Assembly (NCBI RefSeq): GCF_000744705.1
Contig: NZ_JQML01000001.1
Span: forward strand, 3,792,017-3,856,016
Origin: Streptacidiphilus albus JL83
Lineage (GTDB): Bacteria; Actinomycetota; Actinomycetes; Streptomycetales; Streptomycetaceae
Direction: 5' to 3'
Length of the DNA: 64,000 bases
The translations under genes were made by a program, and so were the position numbers. The notes beneath the pieces were generated by a model. That model saw only the letters and a list, made by a program, of their open reading frames with translations. It ran no database searches and was not told where the DNA came from. Positions within the stretch are counted from its first letter, which is position 1; each line of letters opens with the position of its first letter. This document shows positions 1 through 64,000 of the stretch, piece by piece.

Positions 1-1
1 C

Positions 2-1135
2 TACGGCGACGCCAACGGCGACTATGTCATGTGCTCATGGGGTGGAAACCCGCTACAGGGGAACATCAGCTTCGCCCGTGGAGCATTGTTCAACGGCAAG
101 CCACATTACGTGTCCGTGGCTGCGGCCCCGATCAACAGCAACGGCACCAGGACGATTACTATCGTTGTCGACGCGGGATCGGGCAACGGCGTGTACTTCT
201 CCTGGAATGCCTCGGCCCCTACCGCCAGCGGCTTTCCGGCGACAAACACGTACATCGGCGGCTACAGGAATCCTTCTAACAACGGTGTCGAGACACAGTT
301 CGTCGGGGTCCTCGCACATGTGGCGTTCTACAGCAATTCCATTCAGGACAGCACGACCACGGACGTGGCCGGCCGTTGGACGTTCGGCGGCAACTGGCAG
401 ACCGCCATTCAGGGCACAGCGTTGATGCAGTACGCCTGTGGTTGGGTCAATACCGAGTATCAGGCATTCATCAACGCCGCCAGCGGCTACACCATGTACT
501 CCCCGGATTTCAGCAACACCAACGCGCTGACTTTCCTACAGGACACGGCGGCCGACCTTGAGGCTTCCTTCTACTTCACCAAGTGGGGACTTCCGGCGTT
601 CGTGCCGAAGAGTGTGATGGATCAACTGTGGCTCGGCAATGCCAACAACGACGACATTCAATACACGTCTTGGGCATGGGGAATGGGCTCCGAACCGGGG
701 TACGCCTTTGAGTCGGACATTGCCGACATCTACACGGTGGCGCGCGGGACGCAGAACAGTTCCCTGAGTCCCGGCAATGCCTACGCGGCCTTTGCTCCGC
801 AGACGCGGCAACAGTACGGGTATCGAGAGACAACCTTTGACACGGCTCTGAACGTGCCCAATGACATTCAGACCCGCTGCCAGACACTCATCAGCCGGTA
901 TTCGGCACCACGCACGCGCATCACCGATCCCACATGGGCTCTCACCGCGAATGACTACCTGGTCGAGTCGATTCTACGGCTCGACCTGTTGTCTCTGCTG
1001 CAAGTGCAGTCATGGCCGGCGGATGCACCGTGGTCCACGGCAACGTTCATTGTCCAACGCATTCAACACGACGTCCAAGTTGCGGGGAATCAATGCGAAT
1101 GGAACACGACCACCTCACTGCAAAGGGTTTCTTAA
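2..1135 (+). CDS. Phage minor tail protein with LamG-like domain (5' end outside window)
   Basis: The frame is open from the first bases of the window, so the gene starts upstream and about 377 residues are visible. The first ~110 residues read like a LamG/concanavalin-A-type lectin fold: alternating strands, a Gly-rich turn, and a GVLAHVAFYSNSI-type last strand typical of LamG domains in tail fibre or minor tail proteins. The C-terminal ~200 residues resemble the conserved end of actinophage minor tail proteins (region around TLISRYSAPRTRI, then a closing beta-rich segment ending QCEWNTTTSL). The likely role is host-surface recognition or tail-tip structure. The stop TAA is followed at once by the ATG of the next gene. 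Assignment is by fold-like pattern and position before the lysis cassette. Confidence 0.65.
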   Translation, partial: YGDANGDYVMCSWGGNPLQGNISFARGALFNGKPHYVSVAAAPINSNGTRTITIVVDAGSGNGVYFSWNASAPTASGFPATNTYIGGYRNPSNNGVETQFVGVLAHVAFYSNSIQDSTTTDVAGRWTFGGNWQTAIQGTALMQYACGWVNTEYQAFINAASGYTMYSPDFSNTNALTFLQDTAADLEASFYFTKWGLPAFVPKSVMDQLWLGNANNDDIQYTSWAWGMGSEPGYAFESDIADIYTVARGTQNSSLSPGNAYAAFAPQTRQQYGYRETTFDTALNVPNDIQTRCQTLISRYSAPRTRITDPTWALTANDYLVESILRLDLLSLLQVQSWPADAPWSTATFIVQRIQHDVQVAGNQCEWNTTTSLQRVS

Positions 1136-1453
1136 ATGACATATCTAGGCTGGGCAGTCGGACTGATCGGCTCCATCGTCGGTATTTGGGTGACCGTGTC
1201 CCGTTACAATCTTGAGCACGCTTCCGACTCGTCCCGCATTTGGCGGGATGAGGCCGAGGCAGAAAAGGCGCGTGCCGATCGCCTCGAATCGTCCCTTGAG
1301 AGCCTGACGGCCCGTGTCGGCCGGCTTGAGAGCGAGAACAACTTTCTGCGGTCGATGGTCACCGGCGAGCGTGCTCTAGCCGATCTCGCGGCCCTGGTCG
1401 CCACGCAGCACGCAGAGACCATGACCGCCCTTGAGGCCCTACGCGCCGCGTAG
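1136..1453 (+). CDS. Small membrane-anchored coiled-coil phage protein
   Basis: This 105-residue protein starts at the ATG directly after the tail gene stop. Residues 3-21 form one hydrophobic segment (GWAVGLIGSIVGIWVTV). Residues ~33-75 are charged, with leucine heptads (AEAEKARADRLESSLESL and on), predicting a coiled coil. The layout is one N-terminal membrane helix plus a cytoplasmic or periplasmic coiled coil, located between tail and lysin genes. That suggests an accessory lysis or membrane protein, but no specific family is recognised. Confidence 0.6.
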   Translation: MTYLGWAVGLIGSIVGIWVTVSRYNLEHASDSSRIWRDEAEAEKARADRLESSLESLTARVGRLESENNFLRSMVTGERALADLAALVATQHAETMTALEALRAA

Positions 1454-1549
1454 GCGCGTGCACGGAGCCAACTGCTACACCCGTCGCCCCGAGGCGAGTT
1501 GACCCCGGGGAGGCCCCGTGGAGCTTCGGCAAAAATCCGTATGGTTCCC

Positions 1550-1569
1550 GTTCGATCGTGTGTTAGCGT
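1550..1569 (+). promoter_or_regulatory. Phage promoter/operator-like motif, copy C (before lysis cassette)
   Basis: GTTCGATCGTGTGTTAGCGT contains a -10-like TAGCGT at 1564-1569, about 55 bp before the endolysin start. The segment GTTCRATCGTRTG with a TAnnnT hexamer at the same distance recurs upstream of two other prophage units (4,113-4,140 and 13,836-13,861, minus strand). No convincing -35 box is present, so an activator or a phage-specific sigma factor may be needed. Confidence 0.45.
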
Positions 1570-1624
1570 CTCGTCCTGTCACCACGTCGTGACTCCCCCC
1601 TGTTGTCCATCAAAGGAGACATCT

Positions 1625-2365
1625 ATGTCCGGAATGAACGCCATGATTGCCGAATGCAAGAAGTACGTTGATGAGGGCTACCGCGCCGGCCCGACCGATC
1701 ACACCATCTTTGGTGCCTGGTACGGTCTGGACTACAACCCGTACTGCGATGAATTCGTTTCCTACTGTGGTGCCGCATCCGGCAACACAGCCGCCATCGG
1801 CCATTTCGCGTATTGCCCGTCGCACGTCGATTGGTTCAGGTCCCGCAATCAGTGGTCCGAGTACCCAAAGATCGGTGCCATTGTCTTCTATGACTGGGAC
1901 GACGATGGCATTGCCGATCACACGGGCATTGTCGTGAGCTTCGATGACGACACGATCACCTGCTATGAGGGCGACACCGTAGGCCCGAACGATGGCCCGT
2001 ACGGCGTGTGGGAGCGCACCAGGGCGAGGAAGGTCCCGAACGTCCTGGGCTACGGCTACCCGTCCTACCCGGCCGACCAGGCCCCGCCGGCCGCCGTTCC
2101 GCCGGCCAAGCCTCACGTCCCGGCCTACCCCGGACCGACGTTCCTGCCTGGTTGCTACAGCACCAGCACCACACTGCTTGACCACCAGCTCATTCACCTG
2201 GGCTACGCGTACGCCTACCACTACGGCCCGGGGCCGTACTACGGATCGGGTACCGAGGCGGCCGTGTACGCGTTCCTGGCCAAGCATCCCGATCTCTGGG
2301 TGAACGGCAAGCCGGATGACATCTGTGGTCCCCGTACCTGGGACGCGATTTTCAGCGCCGGCTGA
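1625..2365 (+). CDS. CHAP-domain endolysin
   Basis: This 246-residue protein cleaves host peptidoglycan at the end of the lytic cycle. The N-terminal ~140 residues are a CHAP (NlpC/P60-like) amidase/peptidase domain. The catalytic Cys is in NPYCDEFVSYCG (C41) and the catalytic His in IADHTGIVV (H99). A Pro/Ala-rich linker (residues ~158-180) joins a C-terminal region with Tyr/Gly-rich repeats and a TEAAVYAFLAKHP-type helix, probably a peptidoglycan-binding domain. The ATG at 1625 is preceded by AAAGGAG at good spacing; starts further upstream lack this. A holin-like gene follows directly, giving the usual lysis pair. Confidence 0.88.
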   Translation: MSGMNAMIAECKKYVDEGYRAGPTDHTIFGAWYGLDYNPYCDEFVSYCGAASGNTAAIGHFAYCPSHVDWFRSRNQWSEYPKIGAIVFYDWDDDGIADHTGIVVSFDDDTITCYEGDTVGPNDGPYGVWERTRARKVPNVLGYGYPSYPADQAPPAAVPPAKPHVPAYPGPTFLPGCYSTSTTLLDHQLIHLGYAYAYHYGPGPYYGSGTEAAVYAFLAKHPDLWVNGKPDDICGPRTWDAIFSAG

Positions 2366-2414
2366 CATCAACGCTCGCCCCCTCAGACCTCAACCCCCTT
2401 TGATTGGAGTCCCT

Positions 2415-2681
2415 TTGGCATCCTTCCTCGCTCGCAACGGCGTCCGCATCTACACCGTGGTTGCTGCCGCATGCGCCATCGGCGCGCACTACCTTCCCGC
2501 CCTACCCACTGCACTCATCCTCACTGGTGTGGCAGCGATGCTCGGCGTCGTGGTCGACGCGTCCACCGTGTCTCTGCCTGAGCATCAGGAAGCCGTCGCC
2601 GAGGCGGCGCGCGGCGCCGCCGCGCTACCCGTGGTCGCTCCCGTGGCTCCGGTACCTCCGGCGCCGCCCGCTTCCTTCTAG
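2415..2681 (+). CDS. Holin-like protein
   Basis: This 88-residue protein has two hydrophobic segments (residues ~11-26 and ~28-48) and a charged then Pro/Ala-rich tail, the usual plan of a small actinophage holin. It would permeabilise the cytoplasmic membrane so that the endolysin upstream can reach the wall. The likely start is the TTG at 2415, with GGAG six bases upstream. An ATG in the same frame at 2316 would overlap the lysin gene by 50 bp and has no ribosome binding site. The gene ends 15 bp before a strong hairpin terminator. Function is inferred from topology and position. Confidence 0.65.
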   Translation: MASFLARNGVRIYTVVAAACAIGAHYLPALPTALILTGVAAMLGVVVDASTVSLPEHQEAVAEAARGAAALPVVAPVAPVPPAPPASF

Positions 2682-2696
2682 CAGCTCTGACAAGCA

Positions 2697-2727
2697 GAGA
2701 GGCCCCCGCCGATGGCGGGGGCCTCTC
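2697..2727. terminator. Bidirectional hairpin terminator T1
   Basis: A perfect 14-bp stem (GAGAGGCCCCCGCC / GGCGGGGGCCTCTC) with loop GAT lies between the convergent lysis cassette (plus) and the Lsr2-like gene (minus). It is one of four near-identical hairpins in the prophage sharing the core GGCCCCCGCC-N3-GGCGGGGGCC. Confidence 0.85.
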
Positions 2728-2744
2728 TTGCGTTTCCGGACCGA

Positions 2745-3164
2745 CTAGGCGAGTCCGTGTGCCTTGTTGTATTCCTCGTTCAGAGCCTCGGCCAGACGAC
2801 CACGGTCGTTGACCTCATGTCCCTGTGCCCGGAGCCACTTTCGGCGAGCATCCGGGGAGTGCGGGTCATCGGCACTGACGCGGACTCGCGGCGTGCCACG
2901 TGTGGCGGACGGCCGGCGCGCACCCCGTACGACAGTGGCGGTCATCGTTGGGGCCCCGGCCGCGGCTCGACGCAGCGTTGCCGATCCAGCAGCGAAATAC
3001 GGGGCCAGCAGTTCACGAAGTTCGTTCGCGCCGTCCACGTGCAGATCGAGATCGATCGTCATGCCGTCGAGCGTGAGCGTGATGGAGTCTGCTTTGCCCT
3101 CGGGGACGTCCTCCCCTGTCATGTCGTCCGTGACATCGACAATCTGACGGATCTTCTTAGCCAT
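2745..3164 (-). CDS. Phage-encoded Lsr2-like nucleoid protein
   Basis: This 139-residue homologue of Lsr2, the actinobacterial H-NS analogue, begins like host Lsr2 (MAKKIRQIVDVTDD) and has the N-terminal beta-rich oligomerisation region (residues ~1-60, with LTLDGMTIDLDL). A basic linker follows (~61-100). The C-terminal DNA-binding region (~105-139) reads ARRKWLRAQGHEVNDRGRL and carries the RGR minor-groove motif. Host Lsr2 is about 110 residues, so this copy has a longer linker. Lsr2 binds AT-rich DNA and silences foreign genes. A phage copy could compete with or mimic host Lsr2, or organise phage DNA. It is probably the last gene of the unit that starts with the acidic protein and ends at T1. 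Confidence 0.85.
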   Translation of the reverse strand: MAKKIRQIVDVTDDMTGEDVPEGKADSITLTLDGMTIDLDLHVDGANELRELLAPYFAAGSATLRRAAAGAPTMTATVVRGARRPSATRGTPRVRVSADDPHSPDARRKWLRAQGHEVNDRGRLAEALNEEYNKAHGLA

Positions 3165-3250
3165 GGTGAGTATGCCTCTTCACTGGTGCCGGGCCAGGAT
3201 GCCCGATTGGACTAGTTGCTTGACACTGCAAGGCAGTTGAACGCGCGAAC

Positions 3251-4081
3251 CTACTCTTCGACACCCAAGGCAGCGTTGATGGCCTTAGCCTTGCTAGCCC
3301 AGAACGCCCGTGCGTGACTGTTCTCCGGCTGCGCGTCCCGCAACTTCTCCCATGCCGCACTCGCGTCATAGGCGTCGGGAACGTCGAACTCTTCCGAGAC
3401 CTTGTCGACGAGTGCGTTCATGGCGGCCTGTCGCTCCTCATCGGTCAGTCCGTCGTCGTCCTGGTCGTCGTCGGCCTGGTCGTCGTCGGCCTGGTCGTCG
3501 TCCTGGTCCTGGTCGGCCTGGTCGTCGGCCTGGTCCTGGTCGTCAACCTCGATCGTCTCGTCCTGGTCCACGATGGGCTTCTTGGCCATGGTCTCTGCGT
3601 CTTCCTGGAGTCGTTGCATTTCCGCCTCAACGGCGCTCTTGCAGTTGGTGCACACGGACCTAATGACCTGGGCATCCTCAAGCGTCAGCTCCGGGTAGCC
3701 CTTGAAGTCCTTGTTCGCCGCGCGGGTCATGGTCGGGCACGTCTCCGTGCCGGCCGCATGAACGTTCTTTCGATCGGCCGTTGTCCGCAACGATGAGCCC
3801 ATTGCCGTCCTTCCCACCAAAGTGCTTCCGGGAAGACTATCGACGCTCGGAGCCTTTGGCAACACGCCGTTGATTGCCTGCAAATCGGCAATGGCTTCGC
3901 AGACATCGTCATAACAACTCCGACAGACAACTGTCGCCGGAAACCGGAACTGCGGAACAAACGGAATGAGTGCAGTGTCGCGCACTGTTTCGCAAGTCAT
4001 GGAACTGCTGCAATGAAGCAGACCAGTGGCTTTGTCGATGAGAATCGCATCCGCATGGATACGATTGTCAAGCTTTGGCAC
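3251..4081 (-). CDS. Unknown phage protein with Asp/Gln repeat tract
   Basis: About 276 residues with no recognised family. The N-terminal part has Cys pairs (TCETV and VVCRSCYDDVC), and a later SVCTNCKSAVEAEM adds another CxxC, so a zinc-bound fold is possible. The middle holds an unusually acidic tract of about 30 residues made of DQ, DD and QAD units. The C-terminal ~75 residues are helical and charged (LTDEERQAAMNAL, AFWASKAKAINAAL). The GTG at 4081 is chosen because AAGGGGG lies just upstream and because an upstream ATG at 4117 falls inside the -10 box of promoter motif A. An acidic tract can mimic DNA, but this is speculation. Confidence 0.6.
   Translation of the reverse strand: MPKLDNRIHADAILIDKATGLLHCSSSMTCETVRDTALIPFVPQFRFPATVVCRSCYDDVCEAIADLQAINGVLPKAPSVDSLPGSTLVGRTAMGSSLRTTADRKNVHAAGTETCPTMTRAANKDFKGYPELTLEDAQVIRSVCTNCKSAVEAEMQRLQEDAETMAKKPIVDQDETIEVDDQDQADDQADQDQDDDQADDDQADDDQDDDGLTDEERQAAMNALVDKVSEEFDVPDAYDASAAWEKLRDAQPENSHARAFWASKAKAINAALGVEE
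3453..3544 (-). repeat. Low-complexity repeat encoding Asp/Gln/Ala units
   Basis: The plus strand shows irregular tandem copies of GTCGTC, CTGGTC and GGCCTGGTC. They encode DQD, DDQ and QAD units in the protein above. A related stretch (GGCCTGGTCGTCGTCG and on) appears without an open Asp-rich frame at 14,221-14,258. Confidence 0.8.
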
Positions 4082-4112
4082 CTTTGCCCCCTTCTCGCTC
4101 GGCGTTGACGAA

Positions 4113-4140
4113 ACCATACCATACGATTGAACGGGTGCAA
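4113..4140 (-). promoter_or_regulatory. Phage promoter/operator-like motif, copy A
   Basis: On the minus strand a -35 TTGCAC (4140-4135), 16-bp spacer and -10 TATGGT (4118-4113) can be read. GTTCAATCG lies in the spacer at 4132-4124. Transcription from here would give a leader of about 25 nt before the GTG at 4081. This is the best sigma-70-like copy of the motif also seen at 1,550 and 13,836. Confidence 0.55.
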
Positions 4141-4334
4141 CACGTTGACGCATTGCATCAATGCCACTCCCGAGGATGGGGGTTCCGTCGCAGGTCAAAG
4201 CCCATGTGGCACCGTCAGTGGCCGGCCATGGCCGGTATGTCAATGCACGTGTCTGGCCATTGATGGGCTCGGCACGTGACCCTACCGGGCCTACGGGCCG
4301 ACCGTGGCCGGCACCAAGGGTTGACCACAACAGC

Positions 4335-4363
4335 AAAGGCCCCCGCCATCGGCGGGGGCCTTT
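4335..4363 (-). terminator. Hairpin terminator T2 of the replication unit
   Basis: A perfect 13-bp stem (AAAGGCCCCCGCC / GGCGGGGGCCTTT) with loop ATC lies directly after the last gene of the long minus-strand unit (stop at 4,371). It belongs to the same hairpin family as T1, T3 and T4. Confidence 0.8.
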
Positions 4364-4370
4364 CTCTGTT

Positions 4371-4565
4371 TCACGTGCTGGGTGGTGGCGTCGGATCATT
4401 GACCACGGTGACCGTGTCCGGATTGTATGTGACGGTCGGCTCGACTGCTTGGTGCATTGCGTCGGCTGCATTGAGACAGATTCCGATGTTGGTCGAGTAG
4501 TTCATCAGGCAAATGTCGCACTGCCACACGACCAGTGTGCTTGAGACGATCACTCGTCCTCCCAT
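4371..4565 (-). CDS. Small phage protein, possible metal-binding Cys pair
   Basis: 64 residues. It contains VWQCDICLMNYSTNIGIC, that is a CxxC plus a further Cys, followed by a Thr/Pro-rich tail. The ATG at 4565 has GAGGA upstream and overlaps the preceding membrane protein gene by 16 bp, as is common in this unit. No family is recognised. Confidence 0.5.
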   Translation of the reverse strand: MGGRVIVSSTLVVWQCDICLMNYSTNIGICLNAADAMHQAVEPTVTYNPDTVTVVNDPTPPPST

Positions 4566-4762
4566 CCGTCGTCGTCCTCATGGACGATCAGCGCCAGCAC
4601 GCACGCCGTTTCGATGAGAACGCAGATGACCAGCAGCGTGCCGAAGTTCATGCTGGTGAAGAGACTCGCCACGATGGCGAGCGTCAGTCCCGTGGTGAAG
4701 ATGGACAGTGCTGCCAGTAGGCCGATGAAGCAGGACAGTGCCTTGGATGGTGGCTTCGCCAT
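4550..4762 (-). CDS. Small phage membrane protein
   Basis: 70 residues with two adjacent hydrophobic helices (residues ~8-33 and ~38-60) and a short acidic C-terminus (EDDDGWEDE). The ATG follows two bases after the stop of the upstream gene, so it is translated in the same unit. The two-helix plan could also fit a second holin or antiholin, but it lies far from the lysis cassette. Confidence 0.6.
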   Translation of the reverse strand: MAKPPSKALSCFIGLLAALSIFTTGLTLAIVASLFTSMNFGTLLVICVLIETACVLALIVHEDDDGWEDE

Positions 4763-5407
4763 TCAGGCCGCCATCAGATGCGAGTCGGCATTGGACAGTG
4801 CCTTGCGGGAACCGGGTCCGTCGTGGTCCTGGGTACGGGTCAGCCGGCTGGTGTTCATGAGGTCCCGTAGCTTGCGGATGGCTCGGCCGTGCCGCATGGA
4901 CCACGCTGCCAGGGTCACGGACGATCGAGCCGCGGCCGCGCTCGGTCCGTGTGCCCAGTTGTCCCGGATGACTTGCCGGCTTGCCTCGGGGAGACGTGGC
5001 CATGCCTGCCGTGCGTCGACCACCGCCGTCACGTGGTCCATGCCGTCCCGTGCCTTGGTGTCGTTTTCCAGACAGGCCCCCGCGCGTCCGGCCTGCCCCC
5101 AATCGTCCGGGGGCAGGAAGACACGTGACACGATTTCGTCTACTTCCTCGGTGCTGTACAGGTAGTCAGCCGTGCCGTACAGGGCACGGCCACGTTCCTT
5201 GCCGCAATACTCCGTGGCAACCTTCCGCAGCAGCGCGGACGTTGCGGCATTGATGTTCTCTGCCTTCCCGAGGATCGTCCGCTTCTCGACCAGCATCAAA
5301 GACAGATGCCCGAACAGGTCATCCGCGTCAATGCCGGGCCAGTTACGGGCGAACCGCGCCGCGGTCGCCTTTGCCATGGGTAGTGCCTCAACAGGATCAA
5401 ACGTCAC
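4763..5407 (-). CDS. Sigma-factor-like phage regulator (tentative)
   Basis: 214 residues. Residues ~12-75 (ARFARNWPGIDADDLFGHLS and on) resemble a sigma-70 region 2 helix set. Residues ~135-190 (WPRLPEASRQVI, then SSVTLAAWSMRHGRAIRKLR) resemble region 4: the LPExxRxVI opening, a helix-turn-helix and a final RKLR helix. It could direct RNA polymerase to phage promoters that lack a -35 box. The start is the GTG at 5407, overlapping the stop of the phosphoesterase as GTGA. The match is by pattern only, so a terminase-small-subunit-like or other HTH protein is possible. Confidence 0.4.
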   Translation of the reverse strand: MTFDPVEALPMAKATAARFARNWPGIDADDLFGHLSLMLVEKRTILGKAENINAATSALLRKVATEYCGKERGRALYGTADYLYSTEEVDEIVSRVFLPPDDWGQAGRAGACLENDTKARDGMDHVTAVVDARQAWPRLPEASRQVIRDNWAHGPSAAAARSSVTLAAWSMRHGRAIRKLRDLMNTSRLTRTQDHDGPGSRKALSNADSHLMAA

Positions 5408-6052
5408 TCAGTTGCCGCCCTTTCAATCTTTCCGCCCTTGAACTTCATTCCGTCGAACGTGAATGAACCGTCGTTGCCGATCAGCACTAGCTGAGGCTGC
5501 ACGCTGTTGCCGTTGACGTGCAGCACACCGAACGCCATTTGCCAGTTCGCGTATCCGCTGCCCAGGTACGAGACTTTGCGCATGTCACAGATATGGCCGA
5601 TCTCAAGGCCGATCCTCGGCCGCATCCTGCCGTTGTAGCCGTGCGATGTCTGGACCATGCCGGCCCGATGCGTGTGGCCACACGCGACATTGACGCCGTA
5701 GCGCTCCGCTGCCGCATAGGCTGTTGCGCCGGCCGTTGGCCGGAGAGGGATTTCCCGGTTGTCGCCGTGCGTCGACACCCATCCGGGGGCCAGTTCGGCA
5801 ATGCTCGGTCGCAGCTCCATCCCGAACTGTTCAAACGACAGAAGTCGGTCGAACTGCCATTCCGGCATGTCGGCGACGGCCGGCGCGTACTTGTGCAGGT
5901 AGTCGCTGATGCGTCGGTCGTGGTTGCCGAGGTGCATACCGAAGTAGCCGTCATAGCGGCTACGCCAGTAGTCGAGAATGCGTTTGCCCTGTTCGCGTTC
6001 CTGGTGAACGCCACCGGCAAACTCATTGATACTTCCCTTGGACCATCGGCTA

Positions 6053-7224
6053 GTGTCTCGTGATCCTGTAGCCGTAACTTGATTCGATGGGTCTCGTTGG
6101 TTCTGGCATGGAGCTCTCGATAGAACAGGCCGCTGAATTGCGGGAGTTGGCGAACAGCCAGGATGTGGCCGCCGTGCTGGCGACGCGGGCGCGGATCGTG
6201 CTGTGGTCGCACGAGGGGCGGCGGCGTATGGACGTTGCCGAACTCGCCGGGGTTTCCCTGCCGACGGTGGACCGCTGGAAGGCGCGCTATGCGGAACGCG
6301 GTCTGGCTGGGCTGGAGGGTGATCAGCGAGGTGCCGGCCGTGAACAGGTAACGCCGCAGACGCGGTCGCGGGTGATTGCGCTGACCCGCATGTCGCCGCC
6401 GGCCGACAGTGGCCTGTCGCACTGGTCGACGCGCACGCTGGCCCGGTATCTGAAGCGCGCCGAAGGCGTTGTCGTGTCCTGGCACTACATCGCGCGCATC
6501 TGGCGCGAGGAGAAACTCCAGCCGCATCGTTCGGGCACCTTCAAGATTTCGAAGGATCCCGCGTTCGCGGACAAGGTCGCCGACGTGGTCGGGCTCTACC
6601 TCGCCCCGCCCGGCGGGGCGGTGGTGCTGTCGGTCGACGAAAAGACGCAGATCCAGGCGCTGGACCGGACCCAGCCGTTGCTTCCGGTGGCCTTTGCGGC
6701 CACCGAGAAGCGCACCCACGATTACGTCCGCCACGGCACCACGAATCTGTTCGCCGCCCTCAATGTCGGCACCGGCGAAGTGATCGGCGAGTGCAGGCCG
6801 ACCCGGGACAGCAAGAACTTCCTGGCCTTCATGAAGAAGGCCGTGAAGCCGCACAAGGGGAAGGAGATCCACGTCGTCCTGGACAACCTCTCCACGCACA
6901 CCACGCCGGAAGTGAAGGCGTGGCTGGCCGACAATCCGAACATTCACTTCCATTTCACCCCTGTCGGGTCGTCGTGGATTAACCAGATCGAGACTTGGTT
7001 CGGAATCCTCACCCGTCAGTCGATCCGACGCGGCACCTTCGCCAGCGTCAACGTCCTGATCACCCAGATCCGGAACTACATCAACTCCTGGAACGCCGAC
7101 GCCGAGCCCTTCACCTGGGCCGCCACTGCTGGAGAGATCCTCGCCAAGGTCCGCCTCGTCCAGACCAACATCAAGAAGCTCGTCGACAACAACGCAAAGT
7201 GACACAAACAGGATCACGAGACAC
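6053..7224 (+). mobile_element. IS630-family insertion sequence, complete
   Basis: The element is 1,172 bp with perfect 17-bp terminal inverted repeats (GTGTCTCGTGATCCTGT at 6,053-6,069 and its complement at 7,208-7,224). It is flanked by TA on both sides (6,051-6,052 and 7,225-7,226), the target duplication expected of IS630/Tc1 elements. It carries one transposase gene in the orientation opposite to the gene it interrupts. Confidence 0.93.
6087..7202 (+). CDS. IS630-family transposase
   Basis: This 371-residue transposase is intact in a single frame. The N-terminal helix-turn-helix (residues ~15-75, MDVAELAGVSLPTVDRWKARY) binds the terminal repeats. The DDE catalytic core follows: first Asp in VVLSVDEKTQIQAL, second Asp in VVLDNLSTHTTPEV, Glu in SSWINQIETWFG. 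A second in-frame ATG at 6,108 is equally possible as start. The reading frame occupies almost the whole element and looks functional, so the insertion may be recent. Confidence 0.92.
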   Translation: MGLVGSGMELSIEQAAELRELANSQDVAAVLATRARIVLWSHEGRRRMDVAELAGVSLPTVDRWKARYAERGLAGLEGDQRGAGREQVTPQTRSRVIALTRMSPPADSGLSHWSTRTLARYLKRAEGVVVSWHYIARIWREEKLQPHRSGTFKISKDPAFADKVADVVGLYLAPPGGAVVLSVDEKTQIQALDRTQPLLPVAFAATEKRTHDYVRHGTTNLFAALNVGTGEVIGECRPTRDSKNFLAFMKKAVKPHKGKEIHVVLDNLSTHTTPEVKAWLADNPNIHFHFTPVGSSWINQIETWFGILTRQSIRRGTFASVNVLITQIRNYINSWNADAEPFTWAATAGEILAKVRLVQTNIKKLVDNNAK

Positions 7225-7376
7225 TAGGCGCGTCCAAGTTGAGGAAGTCGCCCGTGTGAACGACGGCCCGTGGTGCTGCCTCGGCCAGCAGGTTGCCAAG
7301 GTTCGTCACGGCCTGTTGGTGGTGCTCGGGTACGTGCGTGTCAGGAATCAGGATGATTCGGTATGGATGACTTGCG

Positions 7377-8270
7377 TCATGCTTCACAAGAAATGACCTC
7401 CTTTAGAATGGCCTCCCCCATTGCGGGCGGTACGCTGTTCGCCACTTGAACGATTTTTGTCTTTGTGGCTCCGGCGAACGGGAAGCCAGCTGGGTAGGAT
7501 TGAATCCTGGCCAACTCATCGGGCGTGACCAACCGTCCTACCGGGTCGCCCTGGTCGCGTATGTGCCATGCGTTGGCAAAGCGCGTGAGGCAGAGCGAGG
7601 GAATGTCCGTGGAACGGAAGTCCGCCGTGAGGTGGCGTGGTGACGGCTTCTTTCGGTTCATTCCGATGGAGCCACCCGGACTCAAGTCCAGTGCTTCGGC
7701 GACGGAAATCCAGTCTTTGACGCCTAGGTCCCGTTGGCTGGGCGACCGGTTGTAGAACTGACTGTGAGTCGCCTCGGGTAGCTTTGCCTGCCGATCGAGT
7801 CGAGCAATGAGGATGGCGCGCTTTCGAGCGGTTGCGGCACCGTACTGTTCTGCCCGCAGCAGACCGACCGCCGTTTTGTAGCCGGCTTCCTCAAGCTCTC
7901 TCGCGCACTCATGCCAAATGGGCAGTACGGGCGGGACCTGTTCAAACACCACCCATCGGGGCCGGATGATGTGGACCCAACGCATCGGCTCACGAACGAG
8001 CCTGCCTGTGCGTCCCGCGATACCGGCTCTCAGGCCGGCATCACTGAAATCCTGGCACGGTGGTGAACCAATGACGCCATCAACGCCGATGAAGTGAGCC
8101 GGATTGATTTCTGTGACGTCACCTTGAACGGTGGCGAAGCCGGCCGCGGCTCGACTCGCGCACGCAAACGGATTGATCTCGACGCCGATTTCATTGATAC
8201 CTAGACGCTCTGCCGCTACTGCCCAACCGGTACCCGCGAAAAGGTCAACGGCTGTTTGAGCCTCGGTCAA
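7377..8270 (-). CDS. Orphan C5-cytosine DNA methyltransferase
   Basis: 297 residues that transfer a methyl group from S-adenosylmethionine to cytosine C5. Motif I is DLFAGTG (residues 9-15), motif IV GSPPCQDFS with catalytic Cys72, motif VI is FEQV in place of the usual ENV, motif VIII YGAATARKRAILIA, and motif X VANSVPPAMGEAI. It starts at the TTG at 8270 behind AAGGAGGGAG. No restriction endonuclease gene is adjacent, so it is likely an orphan enzyme protecting phage DNA against host restriction. The specificity region between motifs VIII and IX is short, as in many phage enzymes. Confidence 0.88.
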   Translation of the reverse strand: MTEAQTAVDLFAGTGWAVAAERLGINEIGVEINPFACASRAAAGFATVQGDVTEINPAHFIGVDGVIGSPPCQDFSDAGLRAGIAGRTGRLVREPMRWVHIIRPRWVVFEQVPPVLPIWHECARELEEAGYKTAVGLLRAEQYGAATARKRAILIARLDRQAKLPEATHSQFYNRSPSQRDLGVKDWISVAEALDLSPGGSIGMNRKKPSPRHLTADFRSTDIPSLCLTRFANAWHIRDQGDPVGRLVTPDELARIQSYPAGFPFAGATKTKIVQVANSVPPAMGEAILKEVISCEA

Positions 8271-8273
8271 TAG

Positions 8274-8450
8274 TCAATCTCCCTCCTTGAAGAAGTCATA
8301 GAGGCTTGCGGCCTCATAGCTGGTCACGTTGTCTTCCGCAATCTCGACGTCATTCGGTGCGATGATTTCCACCATCATTCGTCGCGTGGTGGGATTGCGT
8401 CGGAAGCAGATTTGATATGCCTCGACGGTCAGCACTTCTGTGTCATCCAA
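8274..8450 (-). CDS. Small phage protein of unknown function
   Basis: 58 residues from the TTG at 8450. A GGGGGAG ribosome binding site lies upstream and the start overlaps the end of the preceding gene. A frame extension to 8498 exists but would lie wholly within that gene. The sequence is acidic at the C-terminus (EAASLYDFFKEGD). No family is recognised. Confidence 0.5.
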   Translation of the reverse strand: MDDTEVLTVEAYQICFRRNPTTRRMMVEIIAPNDVEIAEDNVTSYEAASLYDFFKEGD

Positions 8451-8691
8451 AGCTGAACACTCCCCCGCGTCGCTTCTTTGACTTCCTCTTGCCCTCATCG
8501 ATGAGCCGGCCGCCCATCTCGATTGCCTGTTCCGGGGTGAGGAAGAATCCGATGTGATGAGTCATGACGCCGGCCTCATTCGACTCCGCAGCCGTGAGGT
8601 AGATCATTTCATCGTCGTAGACTTCTGCCGCAATGGTCACGGTGTCGTCCGGATTCACGTCACAGCCGAACACCATCTTTTCGCTGTTCAA
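8443..8691 (-). CDS. Small phage protein of unknown function
   Basis: 82 residues starting at a TTG that overlaps the stop of the primase TOPRIM frame (TTGA). The N-terminal half alternates acidic and hydrophobic strands (DTVTIAAEVYDDEMIYL). Then comes a FFLTPEQAIEMGGRLIDEG helix, a pattern common in small actinophage proteins, and a basic tail (KRKSKKRRGG). Function unknown. Confidence 0.6.
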   Translation of the reverse strand: MNSEKMVFGCDVNPDDTVTIAAEVYDDEMIYLTAAESNEAGVMTHHIGFFLTPEQAIEMGGRLIDEGKRKSKKRRGGVFSFG

Positions 8692-9350
8692 TCCACCCCC
8701 AATAGTTGTCGCAGCGCGTCATAGCCGTTCTCGACCACGAAGCTGTTCACGTCGTGACCCTTCGGCAGAAGAATCACGCGACTTCCTCTCAGCTTGTCCG
8801 CCAAAGGATTGGCGAACTTTTCGAGGCCAACGCCATCGTCGTCATTGTCTGCATAGATGTAGACGACTTCATATCCTCGGATCATGCGCGTGAACGCATC
8901 TTTCCAACTGCCGGCCCCCGGTGCCCCCACCGTTGGAATGCCTGCCAAGTGGGACGTCTGTGCGTCAATCTCGCCCTCGGCAACGGCAATGTAGTCCTCG
9001 GTACGGAACAGGTCCGTCGTGTTGTAGAGCCGTTGACCCTGCCCGGGAGGGTTCATGTACCGCGTCTTGTGGACCGACTTGCAGTCGTGGTCCAGAAGAC
9101 AACGGAACTTGATGCCGACAATTCCGTACGGGGCACAGTAGGGAATCGACAGCATTCCTTTGTACTGCTCATGTCCCGGAAGCGGGTCGGCGACGACGCC
9201 TAGTTGAAACAATCGTGCGCTGTCCTGCCACCGGTCCCCGAACCTCTTCGCCAAATAGCTCTCGGCGTACGCGTTTCCCTTGAGAGCCTTTTCGTACCGT
9301 CCCGAAGCTTCCGCCAAAAACTCTTTCTGCGTATTCGATGGCACGGGCAA
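8688..9350 (-). CDS. DNA primase, TOPRIM part (3' half of a frameshifted gene)
   Basis: 220 residues are open from a TTG at 9350. A TOPRIM domain is clear: YIAVAEGEIDAQTSH (motif I Glu) and VVYIYADNDDDGVG (DxD), ending in GHDVNSF. This is the catalytic half of a DnaG-type primase making RNA primers for phage DNA replication. No ribosome binding site supports the TTG. The first ~10 residues lie inside the CHC2 frame. A single T too many in a T5 run (9,316-9,320) separates this frame from the zinc-finger half. With T4 the two halves join as AEYAERVLAEASGRY-like sequence. Treat it as the 3' part of one gene. Confidence 0.8.
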   Translation of the reverse strand: MPVPSNTQKEFLAEASGRYEKALKGNAYAESYLAKRFGDRWQDSARLFQLGVVADPLPGHEQYKGMLSIPYCAPYGIVGIKFRCLLDHDCKSVHKTRYMNPPGQGQRLYNTTDLFRTEDYIAVAEGEIDAQTSHLAGIPTVGAPGAGSWKDAFTRMIRGYEVVYIYADNDDDGVGLEKFANPLADKLRGSRVILLPKGHDVNSFVVENGYDALRQLLGVD

Positions 9351-9573
9351 ACTCTGTGATCCCCTCCCTGTCCATGATGATCGAGAAGGAATCCCCTCCC
9401 AAATCGCAGGTGTGGCACCGGAACATCTGTTCCGCCGTCTTCACACTGGCACTGGCCGAATGGTCCTCATGGAAAGGGCATTTCATGGCGTGCCATCGGT
9501 CGCCCTCGGGTACGTGGTCGGCCCCGTAACCCTCTAGAACCTCTTTGATGGAAGGCTTGTCGGCTGCGTCCAC
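9169..9573 (-). CDS. DNA primase, CHC2 zinc-finger part (5' half of a frameshifted gene)
   Basis: The start is the GTG at 9573 behind GGAGGG. The zinc-binding domain uses CPFHEDHSAS and FRCHTCDLGGDSF (CHC2 type), which recognises template DNA in DnaG-like primases. Homology continues to about EFARAIEYAERV. The rest of this frame (to 9,169) is basic, Arg-rich and unlike a primase, consistent with read-through after a frameshift at 9,316-9,320. Deleting one base there gives a continuous 294-residue CHC2-TOPRIM protein ending at 8,688. The frameshift could be a true mutation, a sequence error or a programmed shift. Confidence 0.75.
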   Translation of the reverse strand: MDAADKPSIKEVLEGYGADHVPEGDRWHAMKCPFHEDHSASASVKTAEQMFRCHTCDLGGDSFSIIMDREGITEFARAIEYAERVFGGSFGTVRKGSQGKRVRRELFGEEVRGPVAGQRTIVSTRRRRRPASGT

Positions 9574-9604
9574 GCGCGTTCCCTCCGCCGGCCAGAGAGG
9601 CCCC

Positions 9605-9823
9605 TTACGGGGCCTCAACCGGCGTCGAGTGCCATTCCTGCGGCTGCGCGTCGTACGCGCCGGCCACTACCGCGCGCGTGTATGCCTCCCATTCCTCATA
9701 GGCCGAGGACTGAGTTTCGGTGCCGTTCCTGCTGCGGTCGAAAGCGTCGCGCCGCTTGGTTCGCCGGTTGGTGTTGCCGTTGTATCGGGGAATGTCAGTC
9801 CCGCCTTTCGCAAGTGCACTCAT
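9605..9823 (-). CDS. Small phage protein of unknown function
   Basis: 72 residues, rich in Asn/Arg/Thr in the first half (GNTNRRTKRRDAFDRSRNGT), with a helix AYEEWEAYTRAVVAGAY. It overlaps the upstream nuclease gene by 29 bp and ends 32 bp before the primase GTG. Membership in the unit supports it; no family is recognised. Confidence 0.5.
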   Translation of the reverse strand: MSALAKGGTDIPRYNGNTNRRTKRRDAFDRSRNGTETQSSAYEEWEAYTRAVVAGAYDAQPQEWHSTPVEAP

Positions 9824-10154
9824 CGAGTCGCTTCATAATGGCTACGGCTTGCGCGTTCGACATGACGAACACACTGTCACGCATATGCTTGCCCTTGAGT
9901 TTGAGCATGACCCCGGCATAACGGGCACCTAGCCTGTCGGCTTGGGTACGGGCATCCTTGACGAATGCCCCGAGCGACGCTGTAGCCACGTTCTTGACTT
10001 GAACGGCCCATCCGGGAACACCTTTGATGTCTCCCAGGTCATTGCTGCCGTTGACGTTCCCGTACCGCTCGGCGTCCGGGAATACCGGGGTGAGGACTTC
10101 AACAGCCTCTACCTCTCCCCGGTATCCCTTCGATTTGCTGGCCCGACCGTTCAC
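9795..10154 (-). CDS. PD-(D/E)XK nuclease, Holliday-junction-resolvase-like
   Basis: 119 residues from the GTG at 10154, which overlaps the upstream stop as GTGA. The opening SKSKGYRGEVEAVEVL helix, then SNDLGDIKGVPGWAVQVKN, fits the (N)D-x-GD...QxK active site of archaeal Hjc/VRR-type resolvases. The remaining region (FVKDARTQADRLGARYAGVMLKLKG) is the following helix and strand. The likely role is resolving branched DNA during phage replication or packaging. The family is inferred from motifs only. Confidence 0.6.
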   Translation of the reverse strand: MNGRASKSKGYRGEVEAVEVLTPVFPDAERYGNVNGSNDLGDIKGVPGWAVQVKNVATASLGAFVKDARTQADRLGARYAGVMLKLKGKHMRDSVFVMSNAQAVAIMKRLDECTCERRD

Positions 10155-10336
10155 GGCCGGCGCGTGAGAACGTCAAGCGTGGCCTTGAGTGTGACGACGA
10201 TGGCCCGATTGATGGCCTCGGCCTCACTCCTGGTCAGGTTCCAAGTCTGCGAGCCGTCCGGATGAAGAATGCGGGCCGGCAGTTCCTTGCCGTTGATGAG
10301 GACGTTCGGCATCCTCGGCTCACTCTGAATACTCAT
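10151..10336 (-). CDS. Small phage protein of unknown function
   Basis: 61 residues from the ATG at 10336, with AAAGGAG seven bases upstream. The ATG lies inside the end of the DUF1003 gene (17-bp overlap). Sequence such as LPARILHPDGSQTWNLTRSEAEAINRAI suggests a small strand-helix fold. No family is recognised. Confidence 0.55.
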   Translation of the reverse strand: MSIQSEPRMPNVLINGKELPARILHPDGSQTWNLTRSEAEAINRAIVVTLKATLDVLTRRP

Positions 10337-10673
10337 TGGGTGTCTCCTTTGCGAGGATGCGCAGAAGCCGGAGCGCTTCTGCATTGGTTTCGTAGTCGGT
10401 TTCCGCCCGATGGCGGTCATGCTCGCTCTGCCTGTTCTGGGAGAGCTGTAGCAGTGGTGCGGAGTACGCGGCCTGAATGGAGAAAAGCAGGTTCAGAAGA
10501 ATCCACGGGAACTGGTCCCACTTTGCCCAGACCATCCATGCGACGATGAACAGGGATTGGATTCCCAGGAAGGTCCATGAGCCCATGCGGGCGGCAACGA
10601 CGTCTGCGGCCCTGTCTCCGAGTGTGCGATTGTCGTGCAGTTCGATGTTTGCGGGATGTCGATGTCTAACCAA
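10320..10673 (-). CDS. DUF1003-family membrane protein
   Basis: 117 residues. The DUF1003 hallmark is clear: LGDRAADVVAARMGSWTF, a first membrane helix, FPWILLNLLFSIQAAYSAP, then LLQLSQNRQSEHDRHRAETDYETN. Two transmembrane helices are followed by a charged cytoplasmic tail. DUF1003 proteins are widespread in bacteria with no settled function. Its place inside a phage replication unit is unusual. The start TTG at 10673 overlaps the end of the ATPase gene by 8 bp. Confidence 0.8.
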   Translation of the reverse strand: MVRHRHPANIELHDNRTLGDRAADVVAARMGSWTFLGIQSLFIVAWMVWAKWDQFPWILLNLLFSIQAAYSAPLLQLSQNRQSEHDRHRAETDYETNAEALRLLRILAKETPNEYSE

Positions 10674-11454
10674 TGCGCATCCTTTCTAGGTCGGCCGGCA
10701 ACTCGATTGACCAGTTTCCCGAGGGGTCGGCCCGTCCGCCACGGTTCTTGACGGGCGAGACGTTCAGGATCATGTTTCCGAAGTCGCTCGACCCGGTTTT
10801 GTGAAGGGTGAGGATCATTTCCGGAACCTTGGAAATCTTGCCCAGTAGCGCGGACATGGGCGCCGCTCGAATACCGTCGTCGTATTCACCGGTCAGATGG
10901 TGAAGTGCGATGATTGCCGCGCCTGTGGTCCTGCCCAGTTCATGCAGGAAGTCGATGATCTCGCCGAGGCGGTTGAATTCCCCGTCCGAATCGGACCACA
11001 CGTTCTTGAGATTGTCGATGACAATCAGTTGCGGCCAACAGCCGTACGCGTAGCCGAATGCCTGAACATCAAGGTCCAATGTGTCGAGCGTCGGCGACGG
11101 ATCAAAGTTCCACCTGAGGTAGTCGAGCCGGTTGATTTGCATGTCATAGTGCACCGACCTACCTTCCTCAAGGTCTTTCTCTACCTTCCAAACCTCCGTT
11201 TCCGTGACCATGGCACCCAAACGCGTGTACTGAGTGAATGCGTCACTGTCCGCCGAGAAGTACAGTGTTGGCACTTCTGCCATGACCGCAATGGTTGCGA
11301 CCAATGCCGATTTTCCTACGCCCGGTCCTGCTGCAATCAGCGTGAGCTGACCACGGCGGACGTGCACCCCTGCCCTTTCCAGGGCAGGGAATGCCGCCGG
11401 AATAGGTTCACCTGCTTTGCCGCCCATGCGTCTTGCCCGCACAAGCGTCAGCAA
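10666..11454 (-). CDS. RecA/DnaB-like phage replication ATPase
   Basis: 262 residues from the TTG at 11454. Walker A is AAGPGVGKSALVATI (residues ~41-55), Walker B is PQLIVIDNLKNVW, and a sensor-like IIALHHLTGEYDD follows. The layout matches the AAA_25/RepA-DnaB C-terminal ATPase group used as replicative helicases by actinophages. A DnaB N-terminal domain is absent, so it may be a RepA-like hexameric helicase or a loader. It sits in one unit with primase, nucleases and resolvase, supporting a replication role. Confidence 0.75.
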   Translation of the reverse strand: MLTLVRARRMGGKAGEPIPAAFPALERAGVHVRRGQLTLIAAGPGVGKSALVATIAVMAEVPTLYFSADSDAFTQYTRLGAMVTETEVWKVEKDLEEGRSVHYDMQINRLDYLRWNFDPSPTLDTLDLDVQAFGYAYGCWPQLIVIDNLKNVWSDSDGEFNRLGEIIDFLHELGRTTGAAIIALHHLTGEYDDGIRAAPMSALLGKISKVPEMILTLHKTGSSDFGNMILNVSPVKNRGGRADPSGNWSIELPADLERMRIG

Positions 11455-11495
11455 TGCCTATCCTTTCCGCATGAAGGCAAAAAAAATAGGCCCTG

Positions 11496-11948
11496 CTAGA
11501 CCTTTGCGAACCGCGCGCACTCGTCAGTCTTGTAGTTCTGCGGGCAGTCGAATCCCTGCCACGGCTTCTGTGTGCGGGCGGAAATGCCGGAGACGAAAAT
11601 CTTCTCGCCGTGGCGGCAGTGCGTCGCCATTCCATGGTTCGCGGGTGGCCCTGCGGGGGCCTGTGCGCCCCCTCCGCCGCCCTGCTGGTATCCGCCGCTC
11701 TGGCGACTCTGCTGCGGCCCTACAGGGCCGTTCGGCCGGCCGCCCTGGTCCTCGGGCCGGTGCAGCTCGGCCCCGTAGAACTCGTTGCCGTACGCGGCAA
11801 CGTCCTTGATCAGGCTGACGGCTCGGGCCTCATTGATGAGTGCGGCGACATGATCAGGGTCGGCACCGTGGAACACGATCCATGGATCACTCGACCGAGG
11901 GCCGGCCTTGACGGTTACGGTAACTCCGGACGGGATTTCGGTTGTCAA
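11496..11948 (-). CDS. Phage replication-associated protein with Gly/Gln linker and Cys/His tail
   Basis: 150 residues from a TTG behind AAGGAG. Residues 1-60 form a compact domain (VTVTVKAGPRSSDPWIVFHG). Residues ~66-105 are a Gly/Gln/Pro-rich linker. The last ~45 residues contain THCRHGEK and FDCPQNYKTDECARF, a possible zinc ribbon. Position between a RecB-like nuclease and a helicase suggests a DNA-binding accessory protein such as a single-strand binder. The sequence does not prove that. Confidence 0.55.
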   Translation of the reverse strand: MTTEIPSGVTVTVKAGPRSSDPWIVFHGADPDHVAALINEARAVSLIKDVAAYGNEFYGAELHRPEDQGGRPNGPVGPQQSRQSGGYQQGGGGGAQAPAGPPANHGMATHCRHGEKIFVSGISARTQKPWQGFDCPQNYKTDECARFAKV

Positions 11949-11957
11949 TGATTCTCC

Positions 11958-12794
11958 TTACTTTGCGGAACAGTACTTCCAAACCGGGCAGATGCGGCAA
12001 TGATCACCCACGTTCGGAAGGAATGACTTGGCTTCAATGCCGCGATTGAGTCCGTCAAACCATTTCGTCACCCGCTCCATGGTGAAGAATGACAGGTCGG
12101 TCGGATTCGTGTAGTCGTCGTTCTTGAGCATGTAGAAACGGCCCGTACCGATTTCTACGCCGTACGTCTCCTGCATGGCAAGGGAATAAATGCCAAGCTG
12201 AAAGTCCCAGGCCGGCACCTTTGTGCCGGACTTTAGGTCAACGATTTCAAGCAGACCACTCGGCCATTCCCTGACTTGGTCGATGTAGCCGATCACTTCA
12301 ATGCCGTTCAGGTCGAGCCGAAAGAACAGCTCAATCGCCGGCTCAAGGTCGGGTGTCTCCCAAATGACCCATGGTTCGGAGAGGGCACGTGCCGTGTACG
12401 CGTGAACCTGTTCAATGCCACGTGCGTGCCGGCGCTCGACGTCGACCCCACCCCGTGTACGGGGTGTGCCAGTGAGCCACTTGTCTAGGTCGGGCTCATC
12501 CCGGGTAAGTCGGCTCATGTGTGAGGCCCACGACTGGTCATAGATTGCGACCAATTCGCGGGCCTCTAGGGTCCGATGCGAGCGTTCCCACGCCTCACAG
12601 GCTTCATGCACTGCTAGACCCTGCAATGTCCAGCCAGCGGGGGTCTGTGGCACTTTGTCAATGCGTTCGAGGCGATACCGTTCCGAGCATTGTGTGTAGC
12701 CCGTGAACTGAGAAACGCTCCTGTGTATGCTAGCTTGTCCTGTTGCGGTTGTGATGCATCCTCCAGCCGATGGAATTGTTGCCCAATGCTGCAC
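11958..12794 (-). CDS. RecB/Cas4-like PD-(D/E)XK exonuclease
   Basis: 278 residues. Motifs of the PD-(D/E)XK superfamily RecB branch: GLAVHEACEAWE (motif I His), GYIDQVREW (Asp), LEIVDLKSGTK (DxK), DFQLGIYSLAM (QxxxY). The C-terminus DHCRICPVWKYC supplies Cys residues as in Cas4/AddB iron-sulphur nucleases. It likely processes DNA ends during phage recombination. The start is uncertain: the GTG at 12794 opens the frame but lacks a close ribosome binding site. The nearby AAAGGAG serves an ATG in another frame at 12,810. Confidence 0.78.
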   Translation of the reverse strand: MQHWATIPSAGGCITTATGQASIHRSVSQFTGYTQCSERYRLERIDKVPQTPAGWTLQGLAVHEACEAWERSHRTLEARELVAIYDQSWASHMSRLTRDEPDLDKWLTGTPRTRGGVDVERRHARGIEQVHAYTARALSEPWVIWETPDLEPAIELFFRLDLNGIEVIGYIDQVREWPSGLLEIVDLKSGTKVPAWDFQLGIYSLAMQETYGVEIGTGRFYMLKNDDYTNPTDLSFFTMERVTKWFDGLNRGIEAKSFLPNVGDHCRICPVWKYCSAK

Positions 12795-12810
12795 TGTTCA
12801 CCGTGTTCAT
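12730..12810 (-). CDS. Possible 26-residue leader peptide before the nuclease
   Basis: ATG at 12810 (or 12813), with AAAGGAG just upstream. It reads MNTVNSAALGNNSIGWRMHH and six more residues, and overlaps the nuclease start by 65 bp. It may be a translated leader coupling the nuclease, or the ribosome binding site may simply load ribosomes that start at the nearby GTG. No homology is apparent. Confidence 0.3.
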   Translation of the reverse strand: MNTVNSAALGNNSIGWRMHHNRNRTS

Positions 12811-12847
12811 CATTCTCCTTTGGTCGGTTCGGACGGTCAATCGGATT

Positions 12848-13075
12848 TCAGGCTCGGCCAAGCCATTCAATGTGAATGCGACCGTCCGGGAGGATGTCCT
12901 CAAGGGTCGGTTCACCGTGCAAAGCCGTCAAGCGGTTAATGCGCGGGTGAGCGTCGGACCAATCCGCGCCATTGTCAATCGTGACGTACGCGCCCCCCAT
13001 CTCGGTCGTCCCCTCCTCAACGCAAGTGTCGTTGTTGAGGTAGACGGCCCTTCGGCCGTCGTGCGCAATGTGCAC
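12848..13075 (-). CDS. Small phage protein of unknown function
   Basis: 75 residues from the GTG at 13075, with AAGGGA upstream. The sequence is acidic and His-rich, with short strands (GGAYVTIDNGADW) and ends PDGRIHIEWLGRA. It is the first gene after the promoter at 13,134-13,163. Function unknown. Confidence 0.55.
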   Translation of the reverse strand: MHIAHDGRRAVYLNNDTCVEEGTTEMGGAYVTIDNGADWSDAHPRINRLTALHGEPTLEDILPDGRIHIEWLGRA

Positions 13076-13133
13076 TGTCGTCCCTTGTCCCCGTGTGGCC
13101 GGTACTCCTGTTGAAGCGAGTATCTAGGTTCCA

Positions 13134-13163
13134 ATTGTATGTGTAGCGTGAACGTTCGATCAA
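13134..13163 (-). promoter_or_regulatory. Sigma-70-like promoter inside the replication unit
   Basis: On the minus strand -35 TTGATC (13163-13158), 18-bp spacer and -10 TACAAT (13139-13134). It lies 59 bp before the GTG at 13075. It would let the nuclease-helicase-primase genes be transcribed independently of promoter B. Confidence 0.5.
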
Positions 13164-13351
13164 GGACTGATGAGGAACCGAGGCGAGCAAAGCCGGACAT
13201 ATGTTCCACCTCTTGTCAAAGCTTTACCAATGCATTCCGGGCACGTTAAAGGGGTCGTCCGCCCAATGGCGTCCGACCCCTCAAGGACAATGGCATGGCA
13301 ATCATGCACCAGCCTACTGACCATCATTCGTACTGCTTGCGCTCTGATCAC
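13160..13351 (-). CDS. Small phage Cys-rich protein (possible zinc finger)
   Basis: 63 residues from a GTG that directly follows the stop of the HTH gene. It contains HDCHAIV, LTCPECIGKAL and YVRLC, giving a plausible CxH / CxxC metal site. It uses one TTA leucine codon (near 13,245), which in Streptomyces requires the bldA tRNA. Coding status is supported only by tight spacing and the Cys pattern. Confidence 0.4.
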   Translation of the reverse strand: MIRAQAVRMMVSRLVHDCHAIVLEGSDAIGRTTPLTCPECIGKALTRGGTYVRLCSPRFLISP

Positions 13352-13768
13352 TCAGTCCCGAGCAAGCCAACCATCCTCGCCCTGTTCCCGCTTCCGCCAG
13401 TAGAAGCCAAGTTCAACGTCAAAGACACAGATCAATCCGACGGATCGACGCTTGAACCGCTCCATCTGACGTATCTTCTGCACCCCTAGCTCTCGGCCGG
13501 CTGCGGCTTCGGCCAAAGCACGCAAGGCGACGTACTCAGAATCGTAATGGTATTCCTGAGGAACATACTCGGGAAGGTAGGCACTGTAGTCAATACCCGA
13601 CTTGGCTTCCTTCCCCGCAAGCCGCAAACGGGAAACAAAGCCACTCTTGGTCAATCCAAGAAAGTCCGCAGCCTCTTGATACGATCGCTTCTGCCTACCG
13701 TCCGAATCGTAGAGCGCTTCCAATGCCTCTTGAACCAAAGGATTCGGGTGATTCGTGAATGCAGACAT
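13352..13768 (-). CDS. Phage helix-turn-helix protein
   Basis: 138 residues from the ATG at 13768, with GAGGA seven bases upstream. SYQEAADFLGLTKSGFVSRLR (residues ~26-46) is a helix-turn-helix. The rest is mixed helix and strand and ends in a WRKREQGEDGW tail. It is the first gene behind the palindromic site at 13,842-13,861, so it may regulate that site or be controlled by it. The candidates are an early regulator or an excisionase-like protein; the sequence does not decide. Confidence 0.6.
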   Translation of the reverse strand: MSAFTNHPNPLVQEALEALYDSDGRQKRSYQEAADFLGLTKSGFVSRLRLAGKEAKSGIDYSAYLPEYVPQEYHYDSEYVALRALAEAAAGRELGVQKIRQMERFKRRSVGLICVFDVELGFYWRKREQGEDGWLARD

Positions 13769-14266
13769 AGAAGTATCCTCGGATATGGGGCGGAAATAGT
13801 CACGGTGTATCCCCCTAGAGTGCGCAACCACAACGACCGTACCACACGATTGAACGTGTGGTTCGTGTTTTCCTGCTGCGGAGCGCGACAGAGTCGCCCG
13901 TGTGGAGCACGACGCTAGCGTGTGCACACGATCGCAGACACCACCACACGGGGGGACGGCATCCCCCGCATGACTACCCCATGTCCTCCCTGCCTCAAGC
14001 CAACCTGAAAGGAACCTGAACGGCACCTTAGCCGATGCCCCGGACATTCGCACGCATGTTCTAGCCATGTGTCTCACGTATCTGCCCTGTAGGGACGTCC
14101 GGTCTGAACTGCCAGTTCCCCGAGTCGACCTGACGCCGGATAGTCGTGGCAAGCAGTGCGGTTCAAGCCACCAGGGGAACGCTGCCAAGGCTCCGTGAGG
14201 AAGGTCCTGGTGCCGGCCGCGGCCTGGTCGTCGTCGTGGTCCTGGTCGGCCTGGTCGCCGACGCAG
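13769..14266. other. Non-coding phage control region
   Basis: About 570 bp without a supported gene separates two minus-strand units. It holds the operator/promoter at 13,836-13,861. At 14,221-14,258 it holds a CTGGTC/GTCGTC low-complexity stretch resembling the Asp/Gln repeat coding region near 3,500, but with no open Asp-rich frame. Terminator T3 follows. Nothing else is recognised. Confidence 0.5.
13836..13861 (-). promoter_or_regulatory. Palindromic operator with -10 box, motif copy B
   Basis: A perfect inverted repeat CCACACG - ATTGAA - CGTGTGG (13,842-13,861). On the minus strand it reads into TACGGT (13,841-13,836) as a -10 hexamer, 68 bp before the HTH gene. The core GTTCAATCGTGTG matches the motif copies at 1,550 and 4,113. 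Overlap of palindrome and -10 is what a repressor operator looks like. Confidence 0.55.
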
Positions 14267-14298
14267 AAGAGGCCCCCGCCTGTGGCGAGGGGCCTCTT
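14267..14298 (-). terminator. Hairpin terminator T3
   Basis: Stem AAGAGGCCCCCGCC / GGCGAGGGGCCTCTT with loop TGT and one mismatch/bulge. It lies 42 bp after the stop of the last gene of the right-hand minus-strand unit and belongs to the same hairpin family as T1, T2 and T4. Confidence 0.7.
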
Positions 14299-14339
14299 TG
14301 GTCGTCCTGGTCATCGAGCTGGGCGGCGCCGCCCGCTGG

Positions 14340-14945
14340 TCACACGGTGATGCCCGACATGGGGCACCTGCTTCCCGATGCCGTCACGTGCATGGGAGTG
14401 CTGTTGTCCTCGAACAGTTCCAGGATCTTGCTGCAATCGAGTCGAGGGCACGATATTCGTACCTGCCCGTTGTCCGACGGCCGAAGCTCAGACTTGTTGA
14501 CCATCCTCCTTCGCAGGTCCCTGTACTGTTCCCCGGAGAACAGGGCAAGGAAGGACACGGCGACGCCGGCCGACCGTAGTCGATGCAAAGCCACGGTTTG
14601 ATCGTCCCACGACATTCCTTTGTACTTGCGGCCGATGGTCACCAACAAGGAACGGAAGACGTCCGCATCCTCAGCAAGATTCTCGGGAAGAACGGGAGGA
14701 CGTGACGGATGCGGTTTGCGTGGTTGCAGAGCCGTCGGAGTCCGTCCCGCCGGCCGCATGGTGATTTGGGACTCAACGAGAAGCCGTTTGATTTGGCTTT
14801 CGTCAACTTCGGCTTCCTCGGCAAGTTGGCTTGGCGACCAACCTTCCTGGTATTCCTTGACAATCCAAGCCATCATGCGTTCCCTGTTGCTGCCCCGGTA
14901 CACGGGCAGCGGACCCATCACACGCGGACGCCTGTCATCCGGCAT
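14340..14945 (-). CDS. HTH protein with C-terminal Cys/His motif, paralogue 1
   Basis: 201 residues. The N-terminal part (WIVKEYQEGWSPSQLAEEAE) is a helix-turn-helix of the kind that reads 'growth or recognition by slow scanning of wHTH'. The middle conserved block is FRSLLVTIGRKYKGMSWDDQ, then ALHRLRSAGVAVSFLALFSG. The C-terminus has CPRLDCSKILEL, an HVT and SRCPMSGI, a likely zinc site. It is a clear paralogue of the next gene upstream, with which it overlaps by 28 bp. ATGs at 14,945 and 14,918 are both possible starts. Probably a phage transcription regulator; not named in any family I recognise. Confidence 0.6.
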   Translation of the reverse strand: MPDDRRPRVMGPLPVYRGSNRERMMAWIVKEYQEGWSPSQLAEEAEVDESQIKRLLVESQITMRPAGRTPTALQPRKPHPSRPPVLPENLAEDADVFRSLLVTIGRKYKGMSWDDQTVALHRLRSAGVAVSFLALFSGEQYRDLRRRMVNKSELRPSDNGQVRISCPRLDCSKILELFEDNSTPMHVTASGSRCPMSGITV

Positions 14946-15496
14946 GGCTTTCCAATCTTGTTGAGGTGCATTGGCACATGCACGTCGTCAAGTTCGAGGA
15001 TTTGAAGGCAATCGGTCCTCGGGCACTTGGCTTGAGGCAGACCAGCCGACGACGGCCCCAGCTTGTTCCGGGCAATCAATCGCTTCTTGAGTTCCTTGGC
15101 CGGATCACCCGTGAATGACACAAGAAAGTCAAGGCTCATTCCCGCGTCCCGCAACCGATGCAGGGAAACGGTCGCGTCGTCCCATGTCTGACGCGGATAC
15201 GTGGTACAGATTTCTTTGAGCAATGAGCGGAACCTATCCGCTTGCTCATGGAGCGTCTTCATGGTCACCGGCGGAGGAACCATTGTTGTTCCAGCCTTCA
15301 AGCGTCGAATGTGCGGCGGCAATGGTCCTGGCTCACGCATTGGCGTCTTGGATGCCTTGAGAAGCCCTACAACGAACAAAGGAACGAAGCCACTGGCATT
15401 GCTCAGCTCCGCCACGGACCGACCCTTGTTGTACTCGGCCGCAGCCCAACCAATGGCTTTCCGTCGGTTCTCGTCCGACAGTAAAGGGACTGTCAT
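14918..15496 (-). CDS. HTH protein with C-terminal Cys/His motif, paralogue 2
   Basis: 192 residues from the ATG at 15496. It has the same three-part plan as its neighbour: an N-terminal helix-turn-helix (WAAAEYNKGRSVAELSNASG), a middle block FRSLLKEICTTYPRQTWDDA with VSLHRLRDAGMSLDFLVSFTG, and a C-terminal CPRTDCLQILEL, HVPMHL, KPCRMTG metal-like site. The two proteins align almost end to end, indicating tandem duplication inside the prophage followed by divergence. Function unknown; a paired DNA-binding role is plausible. Confidence 0.6.
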   Translation of the reverse strand: MTVPLLSDENRRKAIGWAAAEYNKGRSVAELSNASGFVPLFVVGLLKASKTPMREPGPLPPHIRRLKAGTTMVPPPVTMKTLHEQADRFRSLLKEICTTYPRQTWDDATVSLHRLRDAGMSLDFLVSFTGDPAKELKKRLIARNKLGPSSAGLPQAKCPRTDCLQILELDDVHVPMHLNKIGKPCRMTGVRV

Positions 15497-15498
15497 AG

Positions 15499-16056
15499 CT
15501 AGCTGTCCCTTTCGATGGAGTCACCCTGTCGCGCGTCAATGTCGTGCCTACTGCGCAACGTATTGATGACCTGTTCGACGTGCCCGACCACCAGGTGTAC
15601 GTTCGTCCCGCTGATCAGCCGGCGAAACGCCTCGGCCTGCCAATGCTGAGGATGCTTATTCAGCCGGGCCAACAATGCCTCGGCCTGTTCGAGTTCCTGT
15701 TGCCACTGGCCATTGAGCACAACGTGCCCGTTGTGGAAGTACAGGGCATTCACGTTGTCCACGGCCTCAAGGACAAGTGTGATGCGCGTGGCAGCACGCT
15801 GCTTGTCGTGCTCCAACTCCGGTTCTCGGCCGATGTAGTCGCTTCCCTCGCCAGTGATCCATTCCACGGTGCCACGCACCCCAGGATGGACACTGTCCCA
15901 TGCCTCAAGCTCGACCAGGCGCGCGCGCATGGCGGGGCCGGCTTCGGCCAAGGCACCACACACGCGCTGCCATTCCACGGCCTCCCAATCGCCAAGCACC
16001 CCAGCGATTCGACGGAGGGTTGTCGCTTTCTCGGTTGTATTCATGCCGATGGTCAT
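15499..16056 (-). CDS. Phage protein of unknown function, helical
   Basis: 185 residues from the ATG at 16056 (an ATG at 16044 is also possible). It is mostly helical and charged, with many Glu/Gln/Leu residues (WQQELEQAEALLARLNKHP, LVVGHVEQVINTLRSRHD), so coiled-coil segments are likely. It ends three bases before the ATG of paralogue 2. A gap of about 110 bp separates it from the gene upstream. No family is recognised. Confidence 0.6.
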   Translation of the reverse strand: MTIGMNTTEKATTLRRIAGVLGDWEAVEWQRVCGALAEAGPAMRARLVELEAWDSVHPGVRGTVEWITGEGSDYIGREPELEHDKQRAATRITLVLEAVDNVNALYFHNGHVVLNGQWQQELEQAEALLARLNKHPQHWQAEAFRRLISGTNVHLVVGHVEQVINTLRSRHDIDARQGDSIERDS

Positions 16057-16165
16057 TGCCGCTTCGCTTCCGCTAGAAGTTGCGTACGGGATGGCAAATG
16101 AAAGGCTCCGGTCACCCGACGGGGGGGCAGGCGACCGGAGCCGCTTGAGGGGGCGCGTCCGTGCC

Positions 16166-16528
16166 CTATCTATCGCGTCCACGTGGGCGCACATAGCGTT
16201 CTATGAGCCCAGGGCGACGATGAGCCCGCCGAACGGCTTCTACAGCCTCTACGGGCTCTGCGGGACGTTCCTTGACGGGAGCGTCACCCAACAGGAGTGT
16301 TTCCCACACTCGGTCATAGAGGATTTGAATGCACGCCGCACACGCGAACAACGGTGCCTGCACCGTGGCAATCGTGGCCGGACCGATCCACAGAACGCGT
16401 TTATAAGCGAAACCGCAGAACAGGAAACAGCGTCCGTCCATCCATCGGTTGCCATCGTCCTGACGTGCCGGCTCCGGCCGGCCGGCGCGCGCAATGACAG
16501 CAATGCCAGGAATCACAAGATCAGTCAT
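16166..16528 (-). CDS. Small phage protein of unknown function
   Basis: 120 residues from the ATG at 16528, which overlaps the stop of the DUF7848-like gene as ATGA. There is an Arg/Asp-rich start, a central Cys pair FACAACIQILYDRVWE that could bind metal, and a Pro/Arg/Glu-rich tail. Function unknown. Confidence 0.55.
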   Translation of the reverse strand: MTDLVIPGIAVIARAGRPEPARQDDGNRWMDGRCFLFCGFAYKRVLWIGPATIATVQAPLFACAACIQILYDRVWETLLLGDAPVKERPAEPVEAVEAVRRAHRRPGLIERYVRPRGRDR

Positions 16529-16770
16529 GACCCGTCCACCAGGCTTGTAGTCCAATGCTTGTCCATGGTCGTCTGAGTGAATGCCCGATGGCCCGGATTC
16601 AAGCCGGAATGCCTAATGGCCCAATCCTGGCAGTCTTCAAGGCTGATCAATGTCTCGGACTGCTTGCCGCATTCCTCGGCGAGACACGCGAACACGTGCA
16701 GCTCTTGAGCGGCAACAGGAGAATCGTCACGTGCAATGAGCCACATGGCACGGCGGATCACGCTTCTCAT
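16525..16770 (-). CDS. DUF7848-like small protein
   Basis: 81 residues. The pattern VFACLAEECGKQS, then EDCQDWAIRHSGLNPGHRAF, matches small actinobacterial proteins found on plasmids, ICEs and prophages (C-x4-5-CG-x-S, W-x2-xH, PGHxxF), which I associate with DUF7848. It starts with ATGA overlap with the gene upstream and ends the same way with the gene downstream. The role is unknown. Confidence 0.55.
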   Translation of the reverse strand: MRSVIRRAMWLIARDDSPVAAQELHVFACLAEECGKQSETLISLEDCQDWAIRHSGLNPGHRAFTQTTMDKHWTTSLVDGS

Positions 16771-17168
16771 CGGCCGGCCCCCTGATGCTCGGGGTCCATG
16801 GGGTGTTCACATGTTCCCGCAAGAGTCGGCGACCACACCGGCGCGACATGAAAGACCAGGGCCGCACCCTGGCAGGCAATGAATTCCGTCTTGGTCGCCG
16901 CACCACACCAAAGGTCATTCTTGGCTTTGGTGAAACCCGCAACAGTCTGCCAGGGATTCAAGTCCATCTCATGCCTGGTCATACTGAATGCTGTTGCCGT
17001 CTGGCGCATGGCACGATTGGCTGTGATCAGCGCGTTCCCCGACGTCCGACAGAGAATGCCAACAGCGTCAATGCCGTCAACGCCATGCAGTTGTGCGAGT
17101 ATGCTCGGTTTCGACGTCTCGCAGGTCAATAAGTACCGGCGCTCAAACAATATGCCAGTGCGCGCCAT
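16767..17168 (-). CDS. Phage protein of unknown function with an early TTA codon
   Basis: 133 residues from the ATG at 17168, two bases after the stop of the ATPase gene upstream. It is Cys-containing (LLTCETS, GILCRTSG, DLWCGAA, EFIACQG, GTCEHP) with no recognised fold. Codon 13 is TTA (17,132-17,130), read in Streptomyces by the bldA tRNA, so its synthesis may follow development. No family is recognised. Confidence 0.55.
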   Translation of the reverse strand: MARTGILFERRYLLTCETSKPSILAQLHGVDGIDAVGILCRTSGNALITANRAMRQTATAFSMTRHEMDLNPWQTVAGFTKAKNDLWCGAATKTEFIACQGAALVFHVAPVWSPTLAGTCEHPMDPEHQGAGR

Positions 17169-17170
17169 TT

Positions 17171-17593
17171 CTAAGCCGCTCCCGTATCGATTCGGACCTT
17201 TACCCATACGCGCTTTGTGAACGTGAGCAGTTCGCAACCACATTCATCGGCATAGCTTGCCACCAGGAGTATGCCCCTACCGTCCTCGGCCATCAGATCA
17301 AACCGAGGCTCATCCGGCCAATGGTCCCGATCCGGATCGGACACACCAATGATGACGTGCGTCCCGTCATTGACAATGTCGACCTTGAACAGCGCTTCCG
17401 AGACAGTGCAATGTAAAACAGCGTTCGTCGCAAGTTCGGAGACGAGAAGCATGGCCGGATCAATGAGGCCATCAAGGCCCCACAGAACAAGCGTTTCGCG
17501 CACCAGCAGTCGAGCGGAGCGGATCGACTCTCGCCGGCCATCAAAGAAGTGCTCAACAGGCCGTGGTGCCGGCTGAACAGTGCTTTTAGACAT
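17171..17593 (-). CDS. ATP-binding anti-sigma-like protein (HATPase_c_2)
   Basis: 140 residues of the RsbW/SpoIIAB-like GHKL fold: N-box LLVSELATNAVLHC, a VSDPDRDH region, and G-box DGRGILLVASYAD. In Streptomyces such small ATPases are very often encoded beside XRE-DUF5753 and DUF397 proteins. This one is divergent from exactly such a pair (17,793 and 18,679). It probably acts by binding or phosphorylating a regulatory partner rather than as a full histidine kinase. It is first in the unit that runs down to T3. Confidence 0.82.
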   Translation of the reverse strand: MSKSTVQPAPRPVEHFFDGRRESIRSARLLVRETLVLWGLDGLIDPAMLLVSELATNAVLHCTVSEALFKVDIVNDGTHVIIGVSDPDRDHWPDEPRFDLMAEDGRGILLVASYADECGCELLTFTKRVWVKVRIDTGAA

Positions 17594-17792
17594 AGGTGTC
17601 CCCTACCCGCGCACTGCACAGTCACGAAACGTCAGGTCCGCTGACTCGGTGCGACGGATTCAGGCTAGCCCTGCAAGTCCGACCCTCGCAAGCAGTTCAA
17701 GCGCAAGTTTGCGCGTCCACTCGATCGTGTGACTCCTGGCCGTATGCTTCCCCCAGGCGACAGACTGTTCACGAGAGTTGAGGGGAGGTCAC

Positions 17793-18692
17793 ATGCCCGC
17801 AGGTAGGAAGCCGACGTACCGCAGCAAGCGGCTGGGGGCGCTGCTCAAGCAGTACCGCATTGCTGCTGAGCTTGACCAGGACGATGCCGCAGCGGCGATC
17901 AAGGGCAGTACCACCAAGATCAGTCGACTGGAGTCGGGCCATGTATCTGCCCGCCCCCTTGAGGTCGATGTGCTCTTGACGCGGTATGGCATCAAGGATG
18001 ACCTTGAACGTGCACGCCTGGAAAAGCTAGCCATGGAGAGCACGAAGCGCGGATGGTGGCTGGACTTTAGGTCCGTCAAGGACGGATACGCCGAGGTGAT
18101 TGCCCTAGAGAGGGATGCTCGGCGACTTTGCTCCTGGTACCCCAATGGCTTTCCTGGGGCATTCCAATCTGATGGCTACATGGAACGGATCATTACTTCA
18201 GGCCCCAAGAAGCTTCCCGCCGAAGAGATTGCCGAGTTGATTGAAGTGCGCCGTCAGCGGCGGACGCGCATTGTCGACTCGGGCGTTCAGCTCTCTGTTG
18301 TGGTGTGGGCACCTGCTATCACGGGCCTGTTCGACGACAACGCTACTGACGATGCGCACCCGGACGTTCACCAAACGCACCAGGAGCAACTTGAGCATGT
18401 CCTCACAATGTGTGAGGCCGAGAACGTGTCGCTACAGGTACTTCCGGAGCACGCCGTTGTTCTCGCTGGCATGTCAGCCCAGTTCACGGCATACACCTTT
18501 GACGCGGCCGCTGACTTTGAGGCCGTCACCATCGAAGGCTTGACCACTTGTCAAGTGATCGAAGAGGCCGAGGATCTATCCAGTTACATGAATCTCTTCG
18601 ACGCGCTACGCTCGGCAGCATTGCCGCCGGATGCATCCGTGCGATTCATCCGTGAGACCCTAGAAGGTACAGGAAGTCATGGACACCCCTGA
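17793..18692 (+). CDS. XRE-family regulator with DUF5753 domain
   Basis: 299 residues. The N-terminal helix-turn-helix (residues ~11-62, LGALLKQYRIAAELDQDDAA, KISRLESGHV) is followed by a DUF5753 domain (~100-290), with the usual YPNGFPGAFQSDGYM and VSLQVLPEHAVVLAGM stretches. The ATG at 17793 has GGGGAGG upstream. A slightly longer frame has no such site. The 3' end overlaps the DUF397 gene by 14 bp, as is typical of WhiJ/BldB-type pairs. It probably regulates its own divergent promoter region with the ATPase gene. Confidence 0.88.
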   Translation: MPAGRKPTYRSKRLGALLKQYRIAAELDQDDAAAAIKGSTTKISRLESGHVSARPLEVDVLLTRYGIKDDLERARLEKLAMESTKRGWWLDFRSVKDGYAEVIALERDARRLCSWYPNGFPGAFQSDGYMERIITSGPKKLPAEEIAELIEVRRQRRTRIVDSGVQLSVVVWAPAITGLFDDNATDDAHPDVHQTHQEQLEHVLTMCEAENVSLQVLPEHAVVLAGMSAQFTAYTFDAAADFEAVTIEGLTTCQVIEEAEDLSSYMNLFDALRSAALPPDASVRFIRETLEGTGSHGHP

Positions 18693-18882
18693 GGTTGTTG
18701 GTACGTTCGTCAAGTCGTCTTACTCCGCTGGCCAGCAGAACTGTGTGTCTGTTGCGCCGACCGCTGATGGTGGCCGCGCCGTTCGGCACACGAAGGACGT
18801 GGAGCAGGCTACGCAGGTCTACACACGCGACGAGTGGGCTGCGTTCATCGCGGGCGTCAAGGCCGGCGAGTTCGACGTGTAA
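18679..18882 (+). CDS. DUF397 protein
   Basis: 67 residues with the DUF397 signature: FVKSSYSAGQQNCVSVA, a central VRHTKD strand, and the C-terminal FIAGVKAGEFDV. In Streptomyces these small proteins pair with DUF5753-XRE regulators, and act as partners in development or antibiotic control. The gene overlaps its partner and ends 14 bp before terminator T4. Confidence 0.9.
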   Translation: MDTPEVVGTFVKSSYSAGQQNCVSVAPTADGGRAVRHTKDVEQATQVYTRDEWAAFIAGVKAGEFDV

Positions 18883-18895
18883 CGCTCTAGCAAGT

Positions 18896-18930
18896 CAGAG
18901 AGGCCCCCGCCAGTGGCGGGGGCCTCTCTG
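18896..18930. terminator. Bidirectional hairpin terminator T4
   Basis: A perfect 16-bp stem (CAGAGAGGCCCCCGCC / GGCGGGGGCCTCTCTG) with loop AGT between the convergent DUF397 gene and the prophage-borne permease gene. It is the strongest member of the prophage hairpin family. Confidence 0.85.
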
Positions 18931-18958
18931 CGTCTCCTCAGGCCCCTCAGGGCCTCTC

Positions 18959-19822
18959 CTAGTCGCTGATGCGCCGATACTTGCGTACCGCCAGCGTCCG
19001 GAACACCAGAAGAATCAACAGTGACCATCCAATCGATGCCAACACGGCATGCTGCATGGGCCATGCGTTGGGTACCGGGTACCCGGGGGGCAGATTGCCG
19101 AACAGGTCACGGCATGCCTGCACGGTGGAGCTGAACGGGTTCCAGTTCGCAACAGGCTGCAACCACCCTGGCATGTTGTTGACTGGCACGAACGCATTTG
19201 AGATGAACGTCAGCGGGAACAGCCAAATGAGGCCAGCCGAGGTAGCTGCCTCGGGGCTACGCACCGACAGCCCGATCAGTGCGCCGATCCAGGAGAAGGC
19301 GTAGCCAAGCAGGAGCAGCAGCAGGAAGCCGCAGAATGCCTCAAGCAAGCTCTTGTGGGTGCGCCACCCAACCAGCAGTGCAACGACTCCCAGAACGATC
19401 AGAGTTAGCGTTGTCTGCACAAGATCAGCTACGGTGCGGCCAGTGAGGACGGCACCACGTGCCATCGGGAGCGAACGGAACCGATCGATTAGGCCCTTGG
19501 TCATGTCCTCGGCGATCCCGGCTGACGCTCCGGCAACAGCGAACGTCACTGTCTGCGCGAAGATGCCGGCCATAAGGAATTGCTTGTAGACGTTGAGACT
19601 TGCACCCGAGCCAGGGACGCTGATTGATCCGCCCATGACGTACGTGAACAGCAGTACGAACATGACTGGCTGGATGAGTCCGAAGATCAGGATCTCAGGA
19701 ATCCGCGCCATGCGGAGGATGTTTCGGCGGGCGATCACCAGGGAGTCACGCGCTGCCTGCACAACTCCGGTTCGCTGCCCTGGGGGTGCCGCGCCGATCG
19801 CGCCCGTTGTGTTGGAAGCCAT
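18959..19822 (-). CDS. Prophage-borne ABC-2 permease replacing the host drrB-type gene
   Basis: This 287-residue ABC-2 type permease has six hydrophobic segments, as in DrrB/NodJ exporters. Its N-terminus (NTTGAIGAAPPGQRTGVV, then RMARIPEILIFGLIQP) is homologous to the truncated host gene just upstream. By eye about 26 of 42 residues match. Codon use is lower in GC than the host ATPase gene, like the rest of the prophage. Its ATG overlaps the stop of the host fragment as TGATG, copying the host ATPase-permease overlap, and AAGGGGG lies upstream. It should pair with the ATPase at 20,034 and restore the exporter. Confidence 0.85.
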   Translation of the reverse strand: MASNTTGAIGAAPPGQRTGVVQAARDSLVIARRNILRMARIPEILIFGLIQPVMFVLLFTYVMGGSISVPGSGASLNVYKQFLMAGIFAQTVTFAVAGASAGIAEDMTKGLIDRFRSLPMARGAVLTGRTVADLVQTTLTLIVLGVVALLVGWRTHKSLLEAFCGFLLLLLLGYAFSWIGALIGLSVRSPEAATSAGLIWLFPLTFISNAFVPVNNMPGWLQPVANWNPFSSTVQACRDLFGNLPPGYPVPNAWPMQHAVLASIGWSLLILLVFRTLAVRKYRRISD

Positions 19823-20034
19823 CAGAGCGCACCCCCTTCAAGTGCCCAGGCCAACCCGCTGACCTGGGTACTTGGCGAAGTGAAACCTACCCAACATGGG
19901 CCAACAGGATTCGGGATCCGGGTCATCCGCCGGAGGTTGCGCTTGGCCACCACCCGCGAGTCGCGCAGGGTCTGCAGGACGCCGCCGCGCTGCTGCGGGA
20001 CCGCGCTCCCGATCGCACCGGTGGTCGCTGACAT
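19822..20034 (-). pseudogene. Truncated host drrB-type permease (5' fragment)
   Basis: The fragment starts at the ATG at 20034, overlapping the ATPase stop as TGATG. The first ~41 codons (ATTGAIGSAVPQQRGGVLQ to RMTRIP) are the N-terminus of an ABC-2 permease with host-like codon use. The next ~29 codons come from prophage sequence and match nothing. The frame ends in a TGA that overlaps the ATG of the prophage permease. The missing 3' part should lie beyond the left end of the prophage. The open 70-codon frame probably still carries ribosomes to the replacement gene. Confidence 0.85.
19900..19925. other. Predicted right attachment junction (attR)
   Basis: Reading the host permease on the minus strand, homology holds through RRMTRIP (CGGATGACCCGGATCCCG). 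It then breaks into an unrelated frame where the family continues RIPEILIFGL. The last shared bases lie at about 19,905-19,919 around CGGGATCC. The exact core cannot be defined without the left end. Confidence 0.65.
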
Positions 20035-21041
20035 CAGGAGTCCTTCCGGCCGGCGCGGGTCGCGTCGGCGCTCTGGTCGGCGTTCTCGTCGTCGTCGCCG
20101 AGGGTCGCGTGGCCGGTGAGGGAGAGGAACACGTCGTCGAGGGTGGGGCGGCGCAGCCCGATGTCGTGCAGCACGATGCCGCGCCCGTCCAGCTCCCTGA
20201 TCACGTCGGCCAGCACCCGGGCCCCGCCGCTGATCGGCACGGTGATCCGGCGGGTGTGCGGCTCGACCGTGGGCTCGCCCTTGGCGTACGGGGTGAGGGC
20301 GGCGAGGGCCGGCTCCAGGTCGGTCGGGAGCTGCACCACGACCTCGATCCGCTCGCCGCCGATCTGGGCCTTGAGCTGGTCGGCGGTGCCCCGGGCGATG
20401 ACCCTGCCGTGGTCGACCACGGCGATGTCGTGGGCCAGCCGGTCGGCCTCCTCCAGGTACTGGGTGGTCAGCAGCAGCGTCGTGCCCTGCTCCACCAGGG
20501 TCTCGATGACCTCCCACAGCGCCATCCGGTTGCGTGGGTCGAGTCCGGTGGTGGGCTCGTCCAGGAACATCACCGGCGGCCGGACCACCAGCGCAGCGGC
20601 CAGGTCGAGCCGGCGGCGCATACCGCCGGAGTAGGTCTTCGCGGTGCGGTTGGCGGCCTCGGAGAGGTTGAACCACTCCAGCAGCTCCAGCGCCCTGGCC
20701 TTCGCGTCGCGGGCGCTCATCTGGTAGAGCTCGCCGACCATCTGCAGGTTCTCACGGCCGGTCAGGTACTCGTCCACGGCGGCGTACTGCCCCGACAGGC
20801 CGATCAGGCTGCGCACCTGGTTGGGGTTCTTGAGGACGTCGACGCCGGCCACGACGGCGCGGCCCGCGTCCGGCTTGAGCAGGGTGGTGAGCACGCGGAC
20901 GGTGGTGGTCTTGCCCGCTCCGTTGGGGCCGAGCAGGCCGAGGACGGTGCCCTCGGGGACGTCGAGATCGACGCCGTCGAGGGCTCGTACGTCGCCGAAG
21001 GACTTCACCAGTCCTTCGGCGGAAATGGCGACCGCTGCCAT
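20034..21041 (-). CDS. DrrA-type ABC exporter ATP-binding subunit
   Basis: 335 residues. Walker A is GPNGAGKTTTVRVL (residues ~38-51), signature YSGGMRRRLDLA, Walker B VMFLDEPTTGLDPRN, and an H-loop region TTQYLEEADRLAH. The C-terminal ~90 residues are the DrrA-type extension, ending RRPTLDDVFLSLTGH. It hydrolyses ATP to power export of drugs, lipids or metabolites through the membrane subunit encoded downstream. The stop overlaps the start of the truncated host permease, so translation coupling is expected. A daunorubicin/doxorubicin-resistance-type name reflects the family, not a proven substrate. Confidence 0.93.
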   Translation of the reverse strand: MAAVAISAEGLVKSFGDVRALDGVDLDVPEGTVLGLLGPNGAGKTTTVRVLTTLLKPDAGRAVVAGVDVLKNPNQVRSLIGLSGQYAAVDEYLTGRENLQMVGELYQMSARDAKARALELLEWFNLSEAANRTAKTYSGGMRRRLDLAAALVVRPPVMFLDEPTTGLDPRNRMALWEVIETLVEQGTTLLLTTQYLEEADRLAHDIAVVDHGRVIARGTADQLKAQIGGERIEVVVQLPTDLEPALAALTPYAKGEPTVEPHTRRITVPISGGARVLADVIRELDGRGIVLHDIGLRRPTLDDVFLSLTGHATLGDDDENADQSADATRAGRKDS

Positions 21042-21086
21042 CGGCGGTTCTCCTGGGGTCGGGTCCGGTTGGGACGCGCCCGGGCC

Positions 21087-22304
21087 TCAGCTCTGCTGCA
21101 GGATCGTGTAACCCGACGCGCGCAGTTCCGACACTACGGCCGCACAGTGTTCGGGGCCCTTCGTTTCCAGATGGAGGTCGACCTCGGCCTCCCCGAGATC
21201 CAGTTTCGGGTCGGTCCGGACATGGGCGATGTCGACGACATTGGCGTCCGCCCGGGTCAGTGCGCCGAGGAGGGTCGCCAGCGCGCCCGGCCGGTCGGTG
21301 ATCCGCAGCCGCAGCGAGAGGTAGCGGCCGGCCGCGACCATGCCGTGCCGGAGCACCCGCTGCAGCAGCAGCGGGTCGACGTTGCCGCCGGACAGCACGG
21401 CCACCACCGGGCCCTCCAGCCGGTCGCCGTGTTCGAGCAGCGCGGCCACCGGGCTGGCCCCGGCCGGCTCGACCACCAGCTTGGCCCGCTCCAGGCAGAT
21501 CAGCAGCGCCCGGGCCAGCGAGGTCTCACTGACCGTCAGCACCCCGTCGGCGAGCTCCCGCACGATCTCGAACGGGATCTCACCCGGACGGCCGACCTGG
21601 ATGCCGTCCGCCATGGTGGAGAAGCCGTCCAGGGTGACCGGGTGCCCGGCCGCCAGCGAGGGCGGGTAGGCCGCCGCGCCCGCCGCCTGCACGCCGATCA
21701 CCCTCACGTCCGGGCGCAGCGCCTTGACCGCGGTGGCGACGCCGGCCAGCAGGCCCCCGCCGCCGACGCCGACCAGGATCGTCCGGACCTCGGGGCACTG
21801 CTCCAGGATCTCCAGGCCGACCGTGCCCTGCCCGGCCACGACGTCCTCGTGGTCGAAGGGGTGGATGACGACGGCGCCGGTCTCCTCGGCGTGGGCGAGG
21901 GCGGCGGCCAGGGTCTCGTCGAAGTTCTCGCCCTCCAACCGGACCTCGGCGCCGTAGTCGCGGGTCGCGGCGACCTTCGGCAGCGGCGCGCCCACCGGCA
22001 TGAACACGGTGGAGTGCACTCCCAGCGTGGTCGCGGCGAAGGCCACGCCCTGGGCGTGGTTGCCGGCGCTCGCGGCGACCACCCCGGCCGCCCGCTCGAC
22101 CTGGTTGAGCCCGGCGATCCGGACATAGGCGCCGCGCAGCTTGAAGGAGCCGGTGCGCTGCAGGTTCTCGCACTTCAGCTGGACCGGCGCGCCGATCATC
22201 GCCGACAGGTGGCGGCTGCCCTCCATCGGGGTGACCCGGGCCACCCCTGCCAGCATCTTGTGGGCGCCACGGACGTCATCCAGGGTGATCGGCCAGGAGT
22301 TCAT
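21087..22304 (-). CDS. ilvA: Threonine ammonia-lyase (threonine dehydratase)
   Basis: This 405-residue PLP enzyme converts threonine to 2-oxobutanoate and ammonia, the entry to isoleucine synthesis. The PLP-lysine motif is GSFKLRGAY (residues ~52-60), and the glycine-rich phosphate loop is VGVGGGGLLAGVA. The C-terminal ~80 residues (RITDRPGALATLLGALTRAD) are a single ACT-like regulatory domain, as in the shorter biosynthetic/catabolic forms. Length fits the family. A MarR regulator is divergent with a 70-bp gap. Confidence 0.92.
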   Translation of the reverse strand: MNSWPITLDDVRGAHKMLAGVARVTPMEGSRHLSAMIGAPVQLKCENLQRTGSFKLRGAYVRIAGLNQVERAAGVVAASAGNHAQGVAFAATTLGVHSTVFMPVGAPLPKVAATRDYGAEVRLEGENFDETLAAALAHAEETGAVVIHPFDHEDVVAGQGTVGLEILEQCPEVRTILVGVGGGGLLAGVATAVKALRPDVRVIGVQAAGAAAYPPSLAAGHPVTLDGFSTMADGIQVGRPGEIPFEIVRELADGVLTVSETSLARALLICLERAKLVVEPAGASPVAALLEHGDRLEGPVVAVLSGGNVDPLLLQRVLRHGMVAAGRYLSLRLRITDRPGALATLLGALTRADANVVDIAHVRTDPKLDLGEAEVDLHLETKGPEHCAAVVSELRASGYTILQQS

Positions 22305-22374
22305 GGACTTCAGCCTAGGGCTTTCCCCCGATACCCTCGGATATGGCTAAGCCGAACGAAAGAACGCGACGACC

Positions 22375-22860
22375 ATGACCACGGATGACCTCGGCGCCGC
22401 AGCCGACCAGGTGTACGACCGGCTCCAGTACCAGGTCGCGCTGTTCGCGCGCCGTGCGGAGCGGGTGCGCATGGGCGGCGTGGGCGAGCAGCGCAACTCC
22501 ATGGACCGCGCCGCCTACCTGCTGCTCAACCGTTTGGAGCAGGAGGGCCCGGTGGGTGTGAAGGCCCTGGCGCAGGCCATGGGCATCGACTCGTCCACGG
22601 TGACCCGGCAGGTCGCGCCGCTGGTCGACTGCGGGCTGGTGGACCGGGTGGCCAACCCGAACGACGGCCGGGCCGTGCTGCTGGAGCTCTCGGCCCAGGG
22701 GCGGCAGCGGCTGCAGGAGGTCCGGCTCTCCCGGCAGGAGCTGATGCGGGTCCTGGTCTCGGACTGGCCGGAGGAGGAGCGTACCCGGTTCTGCGCCCTG
22801 CTGACGCAGTTCAACCGGGCGCTGCACGACTACAACCCGCAGCCCGGCCTCGACGACTGA
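22375..22860 (+). CDS. MarR-family transcriptional regulator
   Basis: 161 residues. The winged helix lies at residues ~60-115 (VKALAQAMGIDSSTVTRQVAPL, then the wing ANPNDGRAVLLELSAQG, with the DxRxxxL-like pattern of MarR). It acts as a dimer, usually repressing neighbouring genes until a small ligand binds. It is divergent from ilvA, sharing a short promoter region with the AT-richer CTCGGATATGGCTAAGC stretch. The ligand cannot be inferred. Confidence 0.9.
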   Translation: MTTDDLGAAADQVYDRLQYQVALFARRAERVRMGGVGEQRNSMDRAAYLLLNRLEQEGPVGVKALAQAMGIDSSTVTRQVAPLVDCGLVDRVANPNDGRAVLLELSAQGRQRLQEVRLSRQELMRVLVSDWPEEERTRFCALLTQFNRALHDYNPQPGLDD

Positions 22861-22905
22861 CGCCGCCGGGGCCGGACCGCTACGACTGCACCGGTACGGC
22901 GGCTG

Positions 22906-24060
22906 CTACCGGAGCGCCTCGGACAGGTCGGCCAGCAGGTCGTCGGCCGACTCGATGCCGACCGAGAGCCGGACCAGGTCCGCCGGGACCTCCAACGGCG
23001 AGCCGGCGGCGGAGGCGTGGGTCATCCGGCCCGGGTGCTCGATCAGCGACTCCACGCCGCCCAGCGACTCGCCCAGGGTGAACAGCTTGGCGCGGTTGCA
23101 GACCTGCACCGCCGCCTCCTCGCCGTCCTTGTGGCGGAAGGACACCATGCCGCCGAACGCCTTCATCTGCTTGACCGCGATGTCGTGGCCGACGTGGGTG
23201 GGCAGCCCGGGGTAGAGCACCTCGGCCACCTTCGGGTGGCCCACCAGGAACTCGGCGACCCGGGTGGCGTTCTCGCTGTGCCGGTCCATCCGCACGCCCA
23301 GCGTCTTGATGCCGCGCATCACCAGCCAGGCGTCGAACGGCCCGGCCACCGCGCCCATCGCGTTCTGGTGGTACGCCAGATCCTCGCCCAGCTCGGCGTC
23401 GCCGGTGACCAGGGCGCCGCCGACGACGTCCGAGTGGCCGCCCATGTACTTGGTGGTCGAGTAGACGACGATGTCCGCGCCCAGCGCCAGCGGCTGCTGG
23501 AGGTAGGGGCTGGCGAAGGTGTTGTCGACGACCAGCTTCGCGCCCGCGTCCCGGGCGATCTGGGCCAGCGCGGCGACGTCGGTGATCCCGAGCAGCGGGT
23601 TGCTCGGCGTCTCCACCCAGACGACCTTGGTGTTGGGCCGGACCGCTGCGCGCACCGACTCCGGGTTGTGGGTGTTGGCCACCGACCACTCCACGCCCCA
23701 GCGCGACAGCACCTTGGCGAACAGCCGGAAGGTGCCGCCGTAGGCGTCGTTGGGGATGACGATGTGGTCGCCCGGCTTGGTCACCGTCCGCAGCAGGCAG
23801 TCCTCGGCGGCCAGGCCGGAGGCGAAGGCCAGCCCGCGCCGACCGCCGTCCAGCGCCGCCAGGTTCTGCTCCAGCGCGGTCCGGGTCGGGTTGGCGGACC
23901 GGCTGTACTCGTAGCCGCCGCGCAGCCCGCCGACGCCGTCCTGCTTGTAGGTGGACACCTGGTAGATCGGGGTCACCACGGCCCCGGTCTGCGGGTCCGC
24001 CTCCTGTCCCGCGTGGATGGCCAGGGTCTCGAACGCATACTGCTGCTCACTGCTGCTCAT
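22906..24060 (-). CDS. metB: Cystathionine gamma-synthase (or gamma-lyase)
   Basis: 384 residues of the Cys/Met-metabolism PLP family. PLP-lysine is in VVYSTTKYMGGHSDVVGGAL. YEYSRSANPTRTALEQNL and SLGGVESLIEHPGRMTHAS are hallmark segments. Gamma-synthase and gamma-lyase differ at only a few positions, and actinobacterial enzymes may do both, so the substrate direction is open. A cystathionine beta-synthase at 33,890 would pair with gamma-lyase activity for transsulfuration from homocysteine to cysteine. The ATG at 24060 lies in MSSSEQQYAFETLAIHAG, a usual start for the family. Confidence 0.9.
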   Translation of the reverse strand: MSSSEQQYAFETLAIHAGQEADPQTGAVVTPIYQVSTYKQDGVGGLRGGYEYSRSANPTRTALEQNLAALDGGRRGLAFASGLAAEDCLLRTVTKPGDHIVIPNDAYGGTFRLFAKVLSRWGVEWSVANTHNPESVRAAVRPNTKVVWVETPSNPLLGITDVAALAQIARDAGAKLVVDNTFASPYLQQPLALGADIVVYSTTKYMGGHSDVVGGALVTGDAELGEDLAYHQNAMGAVAGPFDAWLVMRGIKTLGVRMDRHSENATRVAEFLVGHPKVAEVLYPGLPTHVGHDIAVKQMKAFGGMVSFRHKDGEEAAVQVCNRAKLFTLGESLGGVESLIEHPGRMTHASAAGSPLEVPADLVRLSVGIESADDLLADLSEALR

Positions 24061-24111
24061 GAGCCACGAGGGTAGTCGGCAAAGCGGGAGAAGTGCGACG
24101 AAGCGCGGCGC

Positions 24112-24459
24112 TCAGACGCTGCGGTAGGTCCCGCGGTCCAGGTCCACCACGTCCACCGCGAGGTGCAGCCGGTCGCCGGGGGCAGCGGTGGCGTGCGAAC
24201 GGACCAGCGCCAGGACGGCCTCGGAGAGTTCGGTCTTCAGCTCGGTGCTGCGCCCGGCCAGGATGCCGATCTCCAGGTGGAGCATGACCTGGGCCGGGTC
24301 GCCGTCCCCGATGAACGACTCCTCGATCCGGCTGAAGCGGGTCTTGCACGCGTCCACGGTGGTGTCGATGGTCTTGGCGACCAGCGGGTGCAGCTCGGCG
24401 GCGAAGGCCCGCCGGTCGAGCACCAGGCGGTCGGAGTGGTCGACGGTGATCTGCGGCAT
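24112..24459 (-). CDS. 5-carboxymethyl-2-hydroxymuconate isomerase-like protein
   Basis: 115 residues of the tautomerase superfamily (CHMI/HpcD type). The protein starts MPQITVDHSDRLVL, so Pro2 becomes the catalytic N-terminal proline after Met removal. ESFIGDGDPAQVMLHLEIGILAGRS is typical of the family. CHMI acts in homoprotocatechuate breakdown, but no other gene of that pathway is nearby. The actual substrate is uncertain. Confidence 0.8.
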   Translation of the reverse strand: MPQITVDHSDRLVLDRRAFAAELHPLVAKTIDTTVDACKTRFSRIEESFIGDGDPAQVMLHLEIGILAGRSTELKTELSEAVLALVRSHATAAPGDRLHLAVDVVDLDRGTYRSV

Positions 24460-24530
24460 CTGAGGCTCCCCGAGTGCGTGAGTGACCGGCGGTCAGAGCC
24501 TACCGGTCACGCGCGTCCTGCTGCTGCGCC

Positions 24531-25136
24531 CTACTCCTGCGCCTCGGCGAAGGCGTGCAGTTGCTCGGTCGACCAGGTGAGCCGGCCGGCCCGGAGGTCG
24601 TCCACCACGCCGTCGAGCCAGTCGGCCTCGGCGGCGGTCACCGCGCGCAGGTACTCGCCCTCCAGCATGGTGATCCGCGGCAGTCCGCGCCCGGCCTCGG
24701 CCGCGGCCGCCTCGTCCATCGCCCGCAGGGCGGTGGCCAGCAGGGCGCGCCGGCGCTCCAGCGCCGCCAGCATCTCCGGGGCGTCCAGCAGCAGCAGTTG
24801 CGAGAGCGCGGCCGGGAACTCGGGGAACTCCTGCTTGGGCGTGCCGAGCATCTCCAGCAGCCAGCTCCGGGCGGTGGCCCGCCCCTCGTCGGTGACCTCG
24901 TAGACGGTGCGCTCCGGGTACTGCTGGTCCCGGCCGGTCTCCCGGACCGCGATCAGCCCGGCGCCGAGCAGCCGCTCGATGGTGCGGTACAGGCCGGCCC
25001 GCTGGCCGACGTTGACGACCTGGTCCTTGCCCCACTGCTTGATCAGCCGCTGGATCCCGTAGGGGTGCAGCGGCTGGTAGTGCAGCAGGGCGAGCACGGT
25101 GAGGGCGAGCGGGGAGCTGCGCATCGGGGTGGCCAT
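24531..25136 (-). CDS. PadR-family transcriptional regulator
   Basis: 201 residues from the ATG at 25136. The winged-helix domain is ALTVLALLHYQPLHPYGI, then GLYRTIERLLGAGLIAV and RTVYEVTDEGRATARSWL (residues ~8-90). A helical C-terminal dimer domain follows. It is divergent from an FAD monooxygenase gene. The intergenic region has a perfect inverted repeat (25,160-25,182) that is a good operator candidate. PadR proteins usually derepress enzymes or pumps upon binding an aromatic or drug-like ligand. Confidence 0.9.
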   Translation of the reverse strand: MATPMRSSPLALTVLALLHYQPLHPYGIQRLIKQWGKDQVVNVGQRAGLYRTIERLLGAGLIAVRETGRDQQYPERTVYEVTDEGRATARSWLLEMLGTPKQEFPEFPAALSQLLLLDAPEMLAALERRRALLATALRAMDEAAAAEAGRGLPRITMLEGEYLRAVTAAEADWLDGVVDDLRAGRLTWSTEQLHAFAEAQE

Positions 25137-25159
25137 GGAGCAGATACTACCCCCAAGCG

Positions 25160-25182
25160 AACTAGTTGACTTGAGACTAGTT
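25160..25182. promoter_or_regulatory. Inverted repeat, likely PadR operator
   Basis: AACTAGT - N9 - ACTAGTT between the divergent PadR and monooxygenase genes. A -35-like TTGACT (25,166-25,171) lies within it, so binding would block transcription towards the monooxygenase. It differs from the classical ATGT-N8-ACAT PadR site, so ownership is inferred from position. Confidence 0.5.
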
Positions 25183-25254
25183 TCAGTGCAACTATCAATC
25201 AGCATCGACACGGCATCGGCAGCGCACCGCTCGAACAGAAGGCAGGAAGCAGTC

Positions 25255-26451
25255 ATGAGCACCCGCATCCGCACGGCCCTGGTCATCGGCGGCGGCATCG
25301 CCGGCCCGATCGCGGCGATGGCCCTCCAGCAGGCCGGCATCGAAGCCACCGTGTACGAGGCCTACGCCCACACGGCGGACAGCCTCGGCGGCGGCATGAC
25401 CATCGCCCCCAACGGCCAGGACGCCCTCGACGCCGTCGGCCTCGGCGAACTGCTCCGGCCGCTCGGCGTCCCGATGACCGGGATCGTCATGCAGGACTGG
25501 GCGGGCCGGCGGCTCGCCGAGTTCGGCAACCCGCCCGGCGTCCCGCCGATGCAGCTGGTCTGGCGCGCGGACCTCTACAGCTCGCTCCACGGCGAGGCCG
25601 AGCGGCGCGGCATCCGGATCGAGCGCGGCCGGCGGCTGGTCGACGCGACCGAGACGGCGGACGGTGTCACCGCGCACTTCGCCGACGGCTCGGAGGCCAC
25701 CGCAGACGTGCTGATCGGCGCGGACGGCATCCGCTCCACCGTCCGCACCCTGATCGACCCGGACGCGCCCGGACCCCAGTACGCCGGGCTGATCAGCTTC
25801 GGCGCCCGGGTGGAGCACGTGGCCACGCCCTCGACCCGGTCCAAGATGAACATGAGCTTCGGCAAGCAGGCCTTCCTCGGCTACCAGGTGCTCGACGACG
25901 CCACCGGCGTCTGGTTCGTCAACCTGCCGCACCCCGAGCCGATGTCCGCCGCCGAGGCGCGGCGGACCCCGGCCGCCCAGTGGCTGGCGCTGCTGAGCGC
26001 CAAGTTCGCCGACGACCGGACCCCGGCCCGGGAGCTGATCGACCGGACCCCGCCGGAGGAGCTGATCGTGGTCGGCTCGATGGAGAACATGCCGCAGGTC
26101 CCGGTCTGGAGCCGGGGCCGGATGGTGCTGGTCGGCGACTCGGCCCACGCGCCCTCGTCCAGCTCCGGGCAGGGGGCGTCGCTCTCCATCGAGAGCGCGA
26201 TCGAACTGGCCCGCTGCCTCCGCGACCTGCCGTACCCGGACGCCTTCGCCGCCTACGAGCGGCTGCGCCGGCCCCGGGTCGAGCGGATCATCAAGGAGAC
26301 CACCCACAAGAACAGCGCCAAGGCCGCGGGACCGGTCGGCCGGGTGGTCTTCGCGATGCTGATGCGGGTCTTCGGCAGGCTGGCCAAGCCCGAGAAGGCG
26401 GCCTGGATGTTCGACCACCGCATCGACTGGGCGGCCGAGGTCGCCGGTTGA
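25255..26451 (+). CDS. FAD-dependent monooxygenase
   Basis: 398 residues of the PHBH/UbiH-type flavoprotein hydroxylases. The dinucleotide fold is ALVIGGGIAGPIAAMALQQAG. A central DG-type motif ADVLIGADGIRSTVR binds FAD and NADPH. The second FAD motif is GRMVLVGDSAHAPSSSSGQG. It hydroxylates an aromatic or similar small molecule, possibly the effector of the divergent PadR regulator (detoxification). The ATG at 25255 follows GGCAGGAAG. Substrate unknown. Confidence 0.9.
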   Translation: MSTRIRTALVIGGGIAGPIAAMALQQAGIEATVYEAYAHTADSLGGGMTIAPNGQDALDAVGLGELLRPLGVPMTGIVMQDWAGRRLAEFGNPPGVPPMQLVWRADLYSSLHGEAERRGIRIERGRRLVDATETADGVTAHFADGSEATADVLIGADGIRSTVRTLIDPDAPGPQYAGLISFGARVEHVATPSTRSKMNMSFGKQAFLGYQVLDDATGVWFVNLPHPEPMSAAEARRTPAAQWLALLSAKFADDRTPARELIDRTPPEELIVVGSMENMPQVPVWSRGRMVLVGDSAHAPSSSSGQGASLSIESAIELARCLRDLPYPDAFAAYERLRRPRVERIIKETTHKNSAKAAGPVGRVVFAMLMRVFGRLAKPEKAAWMFDHRIDWAAEVAG

Positions 26452-26465
26452 GCACCGACGGCAGG

Positions 26466-27377
26466 TCAGGTCGCCGGCGACCAGGCGTCGGCGGCGGCGC
26501 GGGCCACGCCGTGCCGCCAGAACGCCTCCGCCGCCGGCGGCAGCGGTCGCCGGGCCGACCAGGCGAGGCCCACCTCGCGGCTGGCCAGCGGATCGGCGAG
26601 GCGCAGGAAGCGGAGGTCGCCGCGGCCGGTCTCCGCCACCGCGCCGCGCGGCGCCGGGACCACGGCAACCCCCAGACCGGCCGCGACGAAGCCGTGCATG
26701 GTCAGCAGGTCCTCGCCCTCGAAGGCGATCCGCGGCCGGAACCCGGCCTGCTCGCAGAGGGCCTCGACCGCCGCGCGCAGCGAGTAGCGCCTGGTGAGGG
26801 TGACCAGCGGGTCGTCGCCCACCTCGGCCAGCCGGACCCGCCTCCGCCCCGCGAGCCGGTGCCCCGGCGGCACCGCCAGGCAGAGCGGCTCGGCCAGCAG
26901 CCGGTGCCATTCGATGTCCGGCTCCGGCGGGCGGGGACTGGTGATCACCAGGTCGACCCGGCCCTCGTCCAGCAGCGCGGCTATGACGTCGTCCTGGAGC
27001 TGCTTCAGCTCGAAGCGGACCTGCGGGTTCTGCGTCAGGAAGCTGCCGACCAGGTCGGGCACCAGCCAGGTGCCGAAGGAGAGGTGGAAGGCCAGCGCCA
27101 CCGTGCCCTGTTCCGGGTCGGTGAGCCGGCGCACGGCCGAGGCCGCGCCGTCCAGCTCCGCCAGCGCCCGGTCGACGCCCGCCTTGAACAGCTCCCCGGC
27201 CCTGGTCGGCCGGAGCAGTCGGCCGTGCGGCTCCAGCAGCGGCGCGCCCACCTCGCGTCCGAGCCGGTCGAGCGCGCGGGACACGCCCGACTGGGTCATG
27301 TGGGCGAGCCGACTGGTCTCGGTGACGGTCGCCCCCTCGGCGACGGACTGGAACCAGCGCAGTGACTCGACGTCCAT
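26466..27377 (-). CDS. LysR-family transcriptional regulator
   Basis: 303 residues from the ATG at 27377. The N-terminal winged HTH (SLRWFQSVAEGATVTETSRL, TQSGVSRALDRLG) is followed by the two-lobe effector-binding domain (residues ~90-295). It is divergent from lutABC with a 117-bp shared region, so it is the likely regulator of lactate utilisation here. Its stop is 15 bp from the convergent monooxygenase stop. Confidence 0.9.
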   Translation of the reverse strand: MDVESLRWFQSVAEGATVTETSRLAHMTQSGVSRALDRLGREVGAPLLEPHGRLLRPTRAGELFKAGVDRALAELDGAASAVRRLTDPEQGTVALAFHLSFGTWLVPDLVGSFLTQNPQVRFELKQLQDDVIAALLDEGRVDLVITSPRPPEPDIEWHRLLAEPLCLAVPPGHRLAGRRRVRLAEVGDDPLVTLTRRYSLRAAVEALCEQAGFRPRIAFEGEDLLTMHGFVAAGLGVAVVPAPRGAVAETGRGDLRFLRLADPLASREVGLAWSARRPLPPAAEAFWRHGVARAAADAWSPAT

Positions 27378-27494
27378 GGAGCCGACTATATCCATGACTC
27401 GTAGGCATGCATCGATCACCAACCAGTCATTGGACACATGAACCTCCCCGGGAGGAGGGTGGTCCCAGCGCTCACCCGGCCGACAAGGAATCCC

Positions 27495-28250
27495 ATGCGT
27501 GTCGCCCTCTTCGCCACCTGCGTCAACGACGCCCTGTACCCGGACACCGCGCGCGCGGTGGTCACCCTGCTGCGAAGACTCGGGGTCGAGGTCGACTTCC
27601 CCGCCGCCCAGACCTGCTGCGGGCAGCCGCAGTTCAACACCGGCTACCGGCGCGAGACCGAACCGCTGGTCCGCCGGACGGCCGCGGCGTTCGCGGGCTA
27701 CGACTACGTGGTGACCCCGAGCGGCTCCTGCGTCGCGATGGTCCGCGACAACTACCCCAGGATCGGCCGCAAGGCCCTGGCCGAGGGCCGCGGCGCCGAA
27801 CTCGCGGACGCCGCCGAGGCGCTGGTCCCCCGGATGTACGAGCTCACCGAGTTCCTGGTCGACGTCCTCGGCCGCACCGACGTCGGCGCCTACTACCCGC
27901 ACACCGTCACCTACCACCCGTCCTGCCACGGACTGCGGATGCTGGGCCTCGGCGACCGCCCGCAGCGGCTGCTGCGCGCCGTCCGCGGGCTCACCCTGCT
28001 GGAGCTGCCGGGGGCCGAGGAGTGCTGCGGCTTCGGCGGCACCTTCTCGGTGAAGAACCCGGACGTCTCCGCCGCCATGGGCGCCGACAAGGTCCGCAAC
28101 GCCCTCTCCACCGGCGCCGAGCGGCTGTGCGGGGCGGACAACTCCTGTCTGATGCACCTCTCCGGGATGCTCCGCCGCCAGGACGCGCCGCTCCGAACCC
28201 TCCACCTCGCGGAGATCCTGGCCAGTACCGAAGCGGAGGCACTGGTATGA
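27495..28250 (+). CDS. lutA: Lactate utilisation protein A (Fe-S oxidoreductase)
   Basis: 251 residues with two CCG cysteine domains (CCG-type, as in GlpC/heterodisulfide reductase): QTCCGQPQFNTGYR and EECCGFGGTFSVKN, each with a flanking Cys set (GSCVAM, DNSCLMH). LutA works with LutB and LutC to oxidise L-lactate to pyruvate. The ATG at 27495 is the first of the operon. The stop overlaps the lutB ATG as ATGA. Confidence 0.93.
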   Translation: MRVALFATCVNDALYPDTARAVVTLLRRLGVEVDFPAAQTCCGQPQFNTGYRRETEPLVRRTAAAFAGYDYVVTPSGSCVAMVRDNYPRIGRKALAEGRGAELADAAEALVPRMYELTEFLVDVLGRTDVGAYYPHTVTYHPSCHGLRMLGLGDRPQRLLRAVRGLTLLELPGAEECCGFGGTFSVKNPDVSAAMGADKVRNALSTGAERLCGADNSCLMHLSGMLRRQDAPLRTLHLAEILASTEAEALV

Positions 28251-29707
28251 ACGCCACCTACCTCGGCATGCCGGCCTTCCCCGAGGCCGCCGCCGCCTCC
28301 ACCAAGGACGCGCAACTGCGCGCCAACCTCACCCGGGCCACCCACACCATCCGTGACAAGCGGGCCAGGGCCGTCGCCGAGCTCGACGACTGGGCGCAGC
28401 TGCGCCGGGCCGGGAAGGCGATCAAGGACCGGACGCTGCGCCACCTCGACCACTACCTGGTCCAGGCGGAGGCGGCGGTCACCGCGGCCGGCGGCACCGT
28501 GCACTGGGCGGCCGACGCCGACGAGGCCAACCGGATCGTCGCCGACCTGGTCAAGGCCAAGGGAGAGACGGAGGTCGTCAAGGTCAAGTCGATGGCGACC
28601 CAGGAGATCGGGCTGAACGAGGCGCTGGCCGCCGAGGGCATCGCCGCCTACGAGACCGACCTGGCCGAGCTGATCGTCCAGCTCGGCGACGACCTGCCCT
28701 CGCACATCCTGGTCCCGGCGATCCACCGGAACCGCACCGAGATCCGTGACATCTTCCGCGAGCAGATGGCCCGTTGGGGCCGCCCGGCGCCCGAGGGGCT
28801 GTCCGACTCCCCCGCCGAGCTGGCCGAGGCGGCCCGGCTGCACCTGCGGGAGAAGTTCCTGCGGGCGAAGGTCGGCGTCTCCGGCGCCAACTTCCTGGTC
28901 GCCGAGACCGGGACGCTGGTGGTGGTCGAGTCCGAGGGCAACGGCCGGATGTGCCTGACCCTGCCGGAGACGCTGATCTCCGTGGTCGGCATCGAGAAGG
29001 TGATCCCGACCTGGCGCGACCTGGAGGTGTTCCTCCAGCTCCTGCCGCGCTCCTCGACCGCCGAACGGATGAACCCGTACACCTCGACCTGGACCGGCAC
29101 CACCGGGGCGGACGGCCCCGGCGAGTTCCACCTGGTGCTGCTCGACAACGGCCGGACCGACACCCTCGCCGACGAGGTCGGCCGCCAGGCGCTGCGCTGC
29201 ATCCGCTGCTCGGCCTGCCTCAACGTCTGCCCGGTCTACGAGCGGGCCGGCGGGCACGCCTACGGCTCGCCCTACCCCGGTCCGATCGGCGCCATCCTCA
29301 CCCCGCAACTGCGGGGCGTGCAGAGCGAGCTGGACGCCTCGCTGCCGTACGCCTCCTCGCTCTGCGGGGCCTGCTACGAGGTCTGCCCGGTCGCCATCGA
29401 CATCCCCGAGGTCCTGGTCCACCTGCGTGAGCAGGTGGTCGAGCAGGCCCCCGGGCACCGCACCGAGCGTGCGGTGGTCAAGGGCGCCACCTGGCTGCTG
29501 GACCACCCCGCCGCCTACTCGGCCGCGACCCGCGCGGCCTCGCTGACCCGTCGGCTGCACCCGCGCCGGCTGCCGCTGCCCGGCCCGGCCAAGGCCTGGA
29601 GCGACAGCCGCGACCTGCCGCAGCTGCCCGCGCAGTCCTTCCGCGACTGGTGGAAGCAGCACCACGACGGCCCGGAGAACGACAGCCCGGAGGAGACTCC
29701 CCGATGA
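28247..29707 (+). CDS. lutB: Lactate utilisation protein B (Fe-S)
   Basis: 486 residues. The N-terminal ~300 residues are the LUD domain (KSMATQEIGLNEALAAEGI; GVSGANFLVAETGTLVVVES). A two-cluster ferredoxin segment follows, CIRCSACLNVCPVYERAGG and SLCGACYEVCPVAIDIPEV, which binds 4Fe-4S clusters. The C-terminal ~80 residues are less conserved, ending in a DWWKQHH segment. It is translationally coupled to lutA and lutC through ATGA overlaps, in a three-gene operon. Confidence 0.94.
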   Translation: MNATYLGMPAFPEAAAASTKDAQLRANLTRATHTIRDKRARAVAELDDWAQLRRAGKAIKDRTLRHLDHYLVQAEAAVTAAGGTVHWAADADEANRIVADLVKAKGETEVVKVKSMATQEIGLNEALAAEGIAAYETDLAELIVQLGDDLPSHILVPAIHRNRTEIRDIFREQMARWGRPAPEGLSDSPAELAEAARLHLREKFLRAKVGVSGANFLVAETGTLVVVESEGNGRMCLTLPETLISVVGIEKVIPTWRDLEVFLQLLPRSSTAERMNPYTSTWTGTTGADGPGEFHLVLLDNGRTDTLADEVGRQALRCIRCSACLNVCPVYERAGGHAYGSPYPGPIGAILTPQLRGVQSELDASLPYASSLCGACYEVCPVAIDIPEVLVHLREQVVEQAPGHRTERAVVKGATWLLDHPAAYSAATRAASLTRRLHPRRLPLPGPAKAWSDSRDLPQLPAQSFRDWWKQHHDGPENDSPEETPR

Positions 29708-30369
29708 GCGGCTCCCGTGAACGCGTGCTCGGCAGGGTCCGCGCCGCCCTCGCCGACGTCCCCCGGCAGGAGCAGCCGGACGACCACGCCGTGCCGCGCG
29801 ACTACCGCGCCGAGCACACCGCGGCCGACCCGGCGGCCGTGCTCGACCTGCTGGCGGAGAACCTCGCCGACTACCGGGCCCTGGTCCACCGCACCACCCC
29901 GGACCGGCTGGCCGCACTGGTCGCCGAACTGCTGCGCGCCCACGGGTCGCGGTCGCTGGCCGTCCCGGCCGACCTGCCCGAGGAGTGGCTCCCCGGCCCG
30001 GACGCGCTCGAACTGCTGCCGGACGGGCCCGGATTGACCGCGGCCCGGTTGGACCTGGTCGACAGCGTGCTCACCGGCTGCGCGCTGGCCGTGGCCGAGA
30101 CCGGGACCATCGTGCTCGACGCGGGACCGGGACAGGGCCGACGGATCCTGACCCTGGTCCCGGACCACCACCTGTGCGTGGTCCGCGCGGAACAGGTCGT
30201 CACCTCCGTGCCGCGGGCGCTGCCGCGGCTTGACCCGCGCCGACCGCAGACCTGGATCTCCGGTCCCTCGGCCACCAGCGACATCGAACTCGACCGGGTG
30301 GAGGGCGTCCACGGACCGCGGACGCTGGAGGTGATCCTGGTGGCGGCTACGCCTTCGGCGTCTGGTTGA
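29704..30369 (+). CDS. lutC: Lactate utilisation protein C (LUD domain)
   Basis: 221 residues of the LUD family: GCALAVAETGTIVLDAGPGQG, then LTLVPDHHLCVVRAEQVV and ISGPSATSDIELDRVEGVHGPR, the conserved C-terminal signature. It has no Fe-S cluster and completes LutABC. Its 3' end overlaps the convergent VOC gene by 23 bp. Confidence 0.93.
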   Translation: MSGSRERVLGRVRAALADVPRQEQPDDHAVPRDYRAEHTAADPAAVLDLLAENLADYRALVHRTTPDRLAALVAELLRAHGSRSLAVPADLPEEWLPGPDALELLPDGPGLTAARLDLVDSVLTGCALAVAETGTIVLDAGPGQGRRILTLVPDHHLCVVRAEQVVTSVPRALPRLDPRRPQTWISGPSATSDIELDRVEGVHGPRTLEVILVAATPSASG

Positions 30370-30757
30370 TCCGCACCATGTTGCCGGAGGGGTCGCGGAA
30401 GGCGCAGTCGCGCGGGCCCCAGGCCTGGTCCATGGGCTCCTGCAGCACCTCGGCCCCGGAGGCCCGGACCTTCTCGAACAGTGCGTCGACGTCGTCCGTG
30501 CCGAAGACCACCATCGACAGGACGCCCTTGGTGAGCAGCTCCTGCAGGGCGTCGGCGTCGGCCTGGGAGCGGCCGGCCGAGGGTGCGGACAGGACGATCT
30601 CCAGCTCGGGCTGGTCGGGGCTGCCGAGGGTGACCCAGCGCATTCCGCCGGAGCCGACGTCGTTGCGCAGCTCCAGGCCGAGCGCGTCCCGGTAGAACGC
30701 GAGCGACTCGTCGGGGTCGTTGACGGTGATGTGGCAGTACCTGAGGGAAACAGTCAT
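30347..30757 (-). CDS. VOC (glyoxalase-like) family protein
   Basis: 136 residues from the ATG at 30757. Paired beta-alpha-beta-beta units: YCHITVNDPDESLAFYRDALG at the start, VSGxx-like GPRDCAFRDPSGNMVRINQ at the end, with the metal-ligand His and Glu positions in a typical arrangement. VOC proteins include glyoxalases, resistance proteins and dioxygenases, so the substrate is open. It lies directly downstream of an AraC gene (11-bp gap), a common pair in actinobacteria. Confidence 0.88.
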   Translation of the reverse strand: MTVSLRYCHITVNDPDESLAFYRDALGLELRNDVGSGGMRWVTLGSPDQPELEIVLSAPSAGRSQADADALQELLTKGVLSMVVFGTDDVDALFEKVRASGAEVLQEPMDQAWGPRDCAFRDPSGNMVRINQTPKA

Positions 30758-30767
30758 GCCCCCGACT

Positions 30768-31211
30768 CTAGGCACCGGCCCCCGGGCGCGCTTCTCGGAT
30801 CCTGCTCGCCTGCCCGTCCCGGCGCGGCCTGGTCCGCACCTTGGCGATGCAGGCGGGCATCGCCTCGACCGCGCTGTGCTCGCGGCTCCGGTAGGCGCTG
30901 GGCGTCTCGCCGGTGATCTCGGTGAACCGGGAGCTGAAGGAGCCCAGCGAGGTACAGCCGACCTCCATGCAGGCGTCGGTCACGCTCGCACCCGCGCGCA
31001 GCAGCGCCATGGCGCGCTCGATCCGCCGGGTCATGAGGTAGCTGTAGGGCGTCTCGCCGTAGGCGGCCCGGAACTGCCGGGAGAAGTGCGCGGGCGACAT
31101 CAGCGCCCGCTGCGCCATCGTCGGCACGTCGAGCGGACGCGCGTACTCCCGGTCGATCAGGTCCCGGGCCCTTCGCAGATGCGCGAGGTTGGTCAGCTCC
31201 TGCGGGTTCAC
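30768..31211 (-). CDS. AraC-family transcriptional regulator
   Basis: 147 residues from the GTG at 31211, the first start in frame after non-coding sequence. Two HTH units: LDVPTMAQRALMSPAHFSRQ and ASVTDACMEVGCTSLGSFSS, with the closing FTEITGETPSAYR. It has a short N-terminal arm and no ligand-binding domain, so it may sense through a partner. It probably controls the VOC gene that follows. Confidence 0.88.
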   Translation of the reverse strand: MNPQELTNLAHLRRARDLIDREYARPLDVPTMAQRALMSPAHFSRQFRAAYGETPYSYLMTRRIERAMALLRAGASVTDACMEVGCTSLGSFSSRFTEITGETPSAYRSREHSAVEAMPACIAKVRTRPRRDGQASRIREARPGAGA

Positions 31212-31285
31212 GTCACCGAGCCTACGCGCCGCCACCGACAGCCGGAGCTGCCGTCGGACCGCACTGCCGTCGGACCGCACTGCCG

Positions 31286-32572
31286 TCAGACCGCGCTGCC
31301 GGCCTTCCAGCTGGCCCAGTCCATGTTCCAGCCGTTCAGCCCGTTGGACGAAGCGACGGTCTGGTCGCCCGAGTTGACCACCTCGACGACGTCGCCGGTG
31401 ATCGAGCTGTTGTAGAAGGCCGCGGCCGGGGTGCTGGGGCTGCCCGCGCCCTGGACGTCGTGCATGCCGACGCAGCCGTGGCTGGTGTTGGCGCTGCCGA
31501 AGACCGAGGTGCCGGCCCAGTAGTTGCCGTGGATGAAGGTGCCGGAGGTGGTGAGCCGCATGGCGTGCGGGACGTCGGCGATGTTGTACTCGCCGCCGAG
31601 GTTGACGGTCTGCGAGTCCATCCGGGTCTGCAGCAGCTTCTCGGAGATCACCATCTTCCCGGCCCAGGTGGTGTGCTGGGGGCTGCCGCCGGAGATCGGC
31701 CAGGTCTGGGTGACCCTGCCGTCGCGGGTGACGGTCAGCTGCTTGGCGGCGAGGTCGGCGACGCTGGTCTGGCTGCGGCCGATGGTGAAGGCCACGTCCT
31801 TGGCCTGGGTGCCGTAGACGCCGGGGGCGCCCTCGACGTCCTTCAGCCGCAGGCTGAGGGTGACCCTGGTGCCGGGCGTCCAGTACTCCTCGGGGCGGAA
31901 GTCGAGCCGGGTGGAGCTGAACCAGTGACCGACCACCGGGACCGGCGGCACGGCCGTGACGGTGACCGCCTTCTGCACGGCGGCCTGGTCGGCGACCGGC
32001 TTGTTGAAGACGATGGAGACCGGCATGCCGACGCCCACGGTGGTGCCGTCCTCGGGGGTGAAGACCCCGACGAAGGTCTTGGCCGGGGCGCCCGTGGTGA
32101 AGCTGGTCTGCTGCTTCAGCTGCACCTTGGCGTGGTCGGTGGCGACGGTCGCGACCTGGTAGCCGGTGCCGGAACTGAGCTTGCCGGTACTGGTCCAACT
32201 GGTGCCGTCGGCCGCGAGCTGCCCGGCGACCAGGACGCCGCCGGGACCGGTGACGGTGACCGAGCTGAGGGTGCCGCCGGCCACGGTGACCTTGACCGGC
32301 TGGGTGAAGTCCGCCTTCTGGCTGCCGCCCGCGGGGGTGACGGTCACCACCGCCGCCGAGGTCTTCGCCGCCCCGGCGCCGCCCGCGCCGGACGCTCCGG
32401 AGCCGTCGGAGCGGCCGCCGCTGCAGGCGGCGACCAGGGCCACCGGGGTGGCTGCCAGCCCGGCCACCACCGCGCGCCGGCCCCAGCTGCGGCGTCCGCC
32501 GGGCGCGGGCGCGGCGCCCGCCGCGGCATCGGTCGGCAGGGAGGCGCCGTCCCGCTGATCGGCTGCTGTCAC
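31286..32572 (-). CDS. L,D-transpeptidase lipoprotein
   Basis: 428 residues. The N-terminal part has an arginine pair (RRSWGRRAVVAGLA) and a lipobox LVAAC, so it is a secreted lipoprotein, possibly Tat-exported. Residues ~95-280 are two Ig-like domains of the LdtMt2 type. The YkuD catalytic domain has the active site HGNYWAGTSVFG ... TSHGCVGMHDVQ, with the nucleophilic Cys in SHGC. It makes 3-3 crosslinks in peptidoglycan and is carbapenem-sensitive in related enzymes. It ends 74 bp before the AraC start. Confidence 0.92.
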   Translation of the reverse strand: MTAADQRDGASLPTDAAAGAAPAPGGRRSWGRRAVVAGLAATPVALVAACSGGRSDGSGASGAGGAGAAKTSAAVVTVTPAGGSQKADFTQPVKVTVAGGTLSSVTVTGPGGVLVAGQLAADGTSWTSTGKLSSGTGYQVATVATDHAKVQLKQQTSFTTGAPAKTFVGVFTPEDGTTVGVGMPVSIVFNKPVADQAAVQKAVTVTAVPPVPVVGHWFSSTRLDFRPEEYWTPGTRVTLSLRLKDVEGAPGVYGTQAKDVAFTIGRSQTSVADLAAKQLTVTRDGRVTQTWPISGGSPQHTTWAGKMVISEKLLQTRMDSQTVNLGGEYNIADVPHAMRLTTSGTFIHGNYWAGTSVFGSANTSHGCVGMHDVQGAGSPSTPAAAFYNSSITGDVVEVVNSGDQTVASSNGLNGWNMDWASWKAGSAV

Positions 32573-32715
32573 TTCGCTGGCTCCCTCGCGTCGGCGCTTC
32601 CGCGCTGCTGATCACATGAACATAGTCCAGTTACCCGGGTATGCCCGAATCTGATCCCATCTGCATGCTAATCAACGGTTCTGGCAACGGCTCAGCTGTC
32701 ACGGCCTCCGAACGC

Positions 32716-32747
32716 CGACGGGCGGCCCCGTTCGGGGCCGCCCGTCG
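32716..32747. terminator. Strong hairpin terminator
   Basis: A perfect 14-bp stem (CGACGGGCGGCCCC / GGGGCCGCCCGTCG) with loop GTTC. It lies 41 bp after the stop of the conserved hypothetical gene at 32,789 and before the lipoprotein gene promoter region. Confidence 0.75.
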
Positions 32748-32788
32748 CCTGTCGGACACCTGGTCCGCCGGATACCTAGTCCTCGTCC

Positions 32789-33130
32789 TCAGTCCTCGTC
32801 CTCGGCCGCGCCCTCGGCGTCGGAGTCGTAGACGTCCCAGTCCTCGTTCTCGGGGTCGTAGTCGACCGGCTGGGACTCCCAGGTCGCCTCGGCGAGCTCG
32901 ATGCCTGGGATGCCCGAGAGCATCGCCACCGGGTCGACGAAGTGGGCGATCGACCCGGCCGGGTCGATCTCGATGGCGGCGACGGCCTCCGCGCGCTCCT
33001 CGTCCTCAAGGAAGGCGTCGTCCCGGACCTGCTCCAGGGCAGCCGACGCCAGGGCCTTCTCATCGACGATCTCCGCGATGAGCTCGATCTGCAGCCGGAT
33101 GTAGCGCGGCTCGCTGGTCTCACTAGTCAT
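32789..33130 (-). CDS. Conserved actinobacterial hypothetical protein
   Basis: 113 residues, acidic throughout, with a strongly acidic C-terminus (DYDPENEDWDVYDSDAEGAAED). A central hydrophobic stretch reads IAHFVDPVAMLSGIPGIELAEA. It starts at the ATG at 33130. It resembles short acidic proteins common beside small secreted proteins in Streptomyces. Function unknown. Confidence 0.6.
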   Translation of the reverse strand: MTSETSEPRYIRLQIELIAEIVDEKALASAALEQVRDDAFLEDEERAEAVAAIEIDPAGSIAHFVDPVAMLSGIPGIELAEATWESQPVDYDPENEDWDVYDSDAEGAAEDED

Positions 33131-33227
33131 GGCGTGACCCTATCCAACACAACCCTGGCTGATTAGCATCGTGCGAACCACGCAGCAGTGCGGGTTGCAG
33201 CAATGCAGCGATTTGCAGGGAGCACCA

Positions 33228-33518
33228 TTGAGTCCGCGCCGTCCGCGCCGCCCGCTGACCACCACCGCCGTCGCCGCCGGGATCGGTACCCTCGCCGTGC
33301 TGGCCCTGGGCCCGATGGCCTCCGCCGCGACCAATGCGGCGGCCCGGCACGACGTCAGCGCGGTGGCCTCCAGCACCGGCTCGACCGTGCAGAGCGGCGG
33401 CCGGTCGCTGGCCTCGTCGACCTCCGGCGCGAGCCCCGCCGAGTACACCGCCGGCGGCATCGGCCTGGCGGTCGCCGGCATCGGCCTGGCCTGCGCCGTC
33501 CGCCGCCTCGCGCACTGA
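33228..33518 (+). CDS. Small secreted/membrane protein
   Basis: 96 residues from the TTG at 33228, with AGGGAG upstream. There is a basic start (SPRRPRRPL), a hydrophobic core (AVAAGIGTLAVLALGPMASAA) and an Ala-x-Ala cleavage site, so a Sec signal peptide is likely. A Ser/Gly/Thr-rich middle is followed by a second hydrophobic stretch (GIGLAVAGIGLACAV) and RRLAH tail. The pattern is that of small cell-envelope proteins. No family is recognised. Confidence 0.55.
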   Translation: MSPRRPRRPLTTTAVAAGIGTLAVLALGPMASAATNAAARHDVSAVASSTGSTVQSGGRSLASSTSGASPAEYTAGGIGLAVAGIGLACAVRRLAH

Positions 33519-33544
33519 GGCCGGGCGGCCCCGGGCACACCAGC

Positions 33545-33573
33545 GGGGCCGGCCCTCGAAGAGGACCGGCCCC
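33545..33573. terminator. Hairpin terminator
   Basis: Stem GGGGCCGG / CCGGCCCC with inner CCTC-GAA-GAGG stem, 26 bp after the small secreted protein gene. Confidence 0.6.
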
Positions 33574-33889
33574 GGTGTCTCCGCCCTGTTCCCCCACCCG
33601 GGAACGCGGAGCCCTTGGTGCCACGGGACCCACCGCACCCCGAGCCACGAGGGCTCAGGGGCGGGACGACGGTGGTTCCCGCGGGCGGACGCGGCCGACC
33701 GGGTCAGGGCCGTCCGACGCGTCCAGTTGGCGACTGCGGGGTCCGGGAGCCGCTCCGGTCCCCCGCCGCCACCAAGCTCGGCTTCTTGCCGTGGTGACAA
33801 CAATGCCGGGCGCTTGTTAAAACCGTGCTGCCGGTACGTGTCGTAGGCGTACCAGTTGGGGGAGCTTCTGTGAACGGGGCGGGTCCGCC
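33574..33889. other. Intergenic region
   Basis: About 316 bp without a supported gene between the small secreted protein and the cystathionine beta-synthase stop. It contains an inverted repeat GGTACG-N9-CGTACC (33,833-33,853) and a slightly AT-richer stretch (CTTGTTAAAACC). No RNA gene is recognised. Confidence 0.4.
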
Positions 33890-35290
33890 TCAGTGCACGC
33901 CGTGCTCCGCCATGAAGGACAGCAGGTCCTGCCGGGTGACGATGCCCTGCGGCTTGCCCTCGACCAGGACCACGGCGGCGTCGGCCCGCTCCAGCACCGC
34001 CATCAGCCGGGTGATGGACTCGCCGGAGCCCACCACCGGCAGCGGCGCCGACATGTGACCCTCGATCGGGTCGGCGAGCTCGAAGCGCTTGGCGAAGAGA
34101 CCGTCCAGCAGGTCCCGCTCCACGATCGAGCCGATGACCTCGCCGGCCATCACGTCCGGGTGGCCAGCGCCGGGCGAGACCACCGGGAGCTGGGAGACGC
34201 CGTACTCGCGGAGGATCTGCACGGCCTCGCCGACCGACTCCTGCGGGTGCATGTGGACGAACTGCGGAATGCCGCCGTGCTCCAGCGCGTCCTTGCGGGC
34301 CAGTACATCGCCGACGACCGACTCGGGACCGCCCTCGTCCAGGAAGCCGTAGTCCTGCATCCAGTCGTCGTTGAAGATCTTCGAGAGGTAGCCGCGCCCG
34401 GAGTCCGGGAGCAGCACCACGACCACGTCGTCCGGGCCGAGCCGCTCGGCCACCCGCAGCGCCGCGACCACGGCCATCCCGCAGGAGCCGCCGACCAGCA
34501 GGCCCTCCTCCTTGGCGAGGCGGCGGGTCATCTGGAACGAGTCCTTGTCGGAGACCGGCACGATCTCGTCGGCCACCGTGCGGTCGTAGGCGGTCGGCCA
34601 GAAGTCCTCGCCGACGCCCTCGACCAGGTAGGGGCGGCCGGAGCCGCCGGAGTAGACGGAGCCCTCCGGGTCCGCGCCGACGACCTGGACCGCGCCCTTG
34701 GAGACGTCCTTGAGGTAGCGGCCGGTACCGGAGATGGTGCCGCCGGTGCCGACGCCGGCCACGAAGTGCGTGATCCGGCCATCCGTCTGCTCCCACAGCT
34801 CGGGGCCGGTGGAGTCGTAGTGGCTGGCGGGGTTGTTGGGGTTCGAGTACTGGTCCGGCTTCCACGCCCCGGGGGTCTCCCGGACCAGGCGGTCGCTGAC
34901 GTTGTAGTACGAGTCGGGGTGCTCGGGGGCGACCGCGGTCGGGCAGACCACGACCTCGGCGCCGTAGGCCCGGAGCACGTTGATCTTGTCCGTGGAAACC
35001 TTGTCCGGGCAGACGAAGATGCAGCGGTAGCCCTTCTGCTGGGCGACGATCGCCAGCCCGACACCGGTGTTGCCCGAGGTGGGCTCGACGATGGTCCCGC
35101 CGGGCTTCAGCTCGCCCGACGCCTCTGCCGCCTCGATCATCCGCATGGCGATGCGGTCCTTCACCGAGCCGCCCGGGTTGAAGTACTCAACCTTGGCCAG
35201 AACGGTGGCACTGATTCCCTCGGCGACCTTGTTGAGCCTCACCAGAGGGGTGTTGCCGACCAGCTCGATGATCGAATCGTGGTACCGCAC
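33890..35290 (-). CDS. Cystathionine beta-synthase
   Basis: 466 residues from the GTG at 35290 (GGAGGAG upstream). The PLP catalytic domain has NPGGSVKDRIAMRMIE (PLP lysine), EPTSGNTGVGLA (phosphate/substrate loop) and GVGTGGTISGTGRYL. Two C-terminal CBS motifs (residues ~330-460) carry the regulatory domain. It condenses serine and homocysteine to cystathionine, first step of transsulfuration; the gamma-lyase-like enzyme at 22,906 could follow. Longer frame to 35,371 lacks a ribosome binding site and is not used. Confidence 0.92.
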   Translation of the reverse strand: MRYHDSIIELVGNTPLVRLNKVAEGISATVLAKVEYFNPGGSVKDRIAMRMIEAAEASGELKPGGTIVEPTSGNTGVGLAIVAQQKGYRCIFVCPDKVSTDKINVLRAYGAEVVVCPTAVAPEHPDSYYNVSDRLVRETPGAWKPDQYSNPNNPASHYDSTGPELWEQTDGRITHFVAGVGTGGTISGTGRYLKDVSKGAVQVVGADPEGSVYSGGSGRPYLVEGVGEDFWPTAYDRTVADEIVPVSDKDSFQMTRRLAKEEGLLVGGSCGMAVVAALRVAERLGPDDVVVVLLPDSGRGYLSKIFNDDWMQDYGFLDEGGPESVVGDVLARKDALEHGGIPQFVHMHPQESVGEAVQILREYGVSQLPVVSPGAGHPDVMAGEVIGSIVERDLLDGLFAKRFELADPIEGHMSAPLPVVGSGESITRLMAVLERADAAVVLVEGKPQGIVTRQDLLSFMAEHGVH

Positions 35291-35419
35291 GGGGTCTCCT
35301 CCGCGGTTAGCCGGAAATCTACGGGACGCACGGTTTGTCGTCTCCGTGGGGATCAGCGTAGTGGGGCACACTCCCTGGGTAGGTACGGCGTGGAGCTGGA
35401 CGGGAGATGGGGTCGCTCA

Positions 35420-36505
35420 ATGTCGCGTGAACGGGTGGCACGACGCATTGCCGCTGCGGCGGCTTACGGAGGCGGCGGAATCGGTCTGCTCGGTGTGGGG
35501 TTCGCCGGGCTGCTGCTGACCGAGGCGAAACTGGCGGAGATCCAGTTGAACACCCTGAAGGGTGAGCCACCGCGCGCCGACGGCGTCTACGGGGAGGCGT
35601 TCGCCAGCGGGGAGGAGCCGCCGCTGCTGATGGGCGTCCTGGGCGACTCGACCGCCGCCGGTTTCGGCGTCGACCGGGGCCGGGACACCCCGGGGGCACT
35701 GCTGGCCGGCGGGATCGCCTCGGTCGCGGAGCGCCCGGTCCGGCTGATGGTCGCCGCGGTCAACGGCGCCGCCTCGGACGACCTGGAGCGGCAGCTGGGA
35801 GTGCTGCTGGCGGCGGAGCCCGCGCTGGACATCGCACTGGTGATGATCGGGGCCAATGACGTCACCCAGCGGATCAAGCTGGCCGACTCGGTGCGGCTGC
35901 TCGGCGAAACGGTTCGCCGGCTGCGCGCGGCCGGGGCCGAGGTCGTCGTCGGGACCTGTCCCGACCTGGGCACCATCGCGCCGGTCCGGCCGCCGCTGCG
36001 GACCCTGGCGCGCCGCGCCAGCCGCCAGCTCGCCGCCGCGCAGACCATCGCCGTGGTCGACTCGGGCGGGCGCAGCGTCTCGCTGGGCGCGCTGCTCGGC
36101 CCGGAGTTCGAGCACCGGCCGGAGATGTTCGCCTCCGACCGCTACCACCCCTCCGCCCAAGGCTACCAGACGGCCGCGATGGCACTGCTGCCGTCGATGT
36201 GCGCGGCGCTGGAGATCTGGCCCGAGGAGGAGCGCGCGGACGCGCTGCGGGGCGAGGGCGTGCTGCCGGTCGCCCGGGCCGCCGCGCAGGCCGCGGGGCT
36301 GGGCGGGACGGAGGTGGCCGGTGCGGCGGTGGCCGGCGCGGAGGCCGGACCCCGGGGCCGCTGGGCGCTGCTGAAGCACCGGCGCCGCCGGATCCTGCCG
36401 GAGGTCGCCGAGCCGGAACCGGCCGCGGCGGACGGAGCAGCCGAGGGGGATTCCGCAACGTCGGGGAATTCACACGCCGTCGGCGCTGACGCCCCGGCTA
36501 CCTGA
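35420..36505 (+). CDS. SGNH/GDSL-family secreted or membrane hydrolase
   Basis: 361 residues from the ATG at 35420. N-terminal hydrophobic segment (GGGGIGLLGVGFAGLLL, residues ~18-34) anchors or exports it. Block I GDSTAAGFG (Ser nucleophile), block III VMIGANDVTQ (Asn), block V SDRYHPSAQGYQ (Asp-x-x-His) complete the SGNH catalytic set. The C-terminal ~100 residues are Ala/Glu-rich and probably unstructured. It could be a lipase or esterase on envelope lipids. It is divergent from cystathionine beta-synthase. Confidence 0.88.
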   Translation: MSRERVARRIAAAAAYGGGGIGLLGVGFAGLLLTEAKLAEIQLNTLKGEPPRADGVYGEAFASGEEPPLLMGVLGDSTAAGFGVDRGRDTPGALLAGGIASVAERPVRLMVAAVNGAASDDLERQLGVLLAAEPALDIALVMIGANDVTQRIKLADSVRLLGETVRRLRAAGAEVVVGTCPDLGTIAPVRPPLRTLARRASRQLAAAQTIAVVDSGGRSVSLGALLGPEFEHRPEMFASDRYHPSAQGYQTAAMALLPSMCAALEIWPEEERADALRGEGVLPVARAAAQAAGLGGTEVAGAAVAGAEAGPRGRWALLKHRRRRILPEVAEPEPAAADGAAEGDSATSGNSHAVGADAPAT

Positions 36506-36582
36506 CGGTAATTTGGCGGACAGTGCGCCCACAGGCGGTGCCTCCACAGCCCGCCCGCTCAATGGAACCCTCTGGAGTCGTG

Positions 36583-37806
36583 ATGCCCGAAGCCGTCATC
36601 GTCAGCACCGCCCGCTCGCCGATCGGCCGGGCGTTCAAGGGCTCGCTCAAGGACGTCCGCCCGGACGACCTGACCACGCAGATCATCCAGGCCGCGCTCG
36701 CCAAGGTGCCCGAGCTCGACCCGCGCGACATCGACGACCTGATGCTCGGCTGCGGCCTGCCCGGCGGCGAGCAGGGCTTCAACATGGGCCGCGTGGTCGC
36801 CGTCCAGCTCGGGATGGACCACCTGCCCGGCTGTACGATCACCCGCTACTGCTCCTCCTCGCTGCAGACGACCCGGATGGCGCTGCACGCGATCCGGGCC
36901 GGCGAGGGCGACGTCTTCATCTCGGCCGGCGTGGAGACCGTGTCCCGCAGCGTCAAGGGCAACTCCGACAGCTGGCCGGACACCACCAACCCGGTCTTCG
37001 CCGAGGCCGGCGCGCGCACCGCGGCGACCGCCGCCATGACCGGCGCGCCGGTCTGGAGCGACCCGCGGGAGAACGGCCTGGCGCCCGACGTCTACATCGC
37101 CATGGGCCAGACCGCCGAGAACCTGGCCAAGCTCAAGGGCATCAGCCGCCAGGAGCAGGACGAGTTCGGCGTGCGCTCGCAGAACCTCGCCGAGAAGGCC
37201 ATCGCCGACGGCTTCTGGGCCCGCGAGATCACCCCGGTGACCACCCCGGACGGCACCGTGGTCAGCAAGGACGACGGCCCCCGGGCCGGCGTCACGCTGG
37301 AGGCGGTCTCCGGCCTCAAGCCGGTCTTCCGCCCCGACGGCACCGTCAACGCCGGCAACTGCTGCCCGCTGAACGACGGCGCGGCGGCCGTGGTGATCAT
37401 GTCCGACACCAAGGCCCGCGAGCTGGGCCTCACCCCGCTGGCCCGGATCGTCTCCACCGGCGTCACCGGCCTCTCCCCCGAGATCATGGGGCTGGGCCCG
37501 GTCGAGGCCAGCAAGCAGGCGCTGCGCCGGGCCGGGATGTCGATCGGCGACATCGACCTGGTCGAGATCAACGAGGCCTTCGCGGCCCAGGTGATCCCCT
37601 CCTACCAGGACCTCGGCATCGACCTGGACCGGCTCAACGTCAACGGCGGCGGCATCGCCGTCGGCCACCCCTTCGGCATGACCGGCGCCCGGATCACCGG
37701 CACGCTGATCAACTCGCTGCAGTGGCACGACAAGCAGTTCGGCCTGGAGACGATGTGCGTCGGCGGCGGCCAGGGCATGGCGATGGTCATCGAGCGGCTG
37801 AGCTGA
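36583..37806 (+). CDS. Acetyl-CoA acetyltransferase (thiolase)
   Basis: 407 residues of the degradative/biosynthetic thiolase family. Nucleophile Cys90 in RYCSSSLQTTRM (a variant of the usual CGSG/CASG loop), NEAF loop IDLVEINEAFAAQV, GHP in GIAVGHPFGMTGAR, and a final CVGGGQGMAM with the acid/base Cys. The ATG at 36583 has GGAG upstream. Likely role acetoacetyl-CoA formation or fatty-acid thiolysis; the acyl specificity is not shown. Terminator follows at 37,849. Confidence 0.93.
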   Translation: MPEAVIVSTARSPIGRAFKGSLKDVRPDDLTTQIIQAALAKVPELDPRDIDDLMLGCGLPGGEQGFNMGRVVAVQLGMDHLPGCTITRYCSSSLQTTRMALHAIRAGEGDVFISAGVETVSRSVKGNSDSWPDTTNPVFAEAGARTAATAAMTGAPVWSDPRENGLAPDVYIAMGQTAENLAKLKGISRQEQDEFGVRSQNLAEKAIADGFWAREITPVTTPDGTVVSKDDGPRAGVTLEAVSGLKPVFRPDGTVNAGNCCPLNDGAAAVVIMSDTKARELGLTPLARIVSTGVTGLSPEIMGLGPVEASKQALRRAGMSIGDIDLVEINEAFAAQVIPSYQDLGIDLDRLNVNGGGIAVGHPFGMTGARITGTLINSLQWHDKQFGLETMCVGGGQGMAMVIERLS

Positions 37807-37848
37807 CACCTCCGCCGTTACCCGTTTGGCCCACGCCGACGGGGGTAA

Positions 37849-37881
37849 AGTCCGGGTCGCGGTTCTCATGCGATCCGGACT
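37849..37881 (+). terminator. Rho-independent-like terminator after thiolase
   Basis: Stem AGTCCGG-TCGC / GCGA-CCGGACT with a 9-nt loop, followed by the T-rich CTTTCTTTA. One of the few hairpins in the host part with a true T tract. Confidence 0.75.
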
Positions 37882-38076
37882 CTTTCTTTATGTGCAGATC
37901 ACAACTTGTCGACGCAAAGTTATCGCGCGATCACCTTGCGTATGCTTTTCACGGAATTTTCATGTCCGAAATGTCGTATGTCACAGGAATGATTCATATT
38001 TCGCTCTCCCGGGAATAGCCGGACTGGGGCAGGCTGGGGATTGACCGCCAGTTCGACCCTCCCTTAGGGGTGCCCC

Positions 38077-38820
38077 GTGACCGTAGTTCTCGTCGTGCTC
38101 GTCTCCCTGCTGACCGTCGTGACCGCCGCCGCCGCGATCGGCTCTCTCCGCAATGCCCGCCGCCTCGACGCCCTGGACCGGCGCCTCGACGGCGCCGTCC
38201 GCGAGGCCGTCACCGCGGCCCTCGCCGAGGACCGGCAGCGCGAGCTGGAGGAGGCCCGGGCGTTCTGGGCCGAGCAGGAGACCAGGGCCGCCGAGGACGA
38301 CGTCTACGCTGGCGGCCTGTTCCCGGACGAGAACCTGGTGCTGCTGCCCGCCCCGCGCGGCTACGTCGACGACGAGGGCACCATGGACCCGGAGTTCGCC
38401 GACGCGCTGCGCACCGCGCTGGAGGACCTGATCTCCGAGACCGACGGCAAGCGTCCCGCGCCGCACCACCCCGCGCCGCACCACCCGTCGCTGCCCGGCT
38501 TCGTCCCCCAGCCCACGCCCACCCCCGAGTGGACCGACCTGCGGCTGATGGAGCTGGTCGACGTCGGCACCGAGCTGCGCGACGTCCGCCCCGGCCCGAT
38601 GGGCACGCTCGACGTCTACGTCTTCGAGGACGAGACCACCCTCTGCGTGGCCCCCGGCGACCCGGCCACCGGCGCCCGGATCCGGGAGGCCGTGACCGGC
38701 GGCACCGGGGTCCGGCTGCTGGGCTCCTCGCGACTGCCGGGCGGGCACGCGCTGACCTTCGCCCTGGGCGGCGAGGAGACCGCCTACGTCCTCGCCGACC
38801 GGGTGGTCGCCAGCCTCTGA
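38077..38820 (+). CDS. Membrane-anchored protein of unknown function
   Basis: 247 residues from the GTG at 38077. The N-terminal helix (TVVLVVLVSLLTVVTAAAAIG) is a signal anchor. An Arg/Glu-rich helix (residues ~30-75, likely coiled coil) and acidic, Pro/His-rich linker (APHHPAPHHP) follow. The last ~100 residues form a beta-rich domain (TLDVYVFEDETTLCVA). No family is recognised; similar proteins are common in Streptomyces. The AT-rich 150 bp upstream is a likely promoter region. Confidence 0.65.
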   Translation: MTVVLVVLVSLLTVVTAAAAIGSLRNARRLDALDRRLDGAVREAVTAALAEDRQRELEEARAFWAEQETRAAEDDVYAGGLFPDENLVLLPAPRGYVDDEGTMDPEFADALRTALEDLISETDGKRPAPHHPAPHHPSLPGFVPQPTPTPEWTDLRLMELVDVGTELRDVRPGPMGTLDVYVFEDETTLCVAPGDPATGARIREAVTGGTGVRLLGSSRLPGGHALTFALGGEETAYVLADRVVASL

Positions 38821-39185
38821 GCGACCTCCGCCACCAGCACCCCGGCCTCGGCCAGGACCTGCTCGACCTCCGTGTCGGCCGCGTCCTCGCCGAGGCCCTC
38901 GTCGTCCGCCCCCGGAGCCGACGGCGCGCCGGCGGCGGTGCGGCGCTCGGCCGCCGCGGCGGCCAGTTCGTGGGCGGCGAGGGCGATCTGGTCGCCCACC
39001 GCGAAGATCCCGACCTCCGGCAGCTCCCGCACCGCCAGACCCTCCAACTGCTGGGCCCAGCCGGCCAGTCGGCGCGCCAGGGCCAGTCCCTCGGGGGCCA
39101 GCGCGGTGAGCCTGCTCTGCGGCATCGAACGGAAACGATCCGCCAGGCGCTCGGCCGCGGCAAGGAAGGGCATGGGTTCAGGCAT
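38784..39185 (-). CDS. Conserved hypothetical protein, helical
   Basis: 133 residues from the ATG at 39185. It is almost wholly helical and Ala/Leu/Glu-rich (AAAERLADRFRSMPQSRL, GWAQQLEGLAVRELPEVG). It overlaps the convergent gene's 3' end by 37 bp. The pattern matches short Streptomyces proteins of unknown function. Confidence 0.6.
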   Translation of the reverse strand: MPEPMPFLAAAERLADRFRSMPQSRLTALAPEGLALARRLAGWAQQLEGLAVRELPEVGIFAVGDQIALAAHELAAAAAERRTAAGAPSAPGADDEGLGEDAADTEVEQVLAEAGVLVAEVAQRLATTRSART

Positions 39186-39318
39186 GGACCGAGCGTATCC
39201 GGACGGAAGGGATGAAGCCGTCGCGGACCGGGTACGGAAGTGCCGACGCCGACTGTTGCCAAGCGGTGACTGCTGCGCCACAGTCGATTGAACGGCCGAC
39301 CACTCCTGGAGGCGCCCT

Positions 39319-39552
39319 GTGTCCCTCATGTACTCCGCCGAGACCCACCAGAATCTCCTCTCCCGGATCCCTGCCGTGACGGGCCGCGAGATCGGCGACT
39401 GGCTCAAGGCCGTCGACGACGGCCCGAGCCTGCACCGCTGCGAGGAGAAGATCGACTGGCTGCGTAGCACGTACGAGATCTCGTACGGCTACGCCAAGGC
39501 CATCGTGCACGAGCACGATCTGCGTCGTGCCGCCGCGCGCATGTCAAAGTAG
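39319..39552 (+). CDS. DUF4287-family protein
   Basis: 77 residues from the GTG at 39319. The sequence (YSAETHQNLLSRIPAVTGRE, then KIDWLRSTYEISYGYAKAIVHEH) fits the short DUF4287 helical family seen in many actinobacteria. Function unknown. It ends 12 bp before the bldA-type tRNA, with which it is convergent. Confidence 0.75.
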   Translation: MSLMYSAETHQNLLSRIPAVTGREIGDWLKAVDDGPSLHRCEEKIDWLRSTYEISYGYAKAIVHEHDLRRAAARMSK

Positions 39553-39564
39553 CACGAACACAAG

Positions 39565-39648
39565 TGCCCGGAGCCGGATTTGAACCGGCACGGCCTGGCG
39601 GCCAGCGAGGTTTAAGCTCGCCGTGTCTGCGAATTCCACCATCCGGGC
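39565..39648 (-). tRNA. bldA: tRNA-Leu (anticodon UAA), bldA type
   Basis: 84 nt without encoded CCA. Acceptor GCCCGGA / TCCGGGC with discriminator A, anticodon stem GCGAG / CTCGC and loop CTTAAAC with anticodon TAA (39,614-39,612), T-arm CCGGTTCAAATCCGG, and a long variable arm typical of tRNA-Leu. In Streptomyces the only tRNA reading UUA is bldA, which controls development and antibiotic production through rare TTA codons. Confidence 0.95.
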
Positions 39649-39901
39649 CCTTCCGCATCCCTGAGCCTAGCCGCCCGGCACCCCGCCCACTGCCTTACTG
39701 GCAGGGAAGTTGTCTCATTTCACTGCACTCTGACGCATCGTCGGCTCAGTTTGATTACTTCGCGTCATATTCTGACGGGCAGTAACCGCGGTCGTGCCAC
39801 GCACCCCATTCGACTGCGACCGACCGATTGCGACGGGCCCTCTGCGAGGGGTCGACGACAGGTCGACCGCGGGTCGGCTGCGGGTCGGCTGCGGACATGC
39901 C
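39649..39901. other. Intergenic region upstream of the tRNA
   Basis: About 250 bp between the tRNA 5' end and the ndh terminator, with AT-richer segments that probably hold the tRNA promoter on the minus strand. A tandem 11-mer (GCGGGTCGGCT twice, near 39,869-39,890) is present. No further gene is recognised. Confidence 0.4.
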
Positions 39902-39936
39902 AGTGCCCCGGTCCAGATCACTCTGGCCGGGGCACT
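39902..39936. terminator. Hairpin terminator downstream of ndh
   Basis: Perfect 10-bp stem AGTGCCCCGG / CCGGGGCACT with an inner CCAG / CTGG pair, 88 bp after the ndh stop. Confidence 0.75.
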
Positions 39937-40023
39937 TACGGCAGCGGTGCCGGTATGAGCACCACGTGTGTGGTCCGGCGACGCTGCCGGGCGTGTGACG
40001 TGCTGGGGGTCTCCCCGCGCTAC

Positions 40024-41400
40024 TTAGGCGGAGACCTTCTCTGCGGCCTTCTCGCCGGTCTTCTCGGCGACCGGGACCGGCTTCGGGGCGGGGGCCGCCG
40101 CCTCGACGAAGGTCTCACGGGGACGCTCCATCTCCACCAGGGAGACGGTCTCGCGCTTGAGGAACATCGCGAGCGTCCAGTCCGCGAAGACCCGGACCTT
40201 GCGGTTCATGGTCGGCACGCGGCTGCCGTGGTACAGGCGGTGGAACCACCAGGCCGGACGGCCCTTGAGCTTGTACTTGTTGAACAGGATCGCCACACCC
40301 TTGTGGAGACCCAGCCCGGCGACGGCGCCGAGGTTCTTGTGGGTGTACTCCTTCTGCGGGAAGCCCCGCATGCCGGAGATCACGTTGTCGCCGAGGACGA
40401 CGGCCTGGCGGACCGCGTGCTGGGCGTTGGGGGCGCACCAGGCGCCCTCGCCGACCGCGAGGTCCGGGACCTGGGCGTTGTCGCCGGCGGCCCAGACGTT
40501 GTCGAAGCCCTGGACCTGGAGGGTCGCGGCGGTGTCGACGTGGCCGCGCGGGCCGAGCGGCAGGCCGAAGTTGACCAGCGCCGGGTTCGGCTTGACGCCG
40601 GCGGTCCAGATGATGGTGGAGGCGTCGACCTCGATGCCGTTCTTCAGCACCACGTGCTTGTCGACGCAGGAGTCCATCGAGGTCTCGATGTAGATCTCGA
40701 TGCCGCGCTCTTCGAGCTTCTCCTTGGTCCACAGACCGAGGTCGGGGCCCATCTCGGGGAGGATGCGGTTGGCCGCCTCCACCACGATGAAGCGCATGTC
40801 CTCGCGCTTCACGTTGTGGTAGATCTTCGCGGCGTCGCGGGCCATGTCCTCCAGCTCCGCGATGGTCTCGATGCCCGCGAACCCGCCGCCGATGCAGACG
40901 AAGGTGAGCGCCTGCTTGCGCACCTTCTCGTCGGTGGTGGACTCGGCCTTGTCGAGCTGGGCGATCACGTGGTTGCGGAGGCTGATGGCCTCCTCCACCG
41001 ACTTGATGCCGATGCCGTGCTCGGCGAGGCCGGGGATCGGGAAGGTGCGGGAGACCGAGCCGAGCGCGACGACGAGGTAGTCGAAGGGCAGCTCGTACGA
41101 GTCGCCGGCGGCCGGGGTGATGGTCGCGACCTTGCGCTCCTGGTCCACGGAGGTGACGTGGCCCGTCAACACCTCCGCGTTCTTCAGGGTGCTGCGCAGG
41201 GGTGCGACGAGGTTGCGAGGCGCGACACTGCCGGCCGCCGCCTCGGGAAGGAAGGGCAGGTACGTCATGTAGGACCGCGGGTCGACGACCGTGACGGTCG
41301 CCTCCCCGTAGCGCATCTTCTTGAGGATGCGCATCGCGGCATACATGCCGACGTATCCACCGCCGACGATGAGAATGCGAGGACGCTCCGTGGTGCTCAT
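40024..41400 (-). CDS. ndh: Type II NADH dehydrogenase
   Basis: 458 residues from the ATG at 41400. Two dinucleotide-binding folds: RILIVGGGYVGMYAAMRIL for FAD (residues ~8-26) and FVCIGGGFAGIETIAEL for NADH. A characteristic VWAAGDNAQVPD FAD motif follows. The C-terminal region (RPAWWFHRLYHG and an amphipathic helix) attaches it to the membrane. It passes electrons from NADH to quinone without pumping protons. Length fits NDH-2. The last ~30 residues are Ala/Pro/Lys/Glu-rich. Confidence 0.93.
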   Translation of the reverse strand: MSTTERPRILIVGGGYVGMYAAMRILKKMRYGEATVTVVDPRSYMTYLPFLPEAAAGSVAPRNLVAPLRSTLKNAEVLTGHVTSVDQERKVATITPAAGDSYELPFDYLVVALGSVSRTFPIPGLAEHGIGIKSVEEAISLRNHVIAQLDKAESTTDEKVRKQALTFVCIGGGFAGIETIAELEDMARDAAKIYHNVKREDMRFIVVEAANRILPEMGPDLGLWTKEKLEERGIEIYIETSMDSCVDKHVVLKNGIEVDASTIIWTAGVKPNPALVNFGLPLGPRGHVDTAATLQVQGFDNVWAAGDNAQVPDLAVGEGAWCAPNAQHAVRQAVVLGDNVISGMRGFPQKEYTHKNLGAVAGLGLHKGVAILFNKYKLKGRPAWWFHRLYHGSRVPTMNRKVRVFADWTLAMFLKRETVSLVEMERPRETFVEAAAPAPKPVPVAEKTGEKAAEKVSA

Positions 41401-41707
41401 ATCCGAAAGTATCCAGCACCCCTCGCGGCGCTCATTGTGGGCCTGGTCACATACCCCTGGACACCACCTGCTACACTTCGCGCCCCACGAACCACCCCGG
41501 ACCCCAACTACGGGGCCGCGGCCGGGGTCCGGCGGAGAAACCGCAGCTCGCCGCAGGTATTGCGATTGTGTGTGCGAGTGCGGCCCTCCGCCTTCGAACG
41601 CGCTTCCCGGGCCCGCCGGGCGCCTTCGGTCCCACAATTCGGACGTACCGCCCGGTTGGGTCACAGCCGGAGGACCAATCCCATGTGAAGAAATTCACGA
41701 AGTTTTT
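41401..41707. other. Intergenic region
   Basis: About 307 bp between the ndh start and the Ppx/GppA stop. It should hold the ndh promoter on the minus strand. I see GC-rich palindromic bases (GGGGCCGCGGCC, near 41,512) but no gene, RNA or clear operator. Confidence 0.4.
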
Positions 41708-42631
41708 TCAGGCGCGACTCACAACGACGCTCCAGGCGATCCCGTCGAGGATGTCGTGCTCGCTGACGACCAGCTCAGCGGCCCCGGTGCGCTCCATCAC
41801 GGCGAGCAGCACCAGCGCCCCCGCGCCGATCACGTCGACCCGTCCGGGGTGCATCACCGGGATCGCCGCGCGCTCCTCGTGCGAGGCCGCCAGCAGCATC
41901 GTGGTGACCTCCCTGACCCGCTCCAGCGGGATCCGGGAGTGGTGGATCGCCGCCCAGTCGTAGGTCGGCAGCTCCAGCGCGATGGCGGCCACCGTGGTCA
42001 CCGTCCCGGCCAGGCCGACCAGGGTGGCGGCGCCGGTCAGCGGCACCGTCTCGGCGGCCAGGTCCAGCGCCCGCTTGATGTCGGCGCGCATGGCGAGGGT
42101 GTCCTCGCCGTGGCGCTCGGTCATCCGCACGCAGCCGATGTCGACCGAGCGCGCCGCCTCCACCCGGTCCGTCCCCAGGACGAACTCGGTGGAGCCGCCG
42201 CCGAGGTCGAAGACCAGGTAAGGGGGCCTGAGCTCGGTGGAGCCCAGCAGCTCCCTGGTGGCACCGGTGAAGGAGAGCTCCGCCTCCTCGTCGCCGCTGA
42301 CCACCTCGGGCTCGACCCCCAGGATCGCGCGCACGCCGGCGGTGAACTCCTCCCGGTTCTCGGCGTCCCGGGAGGCGCTGGTGGCCACGAAGCGGAGCCG
42401 GGTGGCCCCGTGCGCCGCGATCACCGAGGCGTACTCGCGGCAGGCGGCGAAGGTGCGCTCCAGCGCCTCCGGGGCGAGCCGCCCGGTGCGGTCCACGCCC
42501 TGGCCCAGCCGGACGATGGTCATCCGGCGGTCCAGCTCGTGCAGCTCGCCGGCGTCGGGGTCCAGGTCGGCGACGAGCAGCCGGATGGAGTTGGTGCCGC
42601 AGTCGATCGCGGCGACCCGGGAGAGGCTCAC
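41708..42631 (-). CDS. Ppx/GppA phosphatase family protein
   Basis: 307 residues from the GTG at 42631. Actin-like ATPase fold: AAIDCGTNSIRLLVAD (phosphate 1), LVFDLGGGSTEFVLG (phosphate 2), and GLAGTVTTVAAIAL (adenosine-binding). It hydrolyses polyphosphate or pppGpp. The single-domain short form is typical of actinobacterial Ppx1/Ppx2 proteins. The start overlaps the DUF501 stop as GTGA. Transcribed with DUF501 and ftsB. Confidence 0.9.
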   Translation of the reverse strand: MSLSRVAAIDCGTNSIRLLVADLDPDAGELHELDRRMTIVRLGQGVDRTGRLAPEALERTFAACREYASVIAAHGATRLRFVATSASRDAENREEFTAGVRAILGVEPEVVSGDEEAELSFTGATRELLGSTELRPPYLVFDLGGGSTEFVLGTDRVEAARSVDIGCVRMTERHGEDTLAMRADIKRALDLAAETVPLTGAATLVGLAGTVTTVAAIALELPTYDWAAIHHSRIPLERVREVTTMLLAASHEERAAIPVMHPGRVDVIGAGALVLLAVMERTGAAELVVSEHDILDGIAWSVVVSRA

Positions 42632-43215
42632 GAGGCGTCCTTCCCGGCCGGGTCGGCGGCAGTGCCGGCGGCAGTGTCGGTGCCGGTGTCGGCGCCTTCG
42701 CCCGGGTCCTCGCCCGCGCAGACGCAGGGGCCCTTGCGCCACCACTCGGGCAGCCGCTCCAGCGCCTCGTCGCCCAGCGGGTTCACCCCGGGCCCGGCCG
42801 CCAGCGAGTGGCCCACCAGGACGTGCAGGCACTTCACCCGGTCCGGCATCCCGCCGGCACTGGGGAAGCCCTCCAGCACCTCGATGGCGTCGCGCTTGGC
42901 GATGTAGTCCTCGTGGGCGCGGAGGTAGCCGGCGGCCAGCTCGGGATCCTCGGCCAGCCGGGCCGTCTGCTCCTTCATCAGGCCGTCGGCCTCCAGCGTG
43001 CCGATGGCCGAGGCCGCGCGCGGGCAGGTCAGGTAGTACAGGGTGGGGAACGGCGTGCCGTCCTCCAGGCGCGGGGCGGTCTCCACGACGTCCGGCAGCC
43101 CGCAGGGGCAGCGGTGGGCGACGGCGCGCAGGCCGCGGGGCACCCGGCCGAGCTGGGCGGCGATGGCGGCGACGTCCTCGTCGGACACACCGGGGGCGGA
43201 GGGGTTGGGCGTCAT
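42628..43215 (-). CDS. DUF501 family protein
   Basis: 195 residues. DUF501 core: QLGRVPRGLRAVAHRCPCGLP, PFPTLYYLTCPRAASAIGTLE, and HVLVGHSLAAGPGVNPLGDEAL. The CPCG and TCP cysteines may bind a metal. The C-terminal ~35 residues are Gly/Asp/Thr-rich. Its position between ftsB and ppx/gppA is the conserved actinobacterial arrangement. Function unknown. Confidence 0.9.
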   Translation of the reverse strand: MTPNPSAPGVSDEDVAAIAAQLGRVPRGLRAVAHRCPCGLPDVVETAPRLEDGTPFPTLYYLTCPRAASAIGTLEADGLMKEQTARLAEDPELAAGYLRAHEDYIAKRDAIEVLEGFPSAGGMPDRVKCLHVLVGHSLAAGPGVNPLGDEALERLPEWWRKGPCVCAGEDPGEGADTGTDTAAGTAADPAGKDAS

Positions 43216-43241
43216 GGCTGTGTTGCTTTCCTTAGGGCGCT

Positions 43242-43667
43242 TCAGTGCTGCGCGTTGTCGACCGTGTTCAGCGACTCGAACAGATTGTCGTACCAGGGCT
43301 GTTGCAGCGAGGCCGGGACCGGGGGCTGGCCACTCGCTCCGGCGCTCGCGCTCGGATCGGGGTCGACGGCGGAGAAGGGCGTCTCGCCGGGGAAGCCGTA
43401 GTGCAGCCGCTCGCGCGCCTGGGCCTCGACGAAGGCCGGGTCCTGCCAGCGGTCCTTCTCCCGGCGCAGCTCGTCCACCTGCTGCTGCGCCTGCCGGGCC
43501 GCCACCTGCTGCTGGGCGATCTGCGCCCGCTGGGCGATGAACTGACGGGTCGGATAGGCGAGCACCGCGATCAGTGAACAGAACACCAGGGCGAGCACCG
43601 CGGCCCGCCCGGTGAGGCGCGACCTCCGGCTGCCCGTGGACCTGCCGGCGCCTTCCCTAGCGCTCAC
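43242..43667 (-). CDS. Septum formation initiator (FtsB/DivIC-like)
   Basis: 141 residues from the GTG at 43667. Short basic N-terminus, one membrane helix (AAVLALVFCSLIAVLAYP, residues ~23-40), then a coiled coil (QRAQIAQQQVAARQAQQQVDEL) and the DivIC signature DPAFVEAQARERLHYGFPGE. It links divisome proteins at the septum. It follows enolase in the same direction, with a strong terminator between them. Confidence 0.9.
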   Translation of the reverse strand: MSAREGAGRSTGSRRSRLTGRAAVLALVFCSLIAVLAYPTRQFIAQRAQIAQQQVAARQAQQQVDELRREKDRWQDPAFVEAQARERLHYGFPGETPFSAVDPDPSASAGASGQPPVPASLQQPWYDNLFESLNTVDNAQH

Positions 43668-43689
43668 CCTGTCACCCTCCCGTTCGACG

Positions 43690-43737
43690 CCCGTGCCCCG
43701 CCGTCCACCCTAGAGGGTGCGGACGGCGGGGCACGGG
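43690..43737. terminator. Very strong hairpin terminator after enolase
   Basis: A perfect 17-bp stem (CCCGTGCCCCGCCGTCC with its complement) around a 14-nt loop that itself has an ACCC-TAGA-GGGT stem. It lies 25 bp after the enolase stop. Confidence 0.85.
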
Positions 43738-43761
43738 ATCCGGGCCGGGCCGGTCAGCCGG

Positions 43762-45138
<1,377 letters not shown>

Positions 45139-45228
45139 TCACCAGGCGGAGCCCCTACTCACCGGTAGTTCACCTCGGCGGGTGTACCCGAGGTGTCATC
45201 CGGTGAGCAGGGGACCGTCAACGGTTCG

Positions 45229-46195
<967 letters not shown>

Positions 46196-46362
46196 ACAGG
46201 ACTCGGCGTCCCGCTCGGCGGTGTCCGTGTGGCCGGACATGTGCCGGGAGGGTAGGCAGAAGTCCCCGGAAACCACAACCCGCCCAGGGGCGCCGCACAG
46301 CCTCCCGAGTAGCGGAACCCCCTGGTGGCGCCCGAATGGCGATCTTCGAAACGAGGGAAGGA

Positions 46363-47688
46363 TCACACCTGGAGCGAGGTCGGGTCCGGCGGGGTCGGGT
46401 CCTTCGGGGTGGCGGTCTCCGGGGTGAAAGTGACCGGGAGTTGGCGCAGGCCGCGCATGATCAGGCCGCCGCGCCAGCGGAGGTCGGCCGGGTCGGCGGC
46501 GAGGCCGAGGTCGGGCAGCCGGCGGAGCAGCGCGGCCAGGGCGTACTGGGCCTCCAGCCGGGCCAGCGGGGCGCCGATGCAGTAGTGGATGCCGAGGCCG
46601 AAGCCCAGGTGCGGGTTGTCCCGGCGGGCGAGGTCCAGCAGGTCCGGCTGGTCGAAGCGGTCCGGGTCGCGGTCGGCGGCGGCGAGAACCACCAGGACCG
46701 GGTCGCCGACGGCGATCCGCTGCCCGCCGAGGGTGATCGGGCTGGTGGCGAAGCGCCAGGTCGCCAGCTCCACCGGGCCGTCGTAGCGCAGCAGTTCCTC
46801 GACGGCGGTGGCCAGCAGCGCGGTCTCGCCCCGGTCGAGGGAGGCCTGCAGCAGGGCCCGCTGCTCGGGATGGGTGAGCAGTGCGTAGAGGCCGTTGCCG
46901 ATCAGGTTGATCGTGGTTTCAAAGCCAGCGAATAGTAGGATGAAAGCCATGGCGGCGGCCTCGTTCTCGGTGAGGTGCTCACCGTGGTCGCTCGCCCGGA
47001 TCAGGTCCGAGATCAGGTCGTCGCCGAGATCGGCCCGCTTACGGTGGATCAGTTCGGCGAGATAGCCGCGCATCTTCTTCACCGCCCGGCCCACGCCCCC
47101 GCGCGGGCCGCCTCCGTGTCGGATCATCATCCCGGCCCAGTCGCGGAAGTCGTCCTGGTCCTCGGCCGGGACGCCGAGCAGGTCGCAGATGGCGTAGATG
47201 GGGAGCGGGAAGGCGAAGTCGTGGATCAGGTCGGCTGCGCCCTGCTCCGCGAAGCCGTCGATCAGCCGGTCGGTGAGCTCGCGCACCCGGGGCTCGAACA
47301 CCGCGACGCGGCGCGGGGTGAACGCCTTGGACACCAGCCGGCGCAGCCGGGTGTGGTCGGGCGGGTCGATGTTGAGCAGATGCGTCATCAGGTCGGCCTT
47401 GCGCTCCCCCGGGATGCCGACCCGGCCGGAGCGGTGGCCCTCGCCGCTGTGGTGCACCGGGTTCTTGCTCAGCCTGGCGTCGGCCAGTGCCAGCCGGGCG
47501 TCGCCGTAGCGGGTGACCAGCCACGCCTCGACCCCGCTGGGAAGCGTCGCCCGGTGCACCGGGGCGTGCTCGCGCAGCCAGGCGTACGCCGGGTAGGGGT
47601 CGGTGGCGAACTCCCAGGTGAAGAGCTCCGGCGCGGGAGCGGCGGGGGTGACGGGGTTCACATCGGGACTCGGTGACGGTTTGTGCAC
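46363..47688 (-). CDS. Cytochrome P450
   Basis: 441 residues. I-helix oxygen-binding motif LLFAGFETTINLI, ExxR in AVEELLRYDG, and heme loop HLGFGLGIHYCIGAPLAR with the Cys ligand. Class I bacterial P450 of the CYP105/107-like group, which hydroxylates secondary metabolites or xenobiotics. No ferredoxin gene is adjacent. The GTG at 47688 sits directly against AAGGAG with almost no spacing, so an internal GTG at 47661 should be considered. Confidence 0.92.
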   Translation of the reverse strand: MHKPSPSPDVNPVTPAAPAPELFTWEFATDPYPAYAWLREHAPVHRATLPSGVEAWLVTRYGDARLALADARLSKNPVHHSGEGHRSGRVGIPGERKADLMTHLLNIDPPDHTRLRRLVSKAFTPRRVAVFEPRVRELTDRLIDGFAEQGAADLIHDFAFPLPIYAICDLLGVPAEDQDDFRDWAGMMIRHGGGPRGGVGRAVKKMRGYLAELIHRKRADLGDDLISDLIRASDHGEHLTENEAAAMAFILLFAGFETTINLIGNGLYALLTHPEQRALLQASLDRGETALLATAVEELLRYDGPVELATWRFATSPITLGGQRIAVGDPVLVVLAAADRDPDRFDQPDLLDLARRDNPHLGFGLGIHYCIGAPLARLEAQYALAALLRRLPDLGLAADPADLRWRGGLIMRGLRQLPVTFTPETATPKDPTPPDPTSLQV

Positions 47689-47809
47689 TCCTTGACGTTA
47701 ACCGGAGGTTGGTTTGCATCTCGGCCGGGCACTGTTGCGGTGGCGGCCGGATGCCTACGATCACCGGCAGTGCACGGGCCTGTGCGGTGGCCCGTCGGGA
47801 GGAGTGGAC

Positions 47810-48622
47810 ATGCAGATTCACGGCTCGGTCGTGGTCATCACCGGCGCGGCAGGCGGCATCGGGGCTGCGCTGGCGCGGCGGTTCGCCGCCGATGGCGCGC
47901 GCGGGCTGCTGCTGGCGGACCTCGACGCGGGGCGGGTCGAGGACCTGGCGCTCGAACTGGACCGTGAGGGTTGTCACACCGTCGGTGTGGGCAGCGACGT
48001 GACGCGCGAGACCGACGTCCGCGCGCTGGTCGAGACCGCCGAGAAGCACCTCGGCCCGGTGGACCTGTTCTGCAGCAACGCCGGCATAGGTTCGGGCGCC
48101 GGCATCGAGGCGCCCAACGAGGTCTGGCAGTCCTGCTGGGACGTCAATGTGATGGCGCACGTGTACGCGGCGCGTGCGGTGCTGCCGGGGATGCTGAAGC
48201 GCGGCCGGGGCTACCTGCTGCACACCGCCTCCGCCGCCGGCCTGCTGCAGATGCCCGGTGACGCGGCCTACACGGCGACCAAGCATGCGGCCGTGGCCTT
48301 CGCCGAGTGGCTGGCGGTGACCTACGGCAACCAGGGCATCAAGGTCAGCGCCCTCTGCCCGCAGGGCGTGAGCACCGCGCTGACCGAGAACGAGTCCGTC
48401 CGCGCCGTGCTCAGCGCGTTCGGCGAGATCCTGACGCCCGAGCAGGTCGCCGAGTCGGTGGTGCAGGGGCTGGCCGACGAGCGGTTCCTGATCCTGCCGC
48501 ACCCGGAGGTCGCCGCGTACGAGCAGGGCCGGGCGGCCGACCGCGACGGCTGGCTGTCCGGGGTGCGCCACGCGGTCGACCAGCTGGAGTCCAAGCTCCA
48601 GCGCCCGCTGAACCTGAGCTGA
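47810..48622 (+). CDS. Short-chain dehydrogenase/reductase
   Basis: 270 residues from the ATG at 47810 (GGGAGGAG upstream). NAD(P)-binding TGAAGGIGAALA, NNAG-type FCSNAGIGSG, catalytic Ser in LLHTASAAGLLQ and YTATKHAAV (Tyr-x3-Lys). It oxidises or reduces a hydroxyl/keto group. It is divergent from the P450 gene with a 121-bp shared promoter region, so the two may work on the same substrate. Confidence 0.9.
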   Translation: MQIHGSVVVITGAAGGIGAALARRFAADGARGLLLADLDAGRVEDLALELDREGCHTVGVGSDVTRETDVRALVETAEKHLGPVDLFCSNAGIGSGAGIEAPNEVWQSCWDVNVMAHVYAARAVLPGMLKRGRGYLLHTASAAGLLQMPGDAAYTATKHAAVAFAEWLAVTYGNQGIKVSALCPQGVSTALTENESVRAVLSAFGEILTPEQVAESVVQGLADERFLILPHPEVAAYEQGRAADRDGWLSGVRHAVDQLESKLQRPLNLS

Positions 48623-48642
48623 GGCCGGGTCGGCGGTCGGGT

Positions 48643-48670
48643 CGGCGGTCGGGTCGGGGACCGACCGCCG
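48643..48670. terminator. Bidirectional hairpin terminator
   Basis: Stem CGGCGGTCGG / CCGACCGCCG with loop GTCGGGGA between convergent SDR and LLM oxidoreductase genes. The left arm is part of a short direct repeat (TCGGCGGTCGGG twice). Confidence 0.65.
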
Positions 48671-48677
48671 GGAGCCC

Positions 48678-49703
48678 TCAGTCGCCCGGACTGACCGCCA
48701 GCACCGCCGCCGCGACCGCCTGGCGGCGCTCGCGGGCGTCCGCCGTGGTGTCCAGCATCTGCGGGGTCGGCAGGATGGCCGGCACCGGCACGGTGACCCC
48801 GTTGGCGGCGTAGCGGCGGATCCGCTCATGGACCTGCTCCGGGGCGCCGTGGACGATCAGCGCGTCCACCACCTCGTCCGGCACGGACGCCGCCGCGCCC
48901 TTGCGGTCCCCCGCCGCCCAGGCGTCCCACATCGGCTTCAGCGACTCCTCGCGGCCCAGCCAGCGGTGGAAGGCCGCGTAGGCGGGGACGGTGAGGTATC
49001 CGGCGATCAGCCGCCGGCCCAGCGCCCGGGCGTGGGCGGCGTCGGTGGTGGGGCAGACGAAGATCCGGGCGGCGACCTCCTTGCCGGTCCCGCCGGCCGC
49101 GCGGAACTCGTCCACGGCGGTGGTCACGTCCTCGGCGGAGAGCCAGTTGAGGATCGTCCCGTCGGCCTCGCGCGCGGCCAGCCGCAGCATCCCCGGACGC
49201 AGCGCCGCCAGCAGCACCGGCGGGGTGGGCGCGGGGACGCGCTCCAGCCGGAACCGGCGCACCGCGAAGGTCTCGTACTGCTCGTCCACGACCTGGCCGG
49301 TGAAGGCCGCCTTGAGGAAGCGCACCACGTCGCGGCTGCGCTGGAACGGCTGCTCGTGCGGGACCGCGTTCCAGTCCTTGACGATGACCGGCGAGGACGC
49401 GCCGACGCCGAGGGTGAAGCGCCCCGGCGCGGCCTCGGCGAGCGCGGCGGCCTGCATCGCGAGCAGCGCCGGGCCCCGGGTGTGGACCGGCACGATGGCC
49501 GTCCCGAGCTGCAGTTGGGGCGCCCAGACGGAGGCCAGGGCGAGCGGCGTGAAGGCGTCGGCGCCCGCCGTCTCCATCGACCAGAGGTCGGTGAACCCCA
49601 GGTCGGGCAGCGCCTCGACCAGCCGGCGCTGGTCCGCGAGCGGGATCCCGTCGAGCGGGAAGGTGAGGCCCCAGCGGGGAGGGGTGTCTGCGGTGGCGGT
49701 CAT
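48678..49703 (-). CDS. LLM class F420-dependent oxidoreductase
   Basis: 341 residues of the luciferase-like monooxygenase family, F420 type. TIM-barrel strands: LTFPLDGIPLADQRRLVEAL, LQLGTAIVPVHTRGPALLAMQ, RFTLGVGASSPVIV, PPVLLAALRPGMLRLAAREAD, and a C-terminal region with HGAPEQVHERIRRYAA. It uses reduced F420 for hydride transfer; the substrate is unknown. The ATG at 49703 overlaps the endonuclease V stop as ATGA, so they share a transcript. Confidence 0.88.
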   Translation of the reverse strand: MTATADTPPRWGLTFPLDGIPLADQRRLVEALPDLGFTDLWSMETAGADAFTPLALASVWAPQLQLGTAIVPVHTRGPALLAMQAAALAEAAPGRFTLGVGASSPVIVKDWNAVPHEQPFQRSRDVVRFLKAAFTGQVVDEQYETFAVRRFRLERVPAPTPPVLLAALRPGMLRLAAREADGTILNWLSAEDVTTAVDEFRAAGGTGKEVAARIFVCPTTDAAHARALGRRLIAGYLTVPAYAAFHRWLGREESLKPMWDAWAAGDRKGAAASVPDEVVDALIVHGAPEQVHERIRRYAANGVTVPVPAILPTPQMLDTTADARERRQAVAAAVLAVSPGD

Positions 49704-50452
49704 CCCCCGATCGCATCACGCGCCCGACCGGTGGGGCAAGAGCGGCGCGGGGCGCCGCCTCGGTCCGCCGCCGCCAGGACGTCGCGGCAGAGCCGGTCGG
49801 CGAGGCGGGTGGTCTCCGGGAGGCGGTAGCGGGGCGCCGCCCGCAGGGTCAGCTCGCAGGCGTCGTCCAGGGTGACCAGGTGGCCGGTGGAGACGGTCAC
49901 CGGCTTGACGCCGGCCTGGGTCCGCAGCACCCGGGCGACCAGTTCCCCCTCGTGCCGGACGTCGGCGCAGTCGCCCCTGGCCGGTCCCGGCTCGTCCCAG
50001 CTGCCGAGCAGCGGGGTCTTGGCGACGCCCAGGGTCGGCAGGCCGGTGAGCAGGCCGAGATGGCAGGCCAGGCCGAAGCGGCGCGGATGGGCCAGGCCCT
50101 GGCCGTCGCAGAGCAGGACGTCCGGGACGGTGCCGATCCTGGCCAGCGCCTCGGCCAGGATCGGCAGCTCACGGAAGGCGAACAGGCCCGGAACGTACGG
50201 GAATCCGGCGGTACCGACGGCCGTGGCCCGGTCGACCACCGCCAGCGTGTCGGCGTCCAGGACCACCACGGCGGCGGCCACCCGGTCGGCGGCGGCGCCG
50301 TGGCTGCCGCCGTACGCGACGTCGAGGCCGGCCAGGGTGCGGACCGGGCCGAGGGCCGGTCCGCCGGGGCGGACCAGCGGGCGGAGCCGCTGCTGCAGCG
50401 CCAGCGCCTCCGCCTCGGTGCCGGGCCAGGGATGGTCGAGCTGCAGTTCCAT
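49700..50452 (-). CDS. nfi: Endonuclease V
   Basis: 250 residues. Motifs of deoxyinosine 3'-endonuclease: TLAGLDVAYGG (metal Asp), VGTAGFPYVPGLFAFRELPI (FPYxPGxLxFRE), VLLCDGQGLAHPRRFGLACH (DGxGxxHPR), and GVAKTPLLG. It nicks DNA near deaminated adenine (hypoxanthine). Coupled to MazG by a TGATG overlap, a plausible pairing of repair and nucleotide-pool cleaning. The last ~30 residues are Arg-rich. Confidence 0.92.
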   Translation of the reverse strand: MELQLDHPWPGTEAEALALQQRLRPLVRPGGPALGPVRTLAGLDVAYGGSHGAAADRVAAAVVVLDADTLAVVDRATAVGTAGFPYVPGLFAFRELPILAEALARIGTVPDVLLCDGQGLAHPRRFGLACHLGLLTGLPTLGVAKTPLLGSWDEPGPARGDCADVRHEGELVARVLRTQAGVKPVTVSTGHLVTLDDACELTLRAAPRYRLPETTRLADRLCRDVLAAADRGGAPRRSCPTGRARDAIGG

Positions 50453-51474
50453 CAGCCCGCCCGGCCGCTCGCCTCAGCCTGCCGGACCGCGTCGCGGTAG
50501 CGGCGGGCGGCGGCGCGGAGCTCCGCCTCCGGGTCGAGGCCGCGCTGCTGCGCCCGGAAGACCAGCTCCAGCAGCTGCCCGCCGAGGTCGTCCGGACCGG
50601 CCTCGGGCAGGACCGGGGCGACGCCCGCCCTGGTCGCCCGGGAGTGCAGCTTGGCCGCCAGCGCCAGCGCCGGCTGGGCCAGCGGGACGCCGTCCACGGC
50701 GGAGTCGCGCTGCTTCTCCACCGCCTTCAACTGCTCCCAGTTGGCCTCGACATGCTCGGCCGTGGGAGCGCCGGCGCCGCCGAAGACATGGGGGTGGCGG
50801 TAGGTCAGCTTCTCGACGATGCCGCCCGCGACATCGTCGATGTCGAACGGCGCGACCGGGTCCTCCTCGGCGATCCGGGCATGGAAGAAGACCTGGAGCA
50901 GAACGTCCCCCAGCTCTTCGAGAACCGCCTCGCGGTCGCCCTCCTCGATCGCCTCGACCAGCTCGAACGCCTCCTCGACCAGGTACTTGACCAGTGACTG
51001 GGGCGTCTGTGCGGCGTCCCAGGGGCAGCCGCCGGGCGAGCGCAGCCGGTCCATCACCGCGACCAGGTCGAGCAGCCGCGCGCCGGGCAGGTCGTAGGAG
51101 CCGGGCAGGGTCTCGATCTCCGGCATCGGGTGGTCCAGCGGGTCGGGTCCGCCCTCGACCGCGAGCCGGGCGAGCGAGTCGGTCAGCCCCGGGTCGCCGT
51201 CCGCCCCGGTGATCCAGACCACGTGGGTGCCGGGGACGGCGGCCTGGACCAGGGTCCGGCCCAGGACGTAGGGCTCCACGTCCACGATCCCGACCTCGAC
51301 GCCCGCCTGCCGCACATACGGCAGTTGCGGGTGGGTCGGGTCGCCGGCCAGGACCTGGGAGGCCCCGCGCAGGGCCTCCCAGGCCGGCCAGGACAGCAGT
51401 CCGGCCGCGACGCGGTGGGTGCTGTGGAGGAGGACGAGACGTCCCGGGGCCAGGTTGCTGTCGTTGTCTGCCAC
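50452..51474 (-). CDS. mazG: MazG nucleoside triphosphate pyrophosphohydrolase
   Basis: 340 residues from the GTG at 51474. The N-terminal ~110 residues are a tetrapyrrole-methylase-like remnant region as in mycobacterial MazG (LVLLHSTHRVAAGLLSW). The catalytic all-alpha core is CPWDAAQTPQSLVKYLVEEA, with ELVEAIEEGDREAVLEELGD and the metal ligands ExxE-12-28-ExxD. It hydrolyses aberrant NTPs to NMP and PPi, protecting against oxidised nucleotides. First gene of a MazG-nfi-LLM run. Confidence 0.92.
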   Translation of the reverse strand: MADNDSNLAPGRLVLLHSTHRVAAGLLSWPAWEALRGASQVLAGDPTHPQLPYVRQAGVEVGIVDVEPYVLGRTLVQAAVPGTHVVWITGADGDPGLTDSLARLAVEGGPDPLDHPMPEIETLPGSYDLPGARLLDLVAVMDRLRSPGGCPWDAAQTPQSLVKYLVEEAFELVEAIEEGDREAVLEELGDVLLQVFFHARIAEEDPVAPFDIDDVAGGIVEKLTYRHPHVFGGAGAPTAEHVEANWEQLKAVEKQRDSAVDGVPLAQPALALAAKLHSRATRAGVAPVLPEAGPDDLGGQLLELVFRAQQRGLDPEAELRAAARRYRDAVRQAEASGRAG

Positions 51475-51486
51475 GACACGAACCTA

Positions 51487-53678
51487 CTAGTCGCTGCTCT
51501 TCGGCTGCGTCAGGTCGTAGAGCGTGACGCCGTCCACGGTCTTGGCGGTGTAGTGCGCGGTGACCCAGCTGGAGATCTGCTCGGAGTCGCCGCTGCCGCT
51601 GCTGCCGTTCGCCCCGGTGCCGCCGCCAATGAAGTAGTGGATGCGTCCGGCACGGACATAGGCCTCGAACTGGGCCAGGCTGGGCGCCGGGTCAGTGCCG
51701 TTGAAGCCGCCGACGGCCATCACCGGATCGCCGGTGGCGAGTTGGTAACCGGCGGCGTTCTGCGAACCGATCCCGGCGGCGACCCAGGTGTAGGCCGAGG
51801 CGTCCGCCTTGAGCAGCGCGGTGACAGCGGCGCCGGGGTCGGAGCCGTTGAGCAGGGTGCCGATGCCGGCGCCGCCGCCCATGCCCGCGCCGCCGCCCGC
51901 CCCGCCCCGGGGCCCGCCCGCAGCGGCTCCCGTCCCGGTGCCCGTGCCCGCGCCGGTACCCGCGCCGGTGCCGCCCGGGAAGCCGCCGCCGGGGAAGCCG
52001 CCGGTGCCGCCGCCGCCCTGCTGCGGCGTCCGGCCACCCGCCTGACCGCCGCCCTGACCGCCTGCGCTGCCCGCGCTGCCCGCGCCGCCCGCGCCGCCGG
52101 TGGGCGGCGTGCCCTGCCGGGCCCCGGCCGTCCCCGGCCCCCGCCGCCACCCGGGAAGCCACCGCCGCCGCCGAAGCCGCCGGGGCCGCCGGACGTCACC
52201 GTCGGGCCCGCGCTCGGCAGCGAGCCGCTGTGCGCGGTCCCGACCGTCTGCAAGGTGTACGCCGCCGGCCCGGCCAGCCCGGCCGCCAGCCCGGCCAGGG
52301 CCAGCACCGCCGCGATCCGGCCCGGCAGGTGCCCGGCGAAGGCCAGGCCCAGCGCCGCCAGCAGCCCGACGATCAGCACCGCGTAGCGCAGCCACGGCAG
52401 CCAGTCCGGGCTGCGCTGCAGCAGCACGTACGCCGTCACCGCCGTCGCGCCGACGGCCAGCGCCAGCGTCCCGGACGCGAACCAGCTGCGGCGCTGCGCC
52501 CGGAGCAGGGCGGAGCCCATGCCGACCAGGGCAGCGAGGTAGGGCGCCAGGGCGACGTTGTAGTAGGGGTGGAAGATGCCCTTCATCAGACTGAAGGTGA
52601 GGAAGGTGGTGACCAGCGCCAGCCCCCAGAGCAGGAACGCGGCGCGGACCGGGTCGGTCCGGCGGGCCCGGCGGGTCAGCCAGAGCCCGGCCAGCAGCAT
52701 CACGAACGCGGCCGGCAGCAGCCAGGCGATCTGGCCGCCCATGTCGGAGCCGAAGAGCCGGGTGAGCCCGGTCGCACCCCACATCCCGGTGGAGCCGGCT
52801 GCTCCGCCGCCGCCCCCGCCCACGCTGCCGGTCTCGGAGCCGTCGAGCCGCCCGAAGCCGTTGTAGCCGAAGGTGAGTTCGAGGAAGCTGTTGTCCTGGC
52901 TGCCGCCGACGTACGGCCGGTACTGGGCCGGGGTCAGTTCGACGATCGCGACCCACCAGCCGCCGCTGACGACCATCACGATCAGCGCCAGTCCCAGCTG
53001 CCGGACCCGGCGCCAGACGCCGGTCGGCGCGAGCGCGGCGTAGGTCAGGCCGAGCGCCGGGACGATCAGGAACGCCTGCAGGGTCTTGGTCAGGAAGGCG
53101 GTCCCGATGCAGGCGCCCGCCAGCAGCAGCCAGCCGGTCCTGGCCTGCTCCTGGGCCCGGAGCACGGCATAGCCGGCCAGTGTGAGCAGCAGCGCGAGCA
53201 GGGCGTCGGGGTTGTTGAAGCGGAACATCAGCGCCGCGACCGGGGTCAGCGCCAGCGCCGCCCCGGCGACCAGTCCGGCCCCGGCCGAGAAGCGCCGCCG
53301 GACGGCGGCGTACACCACCGCGACGGTGGCCACCCCCTCCAGCGCCTGCGGGGCCAGGATGGCCCAGGAGTTGACGCCGAAGATCCGGGTCGAGAGCTCC
53401 ATCGCCCACAGCGCCGCCGGGGGCTTGTCCACGGTGATGAAGTTGGCGGCGTCGGAGGAGCCGAAGAACAGCGCCTCCCAACTCCTGGTGCCGGCCTGGA
53501 CGGCGGCGGAGTAGAACTGGTTGGCCCAGCCGGAGGCGCTGAGGTCCCAGAGGTACAGCACGGCGGTGACCAGCAGCAGGCCGAGGAAGGCGGGCCTGGC
53601 CCAGCGCGGGTCCGGCGGGCGGACGGGTCCGGCGGGGCCGTCCTCGGCGATGGTCGGTTCGGGCAGGGTCGCGGTCAT
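51487..53678 (-). pseudogene. GT39-family glycosyltransferase, frameshifted in Gly-rich linker
   Basis: ArnT/PMT-like membrane glycosyltransferase (GT39). The 5' frame from the ATG at 53678 has about a dozen membrane helices and the catalytic acidic loop region SSDAANFITVDKPPAALWAM with NNPDALLALL. In the Gly-rich linker (TSGGPGGFGGGGGFPGGG) the frame then becomes Ala/Arg-rich and loses sense. A +1 shift near 52,132-52,135 (a C4 run on the plus strand) restores a family-like end: GGFPGGG repeats, then LLKADASAYTWVAAGIG and PVMAVGGFNGTDPAPSLAQF. The joined protein would be about 730 residues. Cause may be a real mutation or a sequence error in a GC homopolymer. Confidence 0.8.
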
Positions 53679-53788
53679 CTCTCGGCGCCTTCTCGATCGT
53701 CGGCGAGCATCGTCAGCGAGCTCTGGGCTGGCTTCCAATGTCACGGACGGCGCTGTCGCCGGGGTGTGCCGAACCTGTGAACGATCTG

Positions 53789-55321
53789 TCAGCCCGTCAG
53801 GGCGACGGCGGCCTCCGGCAGCCGGACGGTGAAGACGGTGCTGCCGGGTCGGCTGGCGACGCCGACCTCGCCCCGGTGCGAGGCGACCACGGCGGAGACG
53901 ATGGCCAGGCCGAGCCCGGTGCTTCCGGCCGCGCGGGAGCGCGAGTGGTCGCCCCGGGCGAAGCGCTCGAAGACCGTGGACAGCAGTTCGGGCGGGATGC
54001 CGGGGCCGTCGTCCTCGATGGTGAGCTCGCAGACCCCGCCGGAGGAGGTCACCGAGGTGGTCACCACCGTCCCGACCGGGGTGTGCTTGCCGGCGTTGGC
54101 GAGCAGGTTGACCAGGACCTGGTGCAGCCGGTGCGGGTCGCCGTCGACGACCACCGGATCGTCCGGGAGCCGGATCTGCCACCGGTGGTCGGGGTTGGCG
54201 GCGTGGGCGTCCCGGACGGCGTCCACGACCAGCGGCGAGAGGTCGACCGGCTCGCGTTCCAGCGGGCGGCCGGCGTCCAGCCGGGCGAGCAGCAGCAGGT
54301 CCTCGACCAGTCGGGTCATCCGGGCGGCCTCGGACTCGATCCGGCTGAGCGCGTAGGCGGTGTCCGGCGGTACGGGTTCGCGACCGCGCCGGGTCAGTTC
54401 GGCGTAGCCGGCGATGGAGGCGAGCGGGGTGCGCAGCTCGTGGCTGGCGTCGGCGACGAACTGCCGGACCCGGGTCTCGCTGGCCTGACGGGCGGCCAGG
54501 GCGCCGGAGACGTGGTCGATCATCCGGTTGACCGACTCGCCGACCTGTCCGGCCTCGGTGCGCGGGTCGGTGTCGGCGTCGGGCACCCGGACCAACTCGC
54601 CGACCTCGCCCCGGTGCAGCGAGAGCCGGGAGATCCGGGCGGCGGTGGCGGCGACCCGGTCCAGCGGCCGCAGCGAGAGCCGGATCACGGCGGCGGTGAG
54701 GAAGACCGCGCCGATGACGCCGAGCGCGGTGATCACCACCTCGATGGTCACCAGCTCGTTGACGGTGCTCTCGACCTGGGCCAGCGGCATGCCGATGAAG
54801 ATCTCGGTGCCGGCCGGCGCCTGCTGGCCGAGCACCATGTAGTCGCCGTACCCCGGGAGCGCGACCTGGTGGTAGCGGCCGTCGGCGGGTACCGCGGTCA
54901 GCGCGGACTGCTGGGCGGTGGTGAGCGCGGTCAGCTGTCCCTGGGTGTCGCTCAGCTTGTTCATGCCGGACGAGATCACGCTCCCGCCCTGGAGCACGGC
55001 TGCCACAGTGTCGGGCTGCTGGCCGGGGAAGTTCAGGAACTGGACGCTGTCCATCGGCCGGCCGCCGCCCACACCACTGGCACCGGCACCGCCGGTGCCC
55101 GGCTGCCCGCCCCCGCCGTGCGGCTGACCGCTGACCTGAACGGCGGTCTGCGCGGTGTTGTTGAGCTGGGTCTCCAGGTTCGCCGTCAGGTGCGCCTTCA
55201 GCAGCACCGTGGTCGACAGCGCGATGACCCCGCCGAGCAGGGCCATCAGCACCGTGGTCGTCACCAGCAGCCTGGTCCGCAGGGACCAGGTCGACCAGCG
55301 ACGGAACCAGCCCCTCCTCAC
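53789..55321 (-). CDS. Two-component sensor histidine kinase
   Basis: 510 residues from the GTG at 55321 (overlaps the regulator stop as GTGA). Two membrane helices (residues ~17-40 and ~190-213) flank an extracellular sensor with a Gly-rich loop. A HAMP region follows, then the phospho-acceptor H-box DASHELRTPLASIAGY, N-box LHQVLVNLLANAGKHT, and G-boxes DDGPGIPPEL and GSTGLGLAIV. It senses an unknown envelope or extracellular signal and phosphorylates the adjacent OmpR-type regulator. Confidence 0.93.
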   Translation of the reverse strand: MRRGWFRRWSTWSLRTRLLVTTTVLMALLGGVIALSTTVLLKAHLTANLETQLNNTAQTAVQVSGQPHGGGGQPGTGGAGASGVGGGRPMDSVQFLNFPGQQPDTVAAVLQGGSVISSGMNKLSDTQGQLTALTTAQQSALTAVPADGRYHQVALPGYGDYMVLGQQAPAGTEIFIGMPLAQVESTVNELVTIEVVITALGVIGAVFLTAAVIRLSLRPLDRVAATAARISRLSLHRGEVGELVRVPDADTDPRTEAGQVGESVNRMIDHVSGALAARQASETRVRQFVADASHELRTPLASIAGYAELTRRGREPVPPDTAYALSRIESEAARMTRLVEDLLLLARLDAGRPLEREPVDLSPLVVDAVRDAHAANPDHRWQIRLPDDPVVVDGDPHRLHQVLVNLLANAGKHTPVGTVVTTSVTSSGGVCELTIEDDGPGIPPELLSTVFERFARGDHSRSRAAGSTGLGLAIVSAVVASHRGEVGVASRPGSTVFTVRLPEAAVALTG

Positions 55322-56082
55322 CGGACCGGAGCGGTCGCGTCGGCGGGCTTCAGTACGTAGCCGGCGCCGCGCATGGTGTGGATCATCGGCACCCGGCCGG
55401 CGTCGATCTTGCGCCGCAGGTACGAGATGTAGAGCTCGACCACATTGCCCTGGCCGCCGAAGTCGTAGGACCAGACCCGGTCCAGGATCTGCGGCTTGCT
55501 GAGCACCCGGCGCGGGTTGCGCATCAGGAAGCGCAGCAGCTCGAACTCGGTGGCGGTGAGCCGGATCGGGTCGCCGCCGCGGAAGACCTCGTGGCTGTCC
55601 TCGTCCAGGACCAGGTCGCCGACCGACAGCACCGACTCGGCCCGCGCGGCGGCGGCGCCGGAGCGGCGCAGCAGGCCGCGCAGCCGGGCGACGACCTCCT
55701 CCAGGCTGAACGGCTTGGTCACGTAGTCGTCACCGCCGGCGGTGAGGCCGGCGATGCGGTCCTCGACGGCGTCCTTGGCGGTGAGGAACAGGACGGGCAC
55801 GTCGTGCTGGTCGGCCCGCATCCGGCGCATCACTTCGAGGCCGCTGAGGTCGGGCAGCATGACGTCGAGGATGACGGCGTCGGGTCGGAACTCCCGGGCC
55901 GCGCGCAGGGCCGTGGCACCGTCACCGGCGGTGGCGGTCTTCCAGCCCTCGTAGCGGAGGGCCATCGAGAGCAGATCGGCGAGCGGGGCCTCGTCGTCGA
56001 CGACCAGCACGCGCACCGGTGAGCCGTCGGGACGGCGCAGGTCGGTGGTGGCCGCGTCGGAAGCAGGGGGCGTCGAAGTCAT
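55318..56082 (-). CDS. OmpR-family response regulator
   Basis: 254 residues from the ATG at 56082 (a longer frame to 56,106 is possible). Receiver: VLVVDDEAPLADLLS (acidic pocket), AVILDVMLPDLSGLEV (phospho-Asp), VLFLTAKDAVEDR (Thr), YVTKPFSLEEV (Lys). DNA-binding winged helix: VLSVGDLVLDEDSHEVFRG to LRRKIDAGRVPMIHTMRGAGYVL. Pairs with the kinase downstream; the GT39 gene that follows is a candidate target. Confidence 0.94.
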   Translation of the reverse strand: MTSTPPASDAATTDLRRPDGSPVRVLVVDDEAPLADLLSMALRYEGWKTATAGDGATALRAAREFRPDAVILDVMLPDLSGLEVMRRMRADQHDVPVLFLTAKDAVEDRIAGLTAGGDDYVTKPFSLEEVVARLRGLLRRSGAAAARAESVLSVGDLVLDEDSHEVFRGGDPIRLTATEFELLRFLMRNPRRVLSKPQILDRVWSYDFGGQGNVVELYISYLRRKIDAGRVPMIHTMRGAGYVLKPADATAPVR

Positions 56083-56233
56083 GGTCGTACGGTGCCCAGA
56101 GAACATGAAAAAGCACTGAGGCTGTTCTGTGGTGTCCCTGTGGATTCAGTATCGAACCGGTAAGGCCGCCCTACCTCATCTTGACAAGGACCATGCCGAC
56201 AACCCGGAAAGGTGACAGACCTCATAGCGCTCC

Positions 56234-56974
56234 TCAGAGCAGACCGAGGTCTCCCAGCTCCTTGTGGAGGTCCTGCCGTTCGCCGCCGGCCGGGCCCGGC
56301 AGGGCGACCGTCCCGGTGCTCGGGCCACCCGCCGGGTCGACGGCGGCGGGGGCCGGTCCGGGGATCCCGGCCGGGGTCCGGCGGTCCCGCAGCAGCCAGG
56401 CTCCGGCGATTCCGCCGACCAGTCCGCCCAGGTGCGCCAGCCAGCTCACGCCCGGCGTGCCGGGCAGCGCGATGGTCACCAGATAGGCGAAGGAGGCCGC
56501 CATCACCAACCCGATCAGGGTGTCGATCAGGTGCCGGTCGAAGATCCCGCGCAGTACGACGTAGCCGAAGTAGCCAAAGATGAGGCCGCTGGCCCCGACG
56601 CCCAGGGTGTTCGGGTCCTGGAAGAACCAGACCGCGAGCCCGCTGGTGACCGCGACCAGCAGGGTGAGCCAGAGGAACCGGACCACGCCCCGGTAGGCGG
56701 CCAGGAAGCCGAAGACGAACAGCGGTCCGGAGTTGCCCTCGATGTGCTGCCAGCTGAAGTGGAGGAACGGCGCGGAGAAGACGTCGGGCAGCCGGTCGAC
56801 CCGTTCCGGGATCAGTCCGTAGTCCGTGTCGAGCCGGTAGTGCCCGGCCCAGTTGACGATCTGGACGGCCCAGATCAGCACCATGAACCCGAACATCACG
56901 AAGAACGCCTTGCGTGCTTCGGCGATCATCTCCTCGGCCGACTGCGGTCCGGTGCCCCGCCATGCCTGACTCAT
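56234..56974 (-). CDS. Rhomboid-family intramembrane serine protease
   Basis: 246 residues. Six membrane helices. Catalytic Ser in LGVGASGLIFGYFGYV (GASG) and His in VSWLAHLGGLVGGIAGAWL; the oxyanion-associated HFSWQHIEGN lies in helix 2. It cleaves transmembrane substrates within the lipid bilayer. The C-terminal ~40 residues are a Pro/Gly-rich tail. The start is taken at MSQAWRGTG (56974); an upstream start at 56992 is possible. Confidence 0.88.
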   Translation of the reverse strand: MSQAWRGTGPQSAEEMIAEARKAFFVMFGFMVLIWAVQIVNWAGHYRLDTDYGLIPERVDRLPDVFSAPFLHFSWQHIEGNSGPLFVFGFLAAYRGVVRFLWLTLLVAVTSGLAVWFFQDPNTLGVGASGLIFGYFGYVVLRGIFDRHLIDTLIGLVMAASFAYLVTIALPGTPGVSWLAHLGGLVGGIAGAWLLRDRRTPAGIPGPAPAAVDPAGGPSTGTVALPGPAGGERQDLHKELGDLGLL

Positions 56975-57045
56975 CTTCTTGCACCCCCTCACACCAAACC
57001 CTAGAGCGTGCCGGGGCGTGGCGGCACCCGCAATCCCGGACGGGA

Positions 57046-58083
57046 CTACAGCGCCTTGATCCCCCAGCGGTGCACGACCCGCTGCCCGGGCTCCAGCCGG
57101 AGCACGTCCTCACCCGTGGCGAAGGCGTTCGGCGGGCAGCTCATCGGCTCCACCGCCACCCCCGCGCGCCGGTAGCCGCCGGGCAGGCCGTCGGCCGAGT
57201 AGAGCTGCAGCCAGCCGATCTCCTCGCCGACCCACAGCTCCACCCCGCGGGTGCCGTCGGCGCTGCTCAGCCGGACCCGGGCGCGGCCGTCGCCGTCCCG
57301 GGCCAGGTCGGTGTAGGCGGTGTCCAGCCGGGTGTCGCCGACCTGCCGGGGCTTGCGGAAGTCGTAGCCGGTGCCCTCGACCGACTCCCGGCCGGTCGGG
57401 ATCAGCCGCTCGTCCACCGGGATCCAGGTGTCGGCGGGCAGTTCCAGCACCGTCTCGTCCAGGCTGCCGGCGCCCATGCCGAGCGTCAGATAGGGGTGGG
57501 CGCCGATGCCGTACGGGGCGGCGGTCGGTCCCACGTTGCGGGCGGTGACCTCGGCGGTCAGCCCGGACTCGTCCAGCCGGTAACCGGCCGTCAGGTCCAG
57601 GATGTGCGGGTAGCCGTGCATCGGGTAGAGCCGCAGTCCGAAGCGGACCGACGCGGCGTCCTCGGCCACGACCCGCCAGGGCAGCCAGCGGACGAAGCCG
57701 TGGCTGGCGTTGTGGGTGGGCGGCTCACTGATGTCGAGCTGCTGGTCCTGGCCGTCGAAGTGGTAGCGGCCGTCGCGGACCCGGTTCGGCCAGGGGATCA
57801 GCAACTGCCCGGCCGCGCCGGGGGGCGGCTGCTCCCCCGGGTACTTGACGACCAGTGGGCGCCCGCGGTGGCTGAGCGCGCGCAGACCCGCGCCGACCCC
57901 GGTGAGCACCGCCCGGTAGTCGCCGAACTCGATCACCTGCTGCGGCCCGGTCGGGGCGGGGAACTCCTCCGGCGGAGCGCCGCGGCGCCGGGCGGCGACG
58001 GCCTTGGGCGCGGCGTCCGCCGGGGTGTTCGCCGGAGCGCTCGCAGGGGTGTTGATCGAGGGCGTGGGGTTCGCGTCGGCCAT
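57046..58083 (-). CDS. Aldose 1-epimerase family protein
   Basis: 345 residues. Galactose-mutarotase fold: LLIPWPNRVRDGRYHFDGQ, NASHGFVRWLPWRV (His), YGIGAHPYLTLG (His), WLQLYSADGLPGGY. It interconverts alpha and beta anomers of aldoses such as glucose or galactose. The first ~40 residues are Pro/Ala-rich and probably disordered. The start ATG at 58083 precedes MADANPTPSIN; a frame to 58,125 is less likely. Confidence 0.9.
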   Translation of the reverse strand: MADANPTPSINTPASAPANTPADAAPKAVAARRRGAPPEEFPAPTGPQQVIEFGDYRAVLTGVGAGLRALSHRGRPLVVKYPGEQPPPGAAGQLLIPWPNRVRDGRYHFDGQDQQLDISEPPTHNASHGFVRWLPWRVVAEDAASVRFGLRLYPMHGYPHILDLTAGYRLDESGLTAEVTARNVGPTAAPYGIGAHPYLTLGMGAGSLDETVLELPADTWIPVDERLIPTGRESVEGTGYDFRKPRQVGDTRLDTAYTDLARDGDGRARVRLSSADGTRGVELWVGEEIGWLQLYSADGLPGGYRRAGVAVEPMSCPPNAFATGEDVLRLEPGQRVVHRWGIKAL

Positions 58084-58337
58084 GGAACCATCGTCGCACG
58101 AACGCCCGACGGACAGGCGTCCCACTGGCCGTCGTCCGCCCCTCCACTGCTAGCCTTTCCTCCTATTTGACATCTGTTCGAACGACGTCGGCAGCAGCGG
58201 GGGCCGGGGCCGTTCGCGCCCGGGCGCGACCACGGGCGGCACGCACACTCACCAGGCATTTCCGGAAGCCCGGGAACTGGCGGGGGGAGGGGTTCCCCCG
58301 GCCGACCGGCTCACGAAGCAGGGGCAGGGGCACCACG

Positions 58338-61300
58338 TTGGCAGCACGACATGGGCGCAGGAGATCGAGGATCTGGGCGGGGGCGGCGGCGACGCTGGTG
58401 GTCGGCGCGCTGGTGGTCGGCGCCGTGGCGGAGGCCGCCCCGGGTACCGAGACCCGGACCGAGCCCGTCGCGGACAGCAGCGCCACGCCTTTCGGCCTGC
58501 AGAGTGACTTCGCCTCTGCCGCAGCCGAGTTCCACGTGCCGGTGAGCGTGCTGCTCGCCGTCTCCTACCAGGAGACCCTCTGGGAGTCGCACGACGGACA
58601 GCCCAGCAGCACCGGCAACTACAACGTCATGGGCCTGACCGAGGTCGACTCCTCGAACGTGGCCCGGCTCAGCGCCGCCGACAAGCTGGGCGACCTGAAC
58701 GCGGCCGGCGACGGCAGGCAGCACCCGGCTCCCTCGGCCGCGGAGTTGGCGACCATCGACACGGTCGACATGAACGCACCCGCGCTGCACACCCTGGACG
58801 CGGCGGCGGCGCTCATCAAGGAGCCCGACGTCCAGCTCCGGATCAGCATGAAGCAGAGCGTGCGCGGCGGTGCGGCGCTGCTCGCCTCCTACGAGCGGAA
58901 GCTGGACGGCTCGCTGCCCGCCGACGCCGGCGCCTGGTACCCGGCCGTCGCCGAGTACGACCAGGCCGCGGACCGGACCACGGCGGCGCAGTTCGCCGAC
59001 CGGGTCTACGCCACGATCAGCTCCGGGGCCTCGCTCACCACGACCGACGGCCAGGTCGTCACGCTGCCCGCGAGCCCGTCCATACAGCCGCAGACCGACC
59101 GGCTGCCCGCGCTGGACCTCCGCTCGGCGGCGGTCCCGACCGGCTCGGGCCCGGCCCCCGAGTGCCCCGCCGGTCTCTCCTGCACCTTCACCGCCGCGGC
59201 CGGCGACAAGTACGACGTCGCCGACCGCCCCGCGGACGGCGACACCATCCGGCAGATCGTGATCGACGACACCGAGGGCGCCTCGACGGACTCGGCGGTC
59301 GACGGGTTCGCGTCCCCGGCCGGCATGGCCGCCAGCGCGCACTACGTCATCGGTTCCGACGGCTCGGTCACCCAGCTGGTCCCGACCGGGGACATCGCCT
59401 TCGACGCCGCCAACAAGACCGTCAACATGCACTCGGTGGGCATCGACAACGTCGGCTTCGCGCGCGGCAGCTGGTACACCGAGCAGGAGTACGAGACCAC
59501 CGCCGCCCTGGTGCAGTACCTGGCCGGCCGCTTCAGCATCCCGCTGGACCGGGACCACGTCATCGGCCACGACGACGCGCCGTACGCGCTGGACGCCTTC
59601 GTCGGCTCGCAGCAGTACGACCCGGGCGTCTACTGGAACTGGGGCCACCTGCTGGCCCTGGTCGGCGCCCCGCTGAGCGGCAACGGCCAGGCCGTGGTGG
59701 GCGGCACCGTGACCATCGCCCCCTCCTACGGCAGCGGCAACGAGCCGACGGTGACCGACTGCGTCGACCCGGCCGGGAAGGCGACCGCCTGTGTGCCGCA
59801 GCCGACGAACTTCGTCTACCTGCACACCCAGCCCGCGGCCGGCTCGCCGCTGCTGTCGGACCCGGAGCTGTCCGGCGCCGGGATGACCCCGGCCACCACC
59901 GACAGCGCCGACGTCAGCGACAAGGCGGTGTACGGGCAGACCTTCGTCGTCGCCCAGCTCTCCGGGAACTGGACCGGGATCTACTACGGCGGGTCGATCG
60001 GCTGGTTCTACAACCCCGGCGGCATCAACGCCTATGCCAACAACGCCCCTTCGGACACCCTGGTGGTCACCCCGGCGGTCGGCCGGACCGGCATCCCGGT
60101 GTACGGCCGGGCCTACCCCGAGCTCAGCGCCTACCCGGCGGCCCTGCAGACCCCGGCCGTGCAGGCCGCCGACTCGCTGGCGATCGCTCCGCTCAGCCAG
60201 TACTCGATCAAGGCGGGCCAGGCCTACACGGCCACGCCCGAGGTCGCGGGCGACTACTACAGCAACTCGGACGTCGATCCGAAGGACACCGACTGCGCCA
60301 CCCCGAGCGACTGCTTCATGGTCATCGGCGACACCATGTACTACCCGATCCGCTACAACCACCGGCTGGCCTTCGTGAAGGCCTCGGACGTGCAGGTGAT
60401 AACGGCGGCCACGCCGCCGGTCGGCACCTTCACGCCGGTCGCGCCGACACCGGTCCTGGACACCACCACCGGCCTGGGCGCGCCGCAGGCCAAGGTGGCG
60501 GCGGGCCACAGCATCGCCCTGCAGGTCCAGGGCGCGCCCGGGCTCCCGGCCTTCGGGGTGACCGCGGTCGTCCTCACCGTCACCGTGACCGACCCGACCG
60601 GCACCGGCTACGTCTCGGTGTACCCGGACGGCCAGCCCAGGTCCGCCCTGTCCAACGTGAACTTCGGCGTGGGCGAGTCGATATCGAACCAGGTGATCGC
60701 CCAGGTCGCGAACGGCAAGGTCGACCTGTACGACAACGCCGGCACCGTCGACCTGGCCGCCGACGTCACCGGCTACTACACCAACGACCCCAGCGGTTCG
60801 CGGCTGGTGGGCGTCGGACCGACGCGGATCCTGGACACCACCACCGGCCTGGGCGCGGCCAAGGCCCCGGTCGGAGCGGGCAGCAGCATCGCCCTGAAGG
60901 TCGCCGGCGCGCCCGGCTCCGGGGTCCCGGCCGCCGGGGTGACCGCGGTGGTGCTGAACGTCACCGCGACCGACGCCACGGCGGCGGGCCACCTCACCGC
61001 CTACCCGAGCGGCCTGGCCGGCGTCCCCGCGGTGTCGAGCCTGAGCTACGCCAAGTCCTCCACCGTCTCCGGCCTGGTGACCGTGCCGGTGGGCGGCGAC
61101 GGCGCGGTGGACCTCCGCAGCAGCGCCGGCACGGTCGACCTGACCGCCGACGTCACCGGCTACTTCACCGCGAGCGGGGGCGGGTCGGCCTTCCACAGCG
61201 CCGACCCGCTGCGGCTGATGGACACCCGCTACGGAACCGGCGTGCGCAAGGGCCCGGTCGGCCCCGGCGCGAGCGTGGTGCTCCCGGTGGCCGGGGTGCC

Positions 61301-61553
61301 CGGCGACGGGGTGCCGCTGAAGGCGACCTCGGTACTGCTGAACGTCACCGTCACCACCCCGACGGCCGCCGCCGAGCTGACGGTCGGCCCGGCCGGCAGC
61401 ACCCAGCCGACCATGCCGACGCTCCACTACGCGGCGGGCGAGACCATCTCCAACCTGGTCGTGGTCCCGGTGGTGAACGGGCAGGTGCAGTTCACCAACT
61501 CCGGTGGCAGCGCGCAGGTGGTCGCCGACCTGGAGGGCTTCTACACCCAGTGA
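58338..61553 (+). CDS. Large secreted amidase with C-terminal tandem repeats
   Basis: 1,071 residues from the TTG at 58338, which gives a classic signal peptide (MAARHGRRRSRIWAGAAATL to VAEAAPG). Residues ~50-240 look like a transglycosylase-type helical region (VPVSVLLAVSYQETLWESHD). Residues ~300-430 form an N-acetylmuramoyl-L-alanine amidase/PGRP domain (VIDDTEGASTDSAVDGFA, ASAHYVIGSDGSVTQLVP, RDHVIGHDDAPYA). A beta-rich region with SH3-like features follows (~500-690). Three tandem ~120-residue beta domains close the protein. The likely role is wall hydrolysis or turnover. Confidence 0.85.
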   Translation: MAARHGRRRSRIWAGAAATLVVGALVVGAVAEAAPGTETRTEPVADSSATPFGLQSDFASAAAEFHVPVSVLLAVSYQETLWESHDGQPSSTGNYNVMGLTEVDSSNVARLSAADKLGDLNAAGDGRQHPAPSAAELATIDTVDMNAPALHTLDAAAALIKEPDVQLRISMKQSVRGGAALLASYERKLDGSLPADAGAWYPAVAEYDQAADRTTAAQFADRVYATISSGASLTTTDGQVVTLPASPSIQPQTDRLPALDLRSAAVPTGSGPAPECPAGLSCTFTAAAGDKYDVADRPADGDTIRQIVIDDTEGASTDSAVDGFASPAGMAASAHYVIGSDGSVTQLVPTGDIAFDAANKTVNMHSVGIDNVGFARGSWYTEQEYETTAALVQYLAGRFSIPLDRDHVIGHDDAPYALDAFVGSQQYDPGVYWNWGHLLALVGAPLSGNGQAVVGGTVTIAPSYGSGNEPTVTDCVDPAGKATACVPQPTNFVYLHTQPAAGSPLLSDPELSGAGMTPATTDSADVSDKAVYGQTFVVAQLSGNWTGIYYGGSIGWFYNPGGINAYANNAPSDTLVVTPAVGRTGIPVYGRAYPELSAYPAALQTPAVQAADSLAIAPLSQYSIKAGQAYTATPEVAGDYYSNSDVDPKDTDCATPSDCFMVIGDTMYYPIRYNHRLAFVKASDVQVITAATPPVGTFTPVAPTPVLDTTTGLGAPQAKVAAGHSIALQVQGAPGLPAFGVTAVVLTVTVTDPTGTGYVSVYPDGQPRSALSNVNFGVGESISNQVIAQVANGKVDLYDNAGTVDLAADVTGYYTNDPSGSRLVGVGPTRILDTTTGLGAAKAPVGAGSSIALKVAGAPGSGVPAAGVTAVVLNVTATDATAAGHLTAYPSGLAGVPAVSSLSYAKSSTVSGLVTVPVGGDGAVDLRSSAGTVDLTADVTGYFTASGGGSAFHSADPLRLMDTRYGTGVRKGPVGPGASVVLPVAGVPGDGVPLKATSVLLNVTVTTPTAAAELTVGPAGSTQPTMPTLHYAAGETISNLVVVPVVNGQVQFTNSGGSAQVVADLEGFYTQ
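60446..61550 (+). repeat. Three tandem beta-domain repeats in the amidase
   Basis: Three units begin PTPVLDTTTGLG (about 60,446), PTRILDTTTGLG (about 60,819) and PLRLMDTRYGTG (about 61,201). Each continues with SIALxVxGAPG-type, TAVVLxVTxTDPT and ends ADVTGYYT / ADVTGYFT / ADLEGFYTQ. Such repeats occur in secreted proteins of Kitasatospora, Streptacidiphilus and related genera. Confidence 0.85.
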
Positions 61554-61576
61554 CCACCGGGTGAGCACCCCCGGCC

Positions 61577-61610
61577 CGAGGCCGCCGCGTCCCTGGACGC
61601 GGCGGCCTCG
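61577..61610 (+). terminator. Strong hairpin terminator after the amidase gene
   Basis: Perfect 16-bp stem (CGAGGCCGCCGCGTCC with its complement) around a 2-nt loop, 24 bp after the amidase stop. Confidence 0.8.
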
Positions 61611-61766
61611 TCGCGTCGCGGCAGGCCGCGACGGCCGGGCGACCGGTCGCGGGCGGGCGCGCGGCAGGGCATCGTCGGATGTCACAGCCGGGTGGCCTGG
61701 ACAAGAAGGCTACTGACGATTAACTTAACGTTCGTTCGGCAGGTCAGCCACGAAAGGAGCGCCATC

Positions 61767-62924
61767 GTGCGCCGCACCGTATACACCGAGGACCACGAGG
61801 CGTTCCGGGAGACCATCCGCGACTTCATCGCCAAGGAGGTCGTGCCGGTCTACCCCGAGTGGGAGCAGGACGGCCACGCCCCCAAGGACTTCTACCTGAA
61901 GCTCGGCGAGCTCGGCGTCTTCGGCATCGAGGTGCCGGAGGAGTTCGGCGGCGCCGGGATGCACGGCTTCAAGTACCAGGCGATCGTCACCGAGGAGTGC
62001 GCCCGCGCGGGCGTCAGCTTCGGCGGTTCCGGGGTGCACACCGGTCTCTGCCTGCCGTACATCATGGAGTACGCCAACGAGGAGCAGAAGCAGCGCTGGC
62101 TGCCCAAGTTCGTCTCCGGCGAGATGATGACCGCCATCGCCATGACCGAGCCGGGCACCGGATCCGACCTGGCCGGCATGACCACCAACGCCAAGCTCTC
62201 CGAGGACGGCACCCACTACGTCCTCAACGGCGCCAAGACCTTCATCACCGGCGGCGTCCAGGCCGACCTGATGCTGGTGGTCTGCCGCACCTCTCCGGCG
62301 ACCCCGGAGAACCGCCGGGCCGGCCTGTCCATCCTCTGCGTGGACACCGGCTCCGAGGGCTACACGGTCGGCCGCAAGCTGGAGAAGATCGGCCTGCGCA
62401 CCTCCGACACCGCCGAGCTGTCCTTCGTGGACGTCAAGGTGCCGGTCGGCGACCTCCTCGGCGAGGAGGGCAAGGGCTTCTTCTACCTGGCCCACAACCT
62501 GGTGCAGGAGCGGCTGGCCATCGCCGTCGGCGCCTACGCCGCCGCCCGCGCCGCCGTGGACCTGGCCGTCGCCTACACCAAGGACCGCAAGGTCTTCGGC
62601 CAGTCGGTCGCCTCGTTCCAGAACACCAAGTTCGAACTGGCCGCCTGCGAGGCCGAGGTGGACGCCGCCGAGGCCGTGGTCGACCGGGCGCTGGAGGCCT
62701 TCGAGACCGGTGACCTGAACGCGGCCGACGTGGCCAAGGCCAAGCTGTTCACCACCGAGGTCTGCTCCCGGGTCGTGGACAAGTGCCTCCAGCTGCACGG
62801 CGGTTACGGCTACATCCTGGAGTACCCGATCGCCCGCCTCTACACCGACAACCGGGTCTTCCGGATCTACGGCGGCACCAGCGAGGTCATGAAGACCGTC
62901 ATCGCGAAGTCGCTCGGCCTGTAG
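61767..62924 (+). CDS. Acyl-CoA dehydrogenase
   Basis: 385 residues from the GTG at 61767, with AAAGGAG seven bases upstream. FAD and substrate motifs: AIAMTEPGTGSDLAGM, VLNGAKTFITGGVQADLMLV, KVFGQSVASFQNTKFELA, and the C-terminal QLHGGYGYILEYPIARLYTDNR with GGTSEVMKTVIAKSLG. It introduces the 2,3 double bond in acyl-CoA. An ACTTAACGTTCGTTCGG stretch upstream (about 61,723-61,739) may be a TetR-type operator. Confidence 0.93.
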   Translation: MRRTVYTEDHEAFRETIRDFIAKEVVPVYPEWEQDGHAPKDFYLKLGELGVFGIEVPEEFGGAGMHGFKYQAIVTEECARAGVSFGGSGVHTGLCLPYIMEYANEEQKQRWLPKFVSGEMMTAIAMTEPGTGSDLAGMTTNAKLSEDGTHYVLNGAKTFITGGVQADLMLVVCRTSPATPENRRAGLSILCVDTGSEGYTVGRKLEKIGLRTSDTAELSFVDVKVPVGDLLGEEGKGFFYLAHNLVQERLAIAVGAYAAARAAVDLAVAYTKDRKVFGQSVASFQNTKFELAACEAEVDAAEAVVDRALEAFETGDLNAADVAKAKLFTTEVCSRVVDKCLQLHGGYGYILEYPIARLYTDNRVFRIYGGTSEVMKTVIAKSLGL

Positions 62925-62990
62925 GCCCCTCGCCCGCAGGTCCGCCCCGGACCGCGCCCGCGCCCACCCCACGAGGGCGCGGGCGCTTCG

Positions 62991-63875
62991 TCATGCGCCC
63001 ACCCGCTGCCCGGGCCCGACCTCTTCCGACTCGGCCGCCGGGTCGCTCTCGGAGCGGCCCCGGCGCCAGTAGCCCATGAACTCCACGTCCTCGCGCGCCA
63101 TTCCGCGCTCCCCCACCAGGTGCCTGCGCAGCGCGCGGACCTGGGCGGCCTCGCCGGCGATCCAGGCGTAGCCGCGACCGGCCGGGAGCGCCGCCGCGGC
63201 AACCGACTCCACCAGCTCCGGACCGCCCCGGTGCAGCCAGTGGACGGTGGCGTCGGCGGCCGTCGGCAGCGACTGCCGGTCCGCCGGGTCGGCCACCCGC
63301 AGATGGACCTGGACCGGGAGCCCGGCCGGCAGTGACTCCAGGATGCAGCCGACCGCGGGCAGCGCGGTCTCGTCCCCGGCCAGCAGCAGGTGGCCGGCCC
63401 CGTCCGGGAGCCGGAACTCCACACCGCCGGCGTTCGGCACGGCCGGTCCGACGACGCCGATCCGGTCGCCCGGACGCGCTCCCCGGGCCCAGCGAGAGGC
63501 CGGCCCCTCCCTGAGTGCCCCGCCGCCGGGAGCGAGGTGCAGCGCCACGTCCACGTCGATCTCCCGGGCCTCGCGCCGCTGCGCGCGCAGGGTGTAGGTG
63601 CGCATGACGGGCCGCCAGCGGTCGGGCAGCCGCTGCCAGGCGGCGTACCAGCCCCCGTCGTCCACCCCGGACTCCGGGAGCACCGGCTCCTCCTGTCCCG
63701 GGAGCGGGAGCAGCAGCTTGATCCGCTGGTCGCAGCCGCCGTTGACGAAGCCGTCCAGCGCCTCGCCGGCGAGGGTGACCCGCAGCATGCCCGGGGTGAG
63801 CAGTTCGGTCCTGGCGACGTGGACGGCGAAGAGTCGGAAGTTTCCGGCGACCGGCACGGGGGCCTCCAAAGTCAT
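62991..63875 (-). CDS. Siderophore-interacting protein (flavin reductase)
   Basis: 294 residues of the SIP/ViuB family. FAD-binding RPVMRTYTLRAQRRE, NAD(P)H fold LLLAGDETALPAVGCILESL, and the closing VEFMGYWRRG. It reduces ferric siderophores in the cytoplasm to release iron. The ATG at 63875 is overlapped by the iron box just upstream, so expression should be iron-repressed. The last ~25 residues are acidic. Confidence 0.92.
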   Translation of the reverse strand: MTLEAPVPVAGNFRLFAVHVARTELLTPGMLRVTLAGEALDGFVNGGCDQRIKLLLPLPGQEEPVLPESGVDDGGWYAAWQRLPDRWRPVMRTYTLRAQRREAREIDVDVALHLAPGGGALREGPASRWARGARPGDRIGVVGPAVPNAGGVEFRLPDGAGHLLLAGDETALPAVGCILESLPAGLPVQVHLRVADPADRQSLPTAADATVHWLHRGGPELVESVAAAALPAGRGYAWIAGEAAQVRALRRHLVGERGMAREDVEFMGYWRRGRSESDPAAESEEVGPGQRVGA

Positions 63876-63881
63876 TATTGC

Positions 63882-63900
63882 TTAGGTTAGGCTGCCCTTA
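63882..63900. promoter_or_regulatory. DmdR/IdeR iron box
   Basis: TTAGGTTAGGCTGCCCTTA closely fits the 19-bp actinobacterial iron box (TTAGGTTAGGCTNACCTAA). It lies between the divergent siderophore-interacting gene and the start at 63,903, so both may be controlled. Confidence 0.8.
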
Positions 63901-63902
63901 CT

Positions 63903-64000
63903 ATGACACAGTCACTGGCGGCGGCCCCTCCGGCTGAGGAGCCGTCAACCTCCCTGCTCCGTCCCCGGCCGCTGCTCCGGCCACGCCCGGGACCGCTGCT
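63903..64000 (+). CDS. Start of a gene, possibly iron-siderophore permease (3' end outside window)
   Basis: ATG at 63903 opens a frame of 32 codons to the window end (MTQSLAAAPPAEEPSTSLLR, then Pro/Leu/Arg-rich). Its start lies two bases after the iron box, and no ribosome binding site fits between, so it may be leaderless. The Pro/Arg-rich cytoplasmic start fits FecCD-type permeases. Too little is visible to name it. Confidence 0.5.
   Translation, partial: MTQSLAAAPPAEEPSTSLLRPRPLLRPRPGPL

Follow-up and report, generated by a model that had tools for sequence, protein, structure and literature searches.

A prophage in Streptacidiphilus albus splits an ABC-2 permease gene and carries a complete, diverged copy of it

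Genomic islands that bring a substitute for the gene they interrupt are already known from Vibrio recA and Pseudomonas tmk, and the locus described here adds a variant. The comparisons below draw on excerpts of the cited papers. The recA mobile element (RME) of Vibrio cholerae S24 is an island inside recA that splits the native gene (Rapa et al. 2014, PMC4405046). It resembles our element in having an integrase at one end and a complete, diverged (23%) copy of the target at the other. The RME is a single island encoding a phage integrase together with a XerS-like recombinase, and its recA promoter region has a LexA-type site. In contrast, our system comprises large serine integrases, with 11 elements at one gene and relatives at a second one, and features a leader that overlaps the replacement start within a host operon. 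The attB in its replacement copies tends to be recoded. An island in tmk of Pseudomonas putida KT2440 carries the dNMPK PP_1964 (Wirth et al. 2023, PMC10653934). As with our element, a gene (there an essential one) is split and the lost activity is supplied by the element, a takeover that was shown experimentally; that study also considers how tmk overlaps holB. Unlike here, the recombinases are of the tyrosine type and the substitute is a T4-like dNMPK with no close tmk homology. Recoding of attB is not mentioned in the excerpt.

Target function is also preserved at icd and tRNA genes by attP-borne replacement sequence (PMC10111431), but there the original gene is rebuilt by a partial sequence within an extended block of att identity. 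At our locus the shared core spans ~4 bp, the native gene stays broken and its role would pass to an entire second gene. Serine-recombinase IMEs inside genes share with our element a large serine recombinase and an attB in a coding gene (PMC5704250); the part of that paper used here describes disruption of dispensable genes and mentions no replacement copy. Streptomyces phage Samy likewise has a serine integrase and an attB in a coding gene, and its account, in the portion cited, mentions possible polar effects and no replacement copy (PMC12924846).

Prophage, split permease gene and replacement copy

We analysed a window of 64,000 nucleotides from S. albus JL83. By PHROG annotation, positions 1–19916 are the right half of a prophage, with genes for an endolysin (1499–2365), a sigma factor (4763–5407), a methyltransferase (7377–8270), a primase (8688–9350), a DnaB helicase (10666–11454), an exonuclease (11958–12794) and an HTH regulator (17778–18692, plus strand; phrog_9908 DNA binding protein) that adjoins the permease gene in convergent orientation. 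The left half, beyond the window, encodes terminase, portal, tail and tape-measure proteins plus a serine integrase whose gene adjoins attL (genome 3772178–3772192). PHROG matches were obtained for 16 of the 20 prophage proteins submitted, among them both terminase subunits (small and large), portal, tail, tape measure, endolysin, primase, helicase and integrase, so that terminase, portal, tail, lysis, replication and integrase functions of a tailed phage are all present between att ends. A TCCC core is common to window positions 19913–19916 and genome positions 3772185–3772188, indicating an element length of ~39.7 kb; both ends and the element lie on one contig. The integrase matches the serine recombinase profile phrog_95 (E 9e-69, residues 16–530 of 669), and alignment of four homologues supports its long C-terminal region. 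As for large serine recombinases, the crossover core deduced from attL and attR is short (~TCCC), without an extended identity block. The host permease 3′ remnant adjoins the integrase, whose frame enters it by a dozen codons, out of permease frame. The attR extends approximately from 19890 to 19940 on the minus strand, and its phage half runs on as GAATCCTGTTGGCCC; comparable phage arms occur in other elements, at attR, and in Tefunt, an isolated phage. The ABC-2 permease gene is interrupted by a tailed-phage prophage whose integrase is a large serine recombinase.

The interrupted operon is read on the minus strand. Its upstream gene (20034–21041) encodes a host ABC exporter ATPase (DrrA-like; Pfam ABC_tran, E 4.2e-30), which scores 360 bits against NCBIfam TIGR01188 drrA, above the 312.45 cut-off for a DrrAB-type ATPase. 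The ATPase stop overlaps, as TGATG (20032–20036), the start of a host permease 5′ fragment (19912–20034) that comprises the native N-terminus, codons 1–41, and is like resident permeases of relatives; the att core falls within codons 40–41. The frame continues as a leader ORF (19822–20034) of 70 codons plus stop, in which the 41 host codons (MSATTGAIG...RRMTRIP) are followed by 29 unrelated att/phage codons. The leader stop overlaps, again as TGATG (19820–19824), the start of a complete replacement permease of 287 aa carried by the prophage (18959–19822), and AAGGGGG stands immediately 5′ of this start. The 287-aa product exceeds the Pfam ABC2_membrane cut-off of 26.9 bits (93.5 bits, E 1.8e-26). 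It stays below the DrrB cut-offs (TIGR00025, 83.7 vs 146.9 bits; drrB, 63.3 vs 223.05 bits), and we therefore limit its label to ABC-2 permease, DrrB-like. No PHROG match at E <= 0.001 was found for it. GC content per 1-kb window is 0.56–0.68 left of the junction and 0.72 directly right of it (element, 0.593; right flank, 0.72), and GC3 of the replacement is 0.72 compared with a resident mean of 0.97.

A headless host permease 3′ fragment lies left of the window at genome 3771449–3772165 (75% DNA identity); the phage permease and the stranded host protein are 76% identical across 244 shared residues. As the native 5′ and 3′ parts stay apart and the full copy is a second gene, the element is not of the attP-restored icd/tRNA kind. 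A complete diverged target copy inside the element next to a split native gene agrees instead with the RME kind. The original prediction had called for a prophage inside the permease gene, a full replacement at its right end, a host frame that breaks after about 41 codons and runs 29 more to a TGATG overlap, preserved stop/start coupling, lower GC with an own AAGGGGG site, and a headless 3′ fragment to the left; each of these is borne out. It also held that the complete permease is not native, which agrees with all 13 other genomes of the genus having one permease match each (E <= 1e-60) and no element there. No integrase match at E <= 1e-100 was found in 12 of these 13 genomes; the thirteenth has two, at hydA.

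Very probably, the phage integrated at this locus follows an "insert and rescue" strategy, in which the split permease is replaced by a phage-borne diverged copy. The large serine integrase would recombine attP with attB inside the permease gene at codons Ile40–Pro41, leaving the first 41 codons behind the ATPase and stranding the last ~240 codons, startless, 39.7 kb away. Because the phage permease lies just beyond attP, integration puts a complete gene next in line after the host fragment. Transcription from the host promoter would then include the phage permease, and ribosomes translating the 41+29-codon leader would reach a stop overlapping the new start, where they would be handed on and ATPase/permease coupling kept. 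The split subunit would thus be exchanged for an expressed copy, presumably active in transport, and the insertion would cost the lysogen little.

The same layout at other loci and at hydA

Ten further Streptomycetaceae loci share this layout, comprising another prophage, RepSA (AICE-like) remnants and decayed elements, which excludes chance or assembly error; an assembly artefact is also ruled out by the single contig. The elements were drawn from integrase searches (overlapping sets), in which 10 of the 11 surfaced, and from two-permease genomes, which yielded G121; the counts given here are therefore not rates. All 11 elements at the permease site have the ATPase, a full-length replacement, an integrase or its remnant, and a host 3′ remnant. 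Leaders equivalent to ours occur in nine of the ten other elements, and all ten leaders end in ATGA, GTGA or TGATG overlapping the replacement start. The eleventh element (G630) has, in place of a leader, a host/phage hybrid that itself overlaps the ATPase stop. The second prophage (G446) is ~53 kb long. The RepSA protein of L069 scored 471 bits (E 3.1e-141), below the 700-bit cut-off, and L064 was judged by eye. Both AICE-like elements look partial. Replacements were open in 11/11 elements, and host remnants were damaged in at least 5/11 (p 0.035). Among the nine two-permease genomes, G121 proved to be an element; second copies in G019, G130 and G188 belong to separate ATPase-permease operons, and those in G021, G026, G163, G343 and G390 are matches at 54–59%. 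A single clade of permease-site integrases was rejected: the integrase tree, built without G630, G364 and G446, has 2 changes, and two SDR-neighbouring integrases (L073, L075) and that of Tefunt nest inside.

Permease matches at E <= 1e-90 were found in 370 of 394 family genomes, suggesting a conserved ordinary function. Replacements show pN/pS values of 0.16–0.28, indicating purifying selection. In a permease tree of 8 replacements, 7 host remnants and 49 residents, the replacements are scattered in several places among host-type permeases. (The L062 remnant was too decayed to include, G630, G364 and G446 came to light after the tree was made, and the resident L080_res and the replacement G121_repl are one gene.) A single phage-permease clade was rejected, as separating replacements from the 7 host remnants takes 4 changes, at least 3 of them forced by well-supported branches. 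As few changes arose in 73 of 500 shuffles, indicating no clustering by label.

Close relatives of the phage permease, for which the original prediction suggested a search in related actinophages, were not found in 50,697 phage records, in which only four Listeria records appeared (29–30% identity), and none was confirmed in IMG/VR. No close permease is present in the isolated phages that have related integrases. Tefunt, which has a matching attP arm, is one of these phages, and the rescue gene is therefore not obligatory. In the corresponding integrase searches, single-query scans confirmed no hits and an alignment query succeeded. In the IMG/VR record L077 (52.6 kb, integrase 56%), the integrase end reads into what looks like the permease site. 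The opposite end breaks off after a gene, short of the position expected for a permease, so that the lack of one in this record weighs neither way.

Relatives of the prophage integrase use the same design at hydA (dihydropyrimidinase), a cytosolic enzyme gene. Of the 7 loci fetched, 5 have a full hydA immediately after a host hydA 5′ fragment, as does L155, which the first motif had missed and which raised the number of copies from 7 to 8.

Codon choice at the internal attB

An equivalent of attB inside the replacement permease (~19679–19714) reads ATT CCT, and most residents have ATC CCC. The core Ile codon is ATT in 10/11 replacements, compared with 7/152 other Ile codons of the same genes and 5/39 residents. 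Similarly, the Phe codon at +18 bp is TTT in 9/11 replacements, compared with 5/184 other Phe codons of the same genes and 1/39 residents. Resident loci were parsed in 40 of 48 cases, the rest not matching the motif, and codon counts use 39 of the 40, with L087 omitted as a suspected domesticated copy; L089 and L091–L096 were also omitted as paralogues or non-matching. The top AT3 windows of replacement genes fall at attB in permease and hydA alike. Tested gene by gene, AT excess at attB reached p < 0.05 in 7/11 permeases and 4/8 hydA copies, and since elements and genes are kin by descent, the codon p-values overstate independence.

Judged from these codons, replacement copies tend to be recoded at the internal attB, mostly by synonymous changes. 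The pattern is clear in the family and weak in the single gene: the window's own copy appears recoded at the core only, its attB segment being not AT-richer than the rest of a low-GC gene (3/15 vs 65/233 third positions, p 0.83). Recoding would protect the phage's own cargo from being cut by the integrase, or the rescued gene from being targeted again. An ATT codon by itself may be insufficient to keep the integrase out, as the core codon of targeted hosts is ATT in L071 and G446 and ATA in G364.

Competing explanations and meaning

The original prediction saw the point of the exchange in altered exporter specificity. Such lysogenic conversion, with the phage permease kept for a substrate range that benefits the lysogen, could draw on the modest identity between phage and stranded host proteins and on an ATPase in the DrrA subfamily of drug exporters. 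However, purifying selection, the absence of a specialised clade, the breadth of family matches and the same trick at cytosolic hydA leave the claim unsupported as stated. Rescue fits better than a new exporter trait, and we regard altered specificity, from comparison of the genes, as the less likely purpose and conversion as improbable. Still harder to credit is that the permease is an accidental passenger from imprecise excision, with the tidy coupling a by-product. Imprecise excision could yield such a copy, and it is absent from free phages that share the att type, but copies stay open in all 11 chromosomal elements read at the site while at least 5 of 11 host remnants decay, all ten leaders keep the stop/start overlap, and a second target gene has the same design. 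Moreover, the leader frame remains unclosed in L062 and G121, in which host 5′ ends are shortened. That the 287-aa permease is the native gene, its upstream and left fragments being duplications, we consider scarcely tenable. It does hold the operon position. Nevertheless, its GC3 is well below the resident mean, phage-side att sequence lies upstream, the two fragments, left and right, abut at the resident attB, and resident permeases mostly begin at the ATPase stop (31/38 in overlapping frame).

A more serious, though still unlikely, objection concerns the AT-rich attB segment, which could be old phage DNA unhomogenised with host copies, or a feature of the 5′ part, instead of selected recoding. 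The permease segment lies near the 5′ end, and resident permeases also peak in AT3 in their N-terminal part, at lower values (0.10–0.12 vs a median of 0.03; pooled at the attB part, 59/568 vs 271/8990). Within one cell, the stranded 3′ remnant could also act to convert the gene body, and the window's gene is low in GC throughout. By contrast, the hydA peak is mid-gene (~codon 150 of 463), where residents show none (16/386 vs 416/10753); a Thr at the hydA site is Ser in 7/8 copies compared with 0/26 residents (26 of 29 loci parsed); and permease codons 0–8, 5′ of attB, are near the gene average (15/98 AT-ending).

Beyond the single locus, we lean towards a wider "insert and rescue" reading: a Streptomycetaceae large-serine-integrase lineage, including phages, RepSA elements and hydA elements of ~50–165 kb (if each is one element), may live by this strategy, with an expressed replacement and a recoded attB that would spare its own cargo and bar re-entry of related elements.

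Engineered home-and-rescue and cleave-and-rescue drives attack a needed gene and provide a recoded rescue copy immune to the cutter. These are nuclease systems in animals, and the likeness is by analogy only, with no shared descent. If the wider reading is true, "insert and rescue" would be a natural counterpart of such recoded-rescue drives, and core genes of element origin would persist as domesticated copies. If confirmed, the recoded attB would answer how an element carries its own target site, and would supply matching pairs of native and immune attB variants for serine integrases, of use as tools and in tests of attB rules. The locus shows how an element may settle in a conserved, co-translated gene without the host losing function, and how mobile elements may swap core genes for diverged alleles. 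It is also a caution that actinomycete permease and hydA trees contain element-borne alleles.

A complete permease at one end of a phage element

In the window, the gene for the host ABC exporter ATPase (21041-20034, minus strand), which matches Pfam ABC_tran and scores above the NCBIfam cut-off for the DrrA subfamily, ends in a TGATG that overlaps the start of the host permease. The host permease frame (MSATTGAIG...NLRRMTRIP) runs for 41 codons before family resemblance ends, in line with the original observation. The frame stops 29 codons later in a second TGATG, overlapping the ATG of a complete homologue of 287 residues (18959-19822, minus strand), also as first observed. This homologue matches Pfam ABC2_membrane and falls below the NCBIfam DrrB cut-offs.

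A headless 3' permease fragment had been predicted at the left prophage end, and a DNA search of the organism's own 9.9-Mb, single-contig genome located it: left of the window, at genome positions 3771465-3772186, lies DNA that matches the phage permease's 3' portion at 75%. The host fragment begins at the att core in the frame EIVVFGMLQP and is open to its stop. A large serine integrase gene adjoins it, entering about a dozen codons in another frame before stopping, so that integrase and permease lie at opposite ends of the element. The two ends, which share the core TCCC (window 19913-19916; genome 3772185-3772188), delimit 39.7 kb with a GC content of 0.593, compared with 0.72 to its right, and the inferred attP carries an inverted repeat, AACAGG...CCTGTT, on either side of the core.

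The element is a phage. PHROGs matches were obtained for 16 of the 20 element proteins submitted, including small and large terminase subunits, portal, minor tail, tape measure, endolysin, sigma factor, methyltransferase, primase, DnaB helicase, exonuclease, HNH and integrase; the 287-residue permease had none. A self-search of the genome also showed that an inverted repeat rich in G and C, about 35-54 bases long and matching on both strands, occurs at several prophage sites (window 18884-18937, 2684-2737 and 14260-14300; genome 3776460-3776508). These repeats are probably a set of related terminators that separate blocks of phage genes.

Recurrence at the permease gene and at hydA

Integrase searches covered 394 genomes of the family, the genome contigs with a four-row alignment (15 loci) and 392 genomes of the genus of genome G337; genomes with two permeases served as an additional source. 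Ten further elements were found in this permease gene, inserted at identical codons, in Peterkaempfera griseoplana NRRL B-3064, Streptomyces natalensis ATCC 27448, Streptomyces sp. IMTB 2501, NRRL S-646, BV286 and D2-8, and genomes G121, G630, G364 and G446. The integrase searches recovered ten of the 11, the window's included, and G121 came to light through its two permeases. In all 11, the ATPase is accompanied by a full-length replacement permease, by a stranded host 3' remnant and by an integrase, which is broken in D2-8, G121, G630 and G364. The G446 element is a second prophage, about 53 kb long, whose matches (6 of 10 proteins at 1e-8) include terminase, portal, head protease and tape measure. 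NRRL S-646 has a RepSA-like gene scoring below the model cut-off and IMTB 2501, judged by eye, seemingly part of one; the other elements retain little besides integrase and permease. G121 contains genes whose translations read as arsenic-resistance type (locus L101, 6214-12572), with the replacement permease on one side of them and the broken integrase on the other; the decayed element looks like one that turned into a landing pad.

Within the genus, 14 genomes were searched, the window's included. The 13 others have a single permease match apiece at E <= 1e-60, free of internal stops, and one of them is only 76% complete. Twelve lack an integrase match at E <= 1e-100; in the remaining genome, G005, there are two such matches, which both lie at the dihydropyrimidinase gene hydA.

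The genes following the stranded permease end at locus L009 (1213-2103 and 2728-3357) we take to be greA-like and a mycothiol S-conjugate amidase gene (mca). Such genes also flank the site in G446, G630, G364 and G044, and a link between the exporter and mycothiol detoxification is possible. A second, related ATPase-permease operon occurs in G019, G130 and G188 (L102, L105, L107), with no mca, greA or ilvA matches beside it in the stretch examined.

Of the 15 loci of the alignment search, 14 could be assigned: six to the permease site, six to a hydA 3' fragment and two to a position beside an SDR gene. Five of the hydA genomes were searched and possess a full-length hydA elsewhere, on the same strand 165 kb (G396) or 110 kb (G400) from the fragment, otherwise on another contig. 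At five of seven full-copy loci the full gene comes directly after a 5' piece of a host hydA, about 150 codons long, that runs into att sequence; L125 and L126 (G399) lack this piece. An ATGA overlap occurs at two of these five junctions (L123, L127) and not at L121, L122 or L124. L155 (G015), where about 50 kb separate the full copy from the fragment, is a further case of a full hydA preceded by a host 5' piece. In Streptacidiphilus jiangxiensis, a hydA 3' fragment comes after each of two related serine integrases (L066, L067), and one full hydA has a 5' fragment ahead of it (L124). G399 (Streptomyces sp. CC208A; L125, L126, L127) holds three full-length copies and one fragment; two of the copies share a contig at a distance of 35 kb, an arrangement that reads as repeated or nested integrations. 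The same layout at hydA indicates that the strategy extends beyond the exporter.

Selection on the replacement and recoding at attB

It is the replacement that is under selection. All 11 replacements are open, compared with at least five of 11 host remnants frameshifted, truncated or gapped (L062 from P. griseoplana, L063, G121, G630, G364; Fisher p 0.035), and pN/pS between replacement and nearest resident, the element-free host gene, is 0.16-0.28. Ten elements have a host 5' fragment that leads through att-derived codons to a stop in an ATGA, GTGA or TGATG that overlaps the replacement start. This leader, shortened in P. griseoplana and G121 where the host fragment is mostly gone, is still open there and keeps the overlap. 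G630, whose replacement looks like a host/phage hybrid, is without a leader, and its start overlaps the ATPase stop. Since 31 of 38 resident ATPase-permease junctions parsed overlap by hand count, the elements preserve the usual coupling.

An element that combines attP and an integrase with its entire target gene also harbours an attB of its own. The Ile codon at the crossover core is ATT in ten of the 11 replacement permeases and ATC in one, compared with ATT at 7/152 downstream Ile codons of the same genes (p 7e-11) and at the core of 5/39 residents (p 3e-6), p-values that are inflated by shared descent of elements and genes. The core is ATT in two targeted hosts and ATA in one. At 18 bp past the core, Phe is encoded by TTT in 9/11 replacements, against 5/184 and 1/39 in the corresponding comparisons. 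Over 14-codon windows, AT-ending codons in replacements peak at the core (0.385, the top value among 235 windows, with a median of 0.126). In eight hydA replacements (peak 0.315, median 0.096), all of the top ten among 420 windows begin no more than 5 codons from the hydA core, and 26 resident hydA genes have no such peak; a Thr to Ser change is found in 7/8 copies versus 0/26 residents. Per gene, the excess is significant in 7/11 permeases and 4/8 hydA copies. The window's permease is AT-richer throughout, with no local excess at attB (3/15 versus 65/233). Resident permeases likewise have their highest windows in the 5' part, at a lower level (0.10-0.12 versus a median of 0.03; pooled, 59/568 versus 271/8990). 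By our reading, the recoding took at least five distinct forms across the two genes, which argues for selection at attB.

Origin and role of the carried gene

A 64-row permease tree (8 replacements, 7 host remnants and 49 residents) requires four label changes between replacements and remnants, at least three of them forced by well-supported branches. The window's copy is basal to the Streptacidiphilus-type group, that of S. natalensis pairs as sister with the host remnant of the same element, and two groups join IMTB 2501, D2-8 and G121, and NRRL S-646, BV286 and one resident. From these scattered positions, the module seems to have been retained while the permease was renewed or acquired from host lineages several times. 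Two resident permeases, L087 (G021) and L014 (G007), have a short N-terminus, with 15 codons from ATPase stop to motif, and a partly recoded attB (ATT TTT and ATT CCT, respectively); they look like domesticated replacement copies whose element was lost. A single clade of permease-site integrases was rejected on a tree with 8 of the 11 elements, in which phage Tefunt and an SDR-adjacent pair nest inside; in the latter (L073, L075) an SDR gene lies just downstream of both integrases.

The attP arm of the isolated phage Tefunt, CTTCCCGAATCCTCTTCGC...GATTTCAATCCAACTCGC, resembles the phage arm of the BV286 attR. The search for the phage permease in related phages, suggested at the outset, yielded no close permease in any phage record, and in Tefunt a terminator-like stretch and an HTH gene, rather than a permease, come after the integrase. 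The rescue gene is thus an optional module between attP and regulator. Selection among lysogens would explain its presence in all 11 chromosomal elements read, a small count from a non-exhaustive search.

A Vibrio cholerae RME island in recA has a complete, 23% divergent recA on board (PMC4405046), the kinase carried by a Pseudomonas putida island in tmk takes over the lost function (PMC10653934), and the usual rule, with stated exceptions, is that attP-borne replacement sequence rebuilds the target (PMC10111431). Among the matches listed in the open-licence literature there was no account of the permease or hydA system and no report of attB recoding in a replacement gene. Recoded-rescue gene drives are alike by analogy only.

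The observation first made in the window is real and broader than initially noted, extending to ten more permease-site elements and to hydA. Replacement by architecture is near certain; replacement of function and shielding of attB are inferred. The reading that fits best is rescue of the split gene by a copy that the phage brings and whose attB is probably shielded.
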